Shown here: in pieces, positions 1 through 64,000 of the stretch
Position numbering within the stretch: the first letter of the stretch is position 1
Layout: every line of letters begins with the position of its first letter
From: Tenericutes bacterium MZ-XQ
Lineage (GTDB): Bacteria > Bacillota_I > Bacilli_A > Acholeplasmatales > Acholeplasmataceae
Length of the DNA: 64,000 nucleotides
Reading direction: 5' to 3'
Assembly: GCA_002838205.1 (NCBI GenBank)
Contig: CP017950.1
Location: forward strand, 1,370,858-1,434,857
The notes under the pieces: generated by a model
Databases searched by the model: none
Told to the model about the DNA's origin: nothing
Seen by the model: only the letters and a program-made list of their open reading frames with translations
Position numbers and translations under genes: made by a program

Positions 1-182
1 GCTGCTTCAGAAATCCTTTGTTTAGTTTTATCTGTAGGATGTACAATGACTAACGGTAAATCATTTAGTTTATCAATGTGTTTTTTCGTATCAATTAAAT
101 CTAATATAAAATCTTTATTTAATTCATAGACATCTTTCATATCTCTAGATTCAAATAGACCTTTATAATCTTTTAATTCCAT
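1..182 (-). CDS. Partial prophage gene, N-terminal 60 codons only
   Basis: An ATG at 182 (MELKDYKGLFESRDM...) is preceded by GGAG at good spacing. The frame stays open to the window edge, so only the N-terminus is visible and no family is recognised. It is the next leftward gene after the HNH/P-loop protein, so it belongs to the prophage packaging or late region by position only. Confidence 0.6.
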   Translation of the reverse strand, partial: MELKDYKGLFESRDMKDVYELNKDFILDLIDTKKHIDKLNDLPLVIVHPTDKTKQRISEA

Positions 183-306
183 ATGATCTCCTTTGCTTAA
201 CTTTTTGAACCATAACACCTTTTTTTGATTGGAGTCATTTTTCAAAAATATTTTTTTTCAAAATTTCGGTTGCGAGGAAAGTTACCTTGCTGGGGGGCTA
301 ACAGCA
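183..306. other. Intergenic region between HNH gene and next late gene, possible cos region
   Basis: This 124-base gap holds a G/C-rich patch near 276-300 (a run of six G next to CTAACAGC) and then a long A/T tract. In many cos-type phages of Gram-positive bacteria the cohesive-end site lies beside the HNH and small terminase genes, so this is a candidate place. No cos core can be recognised from sequence alone. Confidence 0.2.
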
Positions 307-999
307 CTACCCATTTTCTTCATCAACAGGGGGGGTATACTGTGAGAACCATCTATTAATGTATTCTTGCCATTCTACTTTGTATTGCTTTCTATAGTCA
401 TTAACATTTTCTAAACGGTTTAAACATTCTTCTTGTGTTGCATCCATAAGGATTACTGCATCTACTTGTAAGTCATTGATGATTCTATCTCTATCAAATG
501 TATTTGGATAACCACTAATGATCCAAGCTGTCTTCCATTTACCATATCTTGTCTTGATGTGGTCAAGTAACAAATCCCTTACACTGAAGAGATTTCTTTT
601 AACTGCTGGCACTTCTTGATATGTTGGCATTAATGTGATTGCTTCTTGAAGCTTGTCAAGATCTACTACTATATCACTGTATCCCTTGTTCTCTTTGACA
701 TATGTTGTCTTACCGCTTAAAGGTGGACCAAACACTAGGATCACTTCTTTATGTGTAATAAATCTTCCATGCTCTTCATTATGGCACTTATGACAGATGA
801 CCTCTACATTATCTTTATTAAGTGATTTGGAATAATCATCATAATCACTACCTTTTAAGTGTTTGATATGATGCACTTCTAACTGTGATGTATCTGTGAA
901 TACCTTATGGCATCTATTACATACACCACCATTCTCTATGATGACTACTTCTCTAAATGATCTCCATGTTCTACTTGTATAAAACTTATGTCCTGGCAT
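307..999 (-). CDS. HNH endonuclease domain fused to P-loop kinase-like domain
   Basis: The N-terminal third has a zinc-ribbon HNH layout: CNRC near residue 28, the LEVHHIKHLKG core near 42-50 and CHKC near 70. The C-terminal half starts a P-loop domain with GPPLSGKTT near residue 93, resembling AAA_33-type nucleotide kinases. HNH proteins are common packaging partners beside terminase genes. The small-terminase-like gene ends in TAATG, overlapping this ATG; a TTG two codons upstream has better spacing from GAGG and could be the true start. What the kinase-like half does is unknown. Confidence 0.75.
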   Translation of the reverse strand: MPGHKFYTSRTWRSFREVVIIENGGVCNRCHKVFTDTSQLEVHHIKHLKGSDYDDYSKSLNKDNVEVICHKCHNEEHGRFITHKEVILVFGPPLSGKTTYVKENKGYSDIVVDLDKLQEAITLMPTYQEVPAVKRNLFSVRDLLLDHIKTRYGKWKTAWIISGYPNTFDRDRIINDLQVDAVILMDATQEECLNRLENVNDYRKQYKVEWQEYINRWFSQYTPPVDEENG

Positions 1000-1487
1000 T
1001 ACCAATCATTATCCTCTTTTAGTTTGTGTGCCTTCTTCTCTAGTTCTAGCTTCTTAACCTTGAGTTGATGGTCCATTGGATTATCAGTGACAGGATCTTT
1101 AGTATCCTTTGTATAATGCTTAAGAAGTTTCCATGCAGCACTCTCAGAAGGTGGATATTTCTTATGTACTATCTTTCTAGTAACCTTTATCTCGTTCTTT
1201 TCATTAAGTACTTCATTCTCAGTAACTTCTGCTTCTTTCTCTTCATATCCTAATGCTAGCTTGAGCATTGCATCATACAACTCAGGTACTAATACTTGAC
1301 CTCTATATTTTCTTGCTTCAAACAATGCTGCAGATAAGATACCATATTCTCTCTTGTATTTAATCCATGTGTTTTTGGATATACCTAATCGAGTGTATAT
1401 TTGTGTCTCTGTAGCATTGGTGTGAATAATCCAATTCTTTATCTCAGGTATTCGGATTTTAACTTGTTGCCATTTAGAGTCTGCCAT
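999..1487 (-). CDS. Phage terminase small-subunit-like DNA-binding protein
   Basis: 162 aa starting MADSKW. The ATG at 1487 is preceded by AAGGTG at ideal spacing, so the longer frame beginning MNLRNKNEGDY is not used. A helix-turn-helix lies near residues 24-45 (TQIYTRLGISKNTWIKYKRE). The middle (ALGYEEKEAEV) and the C-terminal PPSESAAWKLLKHY segment match the layout of small terminases, with an N-terminal HTH, oligomerisation helices and a C-terminal tail. It is translationally coupled to the HNH gene. A phage regulator with the same HTH fold is the alternative. Confidence 0.65.
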   Translation of the reverse strand: MADSKWQQVKIRIPEIKNWIIHTNATETQIYTRLGISKNTWIKYKREYGILSAALFEARKYRGQVLVPELYDAMLKLALGYEEKEAEVTENEVLNEKNEIKVTRKIVHKKYPPSESAAWKLLKHYTKDTKDPVTDNPMDHQLKVKKLELEKKAHKLKEDNDW

Positions 1488-1680
1488 ATAATCACCTTCG
1501 TTTTTGTTGCGTAAGTTCATACCCCATATAGGATTAAACGGTTATCTAATATTTTGAAAAAAAATAAATAACCGCAGTTTCTACTATATTTAGTTCTTAT
1601 TTCAGGCTCTAGAGATCAGTGCAAAGGATGGAAAGACTGTCCTAGAACCTCAAATAAAAACTACACTTGTCCTCACCTTC
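1488..1680 (-). other. Long untranslated leader upstream of terminase genes
   Basis: About 190 bases without an ORF that has a ribosome-binding site. It contains a CTCTAGAG palindrome and a poly-T/A tract. No riboswitch or known RNA could be recognised. Confidence 0.3.
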
Positions 1681-1709
1681 AAATTAAAGATATCCATGTA
1701 ACGTGTCAA
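1681..1709 (-). promoter_or_regulatory. Sigma-A-type promoter for the packaging genes
   Basis: Minus strand: TTGACA (complement of 1704-1709), a 17-base spacer, then TAATTT (complement of 1681-1686). It lies just after the pcfJ terminator and about 190 bases upstream of the small-terminase start, which leaves a long untranslated leader (about 1488-1675). Confidence 0.55.
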
Positions 1710-1763
1710 TCCCATTTTTGCTTTTAAATAAAATATTGTGCACCCATTACTACGTAATGATGC

Positions 1764-1793
1764 TAAAAAAAGAAGGCATTAACCTTCTTTTAT
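1764..1793 (-). terminator. Rho-independent terminator after pcfJ-like gene
   Basis: On the minus strand AAGAAGG and CCTTCTT pair around a six-base loop and run into a T tract. The hairpin directly overlaps the stop of the PcfJ-like gene. Confidence 0.8.
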
Positions 1794-3337
1794 ACTATTG
1801 CCATTTCAGTCTTTCCTTTAATATCATCAATATGACTGTTTATCCAATGGGTAAAATATGCTGCTTTGTTAGCCGGATCTAAATTATTAGTGCTTCTACA
1901 CTGTACTACATGACCATTCCTAACTTCAACTGTATAGAATGGTTTCTCAATGTATTTCTTTTTTCTGACAAAAAAGATAGCTTTATCCTTCTTAGCGATA
2001 GAATCCAAGTATTGAAAAACACAATGATTTAATGTTTTACCTTCAATATACAAATCATCAGATGATTTAGGTGCGACTAATACAAAGTCATCATCTAGTT
2101 CTAAATTAAAGTGCTTATTAGTTTCAAATATGATTTTCAATATTCTCTTTTTCTCTTCTTCAGCTTTGCGTTGTATTTCTATGATCTGTTTTTTCTCTTC
2201 TTCATCTCTTTGTCTTTGTATTCCGAAGTTTATAACTTCCGCAACGTATCTAGGATCCATTTCATTGACTTTTAACTTTGATTGCCATCTTAACAATGCA
2301 GTCTTATAATCTTGTGGTGGATATTGAGTAAAATCAATAACAAGCAGTACTTCTTTAAACTCTTCTTCTAGATTTTCAGGAAAAACATACTTATCTCTTG
2401 AAAAATCAAGTCCTAGTTTTTCAATGTACTTTAAATACAACTTATATATCGATAAAAAATCAATGTCAAATATTGTTTGTGTTGATTTTCTACCTTTAAT
2501 ATACTTAATAAACTTGTGTCTTTTAATTTCTCGATGTTCTTCCAAAAAAGGTATCCAAAACGCATGATAGTAACTTTCGTAAGTATCCAGAAACATAAAC
2601 TCAGGATTATAAAATCCTTTTTCTCTAAGTTTCATTATTTGATTATAGTGCCATAGACCTTTACCTCTTAACTTGAAAAAATCTTGATATTCTTTAAAAA
2701 CTTTGAAATCTATGTTTTGATAACTTGAAGCTAATTCAGTTGCAAGTCTTATATATCCTGTTTTAATAAGCATTTCTATTTGCCATAGATGATCTTTATT
2801 CAGTCGATTGTTCATCAATGGATATAAGTTAACATACTCTAACTTTGTAAAATCAATGTATTTAAACTCATCCATTTGATGTATCTGTTCTATATCATGT
2901 TTAGTAGGTCTATAATCATTTCTATAAAGCGAATTAGTCGGATGTCCATTCCAACCATATCCGTTATTTATGTTAAACCATACATAGACTCTTGTGTTTT
3001 TCCATTCAGCCTTATGATATACATGGCATGCATTATCTGATAAATCAAATAGTGCTATTGTATGAGAATTCCTTACCATAAAATACTTTGTTTCGCCTAT
3101 AAATACATATTTTACTTGAATAACTCCATTATGAACATTGTAATTTGGTAAACTATCAACCAATTCGTTGACATCATACATCATATATTTATCTCTATCA
3201 TCTACAATGTCTTTCCAATGTCTACTATGTGGGTAAAAATGTTTTGGGTTTTCTTGATAATGTTTATAAAGCAATTTTATTCTATTTTCAGTTAATCCAA
3301 TAAAAGTTTTCCTAATTTTATCTAAGGTTAAAATCAC
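1790..3337 (-). CDS. PcfJ-like protein
   Basis: 515 aa. The C-terminal part carries the pattern typical of PcfJ-like proteins: LYIEGKTLNHCVFQY near 433, then an IFFVR strand, PFYTVEV and a C-terminal RSTNN segment. It directly follows a PcfK-like gene, with GTG overlapping its stop as TAGTG. PcfK/PcfJ pairs were first named on the conjugative plasmid pCF10 and recur in phages; their biochemical role is unclear. The N-terminal 300 residues are aromatic-rich and unassigned. Start choice rests on the GTG overlap and a GGAG upstream. Confidence 0.75.
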   Translation of the reverse strand: MILTLDKIRKTFIGLTENRIKLLYKHYQENPKHFYPHSRHWKDIVDDRDKYMMYDVNELVDSLPNYNVHNGVIQVKYVFIGETKYFMVRNSHTIALFDLSDNACHVYHKAEWKNTRVYVWFNINNGYGWNGHPTNSLYRNDYRPTKHDIEQIHQMDEFKYIDFTKLEYVNLYPLMNNRLNKDHLWQIEMLIKTGYIRLATELASSYQNIDFKVFKEYQDFFKLRGKGLWHYNQIMKLREKGFYNPEFMFLDTYESYYHAFWIPFLEEHREIKRHKFIKYIKGRKSTQTIFDIDFLSIYKLYLKYIEKLGLDFSRDKYVFPENLEEEFKEVLLVIDFTQYPPQDYKTALLRWQSKLKVNEMDPRYVAEVINFGIQRQRDEEEKKQIIEIQRKAEEEKKRILKIIFETNKHFNLELDDDFVLVAPKSSDDLYIEGKTLNHCVFQYLDSIAKKDKAIFFVRKKKYIEKPFYTVEVRNGHVVQCRSTNNLDPANKAAYFTHWINSHIDDIKGKTEMAIV

Positions 3338-3738
3338 TATTCATCTACTCCAAAATCAAATATTGATAAAGTTTCAAAACTCTTGTTTTTCTTCTCTTCT
3401 TTTTGCACTTTAACTTCTTTTTGGGATTTTGGTTTAACTGTTGTTTCATTATCAATTGATTTACCTACTTCTTTTTCTAAGACTGATTCATCTTCAATAA
3501 AATAATGAATCGCCCATCCAAATACTATTGATGGCATAATATGTCCTGATTTATTATTTAAATGATCTTTAGCTTTTCTCATGATATATGACCAACATTT
3601 TTCATATGTCTTTTTTTCATTATCTAGAGCTTTTAAGAGTTGTTCATCATTTTTAGATTTATTTTCTACATAGCTCTTAATTGCATCGATGTAGTTTTCC
3701 TTCATCATTGCATTTGTCATCATTTCTTGTTCATTCAT
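3337..3738 (-). CDS. PcfK-like protein
   Basis: 133 aa. The ATG at 3738 (MNEQEMM) follows an AAAGG-type site within the recurring CCGAGCAAAGGA motif. The segment MMKENYIDAIKSYVENKSK, the middle helices and a lysine/glutamate-rich tail ending in an SIFDFGVDE-type acidic motif match PcfK-like proteins. The acidic tail could be a partner- or clamp-binding peptide; that is inference. It precedes the PcfJ-like gene in the same transcript. Confidence 0.7.
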   Translation of the reverse strand: MNEQEMMTNAMMKENYIDAIKSYVENKSKNDEQLLKALDNEKKTYEKCWSYIMRKAKDHLNNKSGHIMPSIVFGWAIHYFIEDESVLEKEVGKSIDNETTVKPKSQKEVKVQKEEKKNKSFETLSIFDFGVDE

Positions 3739-4057
3739 GTTTAACACCTTTTCCTTTGCTCGGATTTAATCTTTTTATTTCAAACTTTTTTAATGCTTTA
3801 CTGACTAACTGTTGGGATACATTACATTTTCTTGATATTTCACGAATAGAGTATTTTTTATCAACATACATTTTCTTTAGTTTTGTATAATTTCCTTGTC
3901 TCAAAAATGGATGTTCAATCTTGATTTTTAGTTCTCTGAGTTTTTCATAAATAGCTGGAATACTCACATAATGTCTTTCAGCTATTTGTTTAGGAGTTAG
4001 TCCATTTTCATACTGTATTCTTATAGTTTGCTCATGAAGCTCTATCTTCTTATTCAT
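3731..4057 (-). CDS. Double helix-turn-helix DNA-binding protein
   Basis: 108 aa with two HTH segments: NGLTPKQIAERHYVSIPAIY near residue 18 and YSIREISRKCNVSQQLVSKA near 70. It resembles homeodomain-like or sigma-region-4-like HTHs. The ATG at 4057 follows GAGGTG with seven bases spacing. It overlaps the loader gene upstream and pcfK downstream, so it belongs to the replication operon. A regulatory role is likely but its target is unknown. Confidence 0.6.
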   Translation of the reverse strand: MNKKIELHEQTIRIQYENGLTPKQIAERHYVSIPAIYEKLRELKIKIEHPFLRQGNYTKLKKMYVDKKYSIREISRKCNVSQQLVSKALKKFEIKRLNPSKGKGVKHE

Positions 4058-4865
4058 CAAGATTCACCTCATCAGTGAGCTCATAGATCCTTGAGAGTAA
4101 TCTTTCAACATATTTCTTATCAGATATCTTTTGTTGATATTTCTCACCAAGTTCTATGATGCTATAGTTTGATGTGATTATCGTTAGATGCCTATGAGTT
4201 AATCGATACTGCAAGATTGGCATTAAAACTTCTGTGAAGAACCACTCGGAGTTATACTCAGCTCCAAGATCATCTATGACAAGTAAATGAGAGTTATTAA
4301 GTACTTGTATTCTAGTTTCTAGGTTATCGAAGTCCTTTGCTACTCTTGCAAAGCTAGGAGCAAATAAGAATGCTCCTTTAATGCCTCTATCAATCAGTTC
4401 ATTTGTGATTGCATTAGCAAGATATGTTTTTCCAACTTGAAATTGTTTTGAGTGAATGTATAACCCACGATTTTTATCACTCTTACCATCGACAATTCCA
4501 GTTGCTAGTTTATAAGCCTTTTTGCGATTTAGTGTATCTAACTTAAAATCTGATAAAGATGCTTTTAAATCCCTGGAGTCATCACCAAAGAGTTTAATAG
4601 AGTTTTGTCTTTGGATTTCAAGCTGCTTTTCTTTGGTATCAACATAAACTATTTCAAGATATGGTTCTTTACGAAGTTTTATTGTAATCCCTGGATGCTC
4701 TTCATCTCTTAAATTTAGATAGTTAATAGCGAGCATAACATTACTTTTGTTTGTAACATCAATATCAGCTGTTTCAGGATCAGATAATACACGTTCAACA
4801 AATGATTTAAAACTATCGGTCTTCTCTTCTGACATATGGTGTAATTGTTTCTTGAGATTTTGCAT
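4050..4865 (-). CDS. DnaC/DnaI-like helicase loader ATPase
   Basis: 271 aa from the ATG at 4865 (MQNLKKQ), chosen because AAGGAGGT lies seven bases upstream; the longer frame starts without a site. The AAA+ core shows a Walker A ending VGKTYLANAI near residue 150, Walker B LLVIDDLGAE near 198 and a sensor ITSNYS near 233. The first glycine of Walker A is replaced (SKQFQVGKT). Position after a replisome organizer supports loading of the replicative helicase at the phage origin. Confidence 0.8.
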   Translation of the reverse strand: MQNLKKQLHHMSEEKTDSFKSFVERVLSDPETADIDVTNKSNVMLAINYLNLRDEEHPGITIKLRKEPYLEIVYVDTKEKQLEIQRQNSIKLFGDDSRDLKASLSDFKLDTLNRKKAYKLATGIVDGKSDKNRGLYIHSKQFQVGKTYLANAITNELIDRGIKGAFLFAPSFARVAKDFDNLETRIQVLNNSHLLVIDDLGAEYNSEWFFTEVLMPILQYRLTHRHLTIITSNYSIIELGEKYQQKISDKKYVERLLSRIYELTDEVNLDE

Positions 4866-5586
4866 TAGTAGATACCTCCTTGTTATTGTTTCTACCTTCC
4901 CATGTAATAATCTTTTGTTTCCAGTTATATACTGGTTTACCAAAACTATCTTTCCACTTACCTTCAGTGAAGAAATCGTAGAACTTTTTTGGATCTACTT
5001 TATTTTTTCTTGCTGTACAGTAATCAATGACATCCTGAAGTTTTGGTGGTATGAATTTTTTATCTTTTTTTGAAGAATCTAAATTTTTATTAATGATGAT
5101 TTCTTGTTTAGGCTCTTCTATATCTTTACTTATCTTTACTTTACTTATCTTTACTTTACTTATCTTTACTTGTGTCAACCGTTGGTTGCCATTTGGTAAA
5201 CCATCACCATAATCAAACAAATCTTTAGCTTCATCTGTTTCTATTAATTTCATTGTGTAAGCCTTGTTATCCTGTAAATCAAGCATTGCTAATTCATCTT
5301 GATATACAGTAGGTTTATATCGATCATAGCGAAGAAGATTGTGAATTCTCCAATGTTTTATTACAATGACACCTGATTCAAAATGATATAAAAACTTCTT
5401 GTCAATTAGTAAAGTAAAGTCATTATTTGCAGCACCAGTTTTCTTTATGATAGATCTCCAATTGTTTACAAATCCATCATTATCTGCAGAACTTATAAAA
5501 TGAAAATATAGTGCTTGTGTTGATAGAGGCATATCAAGAAATGCATCACTATCTGTAATTTGATCGTTAAACATAGATCTAGCCAT
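4813..5586 (-). CDS. Phage replisome organizer / replication initiation protein
   Basis: 257 aa. The N-terminus (ARSMFNDQITDSDAFLDMPL, then STQALYFHF near 24) is the winged-helix signature of phage replisome organizers. The middle has a triple VKISK repeat made by a DNA tandem repeat, and the C-terminus (KDSFGKPVYNWKQKIITWE) matches the usual end of this family. AAAGGAG precedes the ATG, which overlaps the previous stop as TAATG. It likely binds iterons inside its own gene and recruits the loader encoded next. Confidence 0.8.
   Translation of the reverse strand: MARSMFNDQITDSDAFLDMPLSTQALYFHFISSADNDGFVNNWRSIIKKTGAANNDFTLLIDKKFLYHFESGVIVIKHWRIHNLLRYDRYKPTVYQDELAMLDLQDNKAYTMKLIETDEAKDLFDYGDGLPNGNQRLTQVKISKVKISKVKISKDIEEPKQEIIINKNLDSSKKDKKFIPPKLQDVIDYCTARKNKVDPKKFYDFFTEGKWKDSFGKPVYNWKQKIITWEGRNNNKEVSTNAKSQETITPYVRREDR
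5121..5188. repeat. Iteron cluster plus inverted repeat, candidate phage origin
   Basis: The 10-mer TATCTTTACT occurs at 5121, 5131, 5146 and 5161, with TTACT linking the last three into a 15-base period. Six bases on is the inverted repeat CAACC-GTT-GGTTG (5176-5188). The cluster lies inside the replisome organizer gene, where lambda-like and many Gram-positive siphophages keep their origin. Confidence 0.55.
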
Positions 5587-6035
5587 TATTTTTGCTCCTT
5601 TAGCATTTTCTTGATGTCACAAACCACTTGGTTATCAATGAAATGGATCTCTTTGTCAAGTTCTCGGATTTCTACATAACCTTCTTTTACTGCTTGATTA
5701 ATATGTTTCATGACTAAATCACGTTTTTTATGAGTAGTGTTTTGAATAATAAACATTTGCCCATTTTCATGAACAACAACAGGTACACCATGAATTAAAG
5801 TCGCATACTTGAATCCAGGAAAGTCAAGTGGTTTATATTCAGGCATTTCTTTTAGTGTTGATATGTCTTTAATAACTGGAACTCCTACTTTTCTTGTTTG
5901 AAATGCTTTCTCAGATTTTTCGTTATTTTCATTTTGGATGTCTAGTTTCATGGATTTGTTTATTTCTAGTGCTTTTTTATAATCAGCTTGTGATGGTCCG
6001 CTAGCAACGATCACAGTTTTCTCTTTATTTTCCAT
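5586..6035 (-). CDS. Hypothetical prophage protein
   Basis: 149 aa (MENKEKTVIVASGPSQADYK...). ATGs at 6038 and 6035 both follow GAGGTG; the second has better spacing. The C-terminal half alternates strands and helices (YATLIHGVPVVVHENGQMFI) and reads as a compact domain, but no family was recognised. Position just upstream of the replisome organizer suggests a replication-accessory role. Confidence 0.55.
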   Translation of the reverse strand: MENKEKTVIVASGPSQADYKKALEINKSMKLDIQNENNEKSEKAFQTRKVGVPVIKDISTLKEMPEYKPLDFPGFKYATLIHGVPVVVHENGQMFIIQNTTHKKRDLVMKHINQAVKEGYVEIRELDKEIHFIDNQVVCDIKKMLKEQK

Positions 6036-6453
6036 CATCAATCACCTCATATCTAGTGTAGTCACCATTTTTTTTAAGTTTGTAGATACATACAATGTCT
6101 CTTTTAAATACTTCTCCACCGTGAAAATGAATCCTATCTGGCTTATTTAGATTCATAACTTGCTGAACTCTTAATTCAGTTTCTTTTCCAATTGTGAATA
6201 AAGTTCCAGCCAGATCTCCAACTTCTAGTAAGTCTAAAATATTATCGCTGGTTTTTTTCACTCTATTCATATCAATTGATAGAGTGCATATTAAACCACC
6301 AATCAAAGCATTTTCTTTAGGATAATCAAGATAACAAACATAATTATCAGGCATTTCCCATTTTTCAGGGCACTCTTCATACTTATTATTTGTATCTATA
6401 ATTTCATTGTTATCTAGCAATACAAATCTTTTTAACTTAATCTCTTTTTTCAT
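6025..6453 (-). CDS. Hypothetical prophage protein, first gene of replication operon
   Basis: 142 aa from the ATG at 6453 (MKKEIKLKRFVLL); an earlier ATG has no room for a ribosome-binding site. It is rich in beta strands with the ending YKLKKNGDYTRYEVIDDGK. It lies directly downstream of the promoter at 6487-6515, so it is the first gene of the replication block. Function not recognised. Confidence 0.55.
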   Translation of the reverse strand: MKKEIKLKRFVLLDNNEIIDTNNKYEECPEKWEMPDNYVCYLDYPKENALIGGLICTLSIDMNRVKKTSDNILDLLEVGDLAGTLFTIGKETELRVQQVMNLNKPDRIHFHGGEVFKRDIVCIYKLKKNGDYTRYEVIDDGK

Positions 6454-6486
6454 GGATTTTTCCATCCTTTCGTTTTCTCTTGAAAA

Positions 6487-6515
6487 ATGTTACATAACAC
6501 CGTAAAAACTGTCAA
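6487..6515 (-). promoter_or_regulatory. Prophage promoter for replication operon
   Basis: TTGACA (complement of 6510-6515), a 17-base spacer, then TAACAT (complement of 6487-6492). The -10 overlaps GTTA-CA-TAAC (6490-6499), a palindrome with a 2-base centre. A related block recurs at 8585-8611, and upstream CCGTA and TCGTAAAA motifs recur in both places, which suggests a shared phage regulator. Confidence 0.6.
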
Positions 6516-6628
6516 TTTTTTTATAATAATGCTTAAAACCTACTTAACAGCCATGTAACGTTATTTTGTAACTCTTAATCTTTTAATACCTTTTAAAAAA
6601 TGTTACCGTACAGTCAATTCTCGTAAAA
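6516..6628. promoter_or_regulatory. Upstream control region with CGTA motifs
   Basis: This gap holds TTACCGTA followed about 10 bases later by TCTCGTAAAA (6603-6628), matching the layout at 8674-8700, plus two more GTAAC words. No ORF is present. The repeated spacing points to a DNA-binding protein site pair. Confidence 0.4.
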
Positions 6629-7339
6629 TCACTGTTTTTTATAAAAATAAACATGCTGAGTTTCCTCTCCTTTATTGATGTCAAATCTTAGAACTTCTGT
6701 GCCTTTATTTATGTCTTCAATGTCATCGTTCCATTCTCCATCATACCAATGCTCATAACCCAATGCTGAAGCATATCCGTAAATCATAGCTTCAACTTCT
6801 TCTAATGATATTACTTCTTCAGCAATGACAGTTTTAACTTCTTGATAATAAGTACCAGCATTTGCCTTAAATCCCTTTTCGACAATTACTTTATATACAC
6901 AATTGCTGCAAAGATCATCAGTTACCCAATGGCATCCACCAGGACAAGCATGTATATCAGTGCATCCACATTCTTTACAAGTTCTGATATCAATTGGTGG
7001 GTCAAATATATAATCATGCTCTTCAGCTAGCAACATCTCAAGAATATTGTTAATCTCTTCTTCAGTTTTTTCATACTGAATCATATCTTGTTGTGATAGC
7101 TTTCCGTTTCTATGGTAGTCATCACTCAGTAGCATGTATACATGGATTTTACCTAAAATCTTTTCTACTATTTCTAGGAAATTACTAACATCAGTATGAT
7201 CTGTTGTATCGTTCATCTTATCTTTTAATTCTTTTGTCATTATCACTTTAGGTATAATAAAATCTAATTGTTCAAATGTATCTTTAGAGATTATATTAGT
7301 TTGATTAATTAGTTCTTTAATTTTTTCTATCTTATTCAT
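6629..7339 (-). CDS. Phage protein with zinc-binding CxxC cluster
   Basis: 236 aa. Near residues 122-145 it has CKECGCTDIHACPGGC followed by WV..DLCSNC, a dense cysteine cluster seen in many phage proteins of unknown role, probably a zinc site. The C-terminal half ends in a small beta domain (TEVLRFDINKGEETQHVYFY). Its start overlaps the next gene by four bases. Confidence 0.6.
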   Translation of the reverse strand: MNKIEKIKELINQTNIISKDTFEQLDFIIPKVIMTKELKDKMNDTTDHTDVSNFLEIVEKILGKIHVYMLLSDDYHRNGKLSQQDMIQYEKTEEEINNILEMLLAEEHDYIFDPPIDIRTCKECGCTDIHACPGGCHWVTDDLCSNCVYKVIVEKGFKANAGTYYQEVKTVIAEEVISLEEVEAMIYGYASALGYEHWYDGEWNDDIEDINKGTEVLRFDINKGEETQHVYFYKKQ

Positions 7340-7572
7340 TTTTGAACCTCAACTTTCGTTAGACCACCGAAATCATCTCCAGCTTCTAAAATCATTTCAT
7401 CTATGCAAACTTTCAACCAAGTTTTTAAGCTTTTATTTTCTGACCATCCAAATTCATCACTTAAATCGATTCTATTGAGTTTTTTTCTTAACTCCTTAAG
7501 TCTCTCAAGTGTGACTCCGCTTTCAATTTCATTGTTGATTTCTTTTAATATTTGATTATTTGGTTTTTTCAT
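7336..7572 (-). CDS. Small hypothetical prophage protein
   Basis: 78 aa, helical N-terminus (NQILKEINNEIESGVTLERL), overlapping both neighbours by four bases, so it is translationally coupled. No family recognised. Confidence 0.5.
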   Translation of the reverse strand: MKKPNNQILKEINNEIESGVTLERLKELRKKLNRIDLSDEFGWSENKSLKTWLKVCIDEMILEAGDDFGGLTKVEVQK

Positions 7573-7919
7573 TTTTCTACCTCTTTAGCTTTTGACGTAT
7601 AGTGCTTATAAACAAAGTCGTGACTGCTTCCATCAAAATTATCATATTCATCAAATAAGTCATTATCATATATGTAGTCTTGTAATAATTGCTCATAATC
7701 ATCATCTTGAAACCCATCATTGTAAGTTCCTTTACCATATAAATCAAGTTCCTCTGCTAAATATTCTGCTTCTTTATGTATTCTAAATGTGTATATTTCA
7801 CCACCATCTTTATTTACTTGACAAATATGTTCGTCACCAATGTTTATGGTTTTCCCACTAAACATACAACGATATTTTTTTCTTGCTTTTACCATTTTAC
7901 TGCTTATGTTTTCTACCAT
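7569..7919 (-). CDS. Hypothetical acidic prophage protein
   Basis: 116 aa. GAGG lies eight bases before ATG. The N-terminal part (KARKKYRCMFSGKTINIGDE) has the shape of small phage proteins that usually carry a zinc ribbon, but here only one cysteine of the expected pair remains. The C-terminus is strongly acidic (D/E/Y rich). Function unknown. Confidence 0.5.
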   Translation of the reverse strand: MVENISSKMVKARKKYRCMFSGKTINIGDEHICQVNKDGGEIYTFRIHKEAEYLAEELDLYGKGTYNDGFQDDDYEQLLQDYIYDNDLFDEYDNFDGSSHDFVYKHYTSKAKEVEK

Positions 7920-7929
7920 TTGTTTTTCC

Positions 7930-8397
7930 TCACTCTATTCTTACACCCAAGACAAGAACATACTGTCCTTTATCCTGGTTATCATAAACAAGCATTCGCT
8001 TTTCTTTTGCAACATAAATCTTATCTACAACCTCAAGATCAAATGGTTTTAATCCAATACATGAGAATGCAGTTTCCATTTCTTTCTTGTTAAAATAAAT
8101 GCCATTAGCAATATAATATGGGTTTTTAAACGGTTTGATTTCAAATCTAATGTCAGTTACCTTTTCAAGTTTATCTTGACTTGGTTTGATTGATTTCAAA
8201 TCTGGATAGTTACCTGAAAGTATCTTTCCATTCATTAAACTGACAACAAATTCTTCATCGACTTTTCTTGAATTCTTTTCTATGATAAGAACATATGAAT
8301 TTGTATATAGGATCTCATCATCTCTGTAACATAGACCTTGTAATATAGGTCTTGAAGCTGCTCCTTTAGCAAGCCTCTTTAATTTTTCTAAATACAT
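7930..8397 (-). CDS. Hypothetical prophage protein, possibly sliding-clamp-like
   Basis: 155 aa. The segment ASRPILQGLCYRDDEILYTN with the following YVLIIE recalls the first domain of DnaN-type clamps, and DIRFEIKPFKNPYYIANGIYF is beta-rich. The length fits only about one and a half clamp domains. It sits just before the zinc and replication genes. A clamp-like role is inference. The start follows AAAGGAAGGA in the CCGAGCAAAGGA motif. Confidence 0.45.
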   Translation of the reverse strand: MYLEKLKRLAKGAASRPILQGLCYRDDEILYTNSYVLIIEKNSRKVDEEFVVSLMNGKILSGNYPDLKSIKPSQDKLEKVTDIRFEIKPFKNPYYIANGIYFNKKEMETAFSCIGLKPFDLEVVDKIYVAKEKRMLVYDNQDKGQYVLVLGVRIE

Positions 8398-8426
8398 AAA
8401 ACGTTCCTTCCTTTGCTCGGATTTTT

Positions 8427-8549
8427 TTATTTTAATTTTTTGTGAAGCTGTTCTATTATTTTTTTCAACTTGTCATCAGATAGTATTTGTACCTCTTCTG
8501 ATTTGTAGCCATATCCAATCAAGAAGGCTATCATTTTTTCTCTATTCAA
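8427..8549 (-). CDS. Short prophage peptide gene, 40 codons
   Basis: Begins with TTG at 8549, ten bases after a perfect AAAGGAGG; longer upstream frames have no site, and the in-frame ATG at 8534 lies too far from it. The product (NREKMIAFLIGYGYKSEEVQ...) is a small helical protein. It is the first gene after the promoter at 8585-8611. Function unknown. Confidence 0.5.
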   Translation of the reverse strand: MNREKMIAFLIGYGYKSEEVQILSDDKLKKIIEQLHKKLK

Positions 8550-8584
8550 CTTGAAATTTCCTCCTTTCTTTTTTGGTTTGAAAA

Positions 8585-8611
8585 ATGTTACATAACCACT
8601 GAAACTGTCAA
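8585..8611 (-). promoter_or_regulatory. Second copy of prophage promoter block
   Basis: TTGACA (complement of 8606-8611) and GTTATGTAACAT (complement of 8585-8596) match the block at 6487-6515, but the spacer is 15 bases, so strength is uncertain. The CCGTAA/TCGTAAAA pair follows at 8678-8700. Confidence 0.45.
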
Positions 8612-8716
8612 TTTTTTTATGTTTGTGATTTGCTCTTTGTTGTGCTGATATGTGCAAAAACTTATAAAAATATTTTACCGTAATAGATTTTCTCGTAAAA
8701 CTCGTACTTTTTAGTG

Positions 8717-8722
8717 TATAAT
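8717..8722 (+). promoter_or_regulatory. -10 element for rightward cargo gene
   Basis: TATAAT at 8717-8722, about 25 bases before the ATG at 8748. No convincing -35 is present; TCGTAAAA lies at that place and may be a regulator site instead. Confidence 0.4.
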
Positions 8723-8747
8723 GAAAACAAAAACAAGGGGTGGATTT

Positions 8748-9278
8748 ATGACTGAAACCATGCAAGCTGCTTTAATTGGTGCAGCTATTGCTATTGCTGG
8801 TGGTGTGCTAACTAACTTAGGTTTGTATGCATCTAAAATCTTTGATTATTTTGCTAATAAGAAAAAACTTAGAAGAGAACGATCTGAAGAGGTTTTATCG
8901 GAACTATGCATTCTTTCAAATGAGTTTTATAGAAAATCTTGCTATTGTGCTGAAATATCTGAAGGTAATTATCCAGATAAAGAAAGAATTGATTCAAGAA
9001 CTGTTTACTCACCTCTCATGTATCTAGGTGTGGTACGCAATGCTTTAGATGATTATATGAAAGTTTGTTCTAGTGCAAAAATTAAAGTTACTAACAAAAC
9101 CATATTAGCTGATATCTATGAGTTAAACCTTATTTCTGAAAAATTGGTAACTTACTTAAATGAGAACATTAAAATTGGAAATAAGAGAATATCAATGTCA
9201 GGATTTTCTAAATATACAGATGATTTAATAGTACAGCAAGAAAAATTAAACACATCAATTAGGTCTTATTTAAAATAA
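8748..9278 (+). CDS. Membrane-anchored cargo protein, opposite strand to lytic genes
   Basis: 176 aa from ATG 8748 (MTETMQAALIGAAIAIAGG), chosen for GGGGTGG five bases upstream. One N-terminal membrane helix (residues 6-28) is followed by a basic stop-transfer patch (NKKKLRRERSEE) and a helical cytosolic domain of about 140 residues. It runs against the lytic operon, as expected for a prophage cargo gene expressed in the lysogen. Superinfection exclusion is a reasonable guess without direct support. Confidence 0.6.
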   Translation: MTETMQAALIGAAIAIAGGVLTNLGLYASKIFDYFANKKKLRRERSEEVLSELCILSNEFYRKSCYCAEISEGNYPDKERIDSRTVYSPLMYLGVVRNALDDYMKVCSSAKIKVTNKTILADIYELNLISEKLVTYLNENIKIGNKRISMSGFSKYTDDLIVQQEKLNTSIRSYLK

Positions 9279-9279
9279 A

Positions 9280-9444
9280 CTATTTCCATCTATTCTTAAG
9301 TAGAATAAACAAAATTATTTCTAGAATATATACAATTACTGATCCACAAATAATTCCTACAACAAATCCTGGATCATAATTAATAACATAGAATATGATA
9401 GATACAACTATTAATAGCATTATCAATATAATGATTTTTTTCAT
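9280..9444 (-). CDS. Small membrane protein, 54 aa
   Basis: ATG at 9444, preceded by AAAGGA at eight bases; stop TAG at 9280. The product starts MKKIIILIMLLIVVSIIFYV and has two hydrophobic helices separated by NYDPG, ending LLKNRWK. It is tucked between two rightward genes and runs in the lytic direction. Candidates are a holin-like or partner small membrane protein, neither demonstrated. Confidence 0.5.
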   Translation of the reverse strand: MKKIIILIMLLIVVSIIFYVINYDPGFVVGIICGSVIVYILEIILFILLKNRWK

Positions 9445-9480
9445 TTATCTGTCCTTTCAAACAAATTTAGGAGGTATACT

Positions 9481-10122
9481 ATGGATTTAACTTTAAGCAT
9501 TATTAATTTAGTGATTACTTTGGGTATTGCCGTTTCTCAATTTTTTCTTTATAAAAAAGTAAATGATTATGAAACAATAAACAAAACGAAGTCAGAAAAC
9601 AGTAAAATATTATTTAGTAAAAAACTTACTGTATATGAAGGTGTTGTTTCTATAATTAGAAAAATAGAACACTGTCAAGCATTAGTCATTTCTTATCAAA
9701 CTGAGATTCAACAAAGTTCAGAACTTCCAACGCTAGTCAGTGATAAATTATCAGAAATAAACAAACTATCAAACGAGTTAGATGCGTTTATTTGGGATCA
9801 TATAATCTATTTTCCTGAAGAACTTATTGAGAAATGTTTAGCGTATAGGACCATCATTAATTTTTTTACTGAGTCAATTCATTTTAAATATAAATATAAT
9901 AAAAAAATGAAAATAAGTGAAATGTTGGAAAAGTACATTCATGTCGGTAACAACATTAACCCAAAGATTCTCAAAATCATAGAAGTAACTTTTGATTATC
10001 ATGAAGATGAGGATGACCCTGAATATGTTTATCAGTTTTCATATCTATCAAGATCAATGTATGATTTAACATCTGATATCACAGAAGACATTAATCTATT
10101 TATTGCTGACAACACATTATAA
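9481..10122 (+). CDS. Membrane-anchored cargo protein
   Basis: 213 aa with an N-terminal membrane helix (LTLSIINLVITLGIAVSQFF) and a helical, charged cytosolic part. AGGAGG with the flank AAATTTAGGAGGTATA precedes ATG; the same 16 bases precede the next cargo gene. It has the same architecture as 8748-9278 and 10268-10981 without obvious sequence identity. The 3' side abuts a degenerate copy of the tyrosine recombinase end. Confidence 0.6.
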   Translation: MDLTLSIINLVITLGIAVSQFFLYKKVNDYETINKTKSENSKILFSKKLTVYEGVVSIIRKIEHCQALVISYQTEIQQSSELPTLVSDKLSEINKLSNELDAFIWDHIIYFPEELIEKCLAYRTIINFFTESIHFKYKYNKKMKISEMLEKYIHVGNNINPKILKIIEVTFDYHEDEDDPEYVYQFSYLSRSMYDLTSDITEDINLFIADNTL

Positions 10123-10125
10123 CTT

Positions 10126-10233
10126 CTTATGAGCCCCACCAATTTATGTATCAGTTCTAGACTTTTCTGCATCATCGATACCACACATGACATATCTCAT
10201 GGTGACATTATATGAATCGTGATTATATATCTT
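10126..10233 (-). pseudogene. Duplicated C-terminal fragment of tyrosine recombinase
   Basis: About 108 bases match 11002-11109, the 3' end of the tyrosine recombinase, at roughly 85-90 percent by eye. Translated on the minus strand it gives NHDSYNVTMRYVMCGIDDAE, including the catalytic tyrosine region, then an in-frame stop before IGGAHKK. It lies exactly between two cargo genes. Confidence 0.85.
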
Positions 10234-10267
10234 AATTTCCCACTTATTAAAATTTAGGAGGTATAAC

Positions 10268-10981
10268 ATGTTTACCATTTTTTTAAACGAATCAAATGTC
10301 TTTTTATATTTATCATTTACCTTAGGTGATTACATCAGTTATTTTTTTGATGTCGTTTCAACTTTTTTATTGAGTAATGTATTACAGATTATAACTTTAT
10401 TTGTAACAGTTTATATTGCTGCAGCTCAACTTAGGCTCAAAAAGAAACTAACTTCAGATAGTTATCCACAAGCAGTTAAAATTGAAGCTAGTAAAATAAT
10501 AATAGAAAAGCAATTTTTGATAAATGATAAAATAATAGAAATTTTTAATGATAATATTAACCATTTGAATGATTTGAAAGACCTTAATAAATTTAGTCAA
10601 TTAGACAACAAACTCAAAAAATGTGAAATTTCTATTACAAAAAGCGATGATTTCATAACGCTAAACCAGCAATATATAAGACCAAAAATTAGAAATTTAT
10701 GCGATGATTTCTTGATAAAATGTAGTAATCTTATAGATGAATATAAGAAGTTAAATGAAGAAAAGTATAATCAAGTTTTCAAAAACTATGTAAATAATAG
10801 TGTTTTAGATAGAGATATAAATAGTAGTGAAGAACCGATCATAGAGAAATATAATTTTCATATTCTTGCTATAATGGATCTATATGATATATTTAATGAA
10901 ATAGTTGTTGAGTTTCAATTGTTTGTTGCTAAACTCAATTTATTATTTGGTGTTGATGATTTTATTAATGAACTTTTATAA
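10268..10981 (+). CDS. Membrane-anchored cargo protein
   Basis: 237 aa. Two N-terminal hydrophobic stretches (residues about 9-36 and 38-56) precede a basic patch (RLKKKL) and a lysine-rich helical domain. The start follows AGGAGG in the shared AAATTTAGGAGGTATA flank. It converges on the tyrosine recombinase with only 14 bases between. No known domain recognised; phage exclusion or defence is a hypothesis from position. Confidence 0.6.
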   Translation: MFTIFLNESNVFLYLSFTLGDYISYFFDVVSTFLLSNVLQIITLFVTVYIAAAQLRLKKKLTSDSYPQAVKIEASKIIIEKQFLINDKIIEIFNDNINHLNDLKDLNKFSQLDNKLKKCEISITKSDDFITLNQQYIRPKIRNLCDDFLIKCSNLIDEYKKLNEEKYNQVFKNYVNNSVLDRDINSSEEPIIEKYNFHILAIMDLYDIFNEIVVEFQLFVAKLNLLFGVDDFINELL

Positions 10982-10995
10982 CATATTATGACTAA

Positions 10996-11649
10996 CTATT
11001 TTTTATGTGCACCACCAATGTATGTATCAGTTCTAGACTTCTCAGCATCATCGATACCCCACATGACATATCTCTTGGTGACATCATATGAATCATGATT
11101 ATACATCTTCATGAGTGTTTCTGGTCTACCACCATTAAGCATGAAATGATATCCAAAGGTTTTTCTTAATCCATGCATACCAACTACGAAATAGATCCCT
11201 ACAGCTTCACAAGAATTTGTGATAACTGCATGTGCTCTTTGTCTTGTTATTGGATTAGAGTAGTTCTTTCCATCTTGTTTCTTCTTTTGGCCCATGAACA
11301 TGTAATCATATTCTGATAGACCATTTCTTTCGACATATTCTTTAATATCCTGGTGAAGATTTTTATTCATTTTAAAGTTTTGCATCTTCCCAGTTTTGTT
11401 TTCTTTGATTTGAACATAACCTTTAATAACATCAAATACTCTGAGCTGTAAAAGATCTTCGGCTCTGAATGCTGTATTGATACCAAGTAGACACATCATC
11501 CAGTTGCGGTCTGCTTGGTATCTTTTTACTTCTGTCTTAGCGTGTTCACGTTCTGATAGTAAGTAATACATCAATCTTTCAATGTCTTTTGGATCTTTAA
11601 TTGGTTTTGTTTCCTTTTGACCATCAAAGAACTTAATTCTTCTAGCCAC
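10996..11649 (-). CDS. Tyrosine recombinase, catalytic domain only
   Basis: 217 aa with GTG start after GAGGTG. Catalytic residues appear in order: Arg in TAFRAEDLLQLR near residue 62, the HGLRKTFGYH box near 159-168 and Tyr in VTKRYVMWG near 191. The N-terminal arm/core-binding domain of full integrases is short or absent. It lies inside the lytic operon, while a serine recombinase sits at the prophage edge, so it probably acts in genome resolution or recombination rather than integration. Confidence 0.8.
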   Translation of the reverse strand: MARRIKFFDGQKETKPIKDPKDIERLMYYLLSEREHAKTEVKRYQADRNWMMCLLGINTAFRAEDLLQLRVFDVIKGYVQIKENKTGKMQNFKMNKNLHQDIKEYVERNGLSEYDYMFMGQKKKQDGKNYSNPITRQRAHAVITNSCEAVGIYFVVGMHGLRKTFGYHFMLNGGRPETLMKMYNHDSYDVTKRYVMWGIDDAEKSRTDTYIGGAHKK

Positions 11650-11719
11650 TGTATCACCTCAATATTTAAGTTTAAAACTATTTGAATAGTTTTCTTGATA
11701 TAACATAGCCATAAGCACA

Positions 11720-12004
11720 TTAGAACTTAATATGCTTTAAATAGAGAATGATAGCACGTTCTTCTAATGGAAATGGACTAATCATAATTTCATCATTATC
11801 TATACCAATGATTTCTCTAAATGCTATATCTTGATAACCAACATGTAATCTTTCACTATCTGCTGTCTTAATTTGAACTTTAGCAATTCTAGTTTTATTA
11901 AGCTGCAGTATTCTTATAAGTCCATGATCTCTAATGATTTCCCAATTACCAGGATTATCAATAAAGAGTTTTCTATCATGGTCATTCTTTAGTGTCTTAG
12001 CCAT
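11720..12004 (-). CDS. Hypothetical prophage protein
   Basis: 94 aa, beta-rich (NWEIIRDHGLIRILQLNKTR, then IAKVQIKTADSERLHVGYQ). It lies 11 bases from the membrane protein gene in the early operon. No family recognised. Confidence 0.5.
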   Translation of the reverse strand: MAKTLKNDHDRKLFIDNPGNWEIIRDHGLIRILQLNKTRIAKVQIKTADSERLHVGYQDIAFREIIGIDNDEIMISPFPLEERAIILYLKHIKF

Positions 12005-12015
12005 GACACACCATC

Positions 12016-12288
12016 TTATAACTTAGCAAAGTCATCTTTTGTTGCGACTCTTCTTTCATCTGCTGTTGCATGTCTTCTTTCTACTCGTTTAAGTTCACTG
12101 TTGCAATCGCCATCAATCATGATGGATATCATTAGCAACTCAACATAGAAGATGCAAAGAAATGCAAGTATTAATACTAGATGAATAAACTCCATTTCAA
12201 CACTTTTGAAAAACACATATGTTAAGAATCCCCCTACAGATATTAATGCGACTAATAGGATAAAAAACATCGCTCTAACGTACTTCAT
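12016..12288 (-). CDS. Small membrane protein of the early operon
   Basis: 90 aa with two membrane helices (residues about 5-27 and 34-57) and a basic C-terminus (KRVERRHATADERRVATKDD). Its ATG overlaps the upstream TGA stop as ATGA. Function unknown. Confidence 0.55.
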   Translation of the reverse strand: MKYVRAMFFILLVALISVGGFLTYVFFKSVEMEFIHLVLILAFLCIFYVELLMISIMIDGDCNSELKRVERRHATADERRVATKDDFAKL

Positions 12289-13025
12289 TTTAAGATATCC
12301 TCAAAGAGTTTCTTCTCTTGCTCTTCTAAAGCAATACCATATTTAAGAATAAGTTTTTGTGCCTTATCTAATAATGCTTCGATGTAAGTTTGTCTATCTT
12401 TATCAACATCATAAACATGATTTATTCTATTGAATATTTGAGGTGGTTCATCAGCTGGATTCATATCTGATATGATTGGATTATCTTTAGATGGATCTCC
12501 AGCTCTTTCAAATGAACTTCTCTTTTTAACATCATCTTCAACTTTCTTAGCTTCTTTGATAATGGCTTTTGATGATAATGGATCTTCTTTGATTTCTTTT
12601 GCTTTCTTGATTGTTGTGATACCACTTGGATCTGCATATTGGAAACTAAAGTTTTTATAGTCTTTACGTTCCTTTAAGATATTGCATAATGTAGCTTGTG
12701 TTGTTTTAACATACTTTGCAGCTTCAGTTTGAGTTTTACACTCTTTAATTTTCCCAGTGGTTTTATTAATAACTAATATAGGTCTTCTTTTACCTTTCAT
12801 GATAGATTTCTCCTTTGATTTTTTGTTTAATGTGAAATTCTTTCCATATGGATTATACATATCTTCCATAAACGCATTCCATATGACATCAAGTGTGTTT
12901 TCGTTGATGCCTAACTTGTTTCCACGATCATAAAGTATTCTTTTGATGTTTCTTCTAGGTAGTTTGTCTTTTTTGAGTAAATCATAAAGAGTGTTCGCAA
13001 ACTCTTTTATCTTCTTAACATCCAT
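12285..13025 (-). CDS. NUMOD1-like DNA-binding protein without nuclease domain
   Basis: 246 aa from ATG 13025 (MDVKKIKEF); the longer frame overlaps the previous gene and has no site. Residues about 77-125 (GKRRPILVINKTTGKIKECK, then TQTEAAKYVKTTQATLCNIL) resemble the NUMOD1 module found next to homing nucleases, with a helix-turn-helix. No nuclease motif is seen. The C-terminus is helical and charged. A DNA-binding early protein is likely. Confidence 0.5.
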   Translation of the reverse strand: MDVKKIKEFANTLYDLLKKDKLPRRNIKRILYDRGNKLGINENTLDVIWNAFMEDMYNPYGKNFTLNKKSKEKSIMKGKRRPILVINKTTGKIKECKTQTEAAKYVKTTQATLCNILKERKDYKNFSFQYADPSGITTIKKAKEIKEDPLSSKAIIKEAKKVEDDVKKRSSFERAGDPSKDNPIISDMNPADEPPQIFNRINHVYDVDKDRQTYIEALLDKAQKLILKYGIALEEQEKKLFEDILK

Positions 13026-13026
13026 A

Positions 13027-13479
13027 TTAGAATGGTAGACTACCAAAATGAACAATACTTGATGCTTGATCTGCAGTAATATAAATGTATGATTGTGGAT
13101 GATAATGTATTCCAATTGCATTTAAGCTAACTGGATTGATTGAGAAATAATTGTTAATATGAAGCATCTTTAGATCTTTGCCTTTTAGATATTTAACCAG
13201 GGTTTCTTTATCTATTGCTAAATCATTTAAAAGTTCCTGGATTGTTTCATCATCACAGGATTCAAAATGTTCATATTTCATTGTTGATGTTTCACTTACA
13301 CGAAACCATCCAACTATTTTTCCTTGTCCATCTGGCTTTGCTTTTGTCTCATAAACAAAGGCTGTATAAGGCATTTTTAATTTAGGAAGTCTAGTACGTA
13401 CTTCTTTAGTCTTTAGTGATGCTTCTATTTTTCTTGTATATTCAGGTTTAATAGGATAAATAACAGCATAGTTTTCCAT
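13027..13479 (-). CDS. ASCH-domain protein
   Basis: 150 aa. The start (IYPIKPEYTRKIEASLKTKE), the KIVGWFRV strand and FVYETK match ASCH domains, a PUA-like fold tied to RNA or modified-nucleotide binding and common in phages. AAAGGA precedes ATG by seven bases. Its role in the phage is unknown. Confidence 0.6.
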   Translation of the reverse strand: MENYAVIYPIKPEYTRKIEASLKTKEVRTRLPKLKMPYTAFVYETKAKPDGQGKIVGWFRVSETSTMKYEHFESCDDETIQELLNDLAIDKETLVKYLKGKDLKMLHINNYFSINPVSLNAIGIHYHPQSYIYITADQASSIVHFGSLPF

Positions 13480-13561
13480 ATGTTATTGTCCTTTCTGTTG
13501 ATTTAAAGTATAATAATATTGCAGTTTTCCTTTGCTCGGGCTTAACTGCTTGACATCTTAA

Positions 13562-13993
13562 CTATTTGTTAAGGTGTCTTTTCTTTTTAGCTTTCTTTTG
13601 GTAATAATCATCAATGTGTTTTAATTGTCTTTGAAAATTCTTAATCTTGTGATGCAACCAATGAGTCAGACTTCCATAGCCAGCTTTTCTAAAGTTTTCT
13701 TTTGTAAGAAGTTCTTTATAGGCTTTTGGAAGTCTAACGTGTACATGATAGTACTCATAATCATCTGGGACATTGAACTTAGTATTCTTTCGTTTAATTA
13801 GTTGGATATCTTTTTTGTTATAAATCTCAAGTCGATCTGATTCTAAAACTTCTTCAATATCATCCATCATTTTAGGTGTTGGTATGACATCATAGTTTTC
13901 AAGTAAGCTTAGAATCATTGTGCTTGTGTTTAATGCTATTGCTAAATCAGATTGTCGATATCCTTTCTTTCTTCTTAGGATCTTTAAATTCAT
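13562..13993 (-). CDS. XRE-type HTH protein with C-terminal extension
   Basis: 143 aa. Residues 1-50 form an XRE HTH (KILRRKKGYRQSDLAIALNT). The C-terminal part (YYHVHVRLPKAYKELLTKEN, with GYGSLTHWLHHKI) resembles a ribbon-helix-helix-like segment. ATG overlaps the upstream TGA. Likely an early regulator. Confidence 0.6.
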   Translation of the reverse strand: MNLKILRRKKGYRQSDLAIALNTSTMILSLLENYDVIPTPKMMDDIEEVLESDRLEIYNKKDIQLIKRKNTKFNVPDDYEYYHVHVRLPKAYKELLTKENFRKAGYGSLTHWLHHKIKNFQRQLKHIDDYYQKKAKKKRHLNK

Positions 13994-14454
13994 AAGTTAA
14001 GATATTTGTCTAGTGTTTCGTAACGATGGAAGTCATTTCCGGTACGTGCACACCATTCTCTAAATCTTTCATGTTCTTTTGGATCTATGTCCCAATTGAT
14101 CCCTTTGATTTGTTCTTCTGAATAATGGTGTTTATCTCTTAATGTCTTTTCAACACTTTGGATTAACTGATTGATTTCAGTATTCTTTATACTTTTTATT
14201 TGTTCAGTATCTCTTAGCACTCCATAAAATAAATGGATCTCTTTTAATTGTCTCTGAGTAGTTTCTATCAGATCCACTGCTTTTTGGTTGTCCCCCTCAT
14301 TGGTTTTGTTCTTGTTTTTTAACATAGTTTTTCTCCTTTGCTCTTGTTCAAACTTTTCGCAAAAATCTGCGAAATCTTCTGGGTCTCTACTGCTTACTTT
14401 TAACCCCAGTTCAACTAATCTAATTTTTTGGTACTCTGTTAATTGAAACTTCAT
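13990..14454 (-). CDS. Hypothetical early prophage protein with internal start
   Basis: 154 aa starting MKFQLTEYQKIRLVELGLKV after a GAGCAAAGGAG site. A second GAGCAAAGGAG lies in frame seven bases before an internal ATG (MLKNKNKT, about residue 43), so a shorter product could be made. The C-terminal half is helical (EHERFREWCARTGNDFHRYE). No family recognised. Confidence 0.5.
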   Translation of the reverse strand: MKFQLTEYQKIRLVELGLKVSSRDPEDFADFCEKFEQEQRRKTMLKNKNKTNEGDNQKAVDLIETTQRQLKEIHLFYGVLRDTEQIKSIKNTEINQLIQSVEKTLRDKHHYSEEQIKGINWDIDPKEHERFREWCARTGNDFHRYETLDKYLNL

Positions 14455-14485
14455 GGGATACTCCTTTGCTCTTTGAAATTGATTT

Positions 14486-14680
14486 CTACTTCTCGAATAA
14501 ATAATTTAAATCTTGATTGTCTAACTCTGCTGCAATCTTTTTTGCTTCATCAAACTTTAACTCTGTTTTGCCGTTAAGTTTAGAAGAAACTGTCATAATA
14601 TTAATTCCAAGTAAGTTAGCGAGTTTTCTTCGTGTAATGCCTTTTCTTTTCAACTCAGCTTCTAGATTTCTATAAAGCAT
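14486..14680 (-). CDS. Cro-like XRE regulator
   Basis: 64 aa, almost entirely an XRE HTH (GITRRKLANLLGINIMTVSS). It is the first gene behind the strong leftward promoter at 14724-14752 and faces the repressor-like gene, the usual place of Cro. Confidence 0.75.
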   Translation of the reverse strand: MLYRNLEAELKRKGITRRKLANLLGINIMTVSSKLNGKTELKFDEAKKIAAELDNQDLNYLFEK

Positions 14681-14699
14681 GATTTCCCTCCTTTATGTT

Positions 14700-14713
14700 T
14701 ACGCAACTGCGTA
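14700..14713. promoter_or_regulatory. Palindromic operator 1 of the lysogeny switch
   Basis: TACGCA-AC-TGCGTA is a perfect 6-base inverted repeat. It starts just downstream of the expected start of the leftward transcript. Confidence 0.7.
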
Positions 14714-14723
14714 TTTTAATGCT

Positions 14724-14752
14724 ATTATAAACTCAGTATCGTCCATTGTCAA
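14724..14752 (-). promoter_or_regulatory. Consensus leftward early promoter
   Basis: TTGACA (complement of 14747-14752), exactly 17 bases, then TATAAT (complement of 14724-14729). It drives the Cro-like gene and probably the whole early operon. Confidence 0.85.
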
Positions 14753-14792
14753 CCTTATAGCGTAAATTTTATGTGTTTTTATATGCTTTTTA

Positions 14793-14806
14793 TACGATAC
14801 AGCGTA
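14793..14806. promoter_or_regulatory. Operator 2 of the lysogeny switch
   Basis: TACG-ATACAG-CGTA repeats the half-site layout of operator 1 in 14 bases. A single CGTA half-site is at 14761-14764 between them. Confidence 0.6.
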
Positions 14807-14813
14807 TTTTTTA

Positions 14814-14842
14814 TTGTTTTTATCATAAATAAGTGGTAAAAT
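14814..14842 (+). promoter_or_regulatory. Rightward promoter for repressor-like gene
   Basis: TTGTTT near 14814, 17 bases, then TAAAAT near 14837. It is weaker than the facing promoter, as expected of a maintenance promoter. Confidence 0.45.
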
Positions 14843-14865
14843 GTGAATAAAGTGAGGTGTACAAA

Positions 14866-15216
14866 ATGACCACTGAAAATAAGTTAAAAGATTTTATATT
14901 GAATAATTATAAGAGTTTGAGAGACTTCTCTATTAAATGCGATATTCCATATACAACTGTTGTTAGCGTCATAAATAGAGGAATCGATAGAGCTGGAATT
15001 AACACTATAAAAAATATTTGCAACTGCTTAAGTATTGATATAAATGCTTTAGCAAAAGGAGAGATAGTTACATTGAATCACATCAATCAAATTGGTGATG
15101 ATTTTGTAATGAAGTACAATATCCTAAATGATGAAGGCAAAGAAAGAATGGAACTCTATTTGAATGATTTACTAACTTCTTATAAGTTCACTAGTGATGA
15201 TGATAAAAAAAAATAA
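14866..15216 (+). CDS. XRE-type repressor-like protein
   Basis: 116 aa from ATG 14866 after GTGAGG. HTH region near residues 15-55 (SLRDFSIKCDIPYTTVVSVI). The C-terminal 60 residues are short for a CI with a peptidase domain, so it is not a LexA-like self-cleaving repressor. It directly precedes the serine recombinase, so it is the likely lysogeny regulator. Confidence 0.65.
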   Translation: MTTENKLKDFILNNYKSLRDFSIKCDIPYTTVVSVINRGIDRAGINTIKNICNCLSIDINALAKGEIVTLNHINQIGDDFVMKYNILNDEGKERMELYLNDLLTSYKFTSDDDKKK

Positions 15217-15263
15217 GATAGGATTCTATCTTATTAATATGCTTTTTGGAAAGGGTGAGATAT

Positions 15264-16778
15264 TTGAATAGAGCTGTTATTTATGCAAGATATAGTTCTG
15301 ATAAACAAAATGAACAATCAATTGAAAGTCAATTAAGAGTATGTAAAGACTATGCTAAAAAGAACAAACTTAATGTAGTAGGAATCTATATAGATCGTGC
15401 TCAATCTGGTAAATATGATGATCGAATAGAGTTCTCAAAGATGATGAGAGATTCAGGCAAAGATTTATTCGATTATATAATCATATACAAACTGGATAGA
15501 TTTTCTAGAAATAAATACGATTCAGCTGTTCACAATCATACCTTAAAGAAAAATGGGATAAAAAGATTATCAGCTATGGAAAATATTACTGAAGGTCCTG
15601 AAGGAATTCTCATGGAGTCTATACTTGAAGGTATGGCTGAATATTACTCATTAGAACTTGAGCAAAAAGTTCGTAGAGGAATTAAAGAAAATCTACTTAA
15701 TGGGAAATCTATAGGTGGACATAAGGTTTATGGCTACTCCACTGCTAATCATAAACACATAGTAAATGAATCTGAAGCTATTATTGTAAGGAAAATATTC
15801 GAATTATATATTAATGGGAAAACCGCTAAAGAAATTGTATCTGAAATTAACATGCTTGGTCATAATCTAAATATGAATAGAGTCTATAGAATGTTAAAAA
15901 ACACAAAATACATAGGGGTGTATGAACATTCCGGAGTAGTTTATTCAAATATATATCCGAGAATAGTTGATGATAAATCTTTTTATAAAGTACAATCATT
16001 AATGAGTAAAAATAAAAAAGCTCCTGCAGCTAAAAAGGCACGAGTACCTTATCACCTTACAGGAAAAATGTTTTGTTCAAAATGTGGAAGACCAATGATT
16101 GCTGACTCTACTAATAAGTCTGACAAAATATATCATTATTATTCATGTAACAAAAATAGATCGATTCAACAAAAATGTAGCACTAATAGAATATCTAAGA
16201 TGCAAATAGAGACTCTTATAGCCAATAAGATTATTAATAATATTTTTACAGATAAGCATTTCAATGAATTAATTAAAGATAGCATTGAGTCATACAATAA
16301 AAACATTGATGATGATAGTAAAATCAAGTCTTTAGAACAAAATCTCAAACGTACAAAAAAACAAATCACCAATATCATCGAGTCAATAAAAGATGGCTTG
16401 TCTTCTAAAACACTTTTGCAAGAACTATCTAAACTTGAGAATGAAGTTGAAATATTACAAGATGAAATATATAAAGAAAATCTTCTAAAACCTCAAAGAA
16501 TTGATGATCGTAGGTTATTCTATATGATTAATAAACATTTAGAGTCTATGGATATAAATGAGATTAACGAATATGTTTTAGATGCTTTTTTAACAAATGT
16601 CATCTATGATGATGAATCAGTTACGATATTTATTAACTTTTTTAAAGAAAACAAAGTCACCATAGGTATGGATGAATTAAAAAGTTCGATTTCATACCTA
16701 AAAGGTGCACCATTTAATTATGACACCATAAGGTGTTTTTTTTATATTTTCTCTTCTAAATCTACGGGACATTCATAA
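15264..16778 (+). CDS. Large serine recombinase, prophage integrase
   Basis: 504 aa from TTG 15264, chosen for GGAAAGGGTGAG upstream. Domains in order: resolvase catalytic domain (RAVIYARYSS with the nucleophile serine near 11, then KLDRFSRNKYD near 85), recombinase domain, zinc ribbon (FCSKCGRPMI near 272, partner cysteines near 296 and 306), coiled coil near 345-400 and a C-terminal segment. The frame continues through a terminator-like hairpin and overlaps the convergent M50 gene by 37 bases, so its last codons may come from the attachment junction. Confidence 0.9.
   Translation: MNRAVIYARYSSDKQNEQSIESQLRVCKDYAKKNKLNVVGIYIDRAQSGKYDDRIEFSKMMRDSGKDLFDYIIIYKLDRFSRNKYDSAVHNHTLKKNGIKRLSAMENITEGPEGILMESILEGMAEYYSLELEQKVRRGIKENLLNGKSIGGHKVYGYSTANHKHIVNESEAIIVRKIFELYINGKTAKEIVSEINMLGHNLNMNRVYRMLKNTKYIGVYEHSGVVYSNIYPRIVDDKSFYKVQSLMSKNKKAPAAKKARVPYHLTGKMFCSKCGRPMIADSTNKSDKIYHYYSCNKNRSIQQKCSTNRISKMQIETLIANKIINNIFTDKHFNELIKDSIESYNKNIDDDSKIKSLEQNLKRTKKQITNIIESIKDGLSSKTLLQELSKLENEVEILQDEIYKENLLKPQRIDDRRLFYMINKHLESMDINEINEYVLDAFLTNVIYDDESVTIFINFFKENKVTIGMDELKSSISYLKGAPFNYDTIRCFFYIFSSKSTGHS
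16704..16778. other. Probable prophage attachment junction
   Basis: The zone contains the palindrome GGTGCACC (16704-16711), a terminator-like hairpin and the overlap between integrase end and the 3' end of the chromosomal M50 gene. Serine integrases usually have their attachment site next to their gene. The core cannot be fixed because the other prophage end lies outside the window. Confidence 0.35.
16722..16744 (+). terminator. Terminator-like hairpin inside integrase 3' end
   Basis: ACACC and GGTGT pair around a short loop, followed by eight T. It would end the integrase transcript before the annotated stop codon. Confidence 0.5.
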
Positions 16779-17926
16779 ATATGAAATGGTAATTTTTTAT
16801 GTAAAATCTCCATATTTTTATAATAATCTAAAATAGGTTCGAATATCCATGATTGTTCTGTTGGGAAGTTTTCTTTGTTTGCCAAAAAGGCATCATTATA
16901 TGCTATATGTGTCACATGCTTAGCTTTTTTATTTAAGTAAATTCGTTGTTTTTCATTGATTTTATGATTTTGTCTTTTTTCAATTTTTTCTAATAATTGA
17001 TAAGCTTTTTCAACACGATGATTAAAATAATGATAAATGACAATATCATATGCCATCATTAATCCATGTTCAGTTCTTAAATAATTTGTGACAGGTAGTT
17101 TTTGGATCATATGATCAATGTCTTCATCTATGGGCTGAGATTCATAAATGATACCTTCAATGTAATTGATTAACAATGTGGTGTGAAATATATCTGTCTT
17201 CATCTTATGTTCTTTTATGAGTGATTTTGATTTTTCCCATAAAAACATAGAAAATGTTTGATCTTGATTCAATCTAAAGCCAACATATTGACTTATTTGA
17301 ATATATCTGAATAATGCATCTTCTTTTAGTTTTTTATATGCTATAAAATCACCGTATATGGATTGGGTATGCAGTCTAAACGTATAAATATATAAAACAC
17401 TAAGCATGGTTGTAAACAAATTAAATACAGATATAAATCCAATCCAACCATATTGTGTTGACCAAATCATACTTATGATAAAGATGATATTTGTTAATCC
17501 CATAAAACTGATAGTTACAATCGGTGCCGAAATTAAAGCATTTGCAAATTTTTTAGTGACTTCATTATAGGTTTCTTCATCTCCAATTAAATCTAAATCA
17601 GGTACAACCAAACCACCTAACAACACCCATAACTTGGGCATTATTTTAAATCGCCACCCTTTTTTAGATTTATAAAAAACAAACATGGTTAAATAGATTG
17701 CACGTAATTTCACCTTTTGAACTGCAAACGCTATAAAATGACCTAGCTCATGTAATGTCAATGTAACATAGAACGCTAACACTAAATAAACAGGCCATAA
17801 CCACCATTGAACAGTCGATAAACCTAAAACAAGTTGTTTCCATATACCTACATAAACAAGGAGCGTAAAAAAAACACCAATGAAAAATGAAGCAATTAAA
17901 AAGTATAAGATACCATATTTTTTCAT
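16742..17926 (-). CDS. M50-like membrane zinc protease
   Basis: 394 aa. About six membrane helices; the metal motif HELGH sits in a membrane segment (VTLTLHELGHFIAF near residue 60), as in site-2-type peptidases. A possible third ligand is in LVVPDLDLIG near 115. The C-terminal 200 residues are soluble and helical with TPR-like character. ATGATG follows AAGGAG; the second ATG has better spacing. Substrate unknown; regulated intramembrane proteolysis is the general family role. Confidence 0.65.
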   Translation of the reverse strand: MKKYGILYFLIASFFIGVFFTLLVYVGIWKQLVLGLSTVQWWLWPVYLVLAFYVTLTLHELGHFIAFAVQKVKLRAIYLTMFVFYKSKKGWRFKIMPKLWVLLGGLVVPDLDLIGDEETYNEVTKKFANALISAPIVTISFMGLTNIIFIISMIWSTQYGWIGFISVFNLFTTMLSVLYIYTFRLHTQSIYGDFIAYKKLKEDALFRYIQISQYVGFRLNQDQTFSMFLWEKSKSLIKEHKMKTDIFHTTLLINYIEGIIYESQPIDEDIDHMIQKLPVTNYLRTEHGLMMAYDIVIYHYFNHRVEKAYQLLEKIEKRQNHKINEKQRIYLNKKAKHVTHIAYNDAFLANKENFPTEQSWIFEPILDYYKNMEILHKKLPFHIYECPVDLEEKI

Positions 17927-17981
17927 CATGAACTCCTTGTCATTTTTTTAAAAAATTATGCAAAAAAACAATCAAAAACGC

Positions 17982-18010
17982 TTGACAGTATATAAAAATT
18001 TTGCTATCAT
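17982..18010 (+). promoter_or_regulatory. tRNA promoter
   Basis: TTGACA at 17982-17987, 17 bases, TATCAT at 18005-18010, placing the transcript start about ten bases before the tRNA. Confidence 0.85.
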
Positions 18011-18026
18011 TAAATAGCACGAACAA

Positions 18027-18101
18027 GTGGGCGTCGTATAATGGTTATTACACGTGCTTGCCAAGCATGAAATGGGGGTCCGATTCCCCTCGCCCGCTCC
18101 A
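18027..18101 (+). tRNA. tRNA-Gly (GCC)
   Basis: A full cloverleaf is visible. The acceptor GTGGGCG pairs with CGCCCGC (one G-U), the anticodon stem CGTGC/GCATG holds loop TTGCCAA with anticodon GCC, and the T arm is GGGGG-TCCGATT-CCCCT. CCA is encoded. Confidence 0.95.
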
Positions 18102-18113
18102 TAAGCATTGAAT

Positions 18114-18140
18114 AAGCTATGCAAAAGCATAGCTTTTTTT
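18114..18140 (+). terminator. Terminator after tRNA-Gly
   Basis: AAGCTATGC and GCATAGCTT pair with an AAAA loop and run into T. It also lies at the 3' end of the convergent membrane protein gene. Confidence 0.85.
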
Positions 18141-18834
18141 ATGCTTCTTTTTCGTTGAGGGCTTTAATCAATTTAATAAAACCAAAAACAAGCAAGATAA
18201 GCCCTAAAATTTCATAAACCCAATAAGATAAAATTTCATATCCAGCTTGCTCTATAATCAGATCAATTAAGAAAAATGGCATACTTATGACAAAACTAAT
18301 GACCCATAAATAAAACGCTACTTTTGAACGAATGAACATCAGGAAGCACGCAATCGAAACATTTAGTACTGCATATTCAAACCCAAATCGAATATACAAA
18401 TAGATGGCAAATAAAACAACCAATGGATCATATGCCATTTTATATCCACTAAATCTCTCATTCATTAAAGCAGAAATCACAAATATTATAAGATATATAC
18501 TAAGTACTGAGCCAATCGCATCGATATGATTGATTGTAGACATAAAAGACATCGTTCCAAAATTAAAGCTAAATATATCAGATGTAAAAGCATATAAATA
18601 TTGACCGAATAAACCAAATAACATCAGCACATGTGCTCCTAATGGTTTTTGATCAAACTGTAAATACATCACAGCTAAACCAATGAACACTACTGGAAAT
18701 ATATAAATCAATCCATCAAAAAAATCATATGTAGATAATATCACATCCATAAGTTTAAATAAGATAAATAGAAATAGAAAAAGTGTTTGTTTTTTAAATG
18801 ATATTTTATGCATAAATGATTTTATATATAACAT
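18139..18834 (-). CDS. Hypothetical integral membrane protein
   Basis: 231 aa, about seven hydrophobic helices, no long loops. AAGGAG precedes ATG. Same length and helix pattern as the next gene, so the two look like diverged paralogues. No family recognised. Confidence 0.6.
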   Translation of the reverse strand: MLYIKSFMHKISFKKQTLFLFLFILFKLMDVILSTYDFFDGLIYIFPVVFIGLAVMYLQFDQKPLGAHVLMLFGLFGQYLYAFTSDIFSFNFGTMSFMSTINHIDAIGSVLSIYLIIFVISALMNERFSGYKMAYDPLVVLFAIYLYIRFGFEYAVLNVSIACFLMFIRSKVAFYLWVISFVISMPFFLIDLIIEQAGYEILSYWVYEILGLILLVFGFIKLIKALNEKEA

Positions 18835-18894
18835 AACTTAACTCCTTATGAATGGTTTCTTCTTTATTTTATCACGTAAAAAACAATAAAAAAA

Positions 18895-18917
18895 CCTAAT
18901 TCATTCGAATTAGGCTT
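18895..18917 (-). terminator. Terminator between the two membrane genes
   Basis: CCTAATTC and GAATTAGG form an 8-base stem with a 4-base loop; on the minus strand it is followed by a T run. Confidence 0.8.
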
Positions 18918-18923
18918 TTGACT

Positions 18924-19619
18924 TTATTTTTTAAGTTCTCCTAGTATACCTTTAATCGCTCCAAAAATTAAATAAAATGCAAATAATGAGAACAACCAAT
19001 AAGATATCGGTATAGATAATAAAGGCGTATTGAGTATTGTATCTACAAAATTAAATGGAACATCAATGACACCTGCAGCTAAGAACAAAATTGTTGAAAG
19101 TGGTGCACCAAATAATAATGATATAACAGGTAACATCAGCTTATCAATCACAAGATCGAATCCACCTCTAAAATAGAAAAACAGTCCAGCAATTATCGCA
19201 GTTAAAAGTAAATCTTTACGTTCATTTTTCGCTTTAGCATCTTTGTTTAAGAACAATGATATTGACATAAGTAATAAATATAAGAATGCTACTAAATCAA
19301 TAATCGAACCAAAATCAAGAGGATTTGCAAATCCGAACGGATCAAATCTAAATGACAAAAGCGAGTTAACAAAACTACTACCTGTAGATAAGAAAAAGGC
19401 AGCTAATGTAGCGAGATGAGCAGCAAATCCTTTTCCTTTAATTGCTAGATATAAAAGACCAATAACGACAAATGCTAAAGGTGTATAAACCTCTAATGCA
19501 TTTAAAAATCCACTTGTGTTTCCTAATCTTTGGAATACGACATAAGCTAATATAGCAACTAAAATAATGGTACGTACTTGCTGATTAAATATCGATGAAA
19601 ATCTTTTTATAAACTTCAT
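18924..19619 (-). CDS. Hypothetical integral membrane protein
   Basis: 231 aa, about six to seven membrane helices; AAAGGAG precedes ATG. The layout is close to that of 18139-18834 (basic N-terminus, a polar loop after helix 4, a final helix near a glycine-rich end). Function unknown. Confidence 0.6.
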   Translation of the reverse strand: MKFIKRFSSIFNQQVRTIILVAILAYVVFQRLGNTSGFLNALEVYTPLAFVVIGLLYLAIKGKGFAAHLATLAAFFLSTGSSFVNSLLSFRFDPFGFANPLDFGSIIDLVAFLYLLLMSISLFLNKDAKAKNERKDLLLTAIIAGLFFYFRGGFDLVIDKLMLPVISLLFGAPLSTILFLAAGVIDVPFNFVDTILNTPLLSIPISYWLFSLFAFYLIFGAIKGILGELKK

Positions 19620-19679
19620 ATGTAATTCTCCTTTTTTTCTTATAATTCAATTATAACAAGGAGCAACTAACATATTAAA

Positions 19680-20654
19680 TTATTTGCTTACATTAAACTT
19701 TGGATACGTCTTATAGAACTCTAATTTCACTTGAATGAATGATTCAAGCTCTAACAAAATTTGATAAAGAATTGCCCTTGATTCAAACTCATCTCTTGTT
19801 TTTGGTAAATCAGATAATCTATACTTTGATAGCATTTCATGAATGGTATTTAAGTGTTTTTGTCCTTCATCATAATGCCCAATAGCAAAGCAGAGTTTTT
19901 TTATAAAAATAGCAATCTCTTCTGCATAAGGATGTATACATTTCACTTTAACAGCCTGCTCAAACATATGGTTTAAATATCTGGCTTGTGTGCTTCTCAT
20001 ATATACATAAGCTAAGTAACTCTGATCATTTTGAAAAAGAATGTTTTTATCTGTGATTTCAACTTGTTGAATAATAGACTTTAGTTTTTGTTCAAGCTGA
20101 TTATAATAACTTGAATAAGTCTCATGATATTCAGGATCTTTAACTAAAAATGATAACATCATTAAATGATCTTTCATATAGCCATCAATGGTTTCAATAT
20201 ATTTTATTAATACTTTTTCACCACCAGTTGGATAAAAAGTATTAAAAATCATCGCAATCCCGATTGATACAATGACAAGCAATGACTCCTCAATCAAAAA
20301 CTCAAAAGAAAAGCTTCCTTTTACCAAAAAATGTGTTACAACAACTAAAGCTGGGACTATACCTTCTTGGATTTTAAAATAGAAAGAAGATAAGACTAGA
20401 ATAAAGACTAATACGATAAAAACCCAAAACTCATAGCCAAATAGCCAAAACAAAAAAATCGATAAAAACATCGCATAAAATACATCCAAGATGCGTTTTG
20501 CTGCGATGATCATCGAGTCTTTTTTTGTAAGTTGTATAGAAAGTAATGCGAGTATTCCACCAGTCAGCCAGTATTCTAAACCAATCCATCTTGAAATAAG
20601 TCCTGCAACGAGCGTGACAAGTGTCATTTTAATTGTCGTATGTACAATTCTCAT
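19680..20654 (-). CDS. Aromatic acid exporter family-like membrane protein
   Basis: 324 aa. The N-terminal half has six tight helices (LVTLVAGLISRWIGLEYWLT, GGILALLSIQLTKKDS) as in ArAE-1/FUSC-like proteins of Firmicutes. The C-terminal half is a helical cytosolic domain. B. subtilis YqjA belongs to a similar type. Substrate unknown. The start follows AAAAGG. Confidence 0.65.
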   Translation of the reverse strand: MRIVHTTIKMTLVTLVAGLISRWIGLEYWLTGGILALLSIQLTKKDSMIIAAKRILDVFYAMFLSIFLFWLFGYEFWVFIVLVFILVLSSFYFKIQEGIVPALVVVTHFLVKGSFSFEFLIEESLLVIVSIGIAMIFNTFYPTGGEKVLIKYIETIDGYMKDHLMMLSFLVKDPEYHETYSSYYNQLEQKLKSIIQQVEITDKNILFQNDQSYLAYVYMRSTQARYLNHMFEQAVKVKCIHPYAEEIAIFIKKLCFAIGHYDEGQKHLNTIHEMLSKYRLSDLPKTRDEFESRAILYQILLELESFIQVKLEFYKTYPKFNVSK

Positions 20655-20659
20655 ATAAT

Positions 20660-21190
20660 TTACCTTTTATGCATACGTTTATATTGATCGTAATATAAAT
20701 GTATATCCGACAAGTCAAAAGGTTTTTCTTTGTTTTTGATTTTTTTAAGCAAGATATCAAGCTGAGCTTTGACAATCTCATCAATTTCATCAGAATAACA
20801 CATTTTATCTGAATGAACATTATATTCTTTTTCATCTAAAATGATATAGTTTCCATCTGGAAAAACTTTAACATCTAAATCATAATCGATGTATTTAACA
20901 GCTTCTCCATCAAATAAATATGGACTTGATAAATTGCAATAAAAGTAAACCCCGTCTTTCTTAAGCATACCTATGATATTGAACCATAAATCGTTATAAA
21001 AATAACAAATTGCTGGTTCTTTTGTATGCCAACTTCTTCCATCATGCTCAATGACTCTTGTGCGATGATGGCCAGTTACTAAACAATGCTGATCTTCAGA
21101 TAATATGGTTGTTTTTTTCCAAATTCTATGAAGGCGTTTGTTATGCTTATAACTGTGAATTGGTACATGCATACCGGTTGATAGTTTCAT
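20660..21190 (-). CDS. DUF402 family nucleoside phosphatase-like protein
   Basis: 176 aa, the usual family length. DUF402 hallmarks: PAICYFYNDLWFNIIGMLKK, then YCNLSSPY and IDYDLDVKVFPDG, with conserved Asp/Glu later (LDEKEYN). Family members such as S. aureus Ntdp hydrolyse nucleoside tri- and diphosphates; the acid residues bind metal. It ends five bases before the ArAE-like gene. Confidence 0.8.
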   Translation of the reverse strand: MKLSTGMHVPIHSYKHNKRLHRIWKKTTILSEDQHCLVTGHHRTRVIEHDGRSWHTKEPAICYFYNDLWFNIIGMLKKDGVYFYCNLSSPYLFDGEAVKYIDYDLDVKVFPDGNYIILDEKEYNVHSDKMCYSDEIDEIVKAQLDILLKKIKNKEKPFDLSDIHLYYDQYKRMHKR

Positions 21191-21418
21191 AAAACCACCT
21201 CAAATGTTGTTATTATTATAACATTTTTTTAAATAATTTCTATGCGAAATGTACTTAAGATATCAGAACTATGTATTTGAGGTATATTCATTTCACAATG
21301 TTGCGCTATATATAGGTGTATTTCAGATTTTTTAACAAACCATATCGTAGACATAATCACATTGAAAAAAAGAGATTTTATAACTGATTTTTGATGCATC
21401 ACATGGACATCATCATCG

Positions 21419-21910
21419 TTAATGATGTTGTCTATGTTTTTTTTCATGAATCACTTGATCAATAATGATCACAACAAAAAGATATAACTCTTTGTTGTCT
21501 GATTCATGAATATCTATCTCATAAGTATCGCCCCAAGACAAATACTTCTTGTTAATGGAAGCGATATGATTTTCATGATCTATAATATCGAAAGCATGCC
21601 CGTATAAACTACCTTCTACTGATAAATTTTGTCCTAAGATGTCTAAATCGAAATTTGGTCTTAAACTAAACTTCCTCTTAATGTGTGCCACTTCTTTTCC
21701 ATGATCATCAAACAAAGTATACTTTGCCATAAGCGATAAGATTTTTTTCTTTGCATGATACAAAACATTTCCGTTCATGTCTTTTAACTCAAGTTTGTTA
21801 GATAAACTCATAAATCTACCTTTAACTTCATAAAGCTCATTTTGGCTTTCATCAGTCACTTTAAATCTATCTTTGATAGAAAAAACCTTTTGCTTAATAT
21901 AATATCTCAT
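21419..21910 (-). CDS. LURP-one-related (YxjI-like) protein
   Basis: 163 aa, all-beta. The start RYYIKQKVFSIKDRFKVTDE and repeated strand pairs (LELKDMNGNVLYHAKKKILS) match the LURP-one/DUF567 barrel, usual length about 160. Biochemical role unknown, possibly a membrane-tethered tubby-like fold. Confidence 0.75.
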   Translation of the reverse strand: MRYYIKQKVFSIKDRFKVTDESQNELYEVKGRFMSLSNKLELKDMNGNVLYHAKKKILSLMAKYTLFDDHGKEVAHIKRKFSLRPNFDLDILGQNLSVEGSLYGHAFDIIDHENHIASINKKYLSWGDTYEIDIHESDNKELYLFVVIIIDQVIHEKKHRQHH

Positions 21911-21964
21911 GGTTTATACTCCCTTTTTATCATATACCTAGATTATACTTCTAAAACAAAAGAT

Positions 21965-22981
21965 TTACCATTTATTTTCAACACGTTCAGCAAACCCAAG
22001 CATATCTTTGATGATAATCTCTTTATTTTCAACCTTGAATGTTCCTGAGAATCTACCGAAGACCTGGTGTTGGACGGATTTTAAAATAATGATATTTGTA
22101 CTTGAGTTTCTATCAATGATTGGTTCAAAGGTTAAATCTATCTTTCCATCTTTTGATTTAAACATCCATGTACTCAAATAATCATAGTGAATACCATCTT
22201 TTGGTATGATGAACTCTACATCGTCAAGTTTATAGGTTTGATCATCATAAAACAACATATTTTCGCTTGCTTTTGAGGTATCACCAAATCCATACCCGAG
22301 ATTAAATCCTATCTTATGCCCGTTTTGCTCACCGCTCAAACTAGACCAATACCAGATATTATGGTATGTCCATGCACCTCTTCCCCAGTCAAGCACACCA
22401 TATGCCCCATTAAAATCAAAAATCTCATCTCCTAAAATAACTCTTCCCGAAGATTTTAATAAATTTATTTTTTGATTATAATAAAAACGTTTCCGATTTG
22501 CAAAAGGCGTTGCAATCACCATGGAATCATCAATCATGGCATCGAGATATAGATCAACAATTAAAGCTTCTCCTTTATTAAAATTAGGAATTTCAGCTTC
22601 AATGTGTCTCTTATCTTTTTCAATCTTATAGTTTATTTTCCACTGGCCTTTATGCACCATAACATTGTCTTTCTCGCTTGTTTCAGGCATATTAAAACGC
22701 TTGAATGGTATCCATCCCATTTTTGATTTTGATATTTCTTTTCTTAAATTAAAATCAAAAAGTGTAGCACTTAACAACCACATATATCCGTTATCAGCAA
22801 CAGTAAGTGCAATACCATAATCATCATTACCTACGTAATAATAATCCCATTCTTTAAGTCTCATTCTGCTGTTTCTCACCAATTTTTTATCATATGTTTT
22901 AATTAATGATGTGTGATAACCAGCCTCTATTAATTCACCTTGCTGATTTAATAACGGTCCTTTTTTTAGTTTTTGTTGCAT
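21965..22981 (-). CDS. DUF2804 family protein
   Basis: 338 aa. GPLLNQQGELIEAGYHTSLI, the RLKEWDYYYV strand and LDWGRGAWTYHNIWYWSS match DUF2804, a beta-rich family of unknown activity. Its start overlaps the end of the nucleotidyltransferase gene by 16 bases, so the two were probably co-transcribed. Confidence 0.75.
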   Translation of the reverse strand: MQQKLKKGPLLNQQGELIEAGYHTSLIKTYDKKLVRNSRMRLKEWDYYYVGNDDYGIALTVADNGYMWLLSATLFDFNLRKEISKSKMGWIPFKRFNMPETSEKDNVMVHKGQWKINYKIEKDKRHIEAEIPNFNKGEALIVDLYLDAMIDDSMVIATPFANRKRFYYNQKINLLKSSGRVILGDEIFDFNGAYGVLDWGRGAWTYHNIWYWSSLSGEQNGHKIGFNLGYGFGDTSKASENMLFYDDQTYKLDDVEFIIPKDGIHYDYLSTWMFKSKDGKIDLTFEPIIDRNSSTNIIILKSVQHQVFGRFSGTFKVENKEIIIKDMLGFAERVENKW

Positions 22982-23609
22982 GATTCAACACTCCTATGTA
23001 TGTATTTTTTTAACATATTTACTTTGCTTTCTCTTCCCATAATCTCATAATATTTAAGCCAATTATGAATAGAATCCATATATACTACTATATGATCTAT
23101 CTCATGTGTATCAAATACTTCATTTTCATCAAAAGATAGATCATATAACTTTTGGTCTTTTATAATCTTAAATCCTGAGATTAAATCAATATCGACATCA
23201 TCAATCACATATTCACAAAAGACTTCAGTTTTGTATGTTTTATGCCTATGTTGAGGTTTCATTTTCCCAAGTGTTTCTAAGATTTCTTTTGCTATTTTTA
23301 TGTCTTTTTGTCTTACAAATAAATCTATATCAGAAAAATCATCAACAATGCCTCTTAGATAAAGCATAGCGGATGCACCTAAATTCCATATGATGTTTTT
23401 TTCATTTAATCTTTCAGCAATATGCTTTAAAATATCTAGTTTATGTTCAAGTTTACCTTTTTGTGTAAATCTCTTAACACATTCAGTCTTTTGTCTTGTA
23501 TATTCGTCTCGATTGGTTCTGTATTGCTTAGATAACTCTATTTTGAGTATTTCATATGTTTTTGCATCTTCAATATGTTTAATCAAATGATTTTTAAAAT
23601 AAATCTCAT
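22966..23609 (-). pseudogene. 3' half of GrpB-nucleotidyltransferase gene split by IS
   Basis: Downstream part of an interrupted gene. In frame from the IS edge it reads IYFKNHLIKHIEDAKTYEIL and then KIELSKQYRTNRDEYTRQKT, the conserved C-terminus of GrpB proteins. A nucleotidyltransferase domain follows (NLGASAMLYLRGIVDDFSDI, with the DxD-type DFSDID near the middle). A TTG at 23586 could start a shorter product with an intact nucleotidyltransferase domain, but no clear ribosome-binding site precedes it. Confidence 0.8.
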
Positions 23610-23708
23610 CGAAACTATTTGATTAAAACGGACAACTTAAAAAAAGGCTAGGACATAGTATAGTGTTCTAGCTTTTTTTGTTAGAATGAATATAAAGGAG
23701 TCGTTAGA

Positions 23709-24056
23709 ATGAATGAAAGAAAAACAAGAAAGCATCCATCGTATACAATTGATGAGAAAAACAAGATTGTAGAACTGTATTTAAGCAAAGAGAAAACACA
23801 GCGTCAAATACTTAGAAGTTTTGATATTGTTCATAGTCAATTAGATTTATGGGTAAAACAGTATCGAAAGCATGGCACTTGTGTAGATCGTAGAGGAAAA
23901 GGTACGAAAAAAGATATACCAAACAAAGGTAGACCTAAGAAGCTTAACTTGGACATCATGAGTAAAGAAGAACTGTTAAAATATATCAAAAGTGGTGAAG
24001 ACATAAAAAAAGCGGTAGCCTACCTAAGAACGCGCGAGAAAAATACCAAGTCATAG
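23709..24056 (+). CDS. IS3-family transposase OrfA
   Basis: 115 aa with a HTH of the IS3/IS150 type (KIVELYLSKEKTQRQILRSF). AAAGGAG lies upstream of ATG. Near its end codons ATA-AAA-AAA form the slippery run A7 at 24005-24011, where a -1 shift leads into OrfB. Confidence 0.85.
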   Translation: MNERKTRKHPSYTIDEKNKIVELYLSKEKTQRQILRSFDIVHSQLDLWVKQYRKHGTCVDRRGKGTKKDIPNKGRPKKLNLDIMSKEELLKYIKSGEDIKKAVAYLRTREKNTKS

Positions 24057-24094
24057 ACCAATTAAAGGATCGTTATTCTATCATCTATCTCTGC

Positions 24095-24904
24095 ATGAGG
24101 ATGTCATGTTCAAGAAGCGGTTACTATGAATGGATTCGCTTAGGTAGGCCAAAATATAAAGCGTTCAATGAATTGCTTAACCATCAGATTGTTAGTCTCT
24201 ACCATAAAGATAAAAGATGGGGCATAGAAACAATTCAAATGAAATTAAAGAAAATACACGGCGTCTTTACCACGAAGAGCACCGTGTATCGATACATGAA
24301 ACTGAATGGTATTCAGTCTATTATCAGACGAAAGAGAAAAAGATATAGCAAGGTCAACCATCATCGCATTCCTAATCTCCTTCAAAGAGATTTTACCACA
24401 AAAATGTCAAATCAAAAGTGGAGTATAGATGTTTCTTATTTGCCCACAACACAAGGAACCATCTATTTGTGTGCGATAAAAGATCTCTATGATAAATATA
24501 TTGTCAGTTACAAAGTTTCCGAAAGAAATGATTTGAAACTAGTCATGGATACTTTAAAACAAGCAACAAGAACCGTACCCAGAAATTATCGCAAAGGATT
24601 AATACTGCATTCTGATCAAGGTACCGCATTTGTTGGACAAACTTACCATAGGTGGTTGAAAAGACATTGGATAAAACATAGTGTATCAGCAAAAGGCAGC
24701 TGCGTAGATAATTGTCCAATAGAATCTTTCTTCAGTCAATTTAAAAGTGAATGTATGCATCTTCATCATCAAATCACAATAAAACAAATGAAAACACTTG
24801 TCGATTCTTACATCACATATTACAATGAAGATAGACAAAGTAAAATAATAAAAGAGTTGACACCTCTACAATTGAGAATGTCAACTCTTCCTAGCCTTTT
24901 TTAA
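24095..24904 (+). CDS. IS3-family transposase OrfB (DDE)
   Basis: 269 aa from its own ATG, but the same frame is open back to the A7 slip site, so the active product is probably an OrfAB fusion. DDE residues: D in KWSIDVSYLP, D in LILHSDQGTAF and E in CPIESFFSQFKSE. Its stop lies inside the right inverted repeat. The catalytic triad is intact, so the element may be active. Confidence 0.9.
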   Translation: MRMSCSRSGYYEWIRLGRPKYKAFNELLNHQIVSLYHKDKRWGIETIQMKLKKIHGVFTTKSTVYRYMKLNGIQSIIRRKRKRYSKVNHHRIPNLLQRDFTTKMSNQKWSIDVSYLPTTQGTIYLCAIKDLYDKYIVSYKVSERNDLKLVMDTLKQATRTVPRNYRKGLILHSDQGTAFVGQTYHRWLKRHWIKHSVSAKGSCVDNCPIESFFSQFKSECMHLHHQITIKQMKTLVDSYITYYNEDRQSKIIKELTPLQLRMSTLPSLF

Positions 24905-25312
24905 TTACTGTCCATATTTAGCAAACAGTTTCTCATGATCATTTTCTTTTCTTAAATGCAGATGAAATACTTGATCTGCATATCCTTGTTCTGTATACCC
25001 TTTATTGAAAGATATTCGATCGTCTGATTGACTCATCAGTATATAACCGCAGTCATTAATTATCTCTTTAAATCTTTGGAAATCTTCTACTTTCGTTTCA
25101 ATTAAAATATCTACAATCGCTTTAGCTTTGATATGGGGGATTGCTGTACTTCCTATATGCTCAATTCTAATCGGTTTATGCTCTTTAAAACATTTGATAA
25201 GCCTATTTTTTTCATTTTCATATTGAACTTTCCATGATGGATCATGATCTACTAATTCAATTGGAAAAAGTTTCCAGAGTTCTTCTAATGTCATTTCATT
25301 TAGTTTTTTCAT
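24905..25312 (-). pseudogene. 5' half of GrpB-nucleotidyltransferase gene split by IS
   Basis: Starts MKKLNEMTLEELWKLFPIEL and carries the GrpB core: IRIEHIGSTAIPHIKAKAIV and then DILIE. Real gene sequence ends at 24933 (LRKENDHE); the last residues KLFAKYGQ and the stop come from the IS end. The usual GrpB length of about 170 aa is therefore not reached. The missing C-terminus is found at 23609 on the other side of the IS. Confidence 0.85.
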
Positions 25313-25397
25313 ATATGCTCTCCGTTCTCTTTATAAAAATTATATCATTGATATAAAAGAAAACAAAATCTGTAAAACCAAGAAAACATTAAAGTAC

Positions 25398-26573
25398 CTA
25401 CAATAGTACACCAAATAAAACTGCTAAAATAACAATGATTGGAGCAGGTATTTTTTTGGTTAATAATAAAGCTACAGTAACAATCATCACAATAAAATTA
25501 TCCCATCTGAACCCGCTATCTTGCATCAGTTTAAATGCTGCAATCGCAATCAAACCACCTGCAACTGAAACAATCCCTGTTAAAGCAACTTTGATGCCTT
25601 TCATCGCCTTTAATTGTTCCCAAATAGGGTATACAAAGAAAATGAGTAAGGTACCAGGTAAAAAAATACCTAGACTTGAAAATAATGCACAAGTTATTTG
25701 ACCAAATGTAGATAAATCCCTTGATGCCATACCCCCAGCGTATGCACTGAAACTAAACATTGGCCCAGGGATGCCTTGGACAAGTCCAAAACCTGTTAAA
25801 AACTCATCAATCGTCATATACTGATGCACTTCTACAAGTTCAGTCACCATATAAGGAATGACAACCTGTCCACCACCAATCACCAAATAGCCAAATCGAT
25901 AAAACCTTTCAAATAAGAAAAGGATACGATTATCAAATACTAAGTTTAATAGAATAAAGCCAATAGCTATACTTGCAAACACGATAAAGTATCGCCACGG
26001 AGGGCTAACTTCTATTTTATGCCAAAGTCCTTTTTCTCTAGAAAAAAGCGTATATATGAATCCTCCCAAAATAAGTACTAAAGGATATATATATGCTTGT
26101 GTAAAAAAATATGTGATGACCATAGATGATATAAACAAAACCAGTGTTAACGGATTTTTAATGACTTTACGCCCTAGTTTATAAGCAGCTACAGCTATAA
26201 ACCCAACTGCCATGGGACCGATGTATCTTAAAATATTCGAATCAATTTGATTTCTAGCAAGTATAAAATAAAGGAATGAAAATAAAGTCATAATGACTAT
26301 AGCTGGCAAAGCCCATACTAAAAGGGTTAAAAAGGCTAAGACAGGACCACCAATCTTATAGCCAATAGATATGATTGTTTGTGTACTACTTGGGCCTGGT
26401 AAGATACCTGTTAACGCAATCAATTCAACCATCTCATCTTCTGAGAGATACTGTTTTTTTACGACCATCTGATCTGTGAAAACACCATAATGTGCTTCCG
26501 GTCCACCATAAGCTCCAAGTGAGCAAATAAGGACATCTTTTAAAAATGTTTTATACTTTATTTGTTCCATCAT
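25398..26573 (-). CDS. Chromate transporter family (CHR) membrane protein
   Basis: 391 aa, a duplicated CHR layout. The first half has YGGPEAHYGV and LPGPSSTQTIISIGYKIGG; the second half has GYLVIGGGQVVIPYMV and QGIPGPMFSFSAYAGG. About ten helices. ATG 26573 follows AAAGG at five bases. ChrA proteins export chromate; in organisms like this the real substrate may differ. Confidence 0.8.
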   Translation of the reverse strand: MMEQIKYKTFLKDVLICSLGAYGGPEAHYGVFTDQMVVKKQYLSEDEMVELIALTGILPGPSSTQTIISIGYKIGGPVLAFLTLLVWALPAIVIMTLFSFLYFILARNQIDSNILRYIGPMAVGFIAVAAYKLGRKVIKNPLTLVLFISSMVITYFFTQAYIYPLVLILGGFIYTLFSREKGLWHKIEVSPPWRYFIVFASIAIGFILLNLVFDNRILFLFERFYRFGYLVIGGGQVVIPYMVTELVEVHQYMTIDEFLTGFGLVQGIPGPMFSFSAYAGGMASRDLSTFGQITCALFSSLGIFLPGTLLIFFVYPIWEQLKAMKGIKVALTGIVSVAGGLIAIAAFKLMQDSGFRWDNFIVMIVTVALLLTKKIPAPIIVILAVLFGVLL

Positions 26574-26630
26574 AAATACCTTTATCATCTTTTTATTTCA
26601 TCATATCATATATTAGCTTTAGAAATTAAA

Positions 26631-26652
26631 AAAAGGCCTTACATAGGTAAGA
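26631..26652 (-). terminator. Terminator after DUF4256 gene
   Basis: On the minus strand CTTAC/GTAAG pair around CTAT and are followed by GCC and a run of seven T. Confidence 0.7.
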
Positions 26653-27171
26653 TCAGTCTAAAATGATATATCCTCTAAATCCTCTAGAGCCGTAATACGA
26701 GTCTGCTCCATTATGATAAATGAACGTTTTTTGATACCTGTTATCACCAAATATTGCTCCACCTAATGATCTGATGTCATCTGGAGTTTTTAACCAACTT
26801 GACGTTTTTAGATCAATAGGTTCTAAGCTTTGAATGTATCGATATAATGCTTCATCCATGAGTTCTATGCCAATGATTTTACATAAAGCTAATGCAGATG
26901 ATTCTGGTGGAAATTTTTTCCTTGATAATCGAGCTTCTTCGTCATAACAAACACTCGTTCTAGGCTTTGGTGTTTCTTTTGAAAAATCAACTATATAAAG
27001 TTTGTTATGATACGATATCACATCTGGTTCACCACCATATGTTTCCATGTGTTCGATGATTTTAATCGTACTATCATTTAATTTGGATTTTACATCATCC
27101 CAATTTACATCTTGATGGCGATGCATATTTTTTTGAAATCTTGTTTTTATTTGACTAACTATTTCACTCAT
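26653..27171 (-). CDS. DUF4256 family protein
   Basis: 172 aa. The pattern YIVDFSKETPKPRTSVCYDE, the middle KFPPESSALALC and the end SYYGSRGFRGYI match DUF4256. The second ATG (27171) has AAGGAG at seven bases; the first is too close. It overlaps the DUF3052-like gene. Function unknown. Confidence 0.75.
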   Translation of the reverse strand: MSEIVSQIKTRFQKNMHRHQDVNWDDVKSKLNDSTIKIIEHMETYGGEPDVISYHNKLYIVDFSKETPKPRTSVCYDEEARLSRKKFPPESSALALCKIIGIELMDEALYRYIQSLEPIDLKTSSWLKTPDDIRSLGGAIFGDNRYQKTFIYHNGADSYYGSRGFRGYIILD

Positions 27172-27553
27172 GCTCATGCTCCTTTTTCATTAGTTTAAGC
27201 GCAACACAACTCCATGTTTCATCCAATGAGACATTTGCATATGGTATTAAATTGAAAACTTTTCCCAGCTCGAACGTTTTATCTCTATTTAGATCTTCTT
27301 TGTCATATTTTTTCTTTTTTTGATAAGATATCCATAATTTCGTGTTTTCGTTTATCAAAGGTAATAATTCTTTTATATGATCCATGAAATCTTGAACAGA
27401 GTATAAAAAAACATGATAAAAATTAGGTTCTAGACCACTAAAATCGATGTAGTGTTGTTGGTCTGCAAAATCTCTGTATGCCCTTGGTGCATCTATATAT
27501 CTACCAACAGTATTTACTTTGAGTCTCATTTTTTTATATATGGATTGGTCCAT
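27164..27553 (-). CDS. DUF3052-like protein
   Basis: 129 aa. The segment NFYHVFLYSVQDFMDHIKEL followed by TKLWISYQKK, LNRDKTFELG and VSLDETWSCVALKLMK follows the Rossmann-like order seen in DUF3052-type proteins. AAAGGAG precedes ATG. It forms a two-gene unit with the DUF4256 gene. Confidence 0.55.
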   Translation of the reverse strand: MDQSIYKKMRLKVNTVGRYIDAPRAYRDFADQQHYIDFSGLEPNFYHVFLYSVQDFMDHIKELLPLINENTKLWISYQKKKKYDKEDLNRDKTFELGKVFNLIPYANVSLDETWSCVALKLMKKEHEHE

Positions 27554-27607
27554 GTTATACTCCTTTATCTACATCATAATTTTTTTTTTGATATAGAACA
27601 AGTAAAA

Positions 27608-27653
27608 CGCAATCTTTTTAGATATTGACAGTCAATATAGATTGCGCTAATAT
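27608..27653 (+). promoter_or_regulatory. Promoter with overlapping palindromic operator
   Basis: TTGACA 27625-27630, 17 bases, TAATAT 27648-27653. The -35 sits in a near-perfect palindrome ATATTGAC-A-GTCAATAT (27622-27638), itself enclosed by CGCAATC (27608-27614) and GATTGCG (27640-27646). This is a strong sign of repressor or activator control of the next gene. Confidence 0.8.
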
Positions 27654-27674
27654 AAAATTAAAACGAGGTTCTTT

Positions 27675-28109
27675 ATGATAAATCAATTTGAGTTAGTGCA
27701 TGTAGGTTTCAAGTATTTGCTGAGTGTTATGGGTGAAAGCAAGGAACAAGCTATAATATTAATGGATGACTATTTAGATGAAACTCATACGGTTCCATTA
27801 GATAGATTCACTTTTGAGTTAGTCATCACTCAAGGGAGTATGAAAAAATCACTACATGTAGCTTATGCAGCTGTTTCTGAAAAAGTAAGTATAAGTAAAC
27901 AAGTGCAATTGGTTGAGCTAAATAGTGATTTGTTTTTAAAAGTTTATTGTCCGAAAGAAGATTATAATGACTTACTTGAAGGAAAATATAATAAAACCTA
28001 TGAATCCTATCTTAAGGAACAGGGATTAAAGATTAATTTCTCAAAAATATATGGGTTAATGAAATCATTTGATGATGGTTATGAAATTTATTTTAACTGT
28101 AAATCTTAA
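27675..28109 (+). CDS. Hypothetical protein behind a palindromic operator
   Basis: 144 aa, mixed alpha/beta. The C-terminal part (FLKVYCPKEDYNDLLEGKYN, then YEIYFNCKS) recalls GyrI-like effector-binding domains, but the match is weak. The gene is single and convergent with the kinase-like gene, sharing a bidirectional terminator. Function unknown. Confidence 0.5.
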   Translation: MINQFELVHVGFKYLLSVMGESKEQAIILMDDYLDETHTVPLDRFTFELVITQGSMKKSLHVAYAAVSEKVSISKQVQLVELNSDLFLKVYCPKEDYNDLLEGKYNKTYESYLKEQGLKINFSKIYGLMKSFDDGYEIYFNCKS

Positions 28110-28645
28110 AGAGCGACATCGCTCTTTATTTTTTTAAGAATTTCGTCAATATCATATAAATCTTTGATAATGAAATGATTTAATGCATGTATGTTTACTT
28201 GCTTAGTAAAATAATCATTTTCCTTGATCAGATTTTGCATGGTCAAATCTTCACTGATTCTTTTTTCAACTACGCTTTGATGGTTAATGATGTCTTGATA
28301 ATGATTTTTGATATAAGTATCCTGAAACAACAAGCATAAATAGGATATATGTTTTAAGTATTTAACATCAAAATCCTTAGCAAAATCAAAAGGTAAATAG
28401 CATCCTTCAACGACTAGGTTTTGCTGATTTTCAATCGCTGTTTTTATGATTTCTCTAAGAATTGGCCAAATTTCATTTGTAAGATCATAAATGCTATCAC
28501 TAGGTTTTAAGTGAGTATATTTACTTCTTATGAGTCCCATCTTTAAGTGATCGATGGATAAATAAGGATATTTGAATGTTTCTAAAACTTTTTGGGCAAC
28601 ATATGTTTTACCTGTATGTGTTGGTCCGTGAATGAGTAGAATCAT
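28106..28645 (-). CDS. P-loop nucleotide kinase-like protein
   Basis: 179 aa. Walker A GPTHTGKTYVA at residue 7, a LSIDHLKMG acid motif after strand 2 and NLVVEGCYLP as the next strand fit AAA_33/zeta-toxin-like kinases. The C-terminus is helical. Substrate unknown. It follows a GrpB family gene, and such small kinases are often paired with nucleotide-transfer proteins. Confidence 0.65.
   Translation of the reverse strand: MILLIHGPTHTGKTYVAQKVLETFKYPYLSIDHLKMGLIRSKYTHLKPSDSIYDLTNEIWPILREIIKTAIENQQNLVVEGCYLPFDFAKDFDVKYLKHISYLCLLFQDTYIKNHYQDIINHQSVVEKRISEDLTMQNLIKENDYFTKQVNIHALNHFIIKDLYDIDEILKKIKSDVAL
28108..28134. terminator. Bidirectional terminator
   Basis: AAAGAGCG and CGCTCTTT form an 8-base stem with loop ACAT, followed by T on the plus strand. 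It ends the hypothetical gene and overlaps the last codons of the convergent kinase-like gene. Confidence 0.75.
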
Positions 28646-28663
28646 ATCAGATAACTCCTAGGA

Positions 28664-29191
28664 TCAATCATTTTCTTTCTCCAATCCGTATATCTTATAA
28701 ATACTTAAAATAAGGTCACTCTTACCTTCAATATATCGATCAATATCATTTGGATATTTTTTTGATAACTCTTCTTTTAACAGCCCATAAGCTTCTACAT
28801 CCTTAGGATGCTTTCTTAAATGATCTCTTAAAGCTAAATGTCTTTTTAAATGAAAGTTGTCTTTCTGACATACATATAAATGATGTCTCATTAAATGCGC
28901 CTTATTTTCATATCCGAAAGCTTCTCTACCTTCAATGCCCTGGTTTCCTTCATGAATATAGCCTATCGTTTTTAGTCTATCTTTGACCAAATCAAACTTA
29001 GATTGATCATCAATGATGACATCGATATCTATAATTGGTTTTGCTTTAAGTCCAACAACAGATGTACTCCCTACATGTTCGATAGCTAATACATCATCTT
29101 TTAATACCGATTCTAGATCTTTTTTGATGCTTAAAAAAGCATCACTCCATACTGGATTATAGTTTTCAACAATAACACGTTTTCTATTCAT
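28664..29191 (-). CDS. GrpB family nucleotidyltransferase-fold protein
   Basis: 175 aa, complete. VIVENYNPVWSDAFLSIKKD, the AIEHVGSTSVVGLKAKPIID box with DIDVII, and the C-terminal RHLALRDHLRKHPKDVEAYG segment are the full GrpB pattern. It gives an internal standard showing how much of the split GrpB gene at 24.9 kb is missing. Biochemical activity is not established for the family. Confidence 0.85.
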   Translation of the reverse strand: MNRKRVIVENYNPVWSDAFLSIKKDLESVLKDDVLAIEHVGSTSVVGLKAKPIIDIDVIIDDQSKFDLVKDRLKTIGYIHEGNQGIEGREAFGYENKAHLMRHHLYVCQKDNFHLKRHLALRDHLRKHPKDVEAYGLLKEELSKKYPNDIDRYIEGKSDLILSIYKIYGLEKEND

Positions 29192-29237
29192 GTTCTTCCT
29201 CGCTTTATTTAGTAAGATTTGTTTTATTTAATAATGA

Positions 29238-30542
29238 TTATGTTACTGTTTTTTCTTTAAGCTTGAAAAACAGTTTTTGGATGATAAACAATGCAATGAT
29301 GATTGCAGCTGCAACGATCACCACAAGTAAATCTGTAGAAATTTTTATATACAAGAATCCTAAAAGAATCACAAAATCTAATATAAAAGCTGACCAAACA
29401 ATCCAACGATTCACTTTTATCTCATCTTTCATTTTAACAACCAACCCATAATGAATCATCATATCCATCACTAAATATAAAAATACCCCCAAAGATGCAA
29501 TTCTTGTTAAATCGAACAATATCGTTAAAACGATTGCTAACCCAACCGTATAGAAAATCGTTTGTTGCTGTGTTTTAATATTTTCTGATATTTTTTTATG
29601 TGGAATCATTTGCATATTTGCTAGCATTGCAATAAGTCTTGAGACGGCAAACACACTTGCAATAATCCCAGTGATAGTAGCAAGTATTGCTAAAATGACT
29701 GTAAACCATAATCCTAAACCTGAAAAAACAGGTCTAGCAGCTTCAGCAAGTGCATAGTCTTTAGATGCAATAATTTCTGAGACAGATAGATTTGCTGTTA
29801 CACCAAAAGTAACAACAATATAGACAACTAAACTGATAATGATTGAGAACATAATCGCTCTTCCAACATTAACTTTAGGTTTTATGATTTCATCTCCATT
29901 ATTTGTAATGGTTGTGAAACCTTTAAATGCGATGACAGCTAGTGCTGTAGCAGCAATATAATGTGCGAAACTAAGCGATTCAGCTGCTTCTGATACTTCA
30001 GGAAGCTTGAGTGCAAAGCGTGCAGCAAAAAGTCCTCCCGCAGCAAATAAAACTAATCCTAATATCTTTATCACTGACATGATCGATGTGAATGTTTGTA
30101 TAAATGAGTTTCTCAATAAATTGATAATTAATGCAAATATGAGTAGTCCTACCCCTAGAACAGATATAACCCAGGTATCAGATGAGCCGTTAAAGATTTG
30201 CATAGTATACGATCCAAATGTTTTTGCAACCAAACTTTGGTTGATGACCATAGATAAAATCATCATTAATGCCCCAACACTAGAAAAAACACCTTTTCCG
30301 TAAGCTTTGACTAAATACATACCAATACCACCAGCACTTGGATAATTTTGGCTGAACTTAATGTATGAGTATGCACTAAATCCTGTGACGACAGCTCCGA
30401 CTAAAAAAATCAAAAAAATCCATTGATTGGATAACTCAGCAATTTGACCAAGCAATGCAAAGATGCCTGCACTAATCATGACGCCTGTCCCTAATCCGAT
30501 AGCTCCAATTAATGTGATACTATTTTTTTTCTGTTCATTCAT
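29238..30542 (-). CDS. APC superfamily amino acid permease
   Basis: 434 aa from ATG 30542 (MNEQKKNSITLIGAIGLGTG), chosen for GGGAG nearby; the longer frame has no site. About twelve helices; the first helix carries the GLGTGVMISAGIF glycine break typical of APC transporters, and AVIAFKGFTTITNNGDEI matches helix 6. Substrate cannot be told from sequence. Confidence 0.85.
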   Translation of the reverse strand: MNEQKKNSITLIGAIGLGTGVMISAGIFALLGQIAELSNQWIFLIFLVGAVVTGFSAYSYIKFSQNYPSAGGIGMYLVKAYGKGVFSSVGALMMILSMVINQSLVAKTFGSYTMQIFNGSSDTWVISVLGVGLLIFALIINLLRNSFIQTFTSIMSVIKILGLVLFAAGGLFAARFALKLPEVSEAAESLSFAHYIAATALAVIAFKGFTTITNNGDEIIKPKVNVGRAIMFSIIISLVVYIVVTFGVTANLSVSEIIASKDYALAEAARPVFSGLGLWFTVILAILATITGIIASVFAVSRLIAMLANMQMIPHKKISENIKTQQQTIFYTVGLAIVLTILFDLTRIASLGVFLYLVMDMMIHYGLVVKMKDEIKVNRWIVWSAFILDFVILLGFLYIKISTDLLVVIVAAAIIIALFIIQKLFFKLKEKTVT

Positions 30543-30588
30543 CTTTTCACTCCCTCGTATAATATGTAGTGTAGATTTAGGATAAGAC

Positions 30589-30933
30589 CTATCTAAGTAT
30601 TTTATCCATTGCTTTACCTTTAGAAAGTTCATCAATCAATTTATCAAGATATCTAATCTTTTTCATCAATGGGTCTTCAATATCTTCAATAGTCACTCCA
30701 CATATTTTACCTTTAATGGATTGTGCATTTGGATGTATCATCGGTGCTTCATTAAAAAAAGATTCAACATCAATATCACTATTGATGAGTTCCATTAGTT
30801 TTTCTTTTGCATACCCTGTTAACCAACAAATAATTAGATTAACTTCTTCTTGTGTTCTTTGTTTCTTTTCTGCTTTTGCCACATAAAGTGGATAAAGCTT
30901 TGAAAACGACATGTGATATAATTTATGGCTCAT
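30589..30933 (-). CDS. DUF2200 family protein
   Basis: 114 aa. KLYHMSFSKLYPLYVAKAEK, WLTGYAKEKL and the PLMKKIRYLDKLIDELSKGK ending match DUF2200, usual length about 110. Function unknown. Confidence 0.85.
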   Translation of the reverse strand: MSHKLYHMSFSKLYPLYVAKAEKKQRTQEEVNLIICWLTGYAKEKLMELINSDIDVESFFNEAPMIHPNAQSIKGKICGVTIEDIEDPLMKKIRYLDKLIDELSKGKAMDKILR

Positions 30934-31041
30934 ATGATTACTCCAATCATAAAATAGATGTTTTATATCTTTATTATAACATGTTGGAACTGTTAGATAA
31001 AATGACTAAGAAAGTCTATGAGCATACAAAAAACCAAAAAA

Positions 31042-31791
31042 TTATTTTATTTTTTTAGATGTTACCTCAACCCACGCAAGAAAAAATCCTGATTTTATTG
31101 CAACATTACTAGAGTTTACATGAGAAATTGAAGTTTTATAAAATGGTACGATGCCCATGTTTAAAAGTCTAGACGTTAGTTGTGAAACCAGCATAGTTCC
31201 AATCCCTTGATGTCGATATTTTTCATCTATATTTACCCCCATTTGATATAAATAATTAGAATCACGACTAACTCCAGCCATACCAACAATTTCATTTTGA
31301 TTAAGATATGCAACACCAAGCACATCTGGTGCATCAGGGTCAAAACAAAACGCTTCATCAAATCGAGAATCACCTTTAAACTGTTGAATTTCCTGTTCAT
31401 CAAACCATGTCACTTGTTTTGTACTATCAAGTTTCAAACGCTCTGGATCTGGTAAGTAATGTAACAGAACTTGATCAATTTCATAATCTATGGATTTTAG
31501 TTTTTGATCAATTTTTCTAAGCATATAAAAATCAAAAATCCAATTTGCTTGCTTAGGCAATATTTCTTTTTCTATCCAAGAAAACAGCTCCTTCTTTGAA
31601 GATACAACTGATTTACCCTGGATTGACATCATATTAAAAACACATGATTGCCATAAGTCTTTTCTTTGATTAGGGTGCATTTTTCTTTTTGTTAATACAT
31701 TTTTTTCACTGTAAAAATCATTGATATCGCTATGATAATCGATACTAAGTTGTTTATATGCAATATCAATAATTTCTTTTCTTGTCATCAT
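31042..31791 (-). CDS. GNAT family N-acetyltransferase
   Basis: 249 aa. The C-terminal half has the acetyl-CoA motif YRHQGIGTMLVSQL and strand MAGVSRDSNYLYQMGVNID; the N-terminal 120 residues are helical and unassigned. Acceptor unknown. Confidence 0.75.
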   Translation of the reverse strand: MMTRKEIIDIAYKQLSIDYHSDINDFYSEKNVLTKRKMHPNQRKDLWQSCVFNMMSIQGKSVVSSKKELFSWIEKEILPKQANWIFDFYMLRKIDQKLKSIDYEIDQVLLHYLPDPERLKLDSTKQVTWFDEQEIQQFKGDSRFDEAFCFDPDAPDVLGVAYLNQNEIVGMAGVSRDSNYLYQMGVNIDEKYRHQGIGTMLVSQLTSRLLNMGIVPFYKTSISHVNSSNVAIKSGFFLAWVEVTSKKIK

Positions 31792-31809
31792 ATCATCACC
31801 ATGGATTGC

Positions 31810-33171
31810 TTATTCGATAACATAAGCAATACCTTTCCAAGTTTTCATAAAAGTTTCGAGTGGAAATTCATAATAAACATATAGTGGATCTCCATTGGCG
31901 TCATTTCCAAATCTAGCGTTGATATTAGGATCATTGACTAAGACATAAACATCACCAAAATCAGTAATCCTATAGCCTCTAACAACAATTAAATGACCGT
32001 TTGTATGATACAACCCCATATCCCCACTAACACTAGCAGCAACCGGTCCAACTTGAGCCAAATGTATCATGAGCTCTTCAAATGAATACATCACACCTAC
32101 ATAAGCCGTTTCATTATAACTTGACATACCAACAGTATTAAATACCCAGTTCCCATAGATATTTGCACCATAATCTCTAAAAAGACGTGCTGTAAAACGA
32201 TGTGGAAGTTCATCTTCTATAGATAAATCATGCCCTTTATAAAGTAGTAACATCGCTGCTGATGTAGGGCTGCATATACTACTTCCTATATCGATAACTT
32301 CTTGTTGGTTAAGCATAGGCACTTCATAATCTAGAAAACTAGGTAAATGATCTGTGCTTGGTGTATATGTATAGTTGGGTATCGTTAAAGCAAAAGATAC
32401 CAGTTCTAATTTAGGACTTGATATACTTATATCTTTTCTTTTTAAAATCATTTTATATTGAATTTGTTGAGCCTTTTTATCGTTTAAGATCATGATTTCA
32501 TCTGTAGATATCTTTGCGATATGATCGGATGCATCAAGACTGAAGTTGTTTCGCCCCAACCCCCATGCTCGATAAGATAAATATTTGCTCCAAATCCCGT
32601 CAACCATAACTTTCACTTGAAGTTCAACGGTTGCATCCAAAGATGATATTGCTGACCATGACCCTACCATTTTCGTAAAACTAGGGGTTTCAATAGGATC
32701 TGATTCATACGTAGCCTCTAACATATTATCTTCAAGTTCTAGCTTATGATCAACAAGTTTCAAATCATTTAGTTTTGCTTTATCTATCCTATCAGCATAC
32801 ACTAAAATTTGATGTGGTTTTATGAAATGATTTACTTTTTCTTTTTTCATGACGGTCACCTCAAATATCATTGTATGTGTAGCATTTTGTGTATGAACTG
32901 TTGCTTTAAGTGTAACGCTTATATCCTCATCAGTCTGCTTTACTAACCCTGTTGCATCTATTATATCAGTATCTGATGATTCCCAAATAATCTCATATGA
33001 ATCGTTACCCATCATAATCGATTGGGGCAAGTCTAGTTGATTACTGATCATACTTGGTATCAAAATCTGATTCTCCATAGATTTCTTTAAATCATTTTCT
33101 TCAGATACATTTGAACATCCTGCGAGTATCCATAAAATAATTATAGTAAAAATGATTGTTTTTTTCATCAT
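31810..33171 (-). CDS. Lipoprotein with C39-like peptidase domain
   Basis: About 453 aa. The signal peptide ends in the lipobox LAGC (residues about 18-21), so it is membrane-anchored outside the cell. An Ig-like or atrophied repeat follows (LPQSIMMGNDSYEIIWESSD), then a beta region, then a papain-like C39 domain: Cys in SSICSPTSAAMLLL, His in TNGHLIVVRGYR and Asn in VLVNDPN. All three catalytic positions are present. Substrate unknown. Confidence 0.8.
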   Translation of the reverse strand: MMKKTIIFTIIILWILAGCSNVSEENDLKKSMENQILIPSMISNQLDLPQSIMMGNDSYEIIWESSDTDIIDATGLVKQTDEDISVTLKATVHTQNATHTMIFEVTVMKKEKVNHFIKPHQILVYADRIDKAKLNDLKLVDHKLELEDNMLEATYESDPIETPSFTKMVGSWSAISSLDATVELQVKVMVDGIWSKYLSYRAWGLGRNNFSLDASDHIAKISTDEIMILNDKKAQQIQYKMILKRKDISISSPKLELVSFALTIPNYTYTPSTDHLPSFLDYEVPMLNQQEVIDIGSSICSPTSAAMLLLYKGHDLSIEDELPHRFTARLFRDYGANIYGNWVFNTVGMSSYNETAYVGVMYSFEELMIHLAQVGPVAASVSGDMGLYHTNGHLIVVRGYRITDFGDVYVLVNDPNINARFGNDANGDPLYVYYEFPLETFMKTWKGIAYVIE

Positions 33172-33361
33172 GAGCCTCATGCATTTACCACTAAAAATAA
33201 TGTGTTCTTTTCTTGCATTATACTAAAAATAATGACGTTTATAAAGTCATTACAGTCTCAATGTAAAAAACGACCAATAATTAAAAATAATTTATCTTCC
33301 AATTTCAAGATTATAATATAGATATTTATTTAGAAATATTGTAAATTATATACAGTAATTA

Positions 33362-33390
33362 TTGTATTAAGAACTTAGATAAAGTAAAAT
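33362..33390 (+). promoter_or_regulatory. Promoter of zincin gene
   Basis: TTGTAT 33362-33367, 17 bases, TAAAAT 33385-33390, about 30 bases before ATG 33421. Confidence 0.7.
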
Positions 33391-33420
33391 AAGAGTAGCA
33401 TACAAACAAAGGGGTACATC

Positions 33421-34827
33421 ATGAAAATCATCATAGCTGAAGCTATAGGCTTCAAAGAAGTCAACGAAAAACAACTCTTACACGCAAGAAGACTTGATCA
33501 ATCTAATGAAAAATATATTAAAATCATAGACTTATTTAAAAAGAAGGAAATTTCCTTTTTTTATGAGTTGGGTATCATGTTAAATCATTATATCAATAAA
33601 GATAAACCCTTAGTTTTTGTTACTGATTGGACTGATCCTACAGAAATGGTTGGTCTTTTACTTGAAGATGGTAAAGATGATATAGTATACCCAGATCTAG
33701 GATTCCTTGCATTTTATACTGATTGGAATGATCTTGAAAACTCTGGTATAGAAAAAATATTCTCACATGAGTTTTCTCATTTATGGCTTTATAATCTAGG
33801 GTATGATTTTGAGTTGAGTCCATCAAATAAGTTTCATACCATTACAGCTATCACTGATCCTTTTATGGCATTTAGCGAAGGGTTTGCTGAACATTTAGAA
33901 ATAGTATCCAGCGACTTATCCCATCATCAAGAAAACAATTTACCTTTTGATTCCGGATTTGATATTGAGTCTTGGTTAAGCTATCGTGATAGTGCTTTAA
34001 GGATGCACGCAGTTAAAAACAATCGTTTCATTTATCTTACTGCACATCCTAAAATTGATACCTATAAAACATATGCTGAGCTACATATGGCACATATAAC
34101 ATCTAGTTGTTTTACACCTGAACACATCAAAAATGGTTCGCAAATGATGGCATCAGAAGGTGTAATTGCGAGTTTCTTCTATTACTTTTATAAAGATGAA
34201 TTTTTTAAAAATCAATACCAAGATGAACTATTCTATCAACCTTTTGGTACACAAAAAGCTGCTCTAGATGCAATCTCAAATCATTATCTAAAAATTCTTT
34301 TTGCTTTGTCAAAAATAGATTTGACAAAAGAGACATTAATGGTTGATTTCGTCATGACATACGCAAATGCTTTTCCAAATGAAAAGGAAAAAATATTTGA
34401 ACTTTTTTTAAGGATCACTCATTTTGCAACAGTCGATGAGGCGTATATATCTAAGTTTGAAAACCTATATCTTACTGGTAAACAAGGCAACCCTGACGCA
34501 TTTAAAGAAGCTTTGATGTCTGTTAGAACTTTTAGGAAGGAAACACTTTCAAAAATAATAGAAAACCCCGAAATGTTAAAAAATGGATTATATCAGAGTA
34601 TTTGGATAACAACTAACCAATATATTAAGCCAGTTCCATGGGATGATAAAATGTCTGTTTATAAAATCGATATAAATACTGCGACTGCTATTGATTTATT
34701 AGCCTTACCTCATATGGATATATTAACTGCTGAAAAAGGGGTAAGTCTAAGAAAATCACTAAAAGGCTTTGAATCTTTAGATCAATTTATTAATTTCATA
34801 TCAACAGATAAAAACTTAAATGTATAA
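33421..34827 (+). CDS. Zincin-like metalloprotease with C-terminal helix-hairpin-helix
   Basis: 468 aa, no signal peptide. A zinc motif HEFSHLW near residue 117 is followed by an acid in FSEGFAEHLE near 158, as in gluzincins. The last 55 residues (IDINTATAIDLLALPHMDIL) form a ComEA-type helix-hairpin-helix, usually a DNA-binding or protein-binding motif. A cytosolic protease joined to HhH is an unusual pairing. GGGG precedes ATG. Confidence 0.65.
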   Translation: MKIIIAEAIGFKEVNEKQLLHARRLDQSNEKYIKIIDLFKKKEISFFYELGIMLNHYINKDKPLVFVTDWTDPTEMVGLLLEDGKDDIVYPDLGFLAFYTDWNDLENSGIEKIFSHEFSHLWLYNLGYDFELSPSNKFHTITAITDPFMAFSEGFAEHLEIVSSDLSHHQENNLPFDSGFDIESWLSYRDSALRMHAVKNNRFIYLTAHPKIDTYKTYAELHMAHITSSCFTPEHIKNGSQMMASEGVIASFFYYFYKDEFFKNQYQDELFYQPFGTQKAALDAISNHYLKILFALSKIDLTKETLMVDFVMTYANAFPNEKEKIFELFLRITHFATVDEAYISKFENLYLTGKQGNPDAFKEALMSVRTFRKETLSKIIENPEMLKNGLYQSIWITTNQYIKPVPWDDKMSVYKIDINTATAIDLLALPHMDILTAEKGVSLRKSLKGFESLDQFINFISTDKNLNV

Positions 34828-34854
34828 ATGAAGAAATACTTTTTTCATCAATCA

Positions 34855-34895
34855 AAAAAGACATACAAGATTTAATTCTAATATGTCTTTTTTTT
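34855..34895 (+). terminator. Terminator after zincin gene
   Basis: AAAAAGACATA and TATGTCTTTTT pair over 11 bases with a 16-base loop, then continue into T. Confidence 0.8.
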
Positions 34896-34920
34896 GATGA
34901 AGCTAAAGGATTATTGTATC

Positions 34921-34964
34921 AGATAAGAATACCTTTTAGTGATTAGAAATCGGGATTCTTATCT
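34921..34964. repeat. Inverted repeat of unknown role
   Basis: AGATAAGAAT and ATTCTTATCT form a perfect 10-base stem with a 24-base loop, in an otherwise empty region. The half-site ATTCTTAT recurs at about 34978. No T run, so it is not an obvious terminator. Confidence 0.5.
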
Positions 34965-35061
34965 GCACACTATTGGGTATTCTTATATTAGCATTTATAT
35001 TCACAATCCAAATTTCACGTATAAACCCACATTTTTGCTTAAAAAATCAATGTGTAAGTTT

Positions 35062-35310
35062 TTATTTTTTGCACATGATAAATCCTATGATATTCTCCTT
35101 TTCCAACAATAAATAAGACTGAAAATTTTCTTCTTTTGCCATATCAACAAAGATTTTATCCAGTGCTTGAAATCGAAAATGCCTAAATCTTGATAATACT
35201 GTCGATACTTTTCTTGAAAAAACTTATCTTCATAGTTTTTTAGTGTTTCAATTGTTGTCGTTATTTTTTCTGTTCTTTTCTTTAAACTAATTTTATATTT
35301 TCTCAACTAA
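35062..35310 (-). pseudogene. Decayed acetyltransferase-like fragment
   Basis: In one minus frame the end reads ALDKIFVDMAKEENFQSYLL and LEKENIIGFIMCKK then stop, resembling part of a GNAT domain. The upstream half (QYYQDLGIF) lies in another frame, so at least one frameshift is present. No complete domain remains. Confidence 0.4.
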
Positions 35311-35503
35311 AGCAACTTCATTGGTTGAGCATACTTTATCATATCTATGATCATGAACCACAATCTTCATATGCTTGCTACCGATAAAATAATAATGTAA
35401 CCAGTTTTCAAATTAACTTAATTCATAAATTTGCTATCATTTAAATGATGATCTAACTTCATCTAAGAATCTTTATCGTTTGCATTAACCTATCTGATAT
35501 TTA

Positions 35504-36283
35504 TTATACTTCTTTCTTTTTTTGAAACTCTATAACTACTTGATGATTTACAACATCATAGTTGATTATGCTGAACTCATCGTTTACTACCATGTGTATT
35601 TCTCTATATTCTTCATTGATATCAAAATCATATAGCATAGGAAACTTTTGTTTTAATATTTTTTCAATTTGTACATATATATCGTTATAGATTGATGAAA
35701 TTGAGATAGGTGGCACATCGAGTTGAATTTGGTTAAATAGAGTCTTTAAAATTTGATACCCCACATATGATTTTTTTAAGTTTGCCGGATATGCACCCAG
35801 ATCAAAATAGATTTTGCAGGCTACCGGACTTGTTGTTTGTGTAGGAATTTTAACTTTTTTATATCCAAGACTTCTGGATAAATTCAAAGTATGTAAAATC
35901 AAAGCTTTTGCCAATCCCTTACCTTGATAAGTCTTTTTAATAGCTACCCAATGCAAATATCCATCACTTATGTCATCCTTCCAATTATTAAAGAATGCGC
36001 TTGCAGTTCCTATTTTCTCATTAGTCTTTGAATCCACTAAAAAAACCATTCTATGTGGTAATAGATGTTCATATCTTTTAAAGTAATAATCCCAAGCTTT
36101 GATGCCTTCATCAAAAGTTAGAAATTCTCTAGCACTTAACTCTATTTTTATCCACGCGTCTTGATCACCATCTTTATAAAACTCAAAATGATAACCTGTT
36201 GGCAGAGGTATAGATAGGATATTTGATACATCTATATTGAGTAATATCTCATAATACCTAATGCTTCTATCAAGATTGTTCAT
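35504..36283 (-). CDS. GNAT family N-acetyltransferase
   Basis: 259 aa. The acetyl-CoA motif TYQGKGLAKALILHTLNLSR near residue 145 and the strand GYLHWVAIKK before it are clear; KVKIPTQTTSPVACKIYFDL follows as the GNAT end. The C-terminal 70 residues are an added domain. Acceptor unknown. Confidence 0.75.
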   Translation of the reverse strand: MNNLDRSIRYYEILLNIDVSNILSIPLPTGYHFEFYKDGDQDAWIKIELSAREFLTFDEGIKAWDYYFKRYEHLLPHRMVFLVDSKTNEKIGTASAFFNNWKDDISDGYLHWVAIKKTYQGKGLAKALILHTLNLSRSLGYKKVKIPTQTTSPVACKIYFDLGAYPANLKKSYVGYQILKTLFNQIQLDVPPISISSIYNDIYVQIEKILKQKFPMLYDFDINEEYREIHMVVNDEFSIINYDVVNHQVVIEFQKKKEV

Positions 36284-36496
36284 AGCGTTTACCTCTTATA
36301 TCAAAGTTTTTATTGATGCTGCTAATATAGTTTAGTAGACACAAAGAGTAAGAATCCTTCTTATGCTAGAATATTAAGGAAAAAGTAACTTTCATTTTAT
36401 ACATCATCCCAAATAATGTTAAAGACGATTATAAGATATAAGCGACCTAAGTGCATTTAAAGTCTCATGTTGTAAAGAATTTAATGTATTACTTAA

Positions 36497-37468
36497 TTAA
36501 TACATTTTTTTAATGCGTTTTGTTAATATTCTCTCGCGTTCTTTTTCTCTGCGTTTATTGAATTTGTTTAAACGTAAAACTTTTTGATATTGTTGCCAAC
36601 GATCTATGCTTAGTACACCAGTATCAAGTGCTTGTTGCACCATGCAACCTGGTTCATTTTCATGTGAACAGTTTTTAAACCGGCATCCTTCACTGAGCGC
36701 TAAAATATCCTCAAACTCATTTTCTGAAACAAAATAAGATGATACGATTCTAATACCTGGTGTATCAATGACTTTTGTGTTATTGTCAAGCTCGATTAAT
36801 TCTCTATTAACAGTCGTATGTCTGCCTTGCGCATCAGATATTCTAATATCCTTAGTCTTGAGATATTCCTCGCCAATCAATGTATTAATCAATGTCGATT
36901 TACCAACACCACTACTACCGATAAAAACTGCTGTTTTATTTTTTAAATCATTTTTGATCATAAGGATGTCATTTTTGTTATAAGCAGAAATTGCTTTGAC
37001 TTCATTGTCAGTCACTACTCTTACCTTTGATATGTAATCATCCACATCATTGCATATATCTGATTTAGTTAATAAAATGACTGTATCAAATGAAGTATTA
37101 TAGGTAAGACTTAAAAAATTTCTAAGTTTTGTTATGTTGAAATCTTCGTTTAAAGACATACAAATATAGGTGACATCTATGTTAGTAGCTAAAATATGTC
37201 TTTCCATGATGGTGCCAACATCTTGTCTTTCCAAAATGCTCTTTCTTTCTCCAATGCGTTCTATTATAGCTAAATCATAGTTTGCAACTCTAAAATGGAC
37301 ATAGTCTCCAATTTGTGGATAATCGCTTTTCAAATAATGTGTGAATTTAAATCTGCCACTTACTTCTGCCATGATTTTCTTCTCGTCATGGGCTATTAAA
37401 TAGCGTTCTTTGTAAACAGCAATAATTTGTCCAATGAATAATGTTGAATCTGTTGTTTTATTTTCCAA
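36497..37468 (-). CDS. rsgA: RsgA-type circularly permuted ribosomal GTPase
   Basis: 323 aa with TTG start behind AAAGGAG. An OB-fold comes first, then permuted GTPase motifs: G4 LTKSD near 133, G1 FIGSSGVGKSTLIN near 184, a TTVNRELI switch and G3 VIDTPG near 238. The zinc motif CRFKNCSHENEPGC near 262 follows, then a basic tail. RsgA helps mature the 30S subunit. The gene carries its own promoter, leader peptide and attenuator, unusual for a housekeeping gene, so this may be an inducible second copy. Confidence 0.85.
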   Translation of the reverse strand: MENKTTDSTLFIGQIIAVYKERYLIAHDEKKIMAEVSGRFKFTHYLKSDYPQIGDYVHFRVANYDLAIIERIGERKSILERQDVGTIMERHILATNIDVTYICMSLNEDFNITKLRNFLSLTYNTSFDTVILLTKSDICNDVDDYISKVRVVTDNEVKAISAYNKNDILMIKNDLKNKTAVFIGSSGVGKSTLINTLIGEEYLKTKDIRISDAQGRHTTVNRELIELDNNTKVIDTPGIRIVSSYFVSENEFEDILALSEGCRFKNCSHENEPGCMVQQALDTGVLSIDRWQQYQKVLRLNKFNKRREKERERILTKRIKKMY

Positions 37469-37493
37469 TGTTCTTTCTCCTTTCTTTTAAGAT

Positions 37494-37582
37494 AGATACA
37501 TCGGAAGCAAACAAAAAGGACCCAAATCGATCCTTAAAACAGAAATAAATATAAGGTTTATTTGTTGGCATTAGATGTATCT
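37494..37582 (-). promoter_or_regulatory. Attenuator-like leader of rsgA
   Basis: Three pairings are visible in the transcript. First, AGATACATC with GATGTATCT (37574-37582 and 37494-37502, 9 bases). Second, a terminator AAGGATC/GGTCCTT followed by TTTTT (37514-37536). Third, CCTTA with TAAGG, which takes the 5' arm of the terminator. Competing structures behind a short leader ORF fit transcription attenuation. Confidence 0.6.
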
Positions 37583-37584
37583 GA

Positions 37585-37620
37585 TTAAGTTTTTCTCACT
37601 TTTCTTTGATTTTCTGTCAT
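37585..37620 (-). CDS. Leader peptide MTENQRKVRKT
   Basis: Eleven codons and a TAA, with TTAGGAG eight bases before ATG. It lies between a consensus promoter and the attenuator of rsgA. The end RKVRK has the plus-X-plus form found in drug-dependent ribosome arrest peptides of resistance gene leaders; that link is inference. Confidence 0.6.
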   Translation of the reverse strand: MTENQRKVRKT

Positions 37621-37653
37621 ATACATCACTCCTAACAATTTGAATCTATAGTC

Positions 37654-37682
37654 ATTTTACTAAACAAATAAATAATTGTCAA
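37654..37682 (-). promoter_or_regulatory. Promoter of rsgA leader
   Basis: TTGACA (complement of 37677-37682), 17 bases, TAAAAT (complement of 37654-37659). Confidence 0.85.
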
Positions 37683-37891
37683 TCACATTTTTGATAAAAC
37701 ATGTAGTCAAAAATTTAGTTTATAATTTTAAAAGCACGCTATTTATCAAAAATAATCTTAATACTTTTGTGTCAAACCAATGATTATTATATGGGACAAA
37801 TTTCCTTTTTAATAAAATTGCAACCTATATCAATGATCTGCTCATCTTTATAGTAAAAGTGTGGTTTATTACTGTAATATTTAGTCATCGA

Positions 37892-38257
37892 CTAAATAAT
37901 ATATGTATGAGCTTCTTTGATTAATGCATCTTTTTTTACACTAGCAAATCTAACAACATTACAAAAATTTAGTTTTTTGCCATTATCTAAAATAAGTATA
38001 CCTTCACATATTGAACTAATTCCATGGCTTAATGCAATTTTAACTTCAATTTCAACCACCATAGGTCGTTCATTTAATGCTTTATCCATGTTTTCTATTG
38101 AGATATCTTCTTCATCGCCAATGATGGTCCATTTAAAGTCATCTCGAACATGCATTCTAATTTGATCAATATCCTTGCTTGCCATTGCAACAGTTAAATC
38201 AATAACTCGATCTATTTTTGGTGAGTTTCCACAGTGCACCATGATATTAGTTTTCAT
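37892..38257 (-). CDS. NTF2-like (SnoaL-type) protein
   Basis: 121 aa. Helix DRVIDLTVAMASKDIDQIRM, then HVRDDFKWTIIGDEE, and a sheet ending GILILDNGKKLNFCNVVRF follow the cone-shaped NTF2 fold, usual length about 120. Enzymatic or binding role unknown. Confidence 0.6.
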   Translation of the reverse strand: MKTNIMVHCGNSPKIDRVIDLTVAMASKDIDQIRMHVRDDFKWTIIGDEEDISIENMDKALNERPMVVEIEVKIALSHGISSICEGILILDNGKKLNFCNVVRFASVKKDALIKEAHTYII

Positions 38258-38430
38258 TTAATCCACCTCAATATTTATAGAAATATCATAACACTTTTGT
38301 ATCAATTTACAAAGAAAATTTTAACACATTCCTCTTTTTACGTAATTATTATTAAAATGAATAATTATATACACTTCTTTATTTGTCTTTTCGCTTTTTG
38401 AAAATTATGGGAATATCACTTTCAAAATAA

Positions 38431-38563
38431 AAAAGACTCCTTTGTTTAAGATCGGGTATGATTATTGTACCTTCTCTCCAACTTTTTGGAGTCATTTCAT
38501 TATTATATGGGTTGCATGACCTATTTTAATACAACTACGCACCCTTGTAAAATTTACGCACCC
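38431..38563 (-). repeat. Repeat element E1 (short form)
   Basis: A hairpin GACTCC...GGAGTC (38435-38440, 38488-38493) is followed by GGGTTGCATGACC, CCTATTTTAATACAA and two TACGCACCC (38536, 38555). The hairpin sequence differs from other copies but the pairing is kept. The left ATCGTGTAA array is missing. It lies downstream of the minus-strand gene 38764-39279. Confidence 0.75.
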
Positions 38564-38763
38564 TTGGAATATTGTTTCTTGTCATTATTAAGTTCATTAT
38601 GTTTTTACTACTTAAATAGAGTGCTTTACTATGTATTTATGCCTAGTTTACATTTTGGGCATCCTGACACAAAGATTTTCAGTCGTTTCATACATAGTTA
38701 TTTAAAATCGTTATCGGATAATTATTTGTAATGAATTCCCTTCTGCAAAATTAGATTTGTGTA
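38564..38763. other. AT-rich gap without a supported gene
   Basis: A plus-strand ORF crosses E1 and this gap but has no ribosome-binding site and codes through the repeat, so it is not accepted. Nothing else recognised. Confidence 0.4.
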
Positions 38764-39279
38764 CTATCTTAAGCCAATCACGAAATAATAGTTAACACTC
38801 AAATCAGGAAGTTCAGTATATAACACTATTACTATAAAAGGGAAACTTGTATCTTCAAAATTAAATACTCCCTCATTGTCAATATCTAGATCATGTAATT
38901 GAATCAATGTCCATCCGCTTGTTTCTTCTGCAAAACTATAATCTTCATTTAAATAGTAATATTCACCGATAATATTCGAAGTATTTTCCACATTAATTTG
39001 ATACGTATCATTCACATCGATTAAGTTCATATTTTCGTATGTTTCAATTCCAGGAAAATCCATTACATAATCATATCTTCTTAAATCATCATTATTATCA
39101 ATTTTATATTCAGAACCAATTTCAGAATATGTTATTTCTTCATTATTTATAGTCACAACTGGAATACTGTTATAAAGTAAATGATTATTTCCTGCTACTT
39201 TATTGGTAAAACCTAATATAACCATCGATAAAACTAATACCCCAATTATTCCACAACTTAAGAATATCGATAATTTCAT
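38764..39279 (-). CDS. Membrane-anchored hypothetical protein
   Basis: 171 aa with an N-terminal membrane helix (IFLSCGIIGVLVLSMVILGF) and an outside domain rich in acidic residues and beta strands. It lies nine bases after an XRE regulator gene, so the pair forms a unit between E1 and the toxin-antitoxin genes. Function unknown. Confidence 0.55.
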   Translation of the reverse strand: MKLSIFLSCGIIGVLVLSMVILGFTNKVAGNNHLLYNSIPVVTINNEEITYSEIGSEYKIDNNDDLRRYDYVMDFPGIETYENMNLIDVNDTYQINVENTSNIIGEYYYLNEDYSFAEETSGWTLIQLHDLDIDNEGVFNFEDTSFPFIVIVLYTELPDLSVNYYFVIGLR

Positions 39280-39288
39280 TCTATTGAT

Positions 39289-39522
39289 TTAAATATTTTT
39301 TGAAACTAATTCTTTTTCATAAATTTGTTCTTTGAGAAGATCTTTTTCTTCAACATTATAAAATTCAGATAAAAGTCTTAGTGACTCTTTGCTTGGAAGA
39401 CCTAATCCGTTTTCCCATTTAGCAACAGCACTACGACTAACATAAATACTGTCAGCTACCGCTTGTTGAGAGAGACTTTTTTCCTCCCTAAGTTCCTTAA
39501 TTTTATCTTTAAATCTCATCAT
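39289..39522 (-). CDS. XRE family regulator
   Basis: 77 aa, HTH residues 5-60 (KIKELREEKSLSQQAVADSI, then SRSAVAKWENGLGLPS). It is likely self-regulated through the palindrome at 39559-39572 inside its promoter. Paired with the membrane-anchored protein downstream. Confidence 0.8.
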   Translation of the reverse strand: MMRFKDKIKELREEKSLSQQAVADSIYVSRSAVAKWENGLGLPSKESLRLLSEFYNVEEKDLLKEQIYEKELVSKNI

Positions 39523-39543
39523 AAAATCCCCTTCTTTGACAAC

Positions 39544-39572
39544 ATTATAGCCTAATAAAACAATATATTGTT
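39544..39572 (-). promoter_or_regulatory. Promoter -10 and palindromic operator of XRE gene
   Basis: TATAAT (complement of 39544-39549) and the perfect 14-base palindrome AACAATATATTGTT (39559-39572) upstream of it. Two GTAACAAC direct repeats follow within 40 bases. Confidence 0.6.
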
Positions 39573-39776
39573 GTTACTTTCTATTTTTAGTTGTTACTTT
39601 TACTAAGTTACATATTTGTGCTATCTAAATTAGCGTATGATGCTACCTAATTTATTACAAATTTGCACCTGCAGCATTATTGACATGTGTAAAGATGGTT
39701 CTTTTTAAAAATGATCCTATGAAAACGACTGTTCAGATCAACTTACATGGTTCTTAATTATATATGAAAATAAATA

Positions 39777-40043
39777 CTATAGTTTGTTTAAAATGTCATG
39801 GTGACCAATGTCTATCATCAATATCAAATTCTCATTTTGATATGTCCAAATCACTCTGATTGACATATTGATGCTAGACTCAAATAGAATCTCACTACCT
39901 TTGATCTTTTTTGTTCTAAGACTTGGGTGTCTGTGATTCTCGATAAATAAGGATAACTTATTGTAGAATAATCTCCTTTCTTGATTTTGCAACTTAGAAA
40001 AAGACTTCTTAAATCTGGTCGAAAATAATATTTCATATGTCAT
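39777..40043 (-). CDS. RelE/ParE family toxin
   Basis: 88 aa. TYEILFSTRFKKSFSKLQNQ, the basic middle HPSLRTKKIKGSEILFESSI and IRVIWTYQNENLILMIDIG with the final HHDIL match RelE/YafQ-type ribosome-dependent RNases. ATG overlaps the antitoxin TGA. Confidence 0.85.
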   Translation of the reverse strand: MTYEILFSTRFKKSFSKLQNQERRLFYNKLSLFIENHRHPSLRTKKIKGSEILFESSINMSIRVIWTYQNENLILMIDIGHHDILNKL

Positions 40044-40336
40044 TTTTTTGATTCTTTGTCTTTCTCATCATCTTCATCTGAATCTTCTAAGTAGTTTATA
40101 GCTTCCTCTACAGATTTAAAAGGTCCAACATTGTACTTTGAAGGGTCTTCATTTATTCTCATCACAGTTTCTTCTAATTTTTGGATGTATGATTTTGAAT
40201 ATATTGCGACTGGTTCAATCACAATGACTCCTTTTTTTATAGAAATCTCAAGTTGGTCTTTTTCTTGAAGATTTAACTCATTAATGATTTCTTTGGGTAT
40301 CGTAATTTGAGATTTTTTTCTCAGTTCTATAATCAT
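40040..40336 (-). CDS. AbrB/MazE-type antitoxin
   Basis: 98 aa. The swapped-hairpin DNA-binding start (IIELRKKSQITIPKEIINEL) is AbrB-like; the acidic C-terminus binds the toxin. It directly precedes the RelE toxin with a four-base overlap, a complete type II unit. A second, nearly identical antitoxin is at 49488-49769. Confidence 0.85.
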   Translation of the reverse strand: MIIELRKKSQITIPKEIINELNLQEKDQLEISIKKGVIVIEPVAIYSKSYIQKLEETVMRINEDPSKYNVGPFKSVEEAINYLEDSDEDDEKDKESKK

Positions 40337-40383
40337 CGAATCTACCTCTTTCCTATTTTCCTATTTTCTTAATTTCTAACTAT

Positions 40384-40412
40384 ATTGTATCACTTTATCG
40401 ATATTTTTGCAA
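40384..40412 (-). promoter_or_regulatory. Toxin-antitoxin promoter
   Basis: TTGCAA (complement of 40407-40412), 17 bases, TACAAT (complement of 40384-40389). Direct repeats GGAAAATAGGAAA lie between it and the start. Confidence 0.75.
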
Positions 40413-40435
40413 TATTAATTATACTTAATTCTGTA

Positions 40436-40728
40436 ATCGTTAAATCGTTAAGTGATCGTGTAAATTGTTAGGTAATTGTTAAAAGGTTAGACATTGACAA
40501 AATTTTTGACCTGTAAAACCTCCAATTTCAGTTCAAAATACAGACCTGGACATTTGCAGATAGGAGAAAATCTCCCTTTCTGCATGAAAAAAGGCTTGAT
40601 ACTAGGGCGAACTACTAATTCGCTTATGTATCAAACCTATGTTTTCTATATGTGTTGCCTGACCTATTTTGATACAATTATGCGCCCTTAGAGAAATCTA
40701 CGCACCCTTAGCAAAGTTTTACGCACCC
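40436..40728 (-). repeat. Repeat element E2
   Basis: Left array: ATCGTTAAA 40436, ATCGTGTAA 40455, AATTGTTAA near 40474. Hairpin GGCTTGATAC/GTATCAAACC (40593-40602, 40628-40637) with inner stem GGGCGA/TCGC-like. Then CCTATTTTGATACAA and three TACGCACCC-type repeats (40679 variant TATGCGCCC, 40699, 40720). Follows the minus-strand protease gene. Confidence 0.85.
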
Positions 40729-40889
40729 CTCAATTATATCTCAGTAAAGACCTTTATTTTGATAACCTAGTTTTTCGAAAATGACTATTGTATTTACCCT
40801 ATACACTCCAATAGTAATTCGTTTATATCAGACAAATTATTCTTTTCTAAATAGTAATTTGAATATGATAGTATTAATCCTTTTTTATG

Positions 40890-41594
40890 TTATGATTCTA
40901 AAAATTGCTTCATTTGATTAATGGGTATCGAATACCCATATCCATAGATAACTGCACCAGTATTATCTTTTAATCTTAGCGTCGTGATACCTATTAATCT
41001 ACCCCATTCATCAACTAAAGCACCACCACTTGAGCCACTCGTAATACTTATATCAGATTGAATATATGTTTTTTCTTCTCCATCAACAACTAGTTTTATA
41101 CTAGGACTCCCAATAATACCTTGACTCATGCTGATGCTTAGATTACCTGCATTTCCAATTGCATAGCATATATCCCCAATTGACAAATCATCAGAATTCC
41201 CAAGTTCAATTGATTCAAATTCACTATACTGTTCTGAATCTATAATCTTTATAATAGCTAAATCATTATACTTATCAAATTTGGTCACTTCTACTTCAAT
41301 ATAAGTCTCTTGTGTTGACAGTCTAATTAGTATGACTTCATGGATGTATTTCTCATTATTTTGTGTATAACTAACGACATGATAATTAGTGATGAGTTCT
41401 CCTTGATTATTGATCACGACAGCTGTCCCAAATGATTCAAATTCATTTGTAGTTGATATAACTTCTACAATGCTTTGAATATTTTTATTGAAAATTTCTT
41501 TGGGAGACTTAAAGTGATCAACCAGTACTAGAGTAACAAGTGATACAGTCAATATGGCTATTCCTGTGAATGTTCCTAAAAATGCTTTTTTCAT
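40890..41594 (-). CDS. Membrane-anchored trypsin-like serine protease (S1C)
   Basis: 234 aa. One N-terminal membrane helix (FTGIAILTVSLVTLVLV), then a DegP-like protease domain with His in LITNYHVVSY, Asp in KYNDLAIIKI and Ser in SGSSGGALVDEWGRLIG. No PDZ domain. ATG overlaps the lipoprotein stop. Last gene of a three-gene operon, with a lipoprotein and a large cysteine-peptidase-like exported protein. Confidence 0.85.
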   Translation of the reverse strand: MKKAFLGTFTGIAILTVSLVTLVLVDHFKSPKEIFNKNIQSIVEVISTTNEFESFGTAVVINNQGELITNYHVVSYTQNNEKYIHEVILIRLSTQETYIEVEVTKFDKYNDLAIIKIIDSEQYSEFESIELGNSDDLSIGDICYAIGNAGNLSISMSQGIIGSPSIKLVVDGEEKTYIQSDISITSGSSGGALVDEWGRLIGITTLRLKDNTGAVIYGYGYSIPINQMKQFLES

Positions 41595-42301
41595 AGACCG
41601 GGTTGGAGAATGTCTAATTTAATTGAACTCAAACTACTTGGATAAAAATCATTTGAATCCAGTATTAGCTCTATATATTCTTTTGTAGATATATATTGTC
41701 CGCTAAAAAGCAATGCATTGTTACTGTTATCGTAAATCTCAAACTTGCTATCACTTAAATAGTCAATTCTAATATTCAATTCTTGATTATCATATTCTAT
41801 TTCTCCATTTCGAGAAAATGCAGTTAAGTATCCACCATTTATATCTAATCCATATTCCTCATTAGAAAAATTAGCATAAAGGAATTTTTTGGCATCTAAG
41901 TCCTCTTTACTTATATCGGTTCTAGTGATTGTAAGTTGTAAGTTATCAAAGGTTTCTAGATTAGTTTCATTTATTTGTACCGTTAAGTTTAGTGTTGTCT
42001 TATTCACATAATCAACTTCAAACTCTAGTAGCATATTTTGATCTTCAAATTCATATATTGTCAAGATAAGTGGTCCTACACCTAAATTTAAATAGGTTTT
42101 AACAATTATATACTCGTCATTAATCCTTAATGTTCCATATCCATTTTCCTCATTAAAAGGTCCTTGAATATCAAACTGGAGCACATCGTCTTGAGATGTC
42201 CATTTAACATATTTTTTTCTTAAAGATATTGAATTATTACCAACACAGGAAGATAATACAACTACTGAGAATAGTACATAAAATAATAATAACCTCTTCA
42301 T
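41591..42301 (-). CDS. Lipoprotein
   Basis: 236 aa. Signal peptide ends in lipobox LSSC near residue 19. The rest is beta-rich with repeats of the type FDIQGPFNEENGYGTLRIND. No family recognised. It probably anchors or assists its operon partners at the outer face. Confidence 0.65.
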   Translation of the reverse strand: MKRLLLFYVLFSVVVLSSCVGNNSISLRKKYVKWTSQDDVLQFDIQGPFNEENGYGTLRINDEYIIVKTYLNLGVGPLILTIYEFEDQNMLLEFEVDYVNKTTLNLTVQINETNLETFDNLQLTITRTDISKEDLDAKKFLYANFSNEEYGLDINGGYLTAFSRNGEIEYDNQELNIRIDYLSDSKFEIYDNSNNALLFSGQYISTKEYIELILDSNDFYPSSLSSIKLDILQPGL

Positions 42302-42303
42302 AC

Positions 42304-43917
42304 TTACACCGCCATAATTCCTGATAGGATTTTTATTCTTGCCTCAGCCAAAGTTGGTGTTGTTGCGTCAAAAATTTCCCATAAAATATCAAAATCCTTA
42401 TACATTCTAGAGTCTTCATATATATTCAAAGAGCTATTATATACTGATTTGGGATTAAAGTTATATGCTCTAAATTTTCCTGTGCTGAGTCTTCTAACAA
42501 ATACTGTATGTGCTCCACCAGTAAAATCGATTGTATTAGTAGAAGATTCAATATCATGCCAAAAAGTAATTATGAAATACTGTGATTCTTCAGAATTTGT
42601 AATAAAGGTATCTAGGTTTGTTGTATTTGACATATCAGTAATTCCATAAAGTGATAGTACTTCAGTTACGCTACTAGTCGAACTCCAATACCATTCTACT
42701 AAAGCATCAGCAGTTACAAAAAGTGCAAAAAATGCGGTTTCAACAATTGCAGTTGTAGCAACAACTTGGACATCATAAGTCCACCCAAACCATCTTAACC
42801 ACCAGTCACTAGCATTTTCGAACTGTGCATTAATCAAGGTAGCTGCAATCCCGGGAATAATATCTATTGCAATCGGGATAATATAGTTTTGGATGATTGA
42901 ATCAAAGACTGTTGTCTCCATAAATACCATGTCTTCAGGATATGCGTTTGTTCCAAACAGGCCAAAAGCAACATCAGCATTCATTAATTGTGTTAATGCA
43001 ATCAATGTTGATAAATGCGGATTATATCCAGTGTTTTTTAAAAAGTTAAACATTGCAAAAATACCGCATCCAGCATCACCCAAATTTGATGCTCCATACT
43101 TCCATGAGTCCCCTAATGGATTATTTTGATTTCCAATATAACCATTAAATCCAACTAATTGATTGTTGTTTATAGCTTCTGTTTCTAATGCAGAATTATG
43201 CAAGAAATCATCTCTAGCTATTTCTAACTTTACTTTCCACATAAAATATTTCATGGGTCCATCATACCAAATGTCAGGTGGATTAAGATATTCTTCTGCA
43301 TTGTCTATGGCATCATCGATACCTACAATTGAATTACTGACATTGACAATAGGATATACAATACCACCACTACCCCCACCGCCATCAATCATGATTGCTA
43401 AATAAAAGTTACTGTTTATTGCAACTTCATCAATGTTCTCATTAGATAATAAATCAGTTGAATAAAACGAATACCCATATAAATCAAATTTTATATTTCT
43501 ATTTCCATCAATGTCCTCGAATGCATAGCCATTGAGTGTCATTGTATCTACAACAATATTCTGCGTATCAATCAAACGGACATCTATATATAATAAATCA
43601 AGCGATTTTATATAAAGCACTTCGAAAGATATTAGATAATCGGATAAATCATCGTTGGTTTCTGATAAATACTCAACCGAGTAAAAGTCCTTTACATATC
43701 TATGTCCAATAAACGTAATCTTATCTACATCATTATTTAATTTAGAATTATCAAAAAATTCTAAATATTCTTTCCCTGATTGCTGATTGGCTAATAAATT
43801 AACATCAACAACTCTTTCTAGAGGTTTTAAACTATTTCCTCTGATAAAAGAAACACCCATAAATACTAAAAAGACAACAATAATGACTGCTGAAGTTCTA
43901 ACTAATGATCTTTTCAT
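42304..43917 (-). CDS. Large exported protein with cysteine-peptidase-like C-terminus
   Basis: 537 aa. An N-terminal membrane helix (AVIIVVFLVFMGVSFIRG), a beta domain, then SNLGDAGCGIFAMFNFLKNT near 280 and GGAHTVFVRRLSTGKFRAYN near 480, the Cys and His spacing of C39/NlpC-like peptidases. A hydrophobic segment lies between (DIIPGIAATLINA). First gene of the operon with lipoprotein and serine protease. Secreted effector or self-processing factor is inference. Confidence 0.55.
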   Translation of the reverse strand: MKRSLVRTSAVIIVVFLVFMGVSFIRGNSLKPLERVVDVNLLANQQSGKEYLEFFDNSKLNNDVDKITFIGHRYVKDFYSVEYLSETNDDLSDYLISFEVLYIKSLDLLYIDVRLIDTQNIVVDTMTLNGYAFEDIDGNRNIKFDLYGYSFYSTDLLSNENIDEVAINSNFYLAIMIDGGGGSGGIVYPIVNVSNSIVGIDDAIDNAEEYLNPPDIWYDGPMKYFMWKVKLEIARDDFLHNSALETEAINNNQLVGFNGYIGNQNNPLGDSWKYGASNLGDAGCGIFAMFNFLKNTGYNPHLSTLIALTQLMNADVAFGLFGTNAYPEDMVFMETTVFDSIIQNYIIPIAIDIIPGIAATLINAQFENASDWWLRWFGWTYDVQVVATTAIVETAFFALFVTADALVEWYWSSTSSVTEVLSLYGITDMSNTTNLDTFITNSEESQYFIITFWHDIESSTNTIDFTGGAHTVFVRRLSTGKFRAYNFNPKSVYNSSLNIYEDSRMYKDFDILWEIFDATTPTLAEARIKILSGIMAV

Positions 43918-44023
43918 AAGGCCCCCATGATTTTGTTTTTAAATTTAAAATTATTCTACCATTCAGTTTACTTAATGTCAACATGAATATTGTATAGATA
44001 TTTATAATACATGGAATTTATTT

Positions 44024-44228
44024 TTATATCAAAATGGGTAATTCGCTATCTATTAGGTTAAACACTTTAGCACATGTCTAGAAGTATAAATGGCTTAACA
44101 AAGACAAAAAAAGTCCGATACAAATCGTATCAGACCAATTCTCGTCTAATGGGTTGTATGACCTATTTTAATACAATTACGCACCCCAAGTGAGAATTCA
44201 CGCACCCTACACTCTTTTTTACGCACCT
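44024..44228 (-). repeat. Repeat element E3
   Basis: Contains TTAAACACTTTAGCACATG, hairpin GTCCGATAC/GTATCAGAC (44113-44121, 44127-44135), GGGTTGTATGACCTATTTTA, and TACGCACCC-type repeats at 44178, 44198 (TCACGCACCC) and 44220. The left ATCGTGTAA array is not seen. It follows HTH-membrane gene A. Confidence 0.8.
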
Positions 44229-44316
44229 CAATATTATGTCTTTGTTAAAACCTTTTTACATAAAAGAATTCATAATGTCAAAATAGTAGCTAAGATAAAT
44301 AGAATTATATTCATTA

Positions 44317-45507
44317 CTAATTGTGTTCATGTTTTCTTCCCTTCCAAACAAAGTAATACACTAAACATCCAAAAATATAAAGTGAAAGCAAAGGCGCAGT
44401 AAAATTTGAATATAAGATAATACCCATTTCTGTTTTTGATAGATCAATTCTGTATCCTATTGCTTGATTGTCATCAAACTCAAATTTAACATAATCTAAT
44501 TTTGTTATGAATGAATATGTTTCATTTGACATGACCAGTTCATAGTCATCATCAAATGTATAAATAAATTCATAAGTATCTTCATTATATACCAAATTAT
44601 CATCTGTATTTTGCTGACTTTCTAATAGTGATAGATACTTCAACTGGTAATATCTATCTGTGGCTTCTTCTTTATCGTATACTGAATAAGAAACAAAAGA
44701 ATTATCTGTTTTGATTGCCAAATCATATGAATCGGATATTGTGATTATTAGGAATGGTATAAATAAAACTACTAATAAGGTACCATTGAAGATTTGCCAT
44801 CTTACATTTAACTTATTCAAGAAAGAAATCTTAAAAATTCTTATAATATAATACGTCAAGATTGCTCTAACCGCTGTTAATGAATATGAATAGATAAATC
44901 TATAAAAGACAAAATCTAATTTCAATACCATGCTTGATCCAACATTATAAAATCCAGCAAATATAATGGTAGAGATGTTTAAATATAAAAGAAAAAAGCT
45001 GCTATGGAAACCTAAATTTAATAATTTGTTTTTTTCATTTATATTAATGTCTTTAACTTGTAGTCTTAAGTAGTTAACATTAATGCCTTGTATTACCAAG
45101 CCAATAACTATAATTATTATACCAACACCCATTCCTAAGGATGAGTTAGTTGTTATCTCACCTAAAACAATTATTGCTGCATTACTTAAAAGCCAAAGAC
45201 CTATGGAAACAATCAGATAATTAATGTAATTGTTCTTGATTCTTGAAACAACATAACTTGAAATACCAGCTTCCTTTTCAATATTTTTTGAAGTTCTTTT
45301 TGTTCCCCTTAAAATATCATCAACTGAAACTTCATAAAAGTCTGCTAATATGATCAAAGTAGCAACTTCGGGTATGCCTATACCGTTTTCCCATTTGCTA
45401 ACAGTTTTGTTTGAAACATTCAAATATTCTGCTAACTCCATTTGTGTTAATCCTTTTGAAATTCTTAAAGATTTTAAAAACTCTCCTGTATTGCTTGAGT
45501 TATTCAT
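44317..45507 (-). CDS. XRE-HTH fused to membrane domain (copy A)
   Basis: 396 aa from ATG 45507 after AGAGGTG. Residues 1-70 are an XRE HTH (LKSLRISKGLTQMELAEYLN); a linker (GTKRTSKNIEKEAGISSYVV) leads to about six membrane helices with one outside acidic loop (SLLESQQNTDDNLVYNEDTY). A DNA-binding head on a membrane sensor suggests one-component signalling. Copy B at 50248-51441 is about 90 percent identical by eye. Confidence 0.75.
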   Translation of the reverse strand: MNNSSNTGEFLKSLRISKGLTQMELAEYLNVSNKTVSKWENGIGIPEVATLIILADFYEVSVDDILRGTKRTSKNIEKEAGISSYVVSRIKNNYINYLIVSIGLWLLSNAAIIVLGEITTNSSLGMGVGIIIIVIGLVIQGINVNYLRLQVKDININEKNKLLNLGFHSSFFLLYLNISTIIFAGFYNVGSSMVLKLDFVFYRFIYSYSLTAVRAILTYYIIRIFKISFLNKLNVRWQIFNGTLLVVLFIPFLIITISDSYDLAIKTDNSFVSYSVYDKEEATDRYYQLKYLSLLESQQNTDDNLVYNEDTYEFIYTFDDDYELVMSNETYSFITKLDYVKFEFDDNQAIGYRIDLSKTEMGIILYSNFTAPLLSLYIFGCLVYYFVWKGRKHEHN

Positions 45508-45895
45508 GCATATCACCTCTTACATAAATTCTATTCTTAAAGAGATATGTTTCAAACCCCTTAAGTGGTTGATTCTGTCTACTTTTAAGTGGAAATTACT
45601 TTTTCTCAACATAGTCTATATTCTGTATTATGGCTAAGCCTTTTTTTCTTAAAATGCTGGATGTGTTTTAGTCTATTTGTAATCCAAAAGCTATCACATT
45701 CAAAAAATGTTAATTTATATAATTATAGCATTTTTCTAAGTTTATATTAAGAGCTTTTCTGAAATAATAAAAATCATCAATTCAATCTAAGTCATTAACA
45801 AAACTAGATATTAATACCGTTAAAAATCCTTTCACTAAATAAATAAACATACCATATTAATATGTTGAATTATTAATCGCGTAGAAAAACTATGA
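45508..45895. promoter_or_regulatory. Upstream region of HTH-membrane gene A
   Basis: Holds direct repeats CCACTTAA (24 bases apart) within 90 bases of the start, possibly an autoregulatory site, and a long AT-rich stretch. No gene seen. Matches the region upstream of copy B, where the second repeat has diverged. Confidence 0.4.
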
Positions 45896-46163
45896 AATCG
45901 TGTAATAATCACTCAAATCGTGTAAAGACATTCTTATTTTGCATCAAAATCGGTTATTCTATATCTTTCATCTTGCCTTTTATAGTACTATACAAAAATA
46001 TATAAATGGCTTTATTAAGAAAAAAAGCCTGATACATAATCGTATCAGACCAATGCTCGTTTAATGGGTTGTGTAACCTATTTTAATACAATTACGCACC
46101 CCTGATGTGATTTTACGCACCCTTGTCAAAATCTACGCACCCCTAGCCAATTTTTACGCACCC
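45896..46163 (-). repeat. Repeat element E4
   Basis: Two ATCGTGTAA about 20 bases apart (near 45896 and 45916), hairpin CCTGATAC/GTATCAGACC (about 46027-46050), GGGTTGTGTAACCTATTTTA, and four TACGCACCC at 46093, 46114, 46134 and 46155 (spacing 21, 20, 21). It lies downstream of gene 46250-47092. Confidence 0.9.
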
Positions 46164-46249
46164 CTAGAAAAGCGGCTTAGTTTGGACATTTTTATTATTT
46201 TTTGTTAAATTGGGTTTGGACATTTTTGGTTTTTTCTTAAACTATGATT

Positions 46250-47092
46250 TCAATCAATATTCAAAATCTCTTTTTCTTCCTCTGTCAATAATCCTTTACC
46301 AAGAACCCTATTTAAATATATCAAAGGATAATTCATTAATATAGGTATAAGCATCAATAATGTGATTGAATCTTCTGGTTCAATTGCTTTGATGCCAATC
46401 GTAGCTAGGAATGAGAGATGCAAAAGTATTTGTCCAAATACATATATTTTAATGAGTTTTTTTTCTCTCATCAATTGATGTTCTAAGATCCTGTTAAAGG
46501 TCTTTTTATTTGAAATTTGAAATCTCTTATAGAGATATATAGCTAGAATTGTAACTAATCCGTTTATAAAAATGTCGTGAAACTCAAGTTTAGGTATTTC
46601 CAAATAATGTATACTTCCAATCAAAAACCCTAGAGTAAATATTGATAAGCCTGTTTCGTTTCTATATTTTGTCTTCTCTTTAGCCTGATCAATATCAGTC
46701 ATCACTTGTTCCATGCTATTCACCCATAAATCCTTGTATCGAATGACTTGTGTCTTTCCTTTTAATAAAAAATACTCAAAGACACTTATTATCAAAACGA
46801 CACTCCAAAAAATAATTAGTGCCAATTCCAAAGATACTGATTGCAATAAACCTGCAGTTACATATATTAATGCGAATTTGACTAAAAACAAAAGATGATG
46901 GATAATTTTTAATATCATGGAATCATTTCTTGTGTGATTAAGCTGTGTGGTCAAATATATAAAATATAGCATTGGTAAAAACCAAAACGCTAAAACTGAT
47001 GCATTATTTTCATCATTTACTAACCAAGATGATAACAACAATATCAGTAAATAATATAATGTGTTTTGCATAAAAACTCTTTTTAGTACCAT
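46250..47092 (-). CDS. Hypothetical polytopic membrane protein
   Basis: 280 aa, about eight hydrophobic helices with a central soluble loop (YKDLWVNSMEQVMTDIDQAK). GGGGTG precedes ATG. First gene after E4 reading upstream, in an apparent operon with the two genes above. No family recognised. Confidence 0.6.
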   Translation of the reverse strand: MVLKRVFMQNTLYYLLILLLSSWLVNDENNASVLAFWFLPMLYFIYLTTQLNHTRNDSMILKIIHHLLFLVKFALIYVTAGLLQSVSLELALIIFWSVVLIISVFEYFLLKGKTQVIRYKDLWVNSMEQVMTDIDQAKEKTKYRNETGLSIFTLGFLIGSIHYLEIPKLEFHDIFINGLVTILAIYLYKRFQISNKKTFNRILEHQLMREKKLIKIYVFGQILLHLSFLATIGIKAIEPEDSITLLMLIPILMNYPLIYLNRVLGKGLLTEEEKEILNID

Positions 47093-47110
47093 TAATCACA
47101 CCCCTAACAA

Positions 47111-47848
47111 TTACTCTTTTTTATGAAAAATAGATCTGATTTGACTAAGAATTCTTCTACCAAAATAATAAATTGATACAGTTATCATTTTTATCAATGA
47201 CCATGGATATCTAAATACTTTTTCATATAGAAAAATGCTGATGTATTTGATCGAATTTCCTATCCTGAAAACAACTTTTCTAGATAATAAAAATATAGTT
47301 TTAATAATTATGTAAACAGGATGAAAGATTTTTTTCAATAATCGCCAAATCCATATCACGACTTTCCAAAAATAATCTAAGATAAAGCGGATAATTTTTC
47401 TAACCTGCATAAATATATTTTTTATAAAACGATAAACTGGTGAGAACAATTTATGTAAAATATTACCAACCCATCTTACAAAAATACCTATGTATTTAAA
47501 AATCCAGCTAATTACTCTATAAATCCATCGACCAATGAATTCTATGATTCGATAAAAAGGTTTTAATATAGGTTTTAAAATACTCATAAGTCTAGTAAAT
47601 ATATTCTTAATAAAGGTATATAATTTCCCAAATATGCGCTTTAGAAATCTGCCTATAACTTCTAAAATTATAATAATTTTGTTAATGATCCTTATTAATT
47701 GATCTGCAATCCAATTTATACCTTTTTCAAGTAACTTAAAAAACCATTTTAAAAACTCGTAAATTGAAATAAGTACAAAAGCAATCGGATATAAGATGAT
47801 TTTGATTGGCCACACCAATACATCTTTGAATGTTATATTCTTTTTCAT
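47111..47848 (-). CDS. Cationic amphipathic helical repeat protein
   Basis: 245 aa, very rich in Lys/Arg, Ile, Phe and Trp, with almost no acidic residues. A repeating unit of about 33-38 residues appears at least four times, marked by P-F/V-Y (LKPFYRIIEFIGRWIYRVIS, FSPVYRFIKNIFMQVRKIIR, FHPVYIIIKTIFLLSRKVVF). Each unit would make a long amphipathic helix lying on a membrane. No known family. A membrane-shaping or membrane-active role is inference. Confidence 0.65.
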   Translation of the reverse strand: MKKNITFKDVLVWPIKIILYPIAFVLISIYEFLKWFFKLLEKGINWIADQLIRIINKIIIILEVIGRFLKRIFGKLYTFIKNIFTRLMSILKPILKPFYRIIEFIGRWIYRVISWIFKYIGIFVRWVGNILHKLFSPVYRFIKNIFMQVRKIIRFILDYFWKVVIWIWRLLKKIFHPVYIIIKTIFLLSRKVVFRIGNSIKYISIFLYEKVFRYPWSLIKMITVSIYYFGRRILSQIRSIFHKKE

Positions 47849-47852
47849 AGTA

Positions 47853-48083
47853 CTACCTTATCTTTTCGCTATCGTTCTTCTTATATTGCCAATATGAGAT
47901 TATAGTAACGATACTTCCACCAACCACTGAAATAATCAATGCCTTAATCATGAGATCTTGTGTAAAAAACTCACCAGATTCACCTCGCTCTGCAGGAAAA
48001 ATAAGTCCTACTAAAATGGAAAACACAGCGACAAATATAAGTGCGGATTTGCTAATTGCAAACTTTTTCTTTTGAATGATCAT
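47853..48083 (-). CDS. Small membrane protein
   Basis: 76 aa, two helices (residues about 14-32 and 46-66) separated by an acidic loop (AERGESGEFF). ATG 48083 follows AAGGA. First gene of the operon with the cationic repeat protein. Function unknown. Confidence 0.55.
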   Translation of the reverse strand: MIIQKKKFAISKSALIFVAVFSILVGLIFPAERGESGEFFTQDLMIKALIISVVGGSIVTIISYWQYKKNDSEKIR

Positions 48084-48205
48084 CACATCCTTGTAATGTT
48101 GTTAATCTTGTATACTTATTTTCTATAGAATACTAATTAATAATATGATAACATAATATTGCAAATTATATGCGTGCATTTTTAGCACGTTTTGAAAGGA
48201 TATTT

Positions 48206-49144
48206 ATGAATACTACAACTCATTACGCTTTGCATATCGATGATTTAAGAATAAGTAAAGGTCTCACTGTCCATGAATTATGCGAGGGTATTTGCGATGA
48301 TAGTACCTATAGAAGATACAAAACTGGTAATAAAGACATACCCATTTATAAAATCAAAATGTTTTGTGATAAATTAGGGCTTGACCTAGATGAATTTCTA
48401 TCTAATACAATGTCAAAGACATCTATTGAATACAAAAAAATATATAATCTATACTATGCAATGCAAAAAAAAGAATGGAAAATCATCAGTGATTTCATCG
48501 ATAAAAATCAGAATATAGCATTCTTTTATCCATCGAATAAAACACTTTATTCTTTTATAAGCAATACTTACCTATATCAAATAAAAAAGATATATGAAGA
48601 TGAGTATATACAAAATTTAATTAATTTGCTTCCAGGAAGTTTAAATACAGCATCTTTTAATGATGTTATCATACTAGAAAAAATATCTGATATTGAGGTT
48701 AATCATCATATAGTTACCCATTTAAATATCCTAAATGAACTTCTATTGAATCCGAAAAAACTATATCTTATTAAGAACAATGAACATGTGATTTCAAATC
48801 TATATGTAAATGTCTCAATTTTTTACAGTAGATTAAAATTATTTCATGAATCATATGCGATTGCAGAAAAAGGTATATCTTTCAGTTTAAAACATAATCA
48901 ATATAAAGCACTTCCACGTTTGTATTACTTGTTAGCATATACTTTATTCAATTTAGGCAAACAAGTAAGTGCTTTAAAAGAGTTAACATACATGTTTGCT
49001 CATATCTATTCTACTAAGAAGAAAGACCAACTAGATTATTTTCTTAAATTGGTCAATGAAGAATTTGGCCAAGATATTTATGATCAAATGAAAAGTTATC
49101 TCTCTTTATTAGATCTTTCATATAATAACAAAAAAGAGGTTTGA
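48206..49144 (+). CDS. Rgg/PlcR-like HTH-TPR regulator
   Basis: 312 aa from ATG 48206, five bases after GAAAGGA. N-terminal XRE HTH (DDLRISKGLTVHELCEGICD, then STYRRYKTG), then about 240 residues of helix pairs as in Rgg/MutR peptide-sensing regulators. It is divergent from the small-membrane/cationic-repeat operon 123 bases away, which it may control. No peptide pheromone gene was found. Confidence 0.7.
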   Translation: MNTTTHYALHIDDLRISKGLTVHELCEGICDDSTYRRYKTGNKDIPIYKIKMFCDKLGLDLDEFLSNTMSKTSIEYKKIYNLYYAMQKKEWKIISDFIDKNQNIAFFYPSNKTLYSFISNTYLYQIKKIYEDEYIQNLINLLPGSLNTASFNDVIILEKISDIEVNHHIVTHLNILNELLLNPKKLYLIKNNEHVISNLYVNVSIFYSRLKLFHESYAIAEKGISFSLKHNQYKALPRLYYLLAYTLFNLGKQVSALKELTYMFAHIYSTKKKDQLDYFLKLVNEEFGQDIYDQMKSYLSLLDLSYNNKKEV

Positions 49145-49183
49145 TATTAGGGCGATGAATAAATCGCTTTATTGTATCAAACC
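49138..49183 (-). terminator. Solitary hairpin related to the E2 hairpin
   Basis: GGTTTGATA/TATCAAACC with inner GGCGA/TCGC stem, close in sequence to the E2 hairpin but without either repeat array. The minus strand has a T run. It overlaps the stop codon of the Rgg-like gene. Confidence 0.7.
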
Positions 49184-49395
49184 AATCATCAAAAGTCGGA
49201 TGATATATCCAAAGCTCAATATCATCTTTACTCAATGAAATTCTTTTATTGATTAATGAATGATTAATCTATATAATTAAATCTTTCACATTTTGAGCGA
49301 TGTTAACATCGGAAATTGATTGATGTGGTTTCAAGATCTTTTCTGAATAGTGTATAAGCCTAAAATATTTCTCTACATGGCTATATAAATCGTCT

Positions 49396-49476
49396 TCACG
49401 ATAATCTCTTTTCATGATTTTGCAACTTAGAAAAAGACTTCTTAAATCTTGTCGAAAACAATATTTCATAAGTCAT
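49396..49476 (-). pseudogene. Truncated RelE-type toxin
   Basis: Begins TYEILFSTRFKKSFSKLQNH like the intact toxin at 39777 and stops after 26 codons (RLS then TGA). Similarity ends there; a 50-codon unrelated tail follows in another frame. The antitoxin next to it is intact, a common decay state. Confidence 0.85.
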
Positions 49477-49487
49477 TATTTTGATTC

Positions 49488-49769
49488 TTAGTCTTTCTCA
49501 TCATCTTCATCAGAATCTTCCAAGTAGTTTATAGCTTCCTCTACAGATTTAAAAGGTCCAGCATTGTACTTTGAAGGGTCTTCGTTAATTCTCATCACAG
49601 TTTCCTCTAATTTTTGGATGTATGATTTTGAATATATTGCGACGGGTTCTATCACAATGACTCCATTTTTTATAGAAATATCAAGTTGATCTTTTTCTTG
49701 AAGATTTAACTCATTAATGATTTCTTTGGGTATCGTAATCTGTGATTTTTTTCTTAATTCTATAATCAT
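49488..49769 (-). CDS. AbrB-type antitoxin without functional toxin
   Basis: 93 aa, nearly identical to 40040-40336 but five residues shorter because of an earlier TAA. It still has its promoter (TTGCAT, 17 bases, TAAGAT, complement of 49817-49845). It may cross-neutralise the intact toxin at 39.8 kb; that is inference. Confidence 0.8.
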   Translation of the reverse strand: MIIELRKKSQITIPKEIINELNLQEKDQLDISIKNGVIVIEPVAIYSKSYIQKLEETVMRINEDPSKYNAGPFKSVEEAINYLEDSDEDDEKD

Positions 49770-49868
49770 CGAATCTACCTCTTTCCTATTTTCCTATTTT
49801 CTTAATTTCTAACTATATCTTATCACCTTATCTATATTTATGCAATATTTATTGTACGTAATTCCGTA

Positions 49869-50162
49869 ATTGTGTAAATTGTTGAGTAATCGTTAAAAGG
49901 TTGAATGAAGAAATCAAATATACTCAGTAAAAGTCCTCAAACCTCTAAAGAACACATAAAATTTGTATTATAGGGAAAAATCTCCCTTTCTGCATGAAAA
50001 AAAGGTCTGATACATGTCTACTTATACTTGACAAGTGCAAATTGTATCAAACCTCTAAATTTTTGTGTGTGAGACTACCTATTTTAATACAATTACGCAC
50101 CCTTTGCAGAATTTACGCACCCCTAGTGATTTTTACGCACCCCTGCTAAAAGTTACGCACCC
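49869..50162 (-). repeat. Repeat element E5
   Basis: ATTGTGTAA 49869 and ATCGTTAAA 49889 (20 apart), hairpin GGTCTGATAC/GTATCAAACC (50004-50013, 50044-50053) with a long loop, CCTATTTTAATACAA, then four TACGCACCC at 50094, 50114, 50134 and 50154, exactly 20 apart. It follows HTH-membrane gene B. Confidence 0.9.
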
Positions 50163-50247
50163 CAATATTATGGCTTTGTTAATGCCTTTTTACTTTAAAG
50201 AATTCATATTGTCAAAATAGCAGTTAAGATAAATAGAATTATATTCA

Positions 50248-51441
50248 CTACTTATTGTGTCCATGTTTTCTTCCCTTCCAAACAAAGTAATACACTAAAC
50301 ATCCAAAAACATAAATTGAAAACAAAGGCGCGGTAAAATTTGAATATAAGATAATACCCATTTCTGTTTTTGATAGATCAATTCTGTATCCTATTGCTTG
50401 ATTGTCATCAAACTCAAATTTAACATAATCTAATGTTGTTATGAATGAATATGTTTCATTTGACATGACCAGTTCATAGTCATCATCAAATGTATAAATA
50501 AATTCATAAGTATCTTCATCATATACCAAATTATCATCTGTATTTTGCAGACTTCCTAAGAGTGATAGATACTTCAACTGATAATATCTATCTGTGTCTT
50601 CTTCTTTATCATATGTTGAATAAGAAACATATGAATTATCTGTTTTGATTGCCAAATCATATGAATCAGATATTGTAATTATTAGAAATGGCGTCAATAA
50701 AACTATTAATAAGGTGCCATTTAAGATATGCCATCTTACATTGAGCTTATTCAAGAAAGAAATCTTAAAAATTCTTATAATATAATACGTGAAGATTGCT
50801 CTGACTGCTGTTAATGAATATGAATAGATAAATCTATAGAAGACAAAATCTAATTTCAATACCCTGCTTGATCCAACATTATAAAATCCAGCAAATATAA
50901 CTGTAGAGATGCTTAAATATAAAAATATAAAGCTGCTATGGAAAACCAAACTTAATAATTTATATTTTTCATTTATATCAATGTCTTTGACTTGTAGTCT
51001 TAAGTAGTTAATATTAATCCCTTGTATTACCAAGCTAATAACTATAATTATTATACCAACACCCATTCCTAAGGATGAGTTAGTTGTGATCTCACCTAAA
51101 ACAATTATTGCTACGTTGCTTAAAAGCCAGAGACCGATAGAAACGATTAGATAATTAATGTAATTGTTCTTGATTCTTGAAACAACATAACTTGAAATAC
51201 TAGCTTCCTTTTCAATATTCTTCGAAGTTCTTTTTGTTCCCCTTAAAATATCATCAACTGAAACTTCATAAAAGTCTGCTAATATGATCAAAGTAGAAAC
51301 TTCAGGAATACCTATACCGTTTTCCCATTTGCTAACTGTTTTGTTGGAAACATTCAAATATTCTGCTAACTCCATTTGTGTTAATCCTTTTGAAATTCTT
51401 AAAGATTTTAAAAACTCTCCTGTATTGCTTGAGTTATTCAT
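50248..51441 (-). CDS. XRE-HTH fused to membrane domain (copy B)
   Basis: 397 aa from ATG 51441 after AGAGGTG. Same domains as copy A: HTH 1-70, linker (GTKRTSKNIEKEASISSYVV), about six helices and an acidic outside loop. Most differences lie in helices 3-4 and in the outside loop. Both copies are intact, so the duplication is recent or selected. Confidence 0.75.
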   Translation of the reverse strand: MNNSSNTGEFLKSLRISKGLTQMELAEYLNVSNKTVSKWENGIGIPEVSTLIILADFYEVSVDDILRGTKRTSKNIEKEASISSYVVSRIKNNYINYLIVSIGLWLLSNVAIIVLGEITTNSSLGMGVGIIIIVISLVIQGININYLRLQVKDIDINEKYKLLSLVFHSSFIFLYLSISTVIFAGFYNVGSSRVLKLDFVFYRFIYSYSLTAVRAIFTYYIIRIFKISFLNKLNVRWHILNGTLLIVLLTPFLIITISDSYDLAIKTDNSYVSYSTYDKEEDTDRYYQLKYLSLLGSLQNTDDNLVYDEDTYEFIYTFDDDYELVMSNETYSFITTLDYVKFEFDDNQAIGYRIDLSKTEMGIILYSNFTAPLFSIYVFGCLVYYFVWKGRKHGHNK

Positions 51442-51777
51442 GCATATCACCTCTTACTTAAATTCTATTCCTAAAGAGATATGTTTCAAACCCCTTAAGT
51501 GGTTGATTTTGTCTACTTTACGGTGGAAATCATTTTTTCCCAACATTGTGTATATTCTGTATAATGGCTAAGCCTTTTTTTCTTAAAATACTGGATGTGT
51601 TTTAGTCTATTTATAATCTAAAGGCTATCACATTCTAAAAATGCTGATTTATATAATTATAGCATTCTTGTAGGTTTATATAAAGAGCTTTTCTGACATA
51701 TTAAAAATCCTTTCACTAAATGAATAAACATGCCCTATTAATATGTTGAATTGTTAATCATGTAGAAAAACTATGAA
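51442..51777. promoter_or_regulatory. Upstream region of HTH-membrane gene B
   Basis: About 336 bases without a gene, collinear with the region upstream of copy A. One CCACTTAA-type repeat is kept, the other changed to CCACCGTAA. Confidence 0.4.
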
Positions 51778-52044
51778 ATCGTGTAATAATCACTCAAATC
51801 GTGTATTTCAAATTATAATCGTGTAAAGGCATTCTTATTTTGTATCAAAATCAATTATTCTATATCTATTTAGTTAAACACTTTAGCACATGAAAAAATT
51901 TCAAAATGGCTCTATTAAGACAAAAAAAGTCTGATACATAATCGTATCAGACCAATGCTCGTATAATGGGCTGTATGACCTATTTTAATACAATTACGCA
52001 CCCCTGTTATGATTTTACGCACCCTTGTCAAAATTTACGCACCC
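51778..52044 (-). repeat. Repeat element E6
   Basis: Three ATCGTGTAA-type repeats at 51778, 51798 and 51818 (20 apart), TTAAACACTTTAGCACATG, hairpin GTCTGATAC/GTATCAGAC (51929-51937, 51944-51952), GGGCTGTATGACCTATTTTA, and TACGCACCC at 51995, 52016 and 52036. It follows the GNAT gene. Confidence 0.9.
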
Positions 52045-52107
52045 CTATAAAAAAATTAAAAAAGTTGTTGGCTTTATTTGAGTATTTTTGAGCGTGTCTG
52101 ATATCAA

Positions 52108-52539
52108 TCATCTCATAATATATACGTATTTACTCAAGTTATCTTGAATACCATCTAGAATAAATTCAGACTTTTCAAATAATTTAATTGAATTTACGTT
52201 GTCAGATTCTATATACACAATATAAGCATTTATATCTAGTTCAAATTTATTTTGTTTTAAATCAGTTAGTATTTGATAACCAATACCTTGTTGTTGAAAT
52301 TTACTTAAAATTTCTATAGAGAAAGTTCCAACATTATCAGCAGTTTCGATATGTAATGCTCCAACTAAAAAACCATTATGGAAAATAAACTTGTATTTAA
52401 CATTAGGTGTTTTAAGCAAGTAATCAACATATATTTTTATATCATCTACATGTATATATCGATTTATCGATTGATCACTCTTGAGTATATCAAAATTCGT
52501 TTTATTATCTGCATCTAAATCAATGTATTGAATCTTCAT
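52108..52539 (-). CDS. GNAT family N-acetyltransferase
   Basis: 143 aa. The acetyl-CoA motif FQQQGIGYQILTDLKQN near residue 90 and the C-terminal AYIVYIESDNVNSIKLFEKS, with F..DG, fit GNAT. AGG lies upstream of ATG. Last gene before element E6. Confidence 0.75.
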   Translation of the reverse strand: MKIQYIDLDADNKTNFDILKSDQSINRYIHVDDIKIYVDYLLKTPNVKYKFIFHNGFLVGALHIETADNVGTFSIEILSKFQQQGIGYQILTDLKQNKFELDINAYIVYIESDNVNSIKLFEKSEFILDGIQDNLSKYVYIMR

Positions 52540-52614
52540 TTTAATTAAACCTCACAATCATTAATATGAAATCAAAACAAACATTATCCAAACATCTATC
52601 AAATTTTAAAAACA

Positions 52615-53535
52615 TCAATGTTTAAGTAGCCCTAAAGGAATAACATAAATACCATCAGTTCTTTGATAACAAAGTTCGGTATTTGTAAGTATCATTAAAA
52701 AGGATGGTTTCTTAGTTTTATGGATGTTGGCAATTTTTAGAAGATTTGATGCTGCTTTCTCAACTTCGTTTTCCCCTAATTTAACTTCGATTCCAGCCCA
52801 TCTGCCGTCCCTCAACTCAATAACTAAATCCACTTCTAATCCAGATGAATCATTGTAATGATATACTTCGCCATCCAAAGATTGTGCATATACTCTAACA
52901 TCTCTAGAACAAATAGATTCAAAAAAGAATCCAAATGTTTCAAAGTCTTGTTTTAATTTATCTACTGACAAACCCAAAGCAGCTACAGCAATACTTGGAT
53001 CGACAAATTGCTTTTTATCTGATGTTCTAATCGTACTAGCACTTCTAATGGCCGGAGACCAAGCTTTGATATTTTCTATAATATATAATCTTTGAAGTGC
53101 ATTAGTATAAGATTCATAAGTCTTGTAATCAATGGAAATTCCTTCGTTTTCTTGATCTTTATAAATCGTTTTACTGGTCGCTAATGTCGAAATATTTCTT
53201 GCATAACTACGTATCAGCTTTCTTATTTTTTCTTTATCTTTCTTTGTACCATCTACTTCATCTACATCTTTTGATATAATACTTTCAAGCAAATCTTTTG
53301 GTACAGCAAGTTGTTCTTTTAATGGCAATTCTAAAATACCTGGCCATCCACCTCGGCAAATGTAGTGTGCTATATCGTTGATACTTGTTTGAGATTTTGT
53401 CACATTAATTTTTTTGCCTTCAAATAAATCAAATAATGATACAGTACCTTTAGATTCTCCACTTTCATATAAACTCATAGGACGCATATAAATGGAATTA
53501 ATTCTTCCAGTTCCTGTGTGTGATATATTAATGTT
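52615..53535 (-). pseudogene. 5'-truncated COG1373-type ATPase (DUF4143 part)
   Basis: Reads from an in-frame stop into YITHTGTGRINSIYMRPMSL, the joining segment after the AAA domain in this family, then a full DUF4143 C-terminus (EVDLVIELRDGRWAGIEVKL near the end is the nuclease-like strand). The N-terminal ATPase with Walker motifs is missing. The 290-codon ORF from 53487 could still be translated but lacks ATP binding. Confidence 0.75.
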
Positions 53536-53920
53536 TTGTTTTTCTGTTTGAGTTGTATGGACTTCTCGGAGATTTTATTCATATATACCCTTAAACATCC
53601 TTGCATGGATAATATTTATTTCAGTTGATATAGAAAATCAAGATTAGGTAAATTAATTTGCTTAATCTTTACGCAAACAAATAGATGTTAATAAACACAT
53701 GTAACACATTATGTCTAATAATATCTTAATATAATCTACTCCTATAAAGGTTTTCTGATGGCATATTTTTATTAAATTGGGTTTAGAATTAGGTGTTATT
53801 AAGTATGAATCATGTACATAAAATGAACTACTTTGATGAATGAAACGCGTAAGATTAAATGCTTTCAGTAGTAAAAATGATGAAGTTGTACCATAACATT
53901 TTAACTTTGCCACTCAAAAC
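53536..53920. other. AT-rich region without a supported gene
   Basis: 385 bases. A minus-strand ORF of 83 codons here has no ribosome-binding site and no recognisable domain, so it is not called. Probably a deletion scar beside the truncated ATPase. Confidence 0.4.
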
Positions 53921-55086
53921 CTATTCTGGATTATTTTCAATCAAATCTTGATAGTGCACTTTCAGCTCAGAGACTATTAAATCCCAAGTCAAGTATAGAT
54001 CTTTAAATGCATTATCACATATTTGTTCATATCTATTTGTATCATTAAAAATATCAATTATCGTTTCAGCATACGTGAAAGGTGAATCGTTCGAAATATA
54101 TCCGTTGACACCATCATTAATCGTACTTGCTGTGATCGCTTTTTCAAGAAACAAAGTGGGTGTATGTTGGCTAGCAGCTTCAACTTGAACAAGAGATGAA
54201 GTATCATATAGTGACGGAAATAAGAAAAGATCGGACAATTTGTAGTATGCAGACAATTCCAGTCTATTTATAATTCGTCCTGTAAATATTGTGTCATCAT
54301 GCAGATTGTTTGCACTAATTTTTTTCTTCATAAATACTTCATATGGTCCCGATCCAATAAAAATCATTTTGAATTTGAACTCTTTTTTCTTAAGAATAAT
54401 CAAAGAATCAATTAAGAAATCAATATTTTTGATTTTATCTAAACGACCAACATATAAAAGAACTTTTTGTTCATATTGAATTTGATATTTTTCTCTCAAA
54501 TTATTAGTCAATGTTTCGTCTTCTAAAGGTAATAAATCTGTTGCATTACGGATGACAACAGGCATTCTGTTTGCACCGTATTCATGAAACACTTTTGCAA
54601 CTTCTTCATTTACCGCTATGAGTCGATCACATTTGTTTAATCTTCTCATCAACTCACTTATTGCAATGTCACTGATAAATTTGTTTTTACTATGTTCTAT
54701 GAAATCTTTTTTATATTGGCTATGCAATGTTGCAATGAGTGGAATATTATTCTTCTTAGCATAATGAATTCCATAATTACCTACAGCAAATGGACTATGA
54801 ACATGAATGATATCAAATCTTATGCGTTTAATATTCTTTTCGAAAAACGCATCAAAAACAGGAAACGATATCCGATAATCTAATTTAGGAATTTTAATCG
54901 ACTTTGTTCTTATAATTTTATATGGGAATTCATCAATATTTTCTATTTTCCCGTAGTCTGGTGCAAAAACATAAACTTCAGCAGTCGTAGACATTTTTCT
55001 TGCATAATTGTCTACCACATTAACGACCCCATCAATCATCGGAAAAACACATCTGTAAAAATACCAATCACTAATCTTTTTTCCAT
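53921..55086 (-). pseudogene. GT4 glycosyltransferase with probable 1-base frameshift
   Basis: The ATG at 55086 with AAAGGTG gives MEKRLVIGIFTDVFF, the canonical GT4 start, but then runs out of frame. The following frame continues PMIDGVVNVVDNYARKM to a complete GT4 protein (LYVGRLDKIKN, SLYDTSSLVQVEAASQ). Adding one C in TTTTTCC near 55041 joins the two. It resembles diacylglycerol glucosyltransferases of cell-wall-less and low-GC bacteria. Sequencing error, phase variation or inactivation are all possible. Confidence 0.75.
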
Positions 55087-55177
55087 ATTCACCTTTATTC
55101 ACCTTCTTTTACATGTTTAAAGTTGTCATTTTGAATGGTTTTTAAGAGTAAATTAAAACCACATATTAAGATGTAAT

Positions 55178-55990
55178 TCAAGATTTTCCATCTCTAAAAT
55201 AGTGCATTACATCATCATATCCATACTCATAAATTCTTTTTGAATGCTCTGATGAAAAATCAAGTACTTTCCCTAATCTTCTAGTAGCTTTAATTTCATG
55301 AATCTTAACGTTTTTGTATTTCTGTTTTATAGATCGTATTGATGACAGCATTGAAATTGTAATACATATAATCTCGTCGCAACCAAAATCAATTAATGGT
55401 TTAATGGGTGTGTTATCAAAATACCCTCCATCACGATACTTTCTGCTATTTATTACTACCGGAGGGAAAACAATCGGAATTGAACAGGACGCAACCACCG
55501 TATCAATTTGTAAATCCTTATTTAATTCTTTAAGTGGAATATATTGGACTTGAGAATCTTTTTGAATATAATGAGAAAAAGTAGATTTTAATAAATCAAT
55601 TATTCCTTTGTCAGAGTCTCCGGTGTCTGCTATTGCAATGAAAACATCCTGATTTTTTAACAATTCAAAATCAATATTTTCATCTAATAATTGATTCAAT
55701 TTCTTAATTGAAAACAATCCACTGTCAATTACCTTTAGCTTTTGATCTCTTAGCGTCTTAACAATTGATGGATTATCACCTAAAGGGTTTTCTGGAACAT
55801 TAAACCATATCTCTTTAGCAACATCCATTGCACCTGTTGCAATAAAAATAACATTGACCGCTCCAATTGAAGTTCCAGAAAATGCACTCGCTTTTTGCAA
55901 TATACCTAATTCTTCTAGCGCTTTAAGAGCTCCAATTTGATATGCACCTCTTGCGCCGCCTCCCGATAAACAAATTCCAATTTTTTTCAT
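55178..55990 (-). CDS. Patatin-like phospholipase
   Basis: 270 aa. Oxyanion loop SGGGARGAYQIG near residue 9, nucleophile in SGTSIGAVN near 39 and catalytic Asp in YRDGGYFDN near 187, so the Ser-Asp dyad is complete. No signal peptide. It lies next to the glycolipid-type glycosyltransferase, which fits membrane lipid turnover. Confidence 0.85.
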   Translation of the reverse strand: MKKIGICLSGGGARGAYQIGALKALEELGILQKASAFSGTSIGAVNVIFIATGAMDVAKEIWFNVPENPLGDNPSIVKTLRDQKLKVIDSGLFSIKKLNQLLDENIDFELLKNQDVFIAIADTGDSDKGIIDLLKSTFSHYIQKDSQVQYIPLKELNKDLQIDTVVASCSIPIVFPPVVINSRKYRDGGYFDNTPIKPLIDFGCDEIICITISMLSSIRSIKQKYKNVKIHEIKATRRLGKVLDFSSEHSKRIYEYGYDDVMHYFRDGKS

Positions 55991-56297
55991 AATAATATCC
56001 TTTCAGAAACCTCGGATTTACCATCCTACGAATTTTTTTATTATATGTCTACGAAGTACTCTAAATATGTATAAGATTATTATGACAAGTAGTTAAATTA
56101 GAATACTCCTAAATTCACATCAATGTCTCTATGAAACTGGTAGTTGTAACAATGTATTTGCTACACTAATCGAGAATGATGATATTGTTGATCATGTATG
56201 AACGATATAATTTGGGTAAGCCAAGATCGCGCTTTTTTTCAGTGATTCAATCCCATATAACATTTTCAAAACTTATCACATGATTTAATTCTATGAA
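55991..56297. other. Gap without a supported gene
   Basis: 307 AT-rich bases with the upstream region of the patatin gene. No clear promoter, repeat or RNA recognised. Confidence 0.4.
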
Positions 56298-56828
56298 CTA
56301 TTTATTGAATGTGACGAGATTATATATGATTTCAGTCATCACCTCAACTGATTCTGCCTTTGAGTTTTTAATCCATTCAACCACGATGGAAAAAAGTGCA
56401 CCTTCAAAAAATTTAGCTTTATATTTATCCTCTTTGTCAATACCAAATACTTTTTTTAGCAAATGAGAAATCTCGACTTCAAAAGATTGAAAGATAAGAA
56501 ATTCCAAATTGTTCTTTATGAGCACTTCGAATAACTCAGAGTACTCATCGAAAACTCTGACTATTTTATTAATTGAATTATAAGTAACGTTACCTTCATT
56601 CATGCCTGTTTCTAGATCAGTCATCAATCTCTCATATATCTTTCGTCCTTGATCAATCAAAATATCTTCTTTTGAACCGAAGTTACGATAAAATGTTGGT
56701 CTTGCGACGCCAGCTCTTTTTGTAATATCTTCGATTGAAATCTTTCTGAATGTATTTTTTTTTAGCAAGTATATCAATGCATTATATATCCATTCTTTGC
56801 TTCTAGTGACTTGAATATTTTCTTTCAT
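56298..56828 (-). CDS. TetR/AcrR family regulator
   Basis: 176 aa. TetR HTH near residues 27-55 (KISIEDITKRAGVARPTFYR, then NFGSKEDIL); the helical C-terminus has the usual ligand pocket layout. ATG overlaps the DegV stop. It ends a likely operon that begins with the ABC transporter at 61114, so it probably controls the promoter at 61182-61210. Confidence 0.85.
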   Translation of the reverse strand: MKENIQVTRSKEWIYNALIYLLKKNTFRKISIEDITKRAGVARPTFYRNFGSKEDILIDQGRKIYERLMTDLETGMNEGNVTYNSINKIVRVFDEYSELFEVLIKNNLEFLIFQSFEVEISHLLKKVFGIDKEDKYKAKFFEGALFSIVVEWIKNSKAESVEVMTEIIYNLVTFNK

Positions 56829-57712
56829 ACGTTTCTCCCATTTATATTTAAATTCTCATCGTCATTAAGAAAAATACCAATTCCAATTACATCTGGACCT
56901 ACATGTGCACCTACAACTGGAGTAGATGGTGACTCATATAAATTTTCTAATCCTAGATTATCTTTAATAATGCTCACAAAATACTGTTTCAAATTAGGAT
57001 TTCCTGTATAAATTAAATAGGCTTGATAAGGCTGATTATTCACATACTCCTTTACCAATGTTGTTATTGATAACAGAACCGACTTAATTGTTCGTCTATT
57101 TCCAATTGAAACGATTTCTCCAGATTCTTTTACTTGCAGAACAGGCTTGATGTCTAAGAGCTTGCCAATATATCCCTTCGCATTGCTCAAACGACCATTT
57201 TTAACGAGATAGCTCAAAGAGTTTACAGCAAAATAGATTGTGTTGGTGCGTATCATATTATTGAGCCTGTTTTCAACTGCTTCAAGTGAAAATCCCTCAT
57301 CAATCATTCTTTTTGCTTCCAAAGCAAAAATACCTTCTGAAAAACAAACTGTCTTTGTGTCAAACACCTTAATTTTTAACTTATCTTCAAATTCTTGAGC
57401 TGCCATGATGCAGGAATTGTATGTTCCGCTCATCTTTGCTGAAATCGTAACCACAAAGATTTCTTCAACACCCTCATCTAAGTATTTTTGAAATAATGCC
57501 ATCACTTCGCCAACAGATGGTTGACTAGTCTTAGGCAATAAATCTTTATCGTTTTTTAACATATCGTAGAATTGATCAGCTTTAAGTGTCGAACCATCTT
57601 CATACTCTTCCCCATCAATATAAATTTTGATGCGTAATATTTCAATTCCATGTTCAACTGGATAATAATCTAATCCTCCAGTTGATGTATCAATTACGAT
57701 TCTTTTTTCCAT
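56825..57712 (-). CDS. DegV family fatty-acid-binding protein
   Basis: 295 aa. DTSTGGLDYYPVEHGIEILR, TSQPSVGEVMALF near 80 and the VTISAKMSGTYNS box near 103 match DegV/FakB. Such proteins bind a fatty acid for phosphorylation by FakA. The co-transcribed transporter and TetR fit a lipid-responsive unit. Confidence 0.85.
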   Translation of the reverse strand: MEKRIVIDTSTGGLDYYPVEHGIEILRIKIYIDGEEYEDGSTLKADQFYDMLKNDKDLLPKTSQPSVGEVMALFQKYLDEGVEEIFVVTISAKMSGTYNSCIMAAQEFEDKLKIKVFDTKTVCFSEGIFALEAKRMIDEGFSLEAVENRLNNMIRTNTIYFAVNSLSYLVKNGRLSNAKGYIGKLLDIKPVLQVKESGEIVSIGNRRTIKSVLLSITTLVKEYVNNQPYQAYLIYTGNPNLKQYFVSIIKDNLGLENLYESPSTPVVGAHVGPDVIGIGIFLNDDENLNINGRNV

Positions 57713-57765
57713 ACTTTATCAACCTTTCTAATATCATCTTTATTTTATTTTTGCAACTTTAGACA

Positions 57766-58392
57766 TTAATTCAAAAGCAACTGAGAAAGTTCATCTATAG
57801 ATTCTACAATATAATTTGGATTTGATTCTTCTAATTTCGTTTTTGTTTCGAATCCCCATGTTACTGCTGCTACTTCTAAGGGGATGGATTGACAAGCTAA
57901 CACATCGCGGACTTCATCACCGATGTAGATGGCGTCATTTGTTTTATACCCACTCTTCTTTAACAACTTCTTTATCTTGCGTTTTTTACCTTTCATTTTA
58001 GCTTTCCCCTCTATGAAGGAAAATATGCTGATCTCATTATTAGCCAGAATTTTATTGATATTTGAAACGCTATTTGAAGAAACGATTGCTAATTTGATTT
58101 TTTTATCATTTAGATTAATTAAAAGTTCCTTCATGCCAGGAATTAGGCTGCATTCATCGACAAAGTCAGAAGCTATTTCACGTGATTCCTTGTACATTTT
58201 AGGTAGCTTATGAATTGGAATTCCCAGCTCAAACAATCTTTTTAATCCTGGGTTTGTTTTGAGTTCGCGAATCTCTTCTTTTGATAGTTTCTTCATATTA
58301 TAGCGTTCAGAAATTCGTTGGTATATAATTTCAGATTGATTTACGTTATTACTCAATGTTCCATCTAAATCAAAAATAACTATTTTTTTCAT
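57766..58392 (-). CDS. HAD family hydrolase
   Basis: 208 aa. Motif I DLDGTLSNN, motif II VSSNSVSN near 103, a basic KKRKIKKLLKKSG and motif IV IGDEVRDVLA near 162. Cap helices lie after motif I, as in phosphoglycolate-phosphatase-like members. Substrate unknown. Confidence 0.85.
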   Translation of the reverse strand: MKKIVIFDLDGTLSNNVNQSEIIYQRISERYNMKKLSKEEIRELKTNPGLKRLFELGIPIHKLPKMYKESREIASDFVDECSLIPGMKELLINLNDKKIKLAIVSSNSVSNINKILANNEISIFSFIEGKAKMKGKKRKIKKLLKKSGYKTNDAIYIGDEVRDVLACQSIPLEVAAVTWGFETKTKLEESNPNYIVESIDELSQLLLN

Positions 58393-58435
58393 TTTTTACC
58401 TTCTTCTTTTATGTAATCTAGTAATCAAGAGAAAA

Positions 58436-59323
58436 TTAAACTGGAATATCTTTCTTTGTGAACCAAATAGAACCAACTGTGAAACAGGTTATTGAAATAA
58501 TTAGCAATATTGCAAATTGTATCAAATAAGATGTTGATCCATCAAGAATTGATTGCGTGTTAAACAGTGTTATCATCGTGATATTATTAAAATACCCCAT
58601 CGGTTCAATTCCAATTCCCATATTCATGAACAAATCAGAACCAAACAACCCCAATATTTTTGAGATAAAGAAAATTAAAGCTACTCCGCCTCCTAAAGAT
58701 ATGGAATGTTTGGTATAGTTGAATATTGCAGAAAACATAAACGTGATAGCCCCCATCGCAACCGAGAATAATAATAAGCCCACATTGAGTAATAAAACTT
58801 GATTAATGGCTAAAGAATTTTCAATGGTTAATGCTAATATAACATCAACAACTGCAGTAAAGAAAAACATTAGTACCAATGACATAACCAAAAAGAACAT
58901 TTGTGTCAAAGCTATCTTTGATCTTTTAATCGAAGTGGATAAAACAAACGCCATAGATCCTCTATCAATTTGATTTGCAAACAATTTATTTCCAACAATA
59001 ACTGTATATACTAGAGGCATCAACACCGATACAACTGGATAAAAAATAAAACTAATCAAAACATTTGAATCCATTGATGCAAATCCAGTTAAAATATCTG
59101 GATTGATTCCAATCGCAACAAAAAGTCCATCTAGTGTCAACCCCGCAGATTCTAAAGCCATTATATATGGAATTAATACATTTGGATCAGTGTCACCTGA
59201 AACGGTTATCATTCCCATAGCAAATTTAATAACAATGTAAAGCAAGATTAAAGTAAGCGTTGTGGCTAGCCAAAGACCCCAATTTGATTTTACTGTTTGT
59301 TTTAATAATGGTATACTAATCAT
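58436..59323 (-). CDS. ABC-2 type permease
   Basis: 295 aa from ATG 59323. One cytosolic start, six membrane helices in the ABC-2 arrangement and a large outside loop after helix 1 (MGMITVSGDTDPNVLIPYIM). It works with the two ATPases encoded upstream; a single permease gene implies a homodimer or shared use. Confidence 0.8.
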   Translation of the reverse strand: MISIPLLKQTVKSNWGLWLATTLTLILLYIVIKFAMGMITVSGDTDPNVLIPYIMALESAGLTLDGLFVAIGINPDILTGFASMDSNVLISFIFYPVVSVLMPLVYTVIVGNKLFANQIDRGSMAFVLSTSIKRSKIALTQMFFLVMSLVLMFFFTAVVDVILALTIENSLAINQVLLLNVGLLLFSVAMGAITFMFSAIFNYTKHSISLGGGVALIFFISKILGLFGSDLFMNMGIGIEPMGYFNNITMITLFNTQSILDGSTSYLIQFAILLIISITCFTVGSIWFTKKDIPV

Positions 59324-60218
59324 TTTTGTTATCCTCACTTATTTTTTTCAAAAAATATTTTTTTAGCGTGTATTTGACCTCTTTGATATATTTCACTTTA
59401 TATTGAGATAATTCTTCCATAAATTTGTTAATTTGTTCATCTTTAATGTCAACTGTTGTTTGTAAATATTTATCATTTTTAGAAGTCAAATAGATATTCT
59501 CATTCATGTATTTTTGATAATCTATTTCATTTTCAAATCCTATTTTATATGTCTTTAACTCGTTGTGGCGGATCTTTTTCATGTCAACGACATCAACAAT
59601 TCTACCATTTTGTAAAAGTGCTACACGATCACATGTTTTTTCTACCTCTTCGAATACGTGACTACTCATAAATATGGTCGCTCCTCTTTGTTTTGCCTCA
59701 ATTAACACATCAACAAATATATCTCTCATTAGAGGGTCAAGCCCTGTAGACGGTTCATCAAGAATTAAAATATCCGGTTTAGCCATAAACGCAGATACAA
59801 TGGCCGTTTTTTGTTTCATACCCTTACTCATATGCTTTAAGTTTGCTGTTGTGTCTAATCCGAATTTCTTGATCAAATAATTGGCATAATCCAAATTTTT
59901 TAACCCAATCATTTCAGCCTGACTTTTTATAAATGCATCACCATCACCAATATCAGGGAATGATATCTCTCCAGGAACATAGCCTATATGTTTCATAATT
60001 TGTGTTGTGTTGTAGTTCACTTCTTGGTCTAAAATATATACACTTCCAGCATTGGGCCTGATAAAACCCATCAAGTTTCTGATTGTTGTTGTTTTTCCAC
60101 TCCCATTTGTCCCAACAAAGCCAAATATTTCACCTTGTTTTACTTCAAGATTAATGTTAAAAATACCTCTCGATAATCCATAATCTTTCGTCAAATTCTG
60201 AATTTCAATGATACTCAT
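59316..60218 (-). CDS. ABC transporter ATPase
   Basis: 300 aa. Walker A GTNGSGKTT near 36, signature MSKGMKQKTAI near 132 and Walker B ILILDEPSTGLDP near 152. The C-terminal 80 residues are a family-specific tail. ATG overlaps the upstream stop. Confidence 0.9.
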   Translation of the reverse strand: MSIIEIQNLTKDYGLSRGIFNINLEVKQGEIFGFVGTNGSGKTTTIRNLMGFIRPNAGSVYILDQEVNYNTTQIMKHIGYVPGEISFPDIGDGDAFIKSQAEMIGLKNLDYANYLIKKFGLDTTANLKHMSKGMKQKTAIVSAFMAKPDILILDEPSTGLDPLMRDIFVDVLIEAKQRGATIFMSSHVFEEVEKTCDRVALLQNGRIVDVVDMKKIRHNELKTYKIGFENEIDYQKYMNENIYLTSKNDKYLQTTVDIKDEQINKFMEELSQYKVKYIKEVKYTLKKYFLKKISEDNKND

Positions 60219-61114
60219 AATGATTGTTCACCCTCTCTATCTTTATAGTATTTTAGAAAATAGTCTTCCAGGGTAAATTGTGATTCAGAGAAATATTTAA
60301 TTTGATATGCCGAAATAGTCTTGATTAACCGATTTATTTCTTTGTCATTAATTGCAACCCTTACTTTTCTTTTGGTTTTATTACTGTAAACTATATTCCT
60401 ATTTGATTTCATAAATTGATTAAAATCTTCATCTTGCAAAAATTCAATTTTATAAACCTTGTTTTCGTTATTTCTTATCGTATCAGTATCAATCGTTGAA
60501 ATGATTTTTCCATCTTTGATAATTGATAATCGATCACAACATGCGTCAACTTCTTCAAATATATGCGTTGATAGTAAAATTGTTTTCCCTCTTTGTTTTT
60601 CACTCTTAATTAATTCTATAAACTTATTCTGCATGATTGGATCCAACCCACTTGTGGGCTCATCCAGGATTAAAATGTTAGGATCTGACATAAACGCTGA
60701 AACAATGGCTAATTTACGTTTGTCGCCAATCGACATTTTCCTCATACTTTGATCCGGGTTTAATTCAAACATATCAAGTAAATAACTGATTCGAGAATCA
60801 TCTGCATGTTTCATTTTTTTCATCATTTCTATGAACTCTAATCCACTCAATCCCTCAGGCAAAGCAACTTCTCCAGGAATATATCCAACTTCATCTAAAA
60901 TATCATAGTAATTCTTCCAGCAATCGTGATTATTGATTGTTGCAATACCCTTGCCGGGTTGAGAAAAACCCATGAGCATTCTTATAGTGGTTGTCTTCCC
61001 AGCTCCATTTGGTCCAAGAAAACCATATACTTCGCCTTTTTTAACTTCAAATGATATATCAAAAACACCTCTATTAAATCCAAAATCTTTTGTTAGATTT
61101 TTCACTTCTATCAT
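60215..61114 (-). CDS. ABC transporter ATPase
   Basis: 299 aa. Walker A GPNGAGKTT near 36, altered signature MSIGDKRKLAI near 132 and Walker B ILILDEPTSGLDP near 152. Paralogous to the next gene, with a similar tail (YKIEFLQDEDFNQFMKS). First gene after the operon promoter; the pair probably forms a heterodimer. Confidence 0.9.
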   Translation of the reverse strand: MIEVKNLTKDFGFNRGVFDISFEVKKGEVYGFLGPNGAGKTTTIRMLMGFSQPGKGIATINNHDCWKNYYDILDEVGYIPGEVALPEGLSGLEFIEMMKKMKHADDSRISYLLDMFELNPDQSMRKMSIGDKRKLAIVSAFMSDPNILILDEPTSGLDPIMQNKFIELIKSEKQRGKTILLSTHIFEEVDACCDRLSIIKDGKIISTIDTDTIRNNENKVYKIEFLQDEDFNQFMKSNRNIVYSNKTKRKVRVAINDKEINRLIKTISAYQIKYFSESQFTLEDYFLKYYKDREGEQSL

Positions 61115-61181
61115 TTTTAAATTCTCCTATTATAATCTTATCTTCAGAAACTCTACTGTAGTAAGTAAAGTTTCTATTAGC

Positions 61182-61210
61182 ATTATATCATTCACATGTT
61201 ACATTTGCAA
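61182..61210 (-). promoter_or_regulatory. Promoter of ABC-DegV-TetR operon
   Basis: TTGCAA (complement of 61205-61210), 17 bases, TATAAT (complement of 61182-61187). Confidence 0.8.
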
Positions 61211-61232
61211 CACTTTTAACGTTTGTAACATG
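61195..61232. promoter_or_regulatory. Inverted repeat around the operon promoter
   Basis: CATGTTACA (61195-61203) and TGTAACATG (61224-61232) are perfect 9-base arms around the -35. Likely operator for the TetR protein at 56298. Confidence 0.65.
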
Positions 61233-61308
61233 AAAATACAAGTTTTCACAATAAGATTTTTTTCATAAAAATAAAATCAAACCTCCAGATACTATGTTAG
61301 CTCTCTTT

Positions 61309-62898
61309 TTATCTTATTTTTGATTCAACTCCGTTGTGAAACATAAAAGTGATACTTGAATCTCTATGTACCGTTGCCCCATCTACTAAGAGCATCCAAA
61401 TTCTCTCATTCCAGTCGCTAAGTTCATCTTCTGATTTAGATAGGCTTGCAATAAAAGCTTGCATTTTAAGTGCTTGTCCTTGTCTGTCATTTCTTTGTTT
61501 AAGAAGTTCTTCTCGTTTGGCTTGCAACTTATCGTAACGATTTGATAACTCTTCATACTTCTTGTTGTAATTTTCTATGCTATCACTTGTTTTAGAGTTT
61601 TCATTTACCAGCTTGCTTACCAACTCTGAAGTTATGAATAGTTCATCATCTAAATCTCTGATTTCATCATCAATCTTTGTCATATCAGTCAGTAATTCGA
61701 TGATTTCTTCTGAGTCTTGAATGATCCTTCTCTTATCTTCCATAACGAGATTATAAGCCTTGAGGAACTTGAGTTTAATATCCTCTTCTTTAAGATTAGG
61801 TGTTAGACACTTTTCTTTATGTTTATGAAACTTATTATTGCATTGATATACAAATCTTGAGTATTTGCTATTGGAATGCCATTTCTTTTTGCCATAGAAT
61901 CCTCCACAGTCCTCACATATCAGTTTTGATGCAAATACATCAGATGATGAGTATTTAGCACCAATTCTTTCTCTTCGTTTAAGTTCAATTTGAACCTGTT
62001 CCCACATATCTCTGTCAATGATCGCTGGATGACTATTTTCAACATAGTACTGAGGAATTTGTCCGTTATTCTTAACCATTTTATGATCAAGATAGTTTTC
62101 AGTATAAGTCTTTTGAAGGAGTGCATCACCTTTATACTTCTCATTGGTAAGAATTGAATTCACATTATTTTTGGTCCAATTCGTTTTACCAGTGGGGGTT
62201 TTTACTTGCTTTGATTTCAAATAGTTTGCTATGCCTGTTGCAGTCTTTCCTTCAACCAAAAACATCTTATAAATCATTTTGACAATCTCTGCTTGATCTT
62301 CATCAATCACAATCTTTTCATCTTCTTTCTTATAGCCTAGAAACGATTTATAAGCAAATGAAACTTTACCCTGTTGAAAGCCGACTCTCTTACCCCATGT
62401 CACGTTTTGACTGATTGAACGTGATTCTTCTTGAGCGATTGATGCCATGATCGTTAATATGAGTTCACTTTTGGGATCTAGCGTCCAGAGATTTTCTTTT
62501 TCGAAGAACACCTCAACACCGTTATCTTTTAGTTTTCTAACATAAGATATGGTGTCTAATGTATTTCTTGCGAATCTTGATATGGACTTAGTAATGATTA
62601 GATTTATCTTTCCATTTAATGCGTCTGCGATCATTTTATTAAAGCCTACACGTCTTTTTGTATTAGTCCCAGAGATACCTTCATCTGCATAAACGTTTAT
62701 ATACTCCCAATCTGGCTTATCTTCTATAAACTTCTTGTAATAGGTGACTTGAGCTTCATAGCTAGTATATTGTTCGTCTGAGTTGGTAGAAACTCTTGCA
62801 TAGGCTGCGACTTTCTTAACTGCCATTTGATTAAGTGGCATTTGTGTTAATGGGTGAATCGTAGATGGAATGACAGTAACCTTAGCCATGATGAACAC
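61309..62898 (-). CDS. Large serine recombinase
   Basis: 529 aa. Resolvase domain with nucleophile in AAYARVSTNSDEQYTS near 32, LIITKSISRFARNTLD near 97 and ESRSISQNVTWG near 155; then a recombinase domain, zinc ribbon (KLICEDCGGFYGKKKW near 338) and coiled coil. It overlaps the next recombinase by 17 bases. Tandem recombinases like these sit at the ends of ICE-like or SCC-like elements. Confidence 0.9.
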   Translation of the reverse strand: MFIMAKVTVIPSTIHPLTQMPLNQMAVKKVAAYARVSTNSDEQYTSYEAQVTYYKKFIEDKPDWEYINVYADEGISGTNTKRRVGFNKMIADALNGKINLIITKSISRFARNTLDTISYVRKLKDNGVEVFFEKENLWTLDPKSELILTIMASIAQEESRSISQNVTWGKRVGFQQGKVSFAYKSFLGYKKEDEKIVIDEDQAEIVKMIYKMFLVEGKTATGIANYLKSKQVKTPTGKTNWTKNNVNSILTNEKYKGDALLQKTYTENYLDHKMVKNNGQIPQYYVENSHPAIIDRDMWEQVQIELKRRERIGAKYSSSDVFASKLICEDCGGFYGKKKWHSNSKYSRFVYQCNNKFHKHKEKCLTPNLKEEDIKLKFLKAYNLVMEDKRRIIQDSEEIIELLTDMTKIDDEIRDLDDELFITSELVSKLVNENSKTSDSIENYNKKYEELSNRYDKLQAKREELLKQRNDRQGQALKMQAFIASLSKSEDELSDWNERIWMLLVDGATVHRDSSITFMFHNGVESKIR

Positions 62899-64000
62899 CT
62901 CCCTGATGTTGTTTCAATGCTCTTTGTTTTGCCTTCTCCCTCATTTCAGGCGTCCAAGCTTCACTTCTTGAGCTTTTGTTCCAAGACTGTTCAACACTTG
63001 TTTCATCTTTAAATTGAAAAATAAGTTTGTTTTCGGGCATCACGAGTACCTGCTTAACTTTTGATTTTAATACTTCTTCATCAAAGGATCTAATTTTCAA
63101 TATTGTTTTAGCAGCTTTTTTAATTTCTCTGTCTGGTACTTGTTTAGATGGGCAAGCTTCTATTCCTTTCGTTACTGAAAGTGAACATTTCCATATTTCG
63201 TTATGTGGTGTGGTTTTATGAGTATATGCTTTACCACAAATCCCACACTTTATCATGCCCTTGAAAGCTTGAGGTTTTTTATTTATTCTTGGTTTGATTC
63301 TTTCAGCTCGTTGTTTTCTTATTTCTTGAACTTTATCAAATAGATCCTTGCTAATAATCGCCTCATGATTCTTTTTAACTGCATACTGGTCAAGCTCACC
63401 TGAATTGATGATTTTTCTTTTAGATAAGTGATTCTCTCTAAATGTCTTTTGAAGTATCAGATCGCCTGTGTAGTTATAGTTGGATAATATGGTCATGATG
63501 CTTGATCTATTCCATTTTGCTGAATTCTTCGGAATGATACCTCGTTCATCAAGGATTTTGCCGATTGTATCGGCACCATATCCAGCAATGTATAATTGAT
63601 AAATCTGTTGTACGATCTTAGCTTCATCTGGTATTACGATGAAACGTTTGTCTTCAAGTGCATATCCTAAACATGGTTTGCCGCCCCATAGAATACCTTG
63701 CTCAAAGTCTTTCTTGATTCTCCATTTCATGTTCTCCGATGTGCTTCTGGATTCCTCTTGAGCAAATGTCGCAAGGAACGTTAGAATCATTTCACCTTCA
63801 CCGCTCAAGGTATGCACGTTCTGTTCCTCAAAGAACACATCAATACCTAATGACTTCAATTCTCTAACGGTTTCTAATAAAATGACTGTGTTTCGAGCAA
63901 ATCTTGATATCGATTTGGTGATGATCATATCTATCTTCCCCGCTCTACTATCCTCAAGTAAATTTTGAAACTCCAATCGTGAATCTTTAGTACCAGTTAA
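62882..64000 (-). CDS. Serine recombinase, N-terminus outside window
   Basis: The frame is open to the window edge (LTGTKDSRLEFQNLLEDSRA), so the start and catalytic serine lie outside. Visible: MIITKSISRFARNT, FEEQNVHTLSGEGEMI, recombinase domain, zinc ribbon (MIKCGICGKAYTHKTTPHNE) and a charged tail rich in K/Q/H (EKAKQRALKQHQGGVHHG). Partner of 61309-62898. Confidence 0.9.
   Translation of the reverse strand, partial: LTGTKDSRLEFQNLLEDSRAGKIDMIITKSISRFARNTVILLETVRELKSLGIDVFFEEQNVHTLSGEGEMILTFLATFAQEESRSTSENMKWRIKKDFEQGILWGGKPCLGYALEDKRFIVIPDEAKIVQQIYQLYIAGYGADTIGKILDERGIIPKNSAKWNRSSIMTILSNYNYTGDLILQKTFRENHLSKRKIINSGELDQYAVKKNHEAIISKDLFDKVQEIRKQRAERIKPRINKKPQAFKGMIKCGICGKAYTHKTTPHNEIWKCSLSVTKGIEACPSKQVPDREIKKAAKTILKIRSFDEEVLKSKVKQVLVMPENKLIFQFKDETSVEQSWNKSSRSEAWTPEMREKAKQRALKQHQGGVHHG

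Follow-up and report, generated by a model that had tools for sequence, protein, structure and literature searches.

The three neighbouring plus-strand genes considered here (genes 1 to 3, Table 1) are strongly indicated by sequence comparison to be exchangeable prophage cargo: behind a common left flank, the site that they occupy is empty in one related phage and differently filled in three others, which bears out a first-pass annotation that had called them cargo. The best explanation of their role, for which we see about an even chance, is that they are exchangeable membrane-anchored proteins expressed in the lysogen, acting in superinfection exclusion or in abortive infection at the membrane. 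We infer this function from location, strand, membrane anchoring and exchange, and favour it because the closest match in shape, strand and place is given by the lactococcal Sie proteins and by prophage defence hotspots. New relative to the annotation are an antiparallel 54-aa ORF between genes 1 and 2, a recombinase remnant, the homology of genes 2 and 3, and the comparison of the slot in relatives.

The window, the whole stretch of 64,000 nucleotides that was analysed, spans positions 1370858-1434857 of a single-contig 2.16-Mb Acholeplasmataceae genome. We place a prophage of ~35 kb here because structural genes lie at the left (terminase, portal, major head and tape-measure genes, on the minus strand and left of the window's first genes) and a serine integrase marks the right end; the left end is approximate, and a repeat search for the att core gave short chance repeats only. 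Of the 34 prophage ORFs of at least 140 aa, four are on the plus strand, namely genes 1-3 and the serine integrase. The three cargo ORFs end where they had been annotated, are neighbours, and run opposite to the structural and early genes. An anchor confined to the N-terminus is predicted in 3/3 cargo genes versus 2/30 minus-strand ORFs of this size, counted up to the approximate left end. Besides the serine integrase, the prophage has a second recombinase, a tyrosine recombinase of 217 aa that is encoded in the early region.

Table 1. Features of the cargo slot and of the prophage around it (window coordinates).
Feature	Position	Strand	Description
Conserved left flank of slot	8552..8747		Between leftward early genes and gene 1; TTGACA on -, likely cargo promoter on +
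Conserved element TTACCGTA-N8-TCnCGTWAAnnTCGTW	8675..8706	+	Three CGTWA units, 15- and 9-bp spacing
Likely -10 box TATAAT of cargo promoter (inferred)	8717..8722	+	Followed by leader with GGGG ribosome-binding sequence
Gene 1	8748..9278	+	176 aa; one predicted N-terminal membrane anchor; KKKLRRER patch
Small antiparallel ORF	9280..9444	-	54 aa; two hydrophobic stretches, basic N-terminus; tail-to-tail with gene 1
Gene 2	9481..10122	+	213 aa; one predicted N-terminal anchor and helical bundle
Remnant of recombinase 3' end (second copy)	10124..10236	-	113 bp; 89% identical to 11000-11112
Gene 3	10268..10981	+	237 aa; predicted N-terminal anchor at ~residues 26-57; divergent homologue of gene 2
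Tyrosine recombinase, right flank of slot	10996..11649	-	Pfam PF00589 E 1.2e-16; phrog_216 E 8.9e-38
Short gene in repressor position	14857..15216	+	Helix-turn-helix-like by reading only; no PHROG match at 1e-5
Serine integrase	15246..16778	+	Prophage right end; phrog_95 E 1.4e-97

Relatives of the tyrosine recombinase were retrieved from 24 viral contigs and 5 genome contigs, making 29 loci, 28 of them informative (L029 lacks the flank). The slot is known from five phages, the four besides our own being metagenome-type records by name. In the window it holds four ORFs, genes 1-3 and the small antiparallel one. In L007, where the recombinase is 99% identical, an 81-aa ORF replaces gene 1, a gene 2 homologue (53%) directly adjoins the recombinase gene, and both gene 3 and the recombinase remnant are absent; anchoring of the occupants is common and not universal, because this 81-aa ORF has no predicted anchor. 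In L008 (recombinase 67%), the first protein is anchored and has 190 aa; it is followed by a small antiparallel ORF and by a gene 2 homologue of 180 aa (25%) that adjoins the recombinase gene. L063 (recombinase 68%) carries a 199-aa anchored protein with a small antiparallel membrane ORF. The first proteins of L008 and L063 are homologous (27%; score 167, reached by 0/1000 shuffles). Homology of gene 1 with the 190-aa protein of L008, both in first position, was rejected (blastp E 3.1; 493/1000 and 408/1000 shuffles). The empty site is seen in L059/L062 (from G044, a genome of the same family), where the same left flank is followed within a few tens of bases by the recombinase stop codon; its two flanks in L059 are 81% and 86% identical to those of L008. 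The slot combines variable content, a conserved left flank and an empty version, as a cargo locus does; the right flank differs in L063, where the neighbour is not the recombinase gene and other minus-strand genes intervene. The conserved element of the left flank occurs in 4 of the 29 recombinase loci (28 informative), and a plus-strand, N-anchored ORF of at least 140 aa is found at 3/4 loci with the element versus 0/24 informative loci without it. An ORF of the same shape, of 101 aa, lies 2.5 kb away in L065.

Between the window and L007, conservation of the left flank stops where the cargo starts: the DNA is 87% identical as far as the start codon of gene 1, where identity ends. Blocks of the flank are common to L008, L063 and the empty L059. 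The spacing of the CGTWA units is identical in L007, L008 and L063, and in L059 for the first two units. An exact pattern search finds the element in 2 viral contigs, which are the L007 and L008 ones; when one mismatch is tolerated, 1/395 class genomes has it, the window's own. L063 and L059 were found by routes other than this pattern search. Divergent phages with unlike switch regions have retained the CGTWA units, which might serve as operators, as an activator site or as replication iterons. We rejected the idea that the repressor of the phage also governs the cargo through operators in common: the CGTA units looked alike, but the inverted repeats of the switch regions are not the same in the window and in L007 (by eye, TACGC..GCGTA in the window versus TCGCTTTTAGCG in L007), although both have the cargo element. 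Downstream of the element, all four occupied slots have TATAAT and an A-rich leader with GGGG ahead of an ATG. A consensus promoter scan returned 26 sites, against 25.6 in shuffles, with the conserved TATAAT not among them, and no intrinsic terminator was found within 8300-12100. We take gene 1 to start at 8748, where the leader in common with L007 (TATAAT...GGGGTGG...ATG) comes to its end; the ATG of a longer ORF, at 8721, was rejected as it overlaps the TATAAT box.

The content of the slot has been both exchanged and stacked. Gene 2 and eight other genes were compared between the window and L007. For gene 2, dN is 0.35 and dS 2.65 (saturated), whereas seven of the other genes have dS of 0.23-0.55, and because of this difference we regard gene 2 as exchanged rather than inherited together with the seven. 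Its dN fits a constrained protein. The serine integrase, with dS of 1.78, looks exchanged too. Gene 3 was stacked onto the slot by recombination, because the remnant of the recombinase 3' end sits between genes 2 and 3; over a 116-bp stretch, this remnant is 0.879 identical to the resident recombinase gene and 0.897 to that of L007. The simplest history would be a cross between a phage with gene 3 next to its recombinase gene and one with gene 2 next to its own, giving the order gene 2, recombinase tail, gene 3, recombinase gene.

In the proteins themselves, the annotated combination of an N-terminal hydrophobic segment and basic residues is present in all three. Membrane anchors were called from hydropathy, the 19-residue Kyte-Doolittle peaks being 1.9, 2.07 and 2.01 for genes 1, 2 and 3, and the segments are followed by KKKLRRER, KK and KKK, respectively; the remainder of each protein is basic and probably cytosolic. 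The helical domain proposed for each protein could be supported by structure prediction for gene 2, whose model, built from four sequences, is all helical, a 75-residue helix running through the anchor and leading into a bundle (mean pLDDT 76); the single-sequence model of gene 1 (mean pLDDT 56) is too poor for use. The proteins had also been described as without obvious similarity to one another, which is correct for gene 1 only: it resembles neither of the others, but genes 2 and 3 align at 32% identity over 66 aa of the anchor and following linker (BLASTP E 4e-5 for the pair). The pair has a local score of 100; segment-preserving shuffles, in which anchor, linker and remainder each retain their composition, average 44.3 and reach that score in 0/1000 cases. 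The C-terminal parts alone fall below significance (70/1000 shuffles reach the score). On this comparison genes 2 and 3 are homologous.

The annotation had further placed the proteins in a type that it did not recognise, and this stands: in Pfam, PHROGs, NCBIfam and PADLOC, genes 1-3 have no match at the curated cut-offs and none below E 0.01, and no occupant of any of the four filled slots matches a known exclusion or defence family, whether at the curated cut-off or at low E. Similarity to structural proteins, which the annotation had named as evidence against an exclusion role, was not found at significance for the cargo proteins. The HEPN motif, R-x4-6-H, is absent from genes 1-3 and from both L008 proteins. 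Relatives of genes 1-3 were sought in viral contigs, phages, 88 family genomes and, for genes 1 and 2, plasmids, and nothing beyond the phages with the slot was accepted; for gene 1 in particular, there is no relative in the family genomes (its own aside), the viral contigs or the plasmids, and matches in phages are at chance level only. For gene 2, a match in G040 (E 9e-4) that contains 2 stops, five class-level profile matches outside the anchor (E 1e-4 to 8e-4), and a plasmid match at E 0.02 were not accepted as relatives. A scan of the viral contigs with the alignment of the L008 and L063 first genes recovered L008 alone. A search of PDB sequences with the gene 2 profile gave no match, and Foldseek with the gene 2 model gave nothing at E 0.001 against the PDB and viral structures. 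Against four-helix sensor domains of the chemoreceptor ligand-binding type, the model gives a VIA-align Z of at most 11.7 (rmsd 4.0, 129 residues aligned), lower than the ~13 that the tool notes for common helical bundles, and a best Foldseek E of 0.053. At rank 18, with an E of 0.61 that is not significant, Foldseek lists a Haemophilus phage HP1 protein of 23.2 kDa, uncharacterised and encoded in the int-C1 interval, a genomic place similar to the cargo slot.

Under the favoured reading, exclusion or abortive infection at the membrane, a temperate phage family of Acholeplasmataceae and related bacteria would keep a slot between a conserved divergent regulatory region and, mostly, the tyrosine-recombinase 3' end, in which a fixed rightward promoter and leader precede exchangeable coding sequences. 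The products would mostly consist of one N-terminal membrane anchor with a probably cytosolic, helical remainder; expressed from the resident prophage and placed at the inner face of the membrane, they may block infecting phages at the stage of DNA entry or shortly afterwards. The general shape of the proteins, an N-terminal anchor with a helical domain, is also that of membrane-anchored factors serving the phage's own replication or lysis and made during lytic growth, such as a membrane anchor for phage DNA, of which phi29 p16.7 is an example, and the slot does adjoin early genes. We nevertheless consider this unlikely: the direction of the cargo genes is opposite to that of every early and late gene, and one relative with matching flanks lacks them while others have unrelated sequences in their place; such dispensability and exchange argue against an essential lytic function. 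Still more improbable, to the point that we give it little weight, is that the slot contains decaying or non-functional filler, that is, chance ORFs or degenerate genes. The truncated recombinase remnant is a sign of rearrangement and relatives are few, but the frames are intact and have ribosome-binding leaders, gene 2 has homologues in L007 and L008 with dN far below dS, and the first proteins of L008 and L063 are homologous to each other.

A more serious contender, if one to which we assign distinctly less than an even chance, is lysogenic conversion apart from phage competition, with membrane proteins that alter the host surface, stress response or fitness. The sequence evidence for cargo status applies equally to it, and no defence family is recognised; against it, the profile searches point to no domain of a transporter, enzyme or adhesin, and for short, N-terminally hydrophobic proteins encoded in the lysogeny regions of prophages there are tested precedents in exclusion (PMC7693887). 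The lysogeny modules of Lactococcus prophages encode membrane-associated Sie proteins, hydrophobic at the N-terminus, that confer resistance to other phages, and orf2 and orf3 of TP901-1 act in tandem (PMC7693887). Like Sie2009 and TP901-1 orf2/orf3, as described there, the cargo products are short, have a hydrophobic N-terminus and are encoded in what the strand suggests to be a prophage lysogeny region. We take this as a likeness of form and place rather than of membership: in contrast to the Sie proteins, genes 1-3 have no match to Sie families among the sequence profiles of Pfam, PHROGs, PADLOC and NCBIfam, and they adjoin a second recombinase gene, have a predicted promoter and leader of their own and lie ~4-6 kb from the repressor-position gene and the serine integrase. 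A similar likeness exists to prophage defence hotspots. In P2/P4 elements, antiviral genes lie in 1-5 kb hotspots between conserved genes, and in other phages they also occur near integrase or repressor genes (PMC9122126); conserved flanks and variable content are common to these hotspots and to the slot, whereas none of the four occupied slots here has a recognised defence gene. For prophage exclusion in Acholeplasma, which is wall-less, we found no report in the open-licence literature as judged by titles or the beginnings of abstracts. The slot yields no fewer than three membrane-protein families that are not recognised, and its empty, filled and stacked forms make up a natural series.

The small antiparallel ORF, which lies on the lytic strand and takes up the space between genes 1 and 2, adds a further aspect to the favoured reading of exclusion or abortive infection. 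Its ATG is preceded by GAAAGGA, and in dinucleotide shuffles a minus-strand ORF of at least 54 aa arises in 10/2000 cases for the window gap and in 20/2000 for the L008 gap. Such an ORF accompanies an anchored first gene in 3/3 slots (window, L008 and L063) and is absent from the sole slot with a soluble first gene, that of L007. The layout of gene 1 (+), 54 aa (-) and gene 2 (+) in the window recurs as 190 aa (+), 58 aa (-) and 180 aa (+) in L008, and in L063 the small ORF overlaps the preceding minus-strand gene by ATGA. Tentatively, on induction of its own prophage the small membrane protein might silence gene 1, a step with less support than those above. A defence and counter-defence pair at the membrane could then be envisaged, in which entry of a rival phage leads the N-anchored first protein to attack or seal the membrane, while the tail-to-tail, two-helix protein of 54-60 aa, read with the lytic genes, inhibits it so that the resident phage escapes; we regard this as a speculative proposal, rather improbable as it stands.

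This arrangement is not unprecedented: in Staphylococcus prophages, a small antiparallel gene in the lysogenic operon encodes Ith, an inhibitor of the neighbouring defence protein Tha (PMC11087260), and in lambdoid prophages the immune gene tai is opposed to a lytic operon that bears its counter-defence, ati (PMC11364771). The nesting of a small antiparallel gene in the cargo layout of the window and of L008 resembles Tha/Ith, and the opposition of the cargo to a lytic strand that carries the small ORF resembles Tai/Ati. There are differences, however: (i), Tha is a HEPN protein, whereas genes 1-3 have neither that motif nor a Pfam match; (ii), the product of the small gene in the slot is a predicted membrane protein with two helices, and in the window this gene lies directly next to gene 1 without overlapping it; (iii), Tai acts on tail assembly, whereas here there is no profile match and membrane proteins lie beside early genes. 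The three small membrane ORFs have no clear sequence homology (pair scores reached in 116/1000, 86/1000 and 10/1000 shuffles), and because these proteins are not demonstrably homologous to one another, we limit the likeness to Ith and Ati to arrangement. Were the small gene a counter-defence, the noncontiguous-operon principle of Tha/Ith and Tai/Ati would extend to membrane effectors; were the pair real, it would be a membrane counterpart of Tha/Ith with effectors freely exchanged behind one fixed promoter.

The host part of the window has features of its own. The genes at 44317-45516 and 50248-51450, ~5 kb apart, are near-identical copies (399 and 400 aa) of what reads as a helix-turn-helix-like and multi-helix membrane protein. 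Between them, at 47111-47848, a 245-aa ORF of unusual composition has repeated basic aromatic amphipathic stretches. At the right end of the window, two neighbouring minus-strand genes (61309-63976), serine-recombinase-like by reading, mark a second mobile element.

Follow-up and report, generated by a model that had tools for sequence, protein, structure and literature searches.

The short repeats of the window (the whole stretch of DNA that was analysed, 64,000 nucleotides in length) appear to belong to attachment sites that stack phages and small gene cassettes behind tRNA genes, an assignment that is well supported by sequence comparison across related genomes; we infer that an adjacent pair of serine recombinases is the enzyme acting at these sites. 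The reading as a whole, in which the sites are the attachment sites of a Ccr-like serine recombinase pair and the phased repeats are binding sites for an accessory protein, is assigned a probability of roughly two in three. The arrangement would represent an apparently undescribed cassette-array system of free-living mycoplasma relatives, probably run by the serine recombinase pair, and no description of integron-like cassette arrays in Mollicutes was found in the literature searched.

The sequence TACGCACCC is present in 16 exact copies, all on the plus strand of the 64-kb window, as compared to 0.02 expected in dinucleotide shuffles, which establishes that the repeats noted in the initial annotation are real. 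On the minus strand this unit reads GGGTGCGTAA, and the exact and near-match copies together form six sites, at 38.5, 40.7, 44.2, 46.1, 50.1 and 52.0 kb. The start positions given in that annotation are accurate, apart from one that is off by a single base (44199, listed as 44198) and three that mark inexact copies: those at 40679 (TATGCGCCC, with 2 mismatches), at 44199 (CACGCACCC) and at 44220 (TACGCACCT). A genome-wide count, which the annotation had proposed together with an analysis of spacing, found pairs of exact copies at such a spacing within the window only (host genome of 2.157 Mb), and variant repeats (GGGGTGTAAAA) at two further host loci, at 736-740 kb and 1604-1617 kb. The claimed range of 19-22 bp and phasing at two helical turns hold generally: 238 spacings, from 149 distinct junctions in many genomes, display a mean of 20.4 bp (sd 0.61, range 18-22) and a resultant length of 0.94 at 10.5 bp. 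The further claim that the bases between the repeats vary is correct only in part, because the unit extends as GGGTGCGTAAAWTTT, with TA or CA usual before the next G. The number of repeats ranges from one to five, and the repeat families (GGTGCGTAA, GGTGCTAAT and GGTGTAAAA) differ in sequence and display the same spacing.

On the minus strand, each site consists of one to five copies of GGGTGCGTAA, a 25-bp arm (TTGTATYAAAATAGGTNNNNNNNNN), the dinucleotide CA and then a sharp edge; when the six sites of the window are aligned, the repeats abut a fixed TTGTATYAAAATAGGT, which is followed by approximately 9 variable bases, the CA and a terminator (Table 1). Of 199 related genomes, 58, most of them from the same family, yielded this anatomy in pattern searches, as did 81 named stretches, chiefly from Acholeplasmataceae and other Tenericutes or Bacilli bins. 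A set of 149 distinct junctions was assembled, mainly from Acholeplasmataceae, for which all counts take in several sites per genome as well as related genomes and are thus not counts of independent events. The CA occupies positions 26-27 in 137 of the 149 junctions; in 129 of 131, a distance of 10 bp separates the start of the final repeat from the arm. The inverse of the outer ten bases of the arm, TTTGATACAA, is found at an offset of 16 after the CA in 70 of the 149 (matching at 8 or more of 10 bases), as compared to 0-3 at each of the other offsets from 1 to 45. Because the inverted outer motif often lies in the right half at an equal distance, the full site spans 25+2+25 bp and possesses dyad symmetry. 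The motif is nevertheless missing from about half of the right flanks and some junctions fall within genes, both of which count against the reading as a whole.

Table 1. Repeats, attachment sites and associated genes of the window, in window coordinates
Feature	Position	Strand	Details
Repeats, 3 x GGGTGCGTAA	51995..52044	-	spacing 20-21
Attachment site	51942..51993	-	arm 51969-51993, CA 51967-51968, right arm 51942-51966; terminator 51928-51953
Repeats, 4 x GGGTGCGTAA	50094..50162	-	spacing 20
Attachment site	50041..50092	-	arm 50068-50092, CA 50066-50067, right arm 50041-50065
Repeats, 4 x GGGTGCGTAA	46093..46163	-	spacing 20-21; array of the initial annotation
Attachment site	46040..46091	-	arm 46067-46091, CA 46065-46066, right arm 46040-46064; terminator 46026-46051
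Repeats, 3	44178..44228	-	one mismatch in two of them
Attachment site	44125..44176	-	arm 44152-44176, CA 44150-44151, right arm 44125-44149; terminator 44112-44136
Repeats, 3	40679..40728	-	arm-proximal one degenerate
Attachment site	40626..40677	-	arm 40653-40677, CA 40651-40652, right arm 40626-40650
Repeats, 2	38536..38563	-	spacing 19
Attachment site	38483..38534	-	arm 38510-38534, CA 38508-38509, right arm 38483-38507
Core of left-end type, TTGCATCAAAATCGG	45880..45939	+	inner AATCGTGTAA repeats at ~20 bp; similar cores at 51840 and 44024
Cargo: HTH_3 protein with membrane segments	44317..45516	-	near copy at 50248-51450
Large serine recombinase B, 529 aa	61309..62898	-	Resolvase + Recombinase + Zn_ribbon_recom
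Large serine recombinase A	62882..63976	-	continues past window end; open frame of 438 aa in genome
Distal part of prophage	53530..64000	-	95% identical to L195

An all-against-all BLAST comparison placed the edge of the moved DNA at the CA: alignments that share the DNA left of a site end mostly at its A (57 ends), with a smaller peak of 16 ends after AAAATAGG, and identical cargo is joined to differing flanks at that edge. In particular, an ATPase/Crp unit of 3.2 kb, 99.1% identical between the host genome and that of a second species, MO-XQ (G001), is followed by other DNA after the CA edge; two viral contigs (L225 and L229) are identical over 3,027 bp and diverge directly after the CA; and a CA-edge site also terminates a prophage unit (at least 13.2 kb) that two genomes share at 99.65% identity. 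The initial annotation had likened the repeats to transposase end sites, and the kind of element that it named, a DNA-level site, is borne out insofar as the repeats abut the 25-bp arm, the outer edge of which corresponds to the breakpoint of the moved DNA; the protein binding that it proposed remains a prediction from sequence. Two observations speak against the reading. A heavy-metal resistance unit of 7.1 kb, shared at 99.7% identity by the chromosome of zrk7 and the plasmid of MO-XQ (L143, L183, L144 and L198), has edges 50-65 bases past the CA; a near copy of the unit is also found on the MO-XQ chromosome. At one prophage end, the 9 bases left of the CA differ among three genomes in which the remainder is identical. 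Precise cleavage at CA leaves this pattern unexplained; homologous recombination between sites would account for it. The left boundary of the prophage in the host genome is interrupted by an IS, and no core-like left end of the prophage was found in G202; L197 contains a chimeric join.

The CA-edge sites, which are present on chromosomes, one plasmid and viral contigs, are organized into arrays. In 119 of 126 cases the gene left of a site points toward that site, with a median distance of 201 bp from stop codon to site, and 13 co-oriented junctions make up the array at 638-675 kb of MO-XQ. The MO-XQ array also contains a second end family, which ends in ...CATAATGACAAGACA, is preceded by AGTAAAGTTAGTCTAGAGGTT repeats (~22 bp, unrelated to the GGGTGCGTAA type) or by GTAAAACTCCGT repeats, and meets right flanks of the kinds already described at the CA; phased repeats ahead of such an edge are therefore not tied to one sequence. 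Many of the cassettes contain no recombinase gene. At the head of the window's island, TTACACGATT repeats recur at 20 bp, and thus the left end also possesses phased repeats. The distal part of a prophage in the window carries genes for the recombinase pair, an ABC transporter and HAD, DegV, TetR, patatin and glycosyltransferase proteins. BLAST searches gave no match among phage records, and among plasmids a match to that of MO-XQ only.

The arrays are anchored at tRNA genes; the sole match in an Rfam search was a tRNA. The MO-XQ array abuts the CCA of a tRNA-Leu gene, and the bases that follow correspond to the right arm of the sites. An ARAGORN search of all loci identified 11 tRNA genes (of the types Leu-GAG, Leu-CAG, Gly-TCC, Gly-GCC, Pro-CGG and Ser-GGA) in which TATNNAAAGCATAGGTTTGATACAA comes after the CCA, again at an offset of 16. 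In the host genome, a tRNA-Leu(GAG) gene (1452742-1452831, 18 kb past the end of the window) heads the window's array, and tRNA-Gly(TCC) and tRNA-Ser(GGA) genes head the sites at 1604-1617 kb and 736-740 kb, respectively. The nearest upstream tRNA gene is co-oriented with the junction in all 27 cases for which one lies in the available DNA, and 45 of 172 right flanks agree with the 3' flank of a tRNA gene at 30 or more of 40 positions, as compared to none in a shifted control. The right flank of L203 provides an empty-target comparison, being identical (40/40) to the uninterrupted tRNA-Ser(GGA) flank of another species, and that of the 38483..38534 site in the window matches the 3' flank of a relative's tRNA-Leu(TAG) gene at 37 of 40 positions. 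Units usually begin with a terminator, because the joint cuts the tRNA off from its own. No duplicated tRNA fragment was found at the right end: the tRNA genes end in CACCA or CTCCA and the right ends in ACCCA or ACACA, leaving CA as the shared core.

The most probable enzyme is encoded close to these sites. A pair of adjacent serine recombinase genes, with Resolvase, Recombinase and zinc-ribbon domains (Pfam), lies 150 bp from a site in L225, 0.67 kb in L226 and 3.3 kb in L097; in L193-L195 and in the window the pair is parted from the site by conversion genes. It points toward the site in every case, and its gene order is the same in L097, L193-L195 and the window. As in large serine recombinase elements, a gene with these three domains adjoins the site (though at a greater distance in L097, L193-L195 and the window), the site spans approximately 50 bp (25+2+25) with dyad symmetry, and a 2-bp core is all that is common to the left and right junctions; judged from its sequence, a palindrome built around such a short core is in keeping with that enzyme class. 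The nearest curated model is CcrB, for which the scores (115-143 bits) lie far below the cut-off of 900. Genes for a SHOCT-like protein and for an HTH/zinc-finger protein precede those of the recombinases; a core-like TTGTATCAAAAAAGGTAR is found inside the SHOCT-like gene of the operon in several phages (L206 ~260-290, L225 3287 and L097 6301). More distant relatives of recombinase B were located at 80 loci, many on short contigs, and in most of these the repeats described here were not seen downstream, a result that counts against the pair but, given the short contigs, is mostly uninformative. Some of the distant relatives are followed by repeats of the GAGTTTCAC or TGAAACC type, spaced by 19-21 bp (L254 ~2200 and L259 ~980 past the recombinase), which are perhaps other repeat families.

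An unlikely but substantive alternative is that the same attachment sites and tRNA anchoring are served by another, perhaps transient, enzyme, such as a tyrosine recombinase from other phages, with the serine-recombinase phages merely sitting in the array. In favour of this, and against the serine pair, two papers assign tRNA targets to tyrosine and not to serine integrases (PMC4383910, PMC10654092), for the former of which they are the rule (PMC4383910); two site-bearing genomes, G003 (5 sites) and G021 (9 sites), gave no match to PF07508; and the change of 9 bp left of the CA at one junction is what an overlap region would give. Against this stand the proximity of the pair in L225 (150 bp), the right end that shares only a CA with the tRNA gene, and the failure to find any tyrosine recombinase adjoining the sites in the loci examined, save loci chosen for one and the prophage fragment of the window. 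The candidate tyrosine recombinases of 310-330 aa encoded by relatives were considered and set aside, as they are located in phage or replication modules away from the sites.

Tandem sites of approximately 20 bp next to a CA-3' end are also characteristic of Tn7-type transposon ends, and the sites could in principle be the right ends of a DDE transposon (Tn7- or Mu-like) with 5'-TG...CA-3' termini, tandem transposase sites and a fixed distance to a target motif. Beyond that resemblance, the CA is common to several end families. A transposon of this class is nevertheless improbable, as neither Mu-transpos_C (TnsB) nor TniQ was found in 8 genomes (in a search run without a positive control) and there is no target duplication, the left flank reading CACCA, CTCCA or CGCCA and the right end ACCCA, ACACA or AGCCA.

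Modules of pdif type, moved by the housekeeping recombinases XerC and XerD, would explain why arrays often contain no local recombinase, and XerC/XerD-like genes are present in the searched genomes; the dif-like sites near xerD (CCTATAATGTATATTATGTTAAC and CGTATAATATATATTATGTAAAC), however, are unlike the arm, in which an 11+6+11 layout is not seen, and this possibility is considered very improbable. Even less is to be said for operators and a promoter of a small RNA that ends at the terminator. A TAAAAT resembling a -10 box does occur 18 bp downstream of the repeat, with a terminator 50-110 nt further on, but the first base of that -10 is a C in 51% of sites, a TTGTAGCAAAAT variant occurs, there is no conserved -35, and the terminator sequences differ; a small-RNA gene with activator sites was in fact the initial idea, abandoned on account of the edges and the swap of right flanks. 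In a consensus fold of 16 aligned sites, no compensatory change was seen at any of the 11 pairs, and a function at the RNA level is not supported. That the repeats are plasmid-type iterons of a replication origin, as was also suggested, has next to no probability: they share direct repeats at two helical turns, but here six sites are dispersed through the window and others occupy further chromosomal loci behind tRNA genes, each ending a cargo unit, rather than forming a replication origin or a single array beside a rep gene.

According to the reading in which the serine recombinase pair acts at these sites, the repeats would serve as an accessory arm to the recombination sites at which mobile units terminate. 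The Ccr-like pair, carried by a family of related prophages (including that at 61309-63976 of the window), would cut at CA, and circles would integrate behind tRNA 3' ends; cassettes that contain no recombinase would be moved in trans, such that arrays might grow in the manner of integrons or of composite SCC islands. An accessory protein, bound on one face of the DNA along the phased repeats, could build or steer the synaptic complex: the phasing at two turns, the fixed distance to the arm and the retention across repeat families argue for such one-face binding, and a candidate for the repeat binder is the HTH/zinc-finger protein whose gene lies two genes upstream of the recombinase pair.

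Several known systems resemble these arrays in part. The SCCmec and enterococcal cassette chromosomes likewise combine an adjacent pair of large serine recombinases (CcrAB) with cargo cassettes, and dyad attachment sites of approximately 50 bp have been described for the enterococcal pair (PMC6222049); unlike those elements, which target the 3' end of rlmH, the present ones target tRNA 3' ends, possess phased repeats at their ends and form longer arrays of small cassettes. Integrons (IntI/attC) share the long co-oriented arrays of one- to three-gene units, the recombination site that closes every unit at its 3' end and the many units with no local integrase. They differ in that no IntI-type enzyme adjoins the sites in the loci examined here, a tRNA gene heads the array, units usually begin with a terminator, and the edge reads AACMCA, a sequence in which no GTTRRRY was seen and which does not appear attC-like. 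Stacking at tRNA 3' ends is shared with the islands and satellites of the Islander set, which by contrast duplicate a tRNA fragment and carry a tyrosine integrase (PMC4383910); in the present arrays nothing beyond CA is shared, and the joint follows the CCA. The broadest formulation, a so far undescribed integron-like system of wall-less bacteria in which a pair of large serine recombinases stacks phages and recombinase-free cassettes immediately downstream of the tRNA-encoded CCA, using several interchangeable end families that each possess their own two-turn-phased repeats, has about even odds.

To our knowledge, no other serine-recombinase system targets tRNA genes, and such an activity would be new for the enzyme class, as far as a non-exhaustive literature search indicates. 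If correct, this reading would add a new route of gene capture and a source of new multi-target recombinases, as well as an accessory repeat array that may control a serine recombinase. The CA-edge sites may also explain much of the variable gene content of Acholeplasmataceae.

Several further features of the window were noted. A MazE-like antitoxin gene is present in two copies, of which that at 39777-40336 is followed by an 88-aa reading frame resembling a toxin partner and that at 49488-49769 stands alone. A protein of 245 aa composed of aromatic- and lysine-rich amphipathic repeats (47111-47848, minus strand) gave no match in Pfam or NCBIfam, and the sole large plus-strand gene of the array (48170-49144) encodes an HTH protein similar to peptide-pheromone receptors. 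Near 53525, prophage DNA abuts a 5'-truncated DUF4143 gene at ...ATATCACACACA/GGAACTGG (the slash marking the joint), an edge that has neither arm nor repeats, and a second prophage-like region encodes a 217-aa tyrosine recombinase (10996-11649, minus strand). Finally, a three-gene cassette at 40890-43917 encodes a Trypsin_2 protein, a likely lipoprotein and an exported protein, relatives of which are found at 3004-4741 of the viral contig L227.
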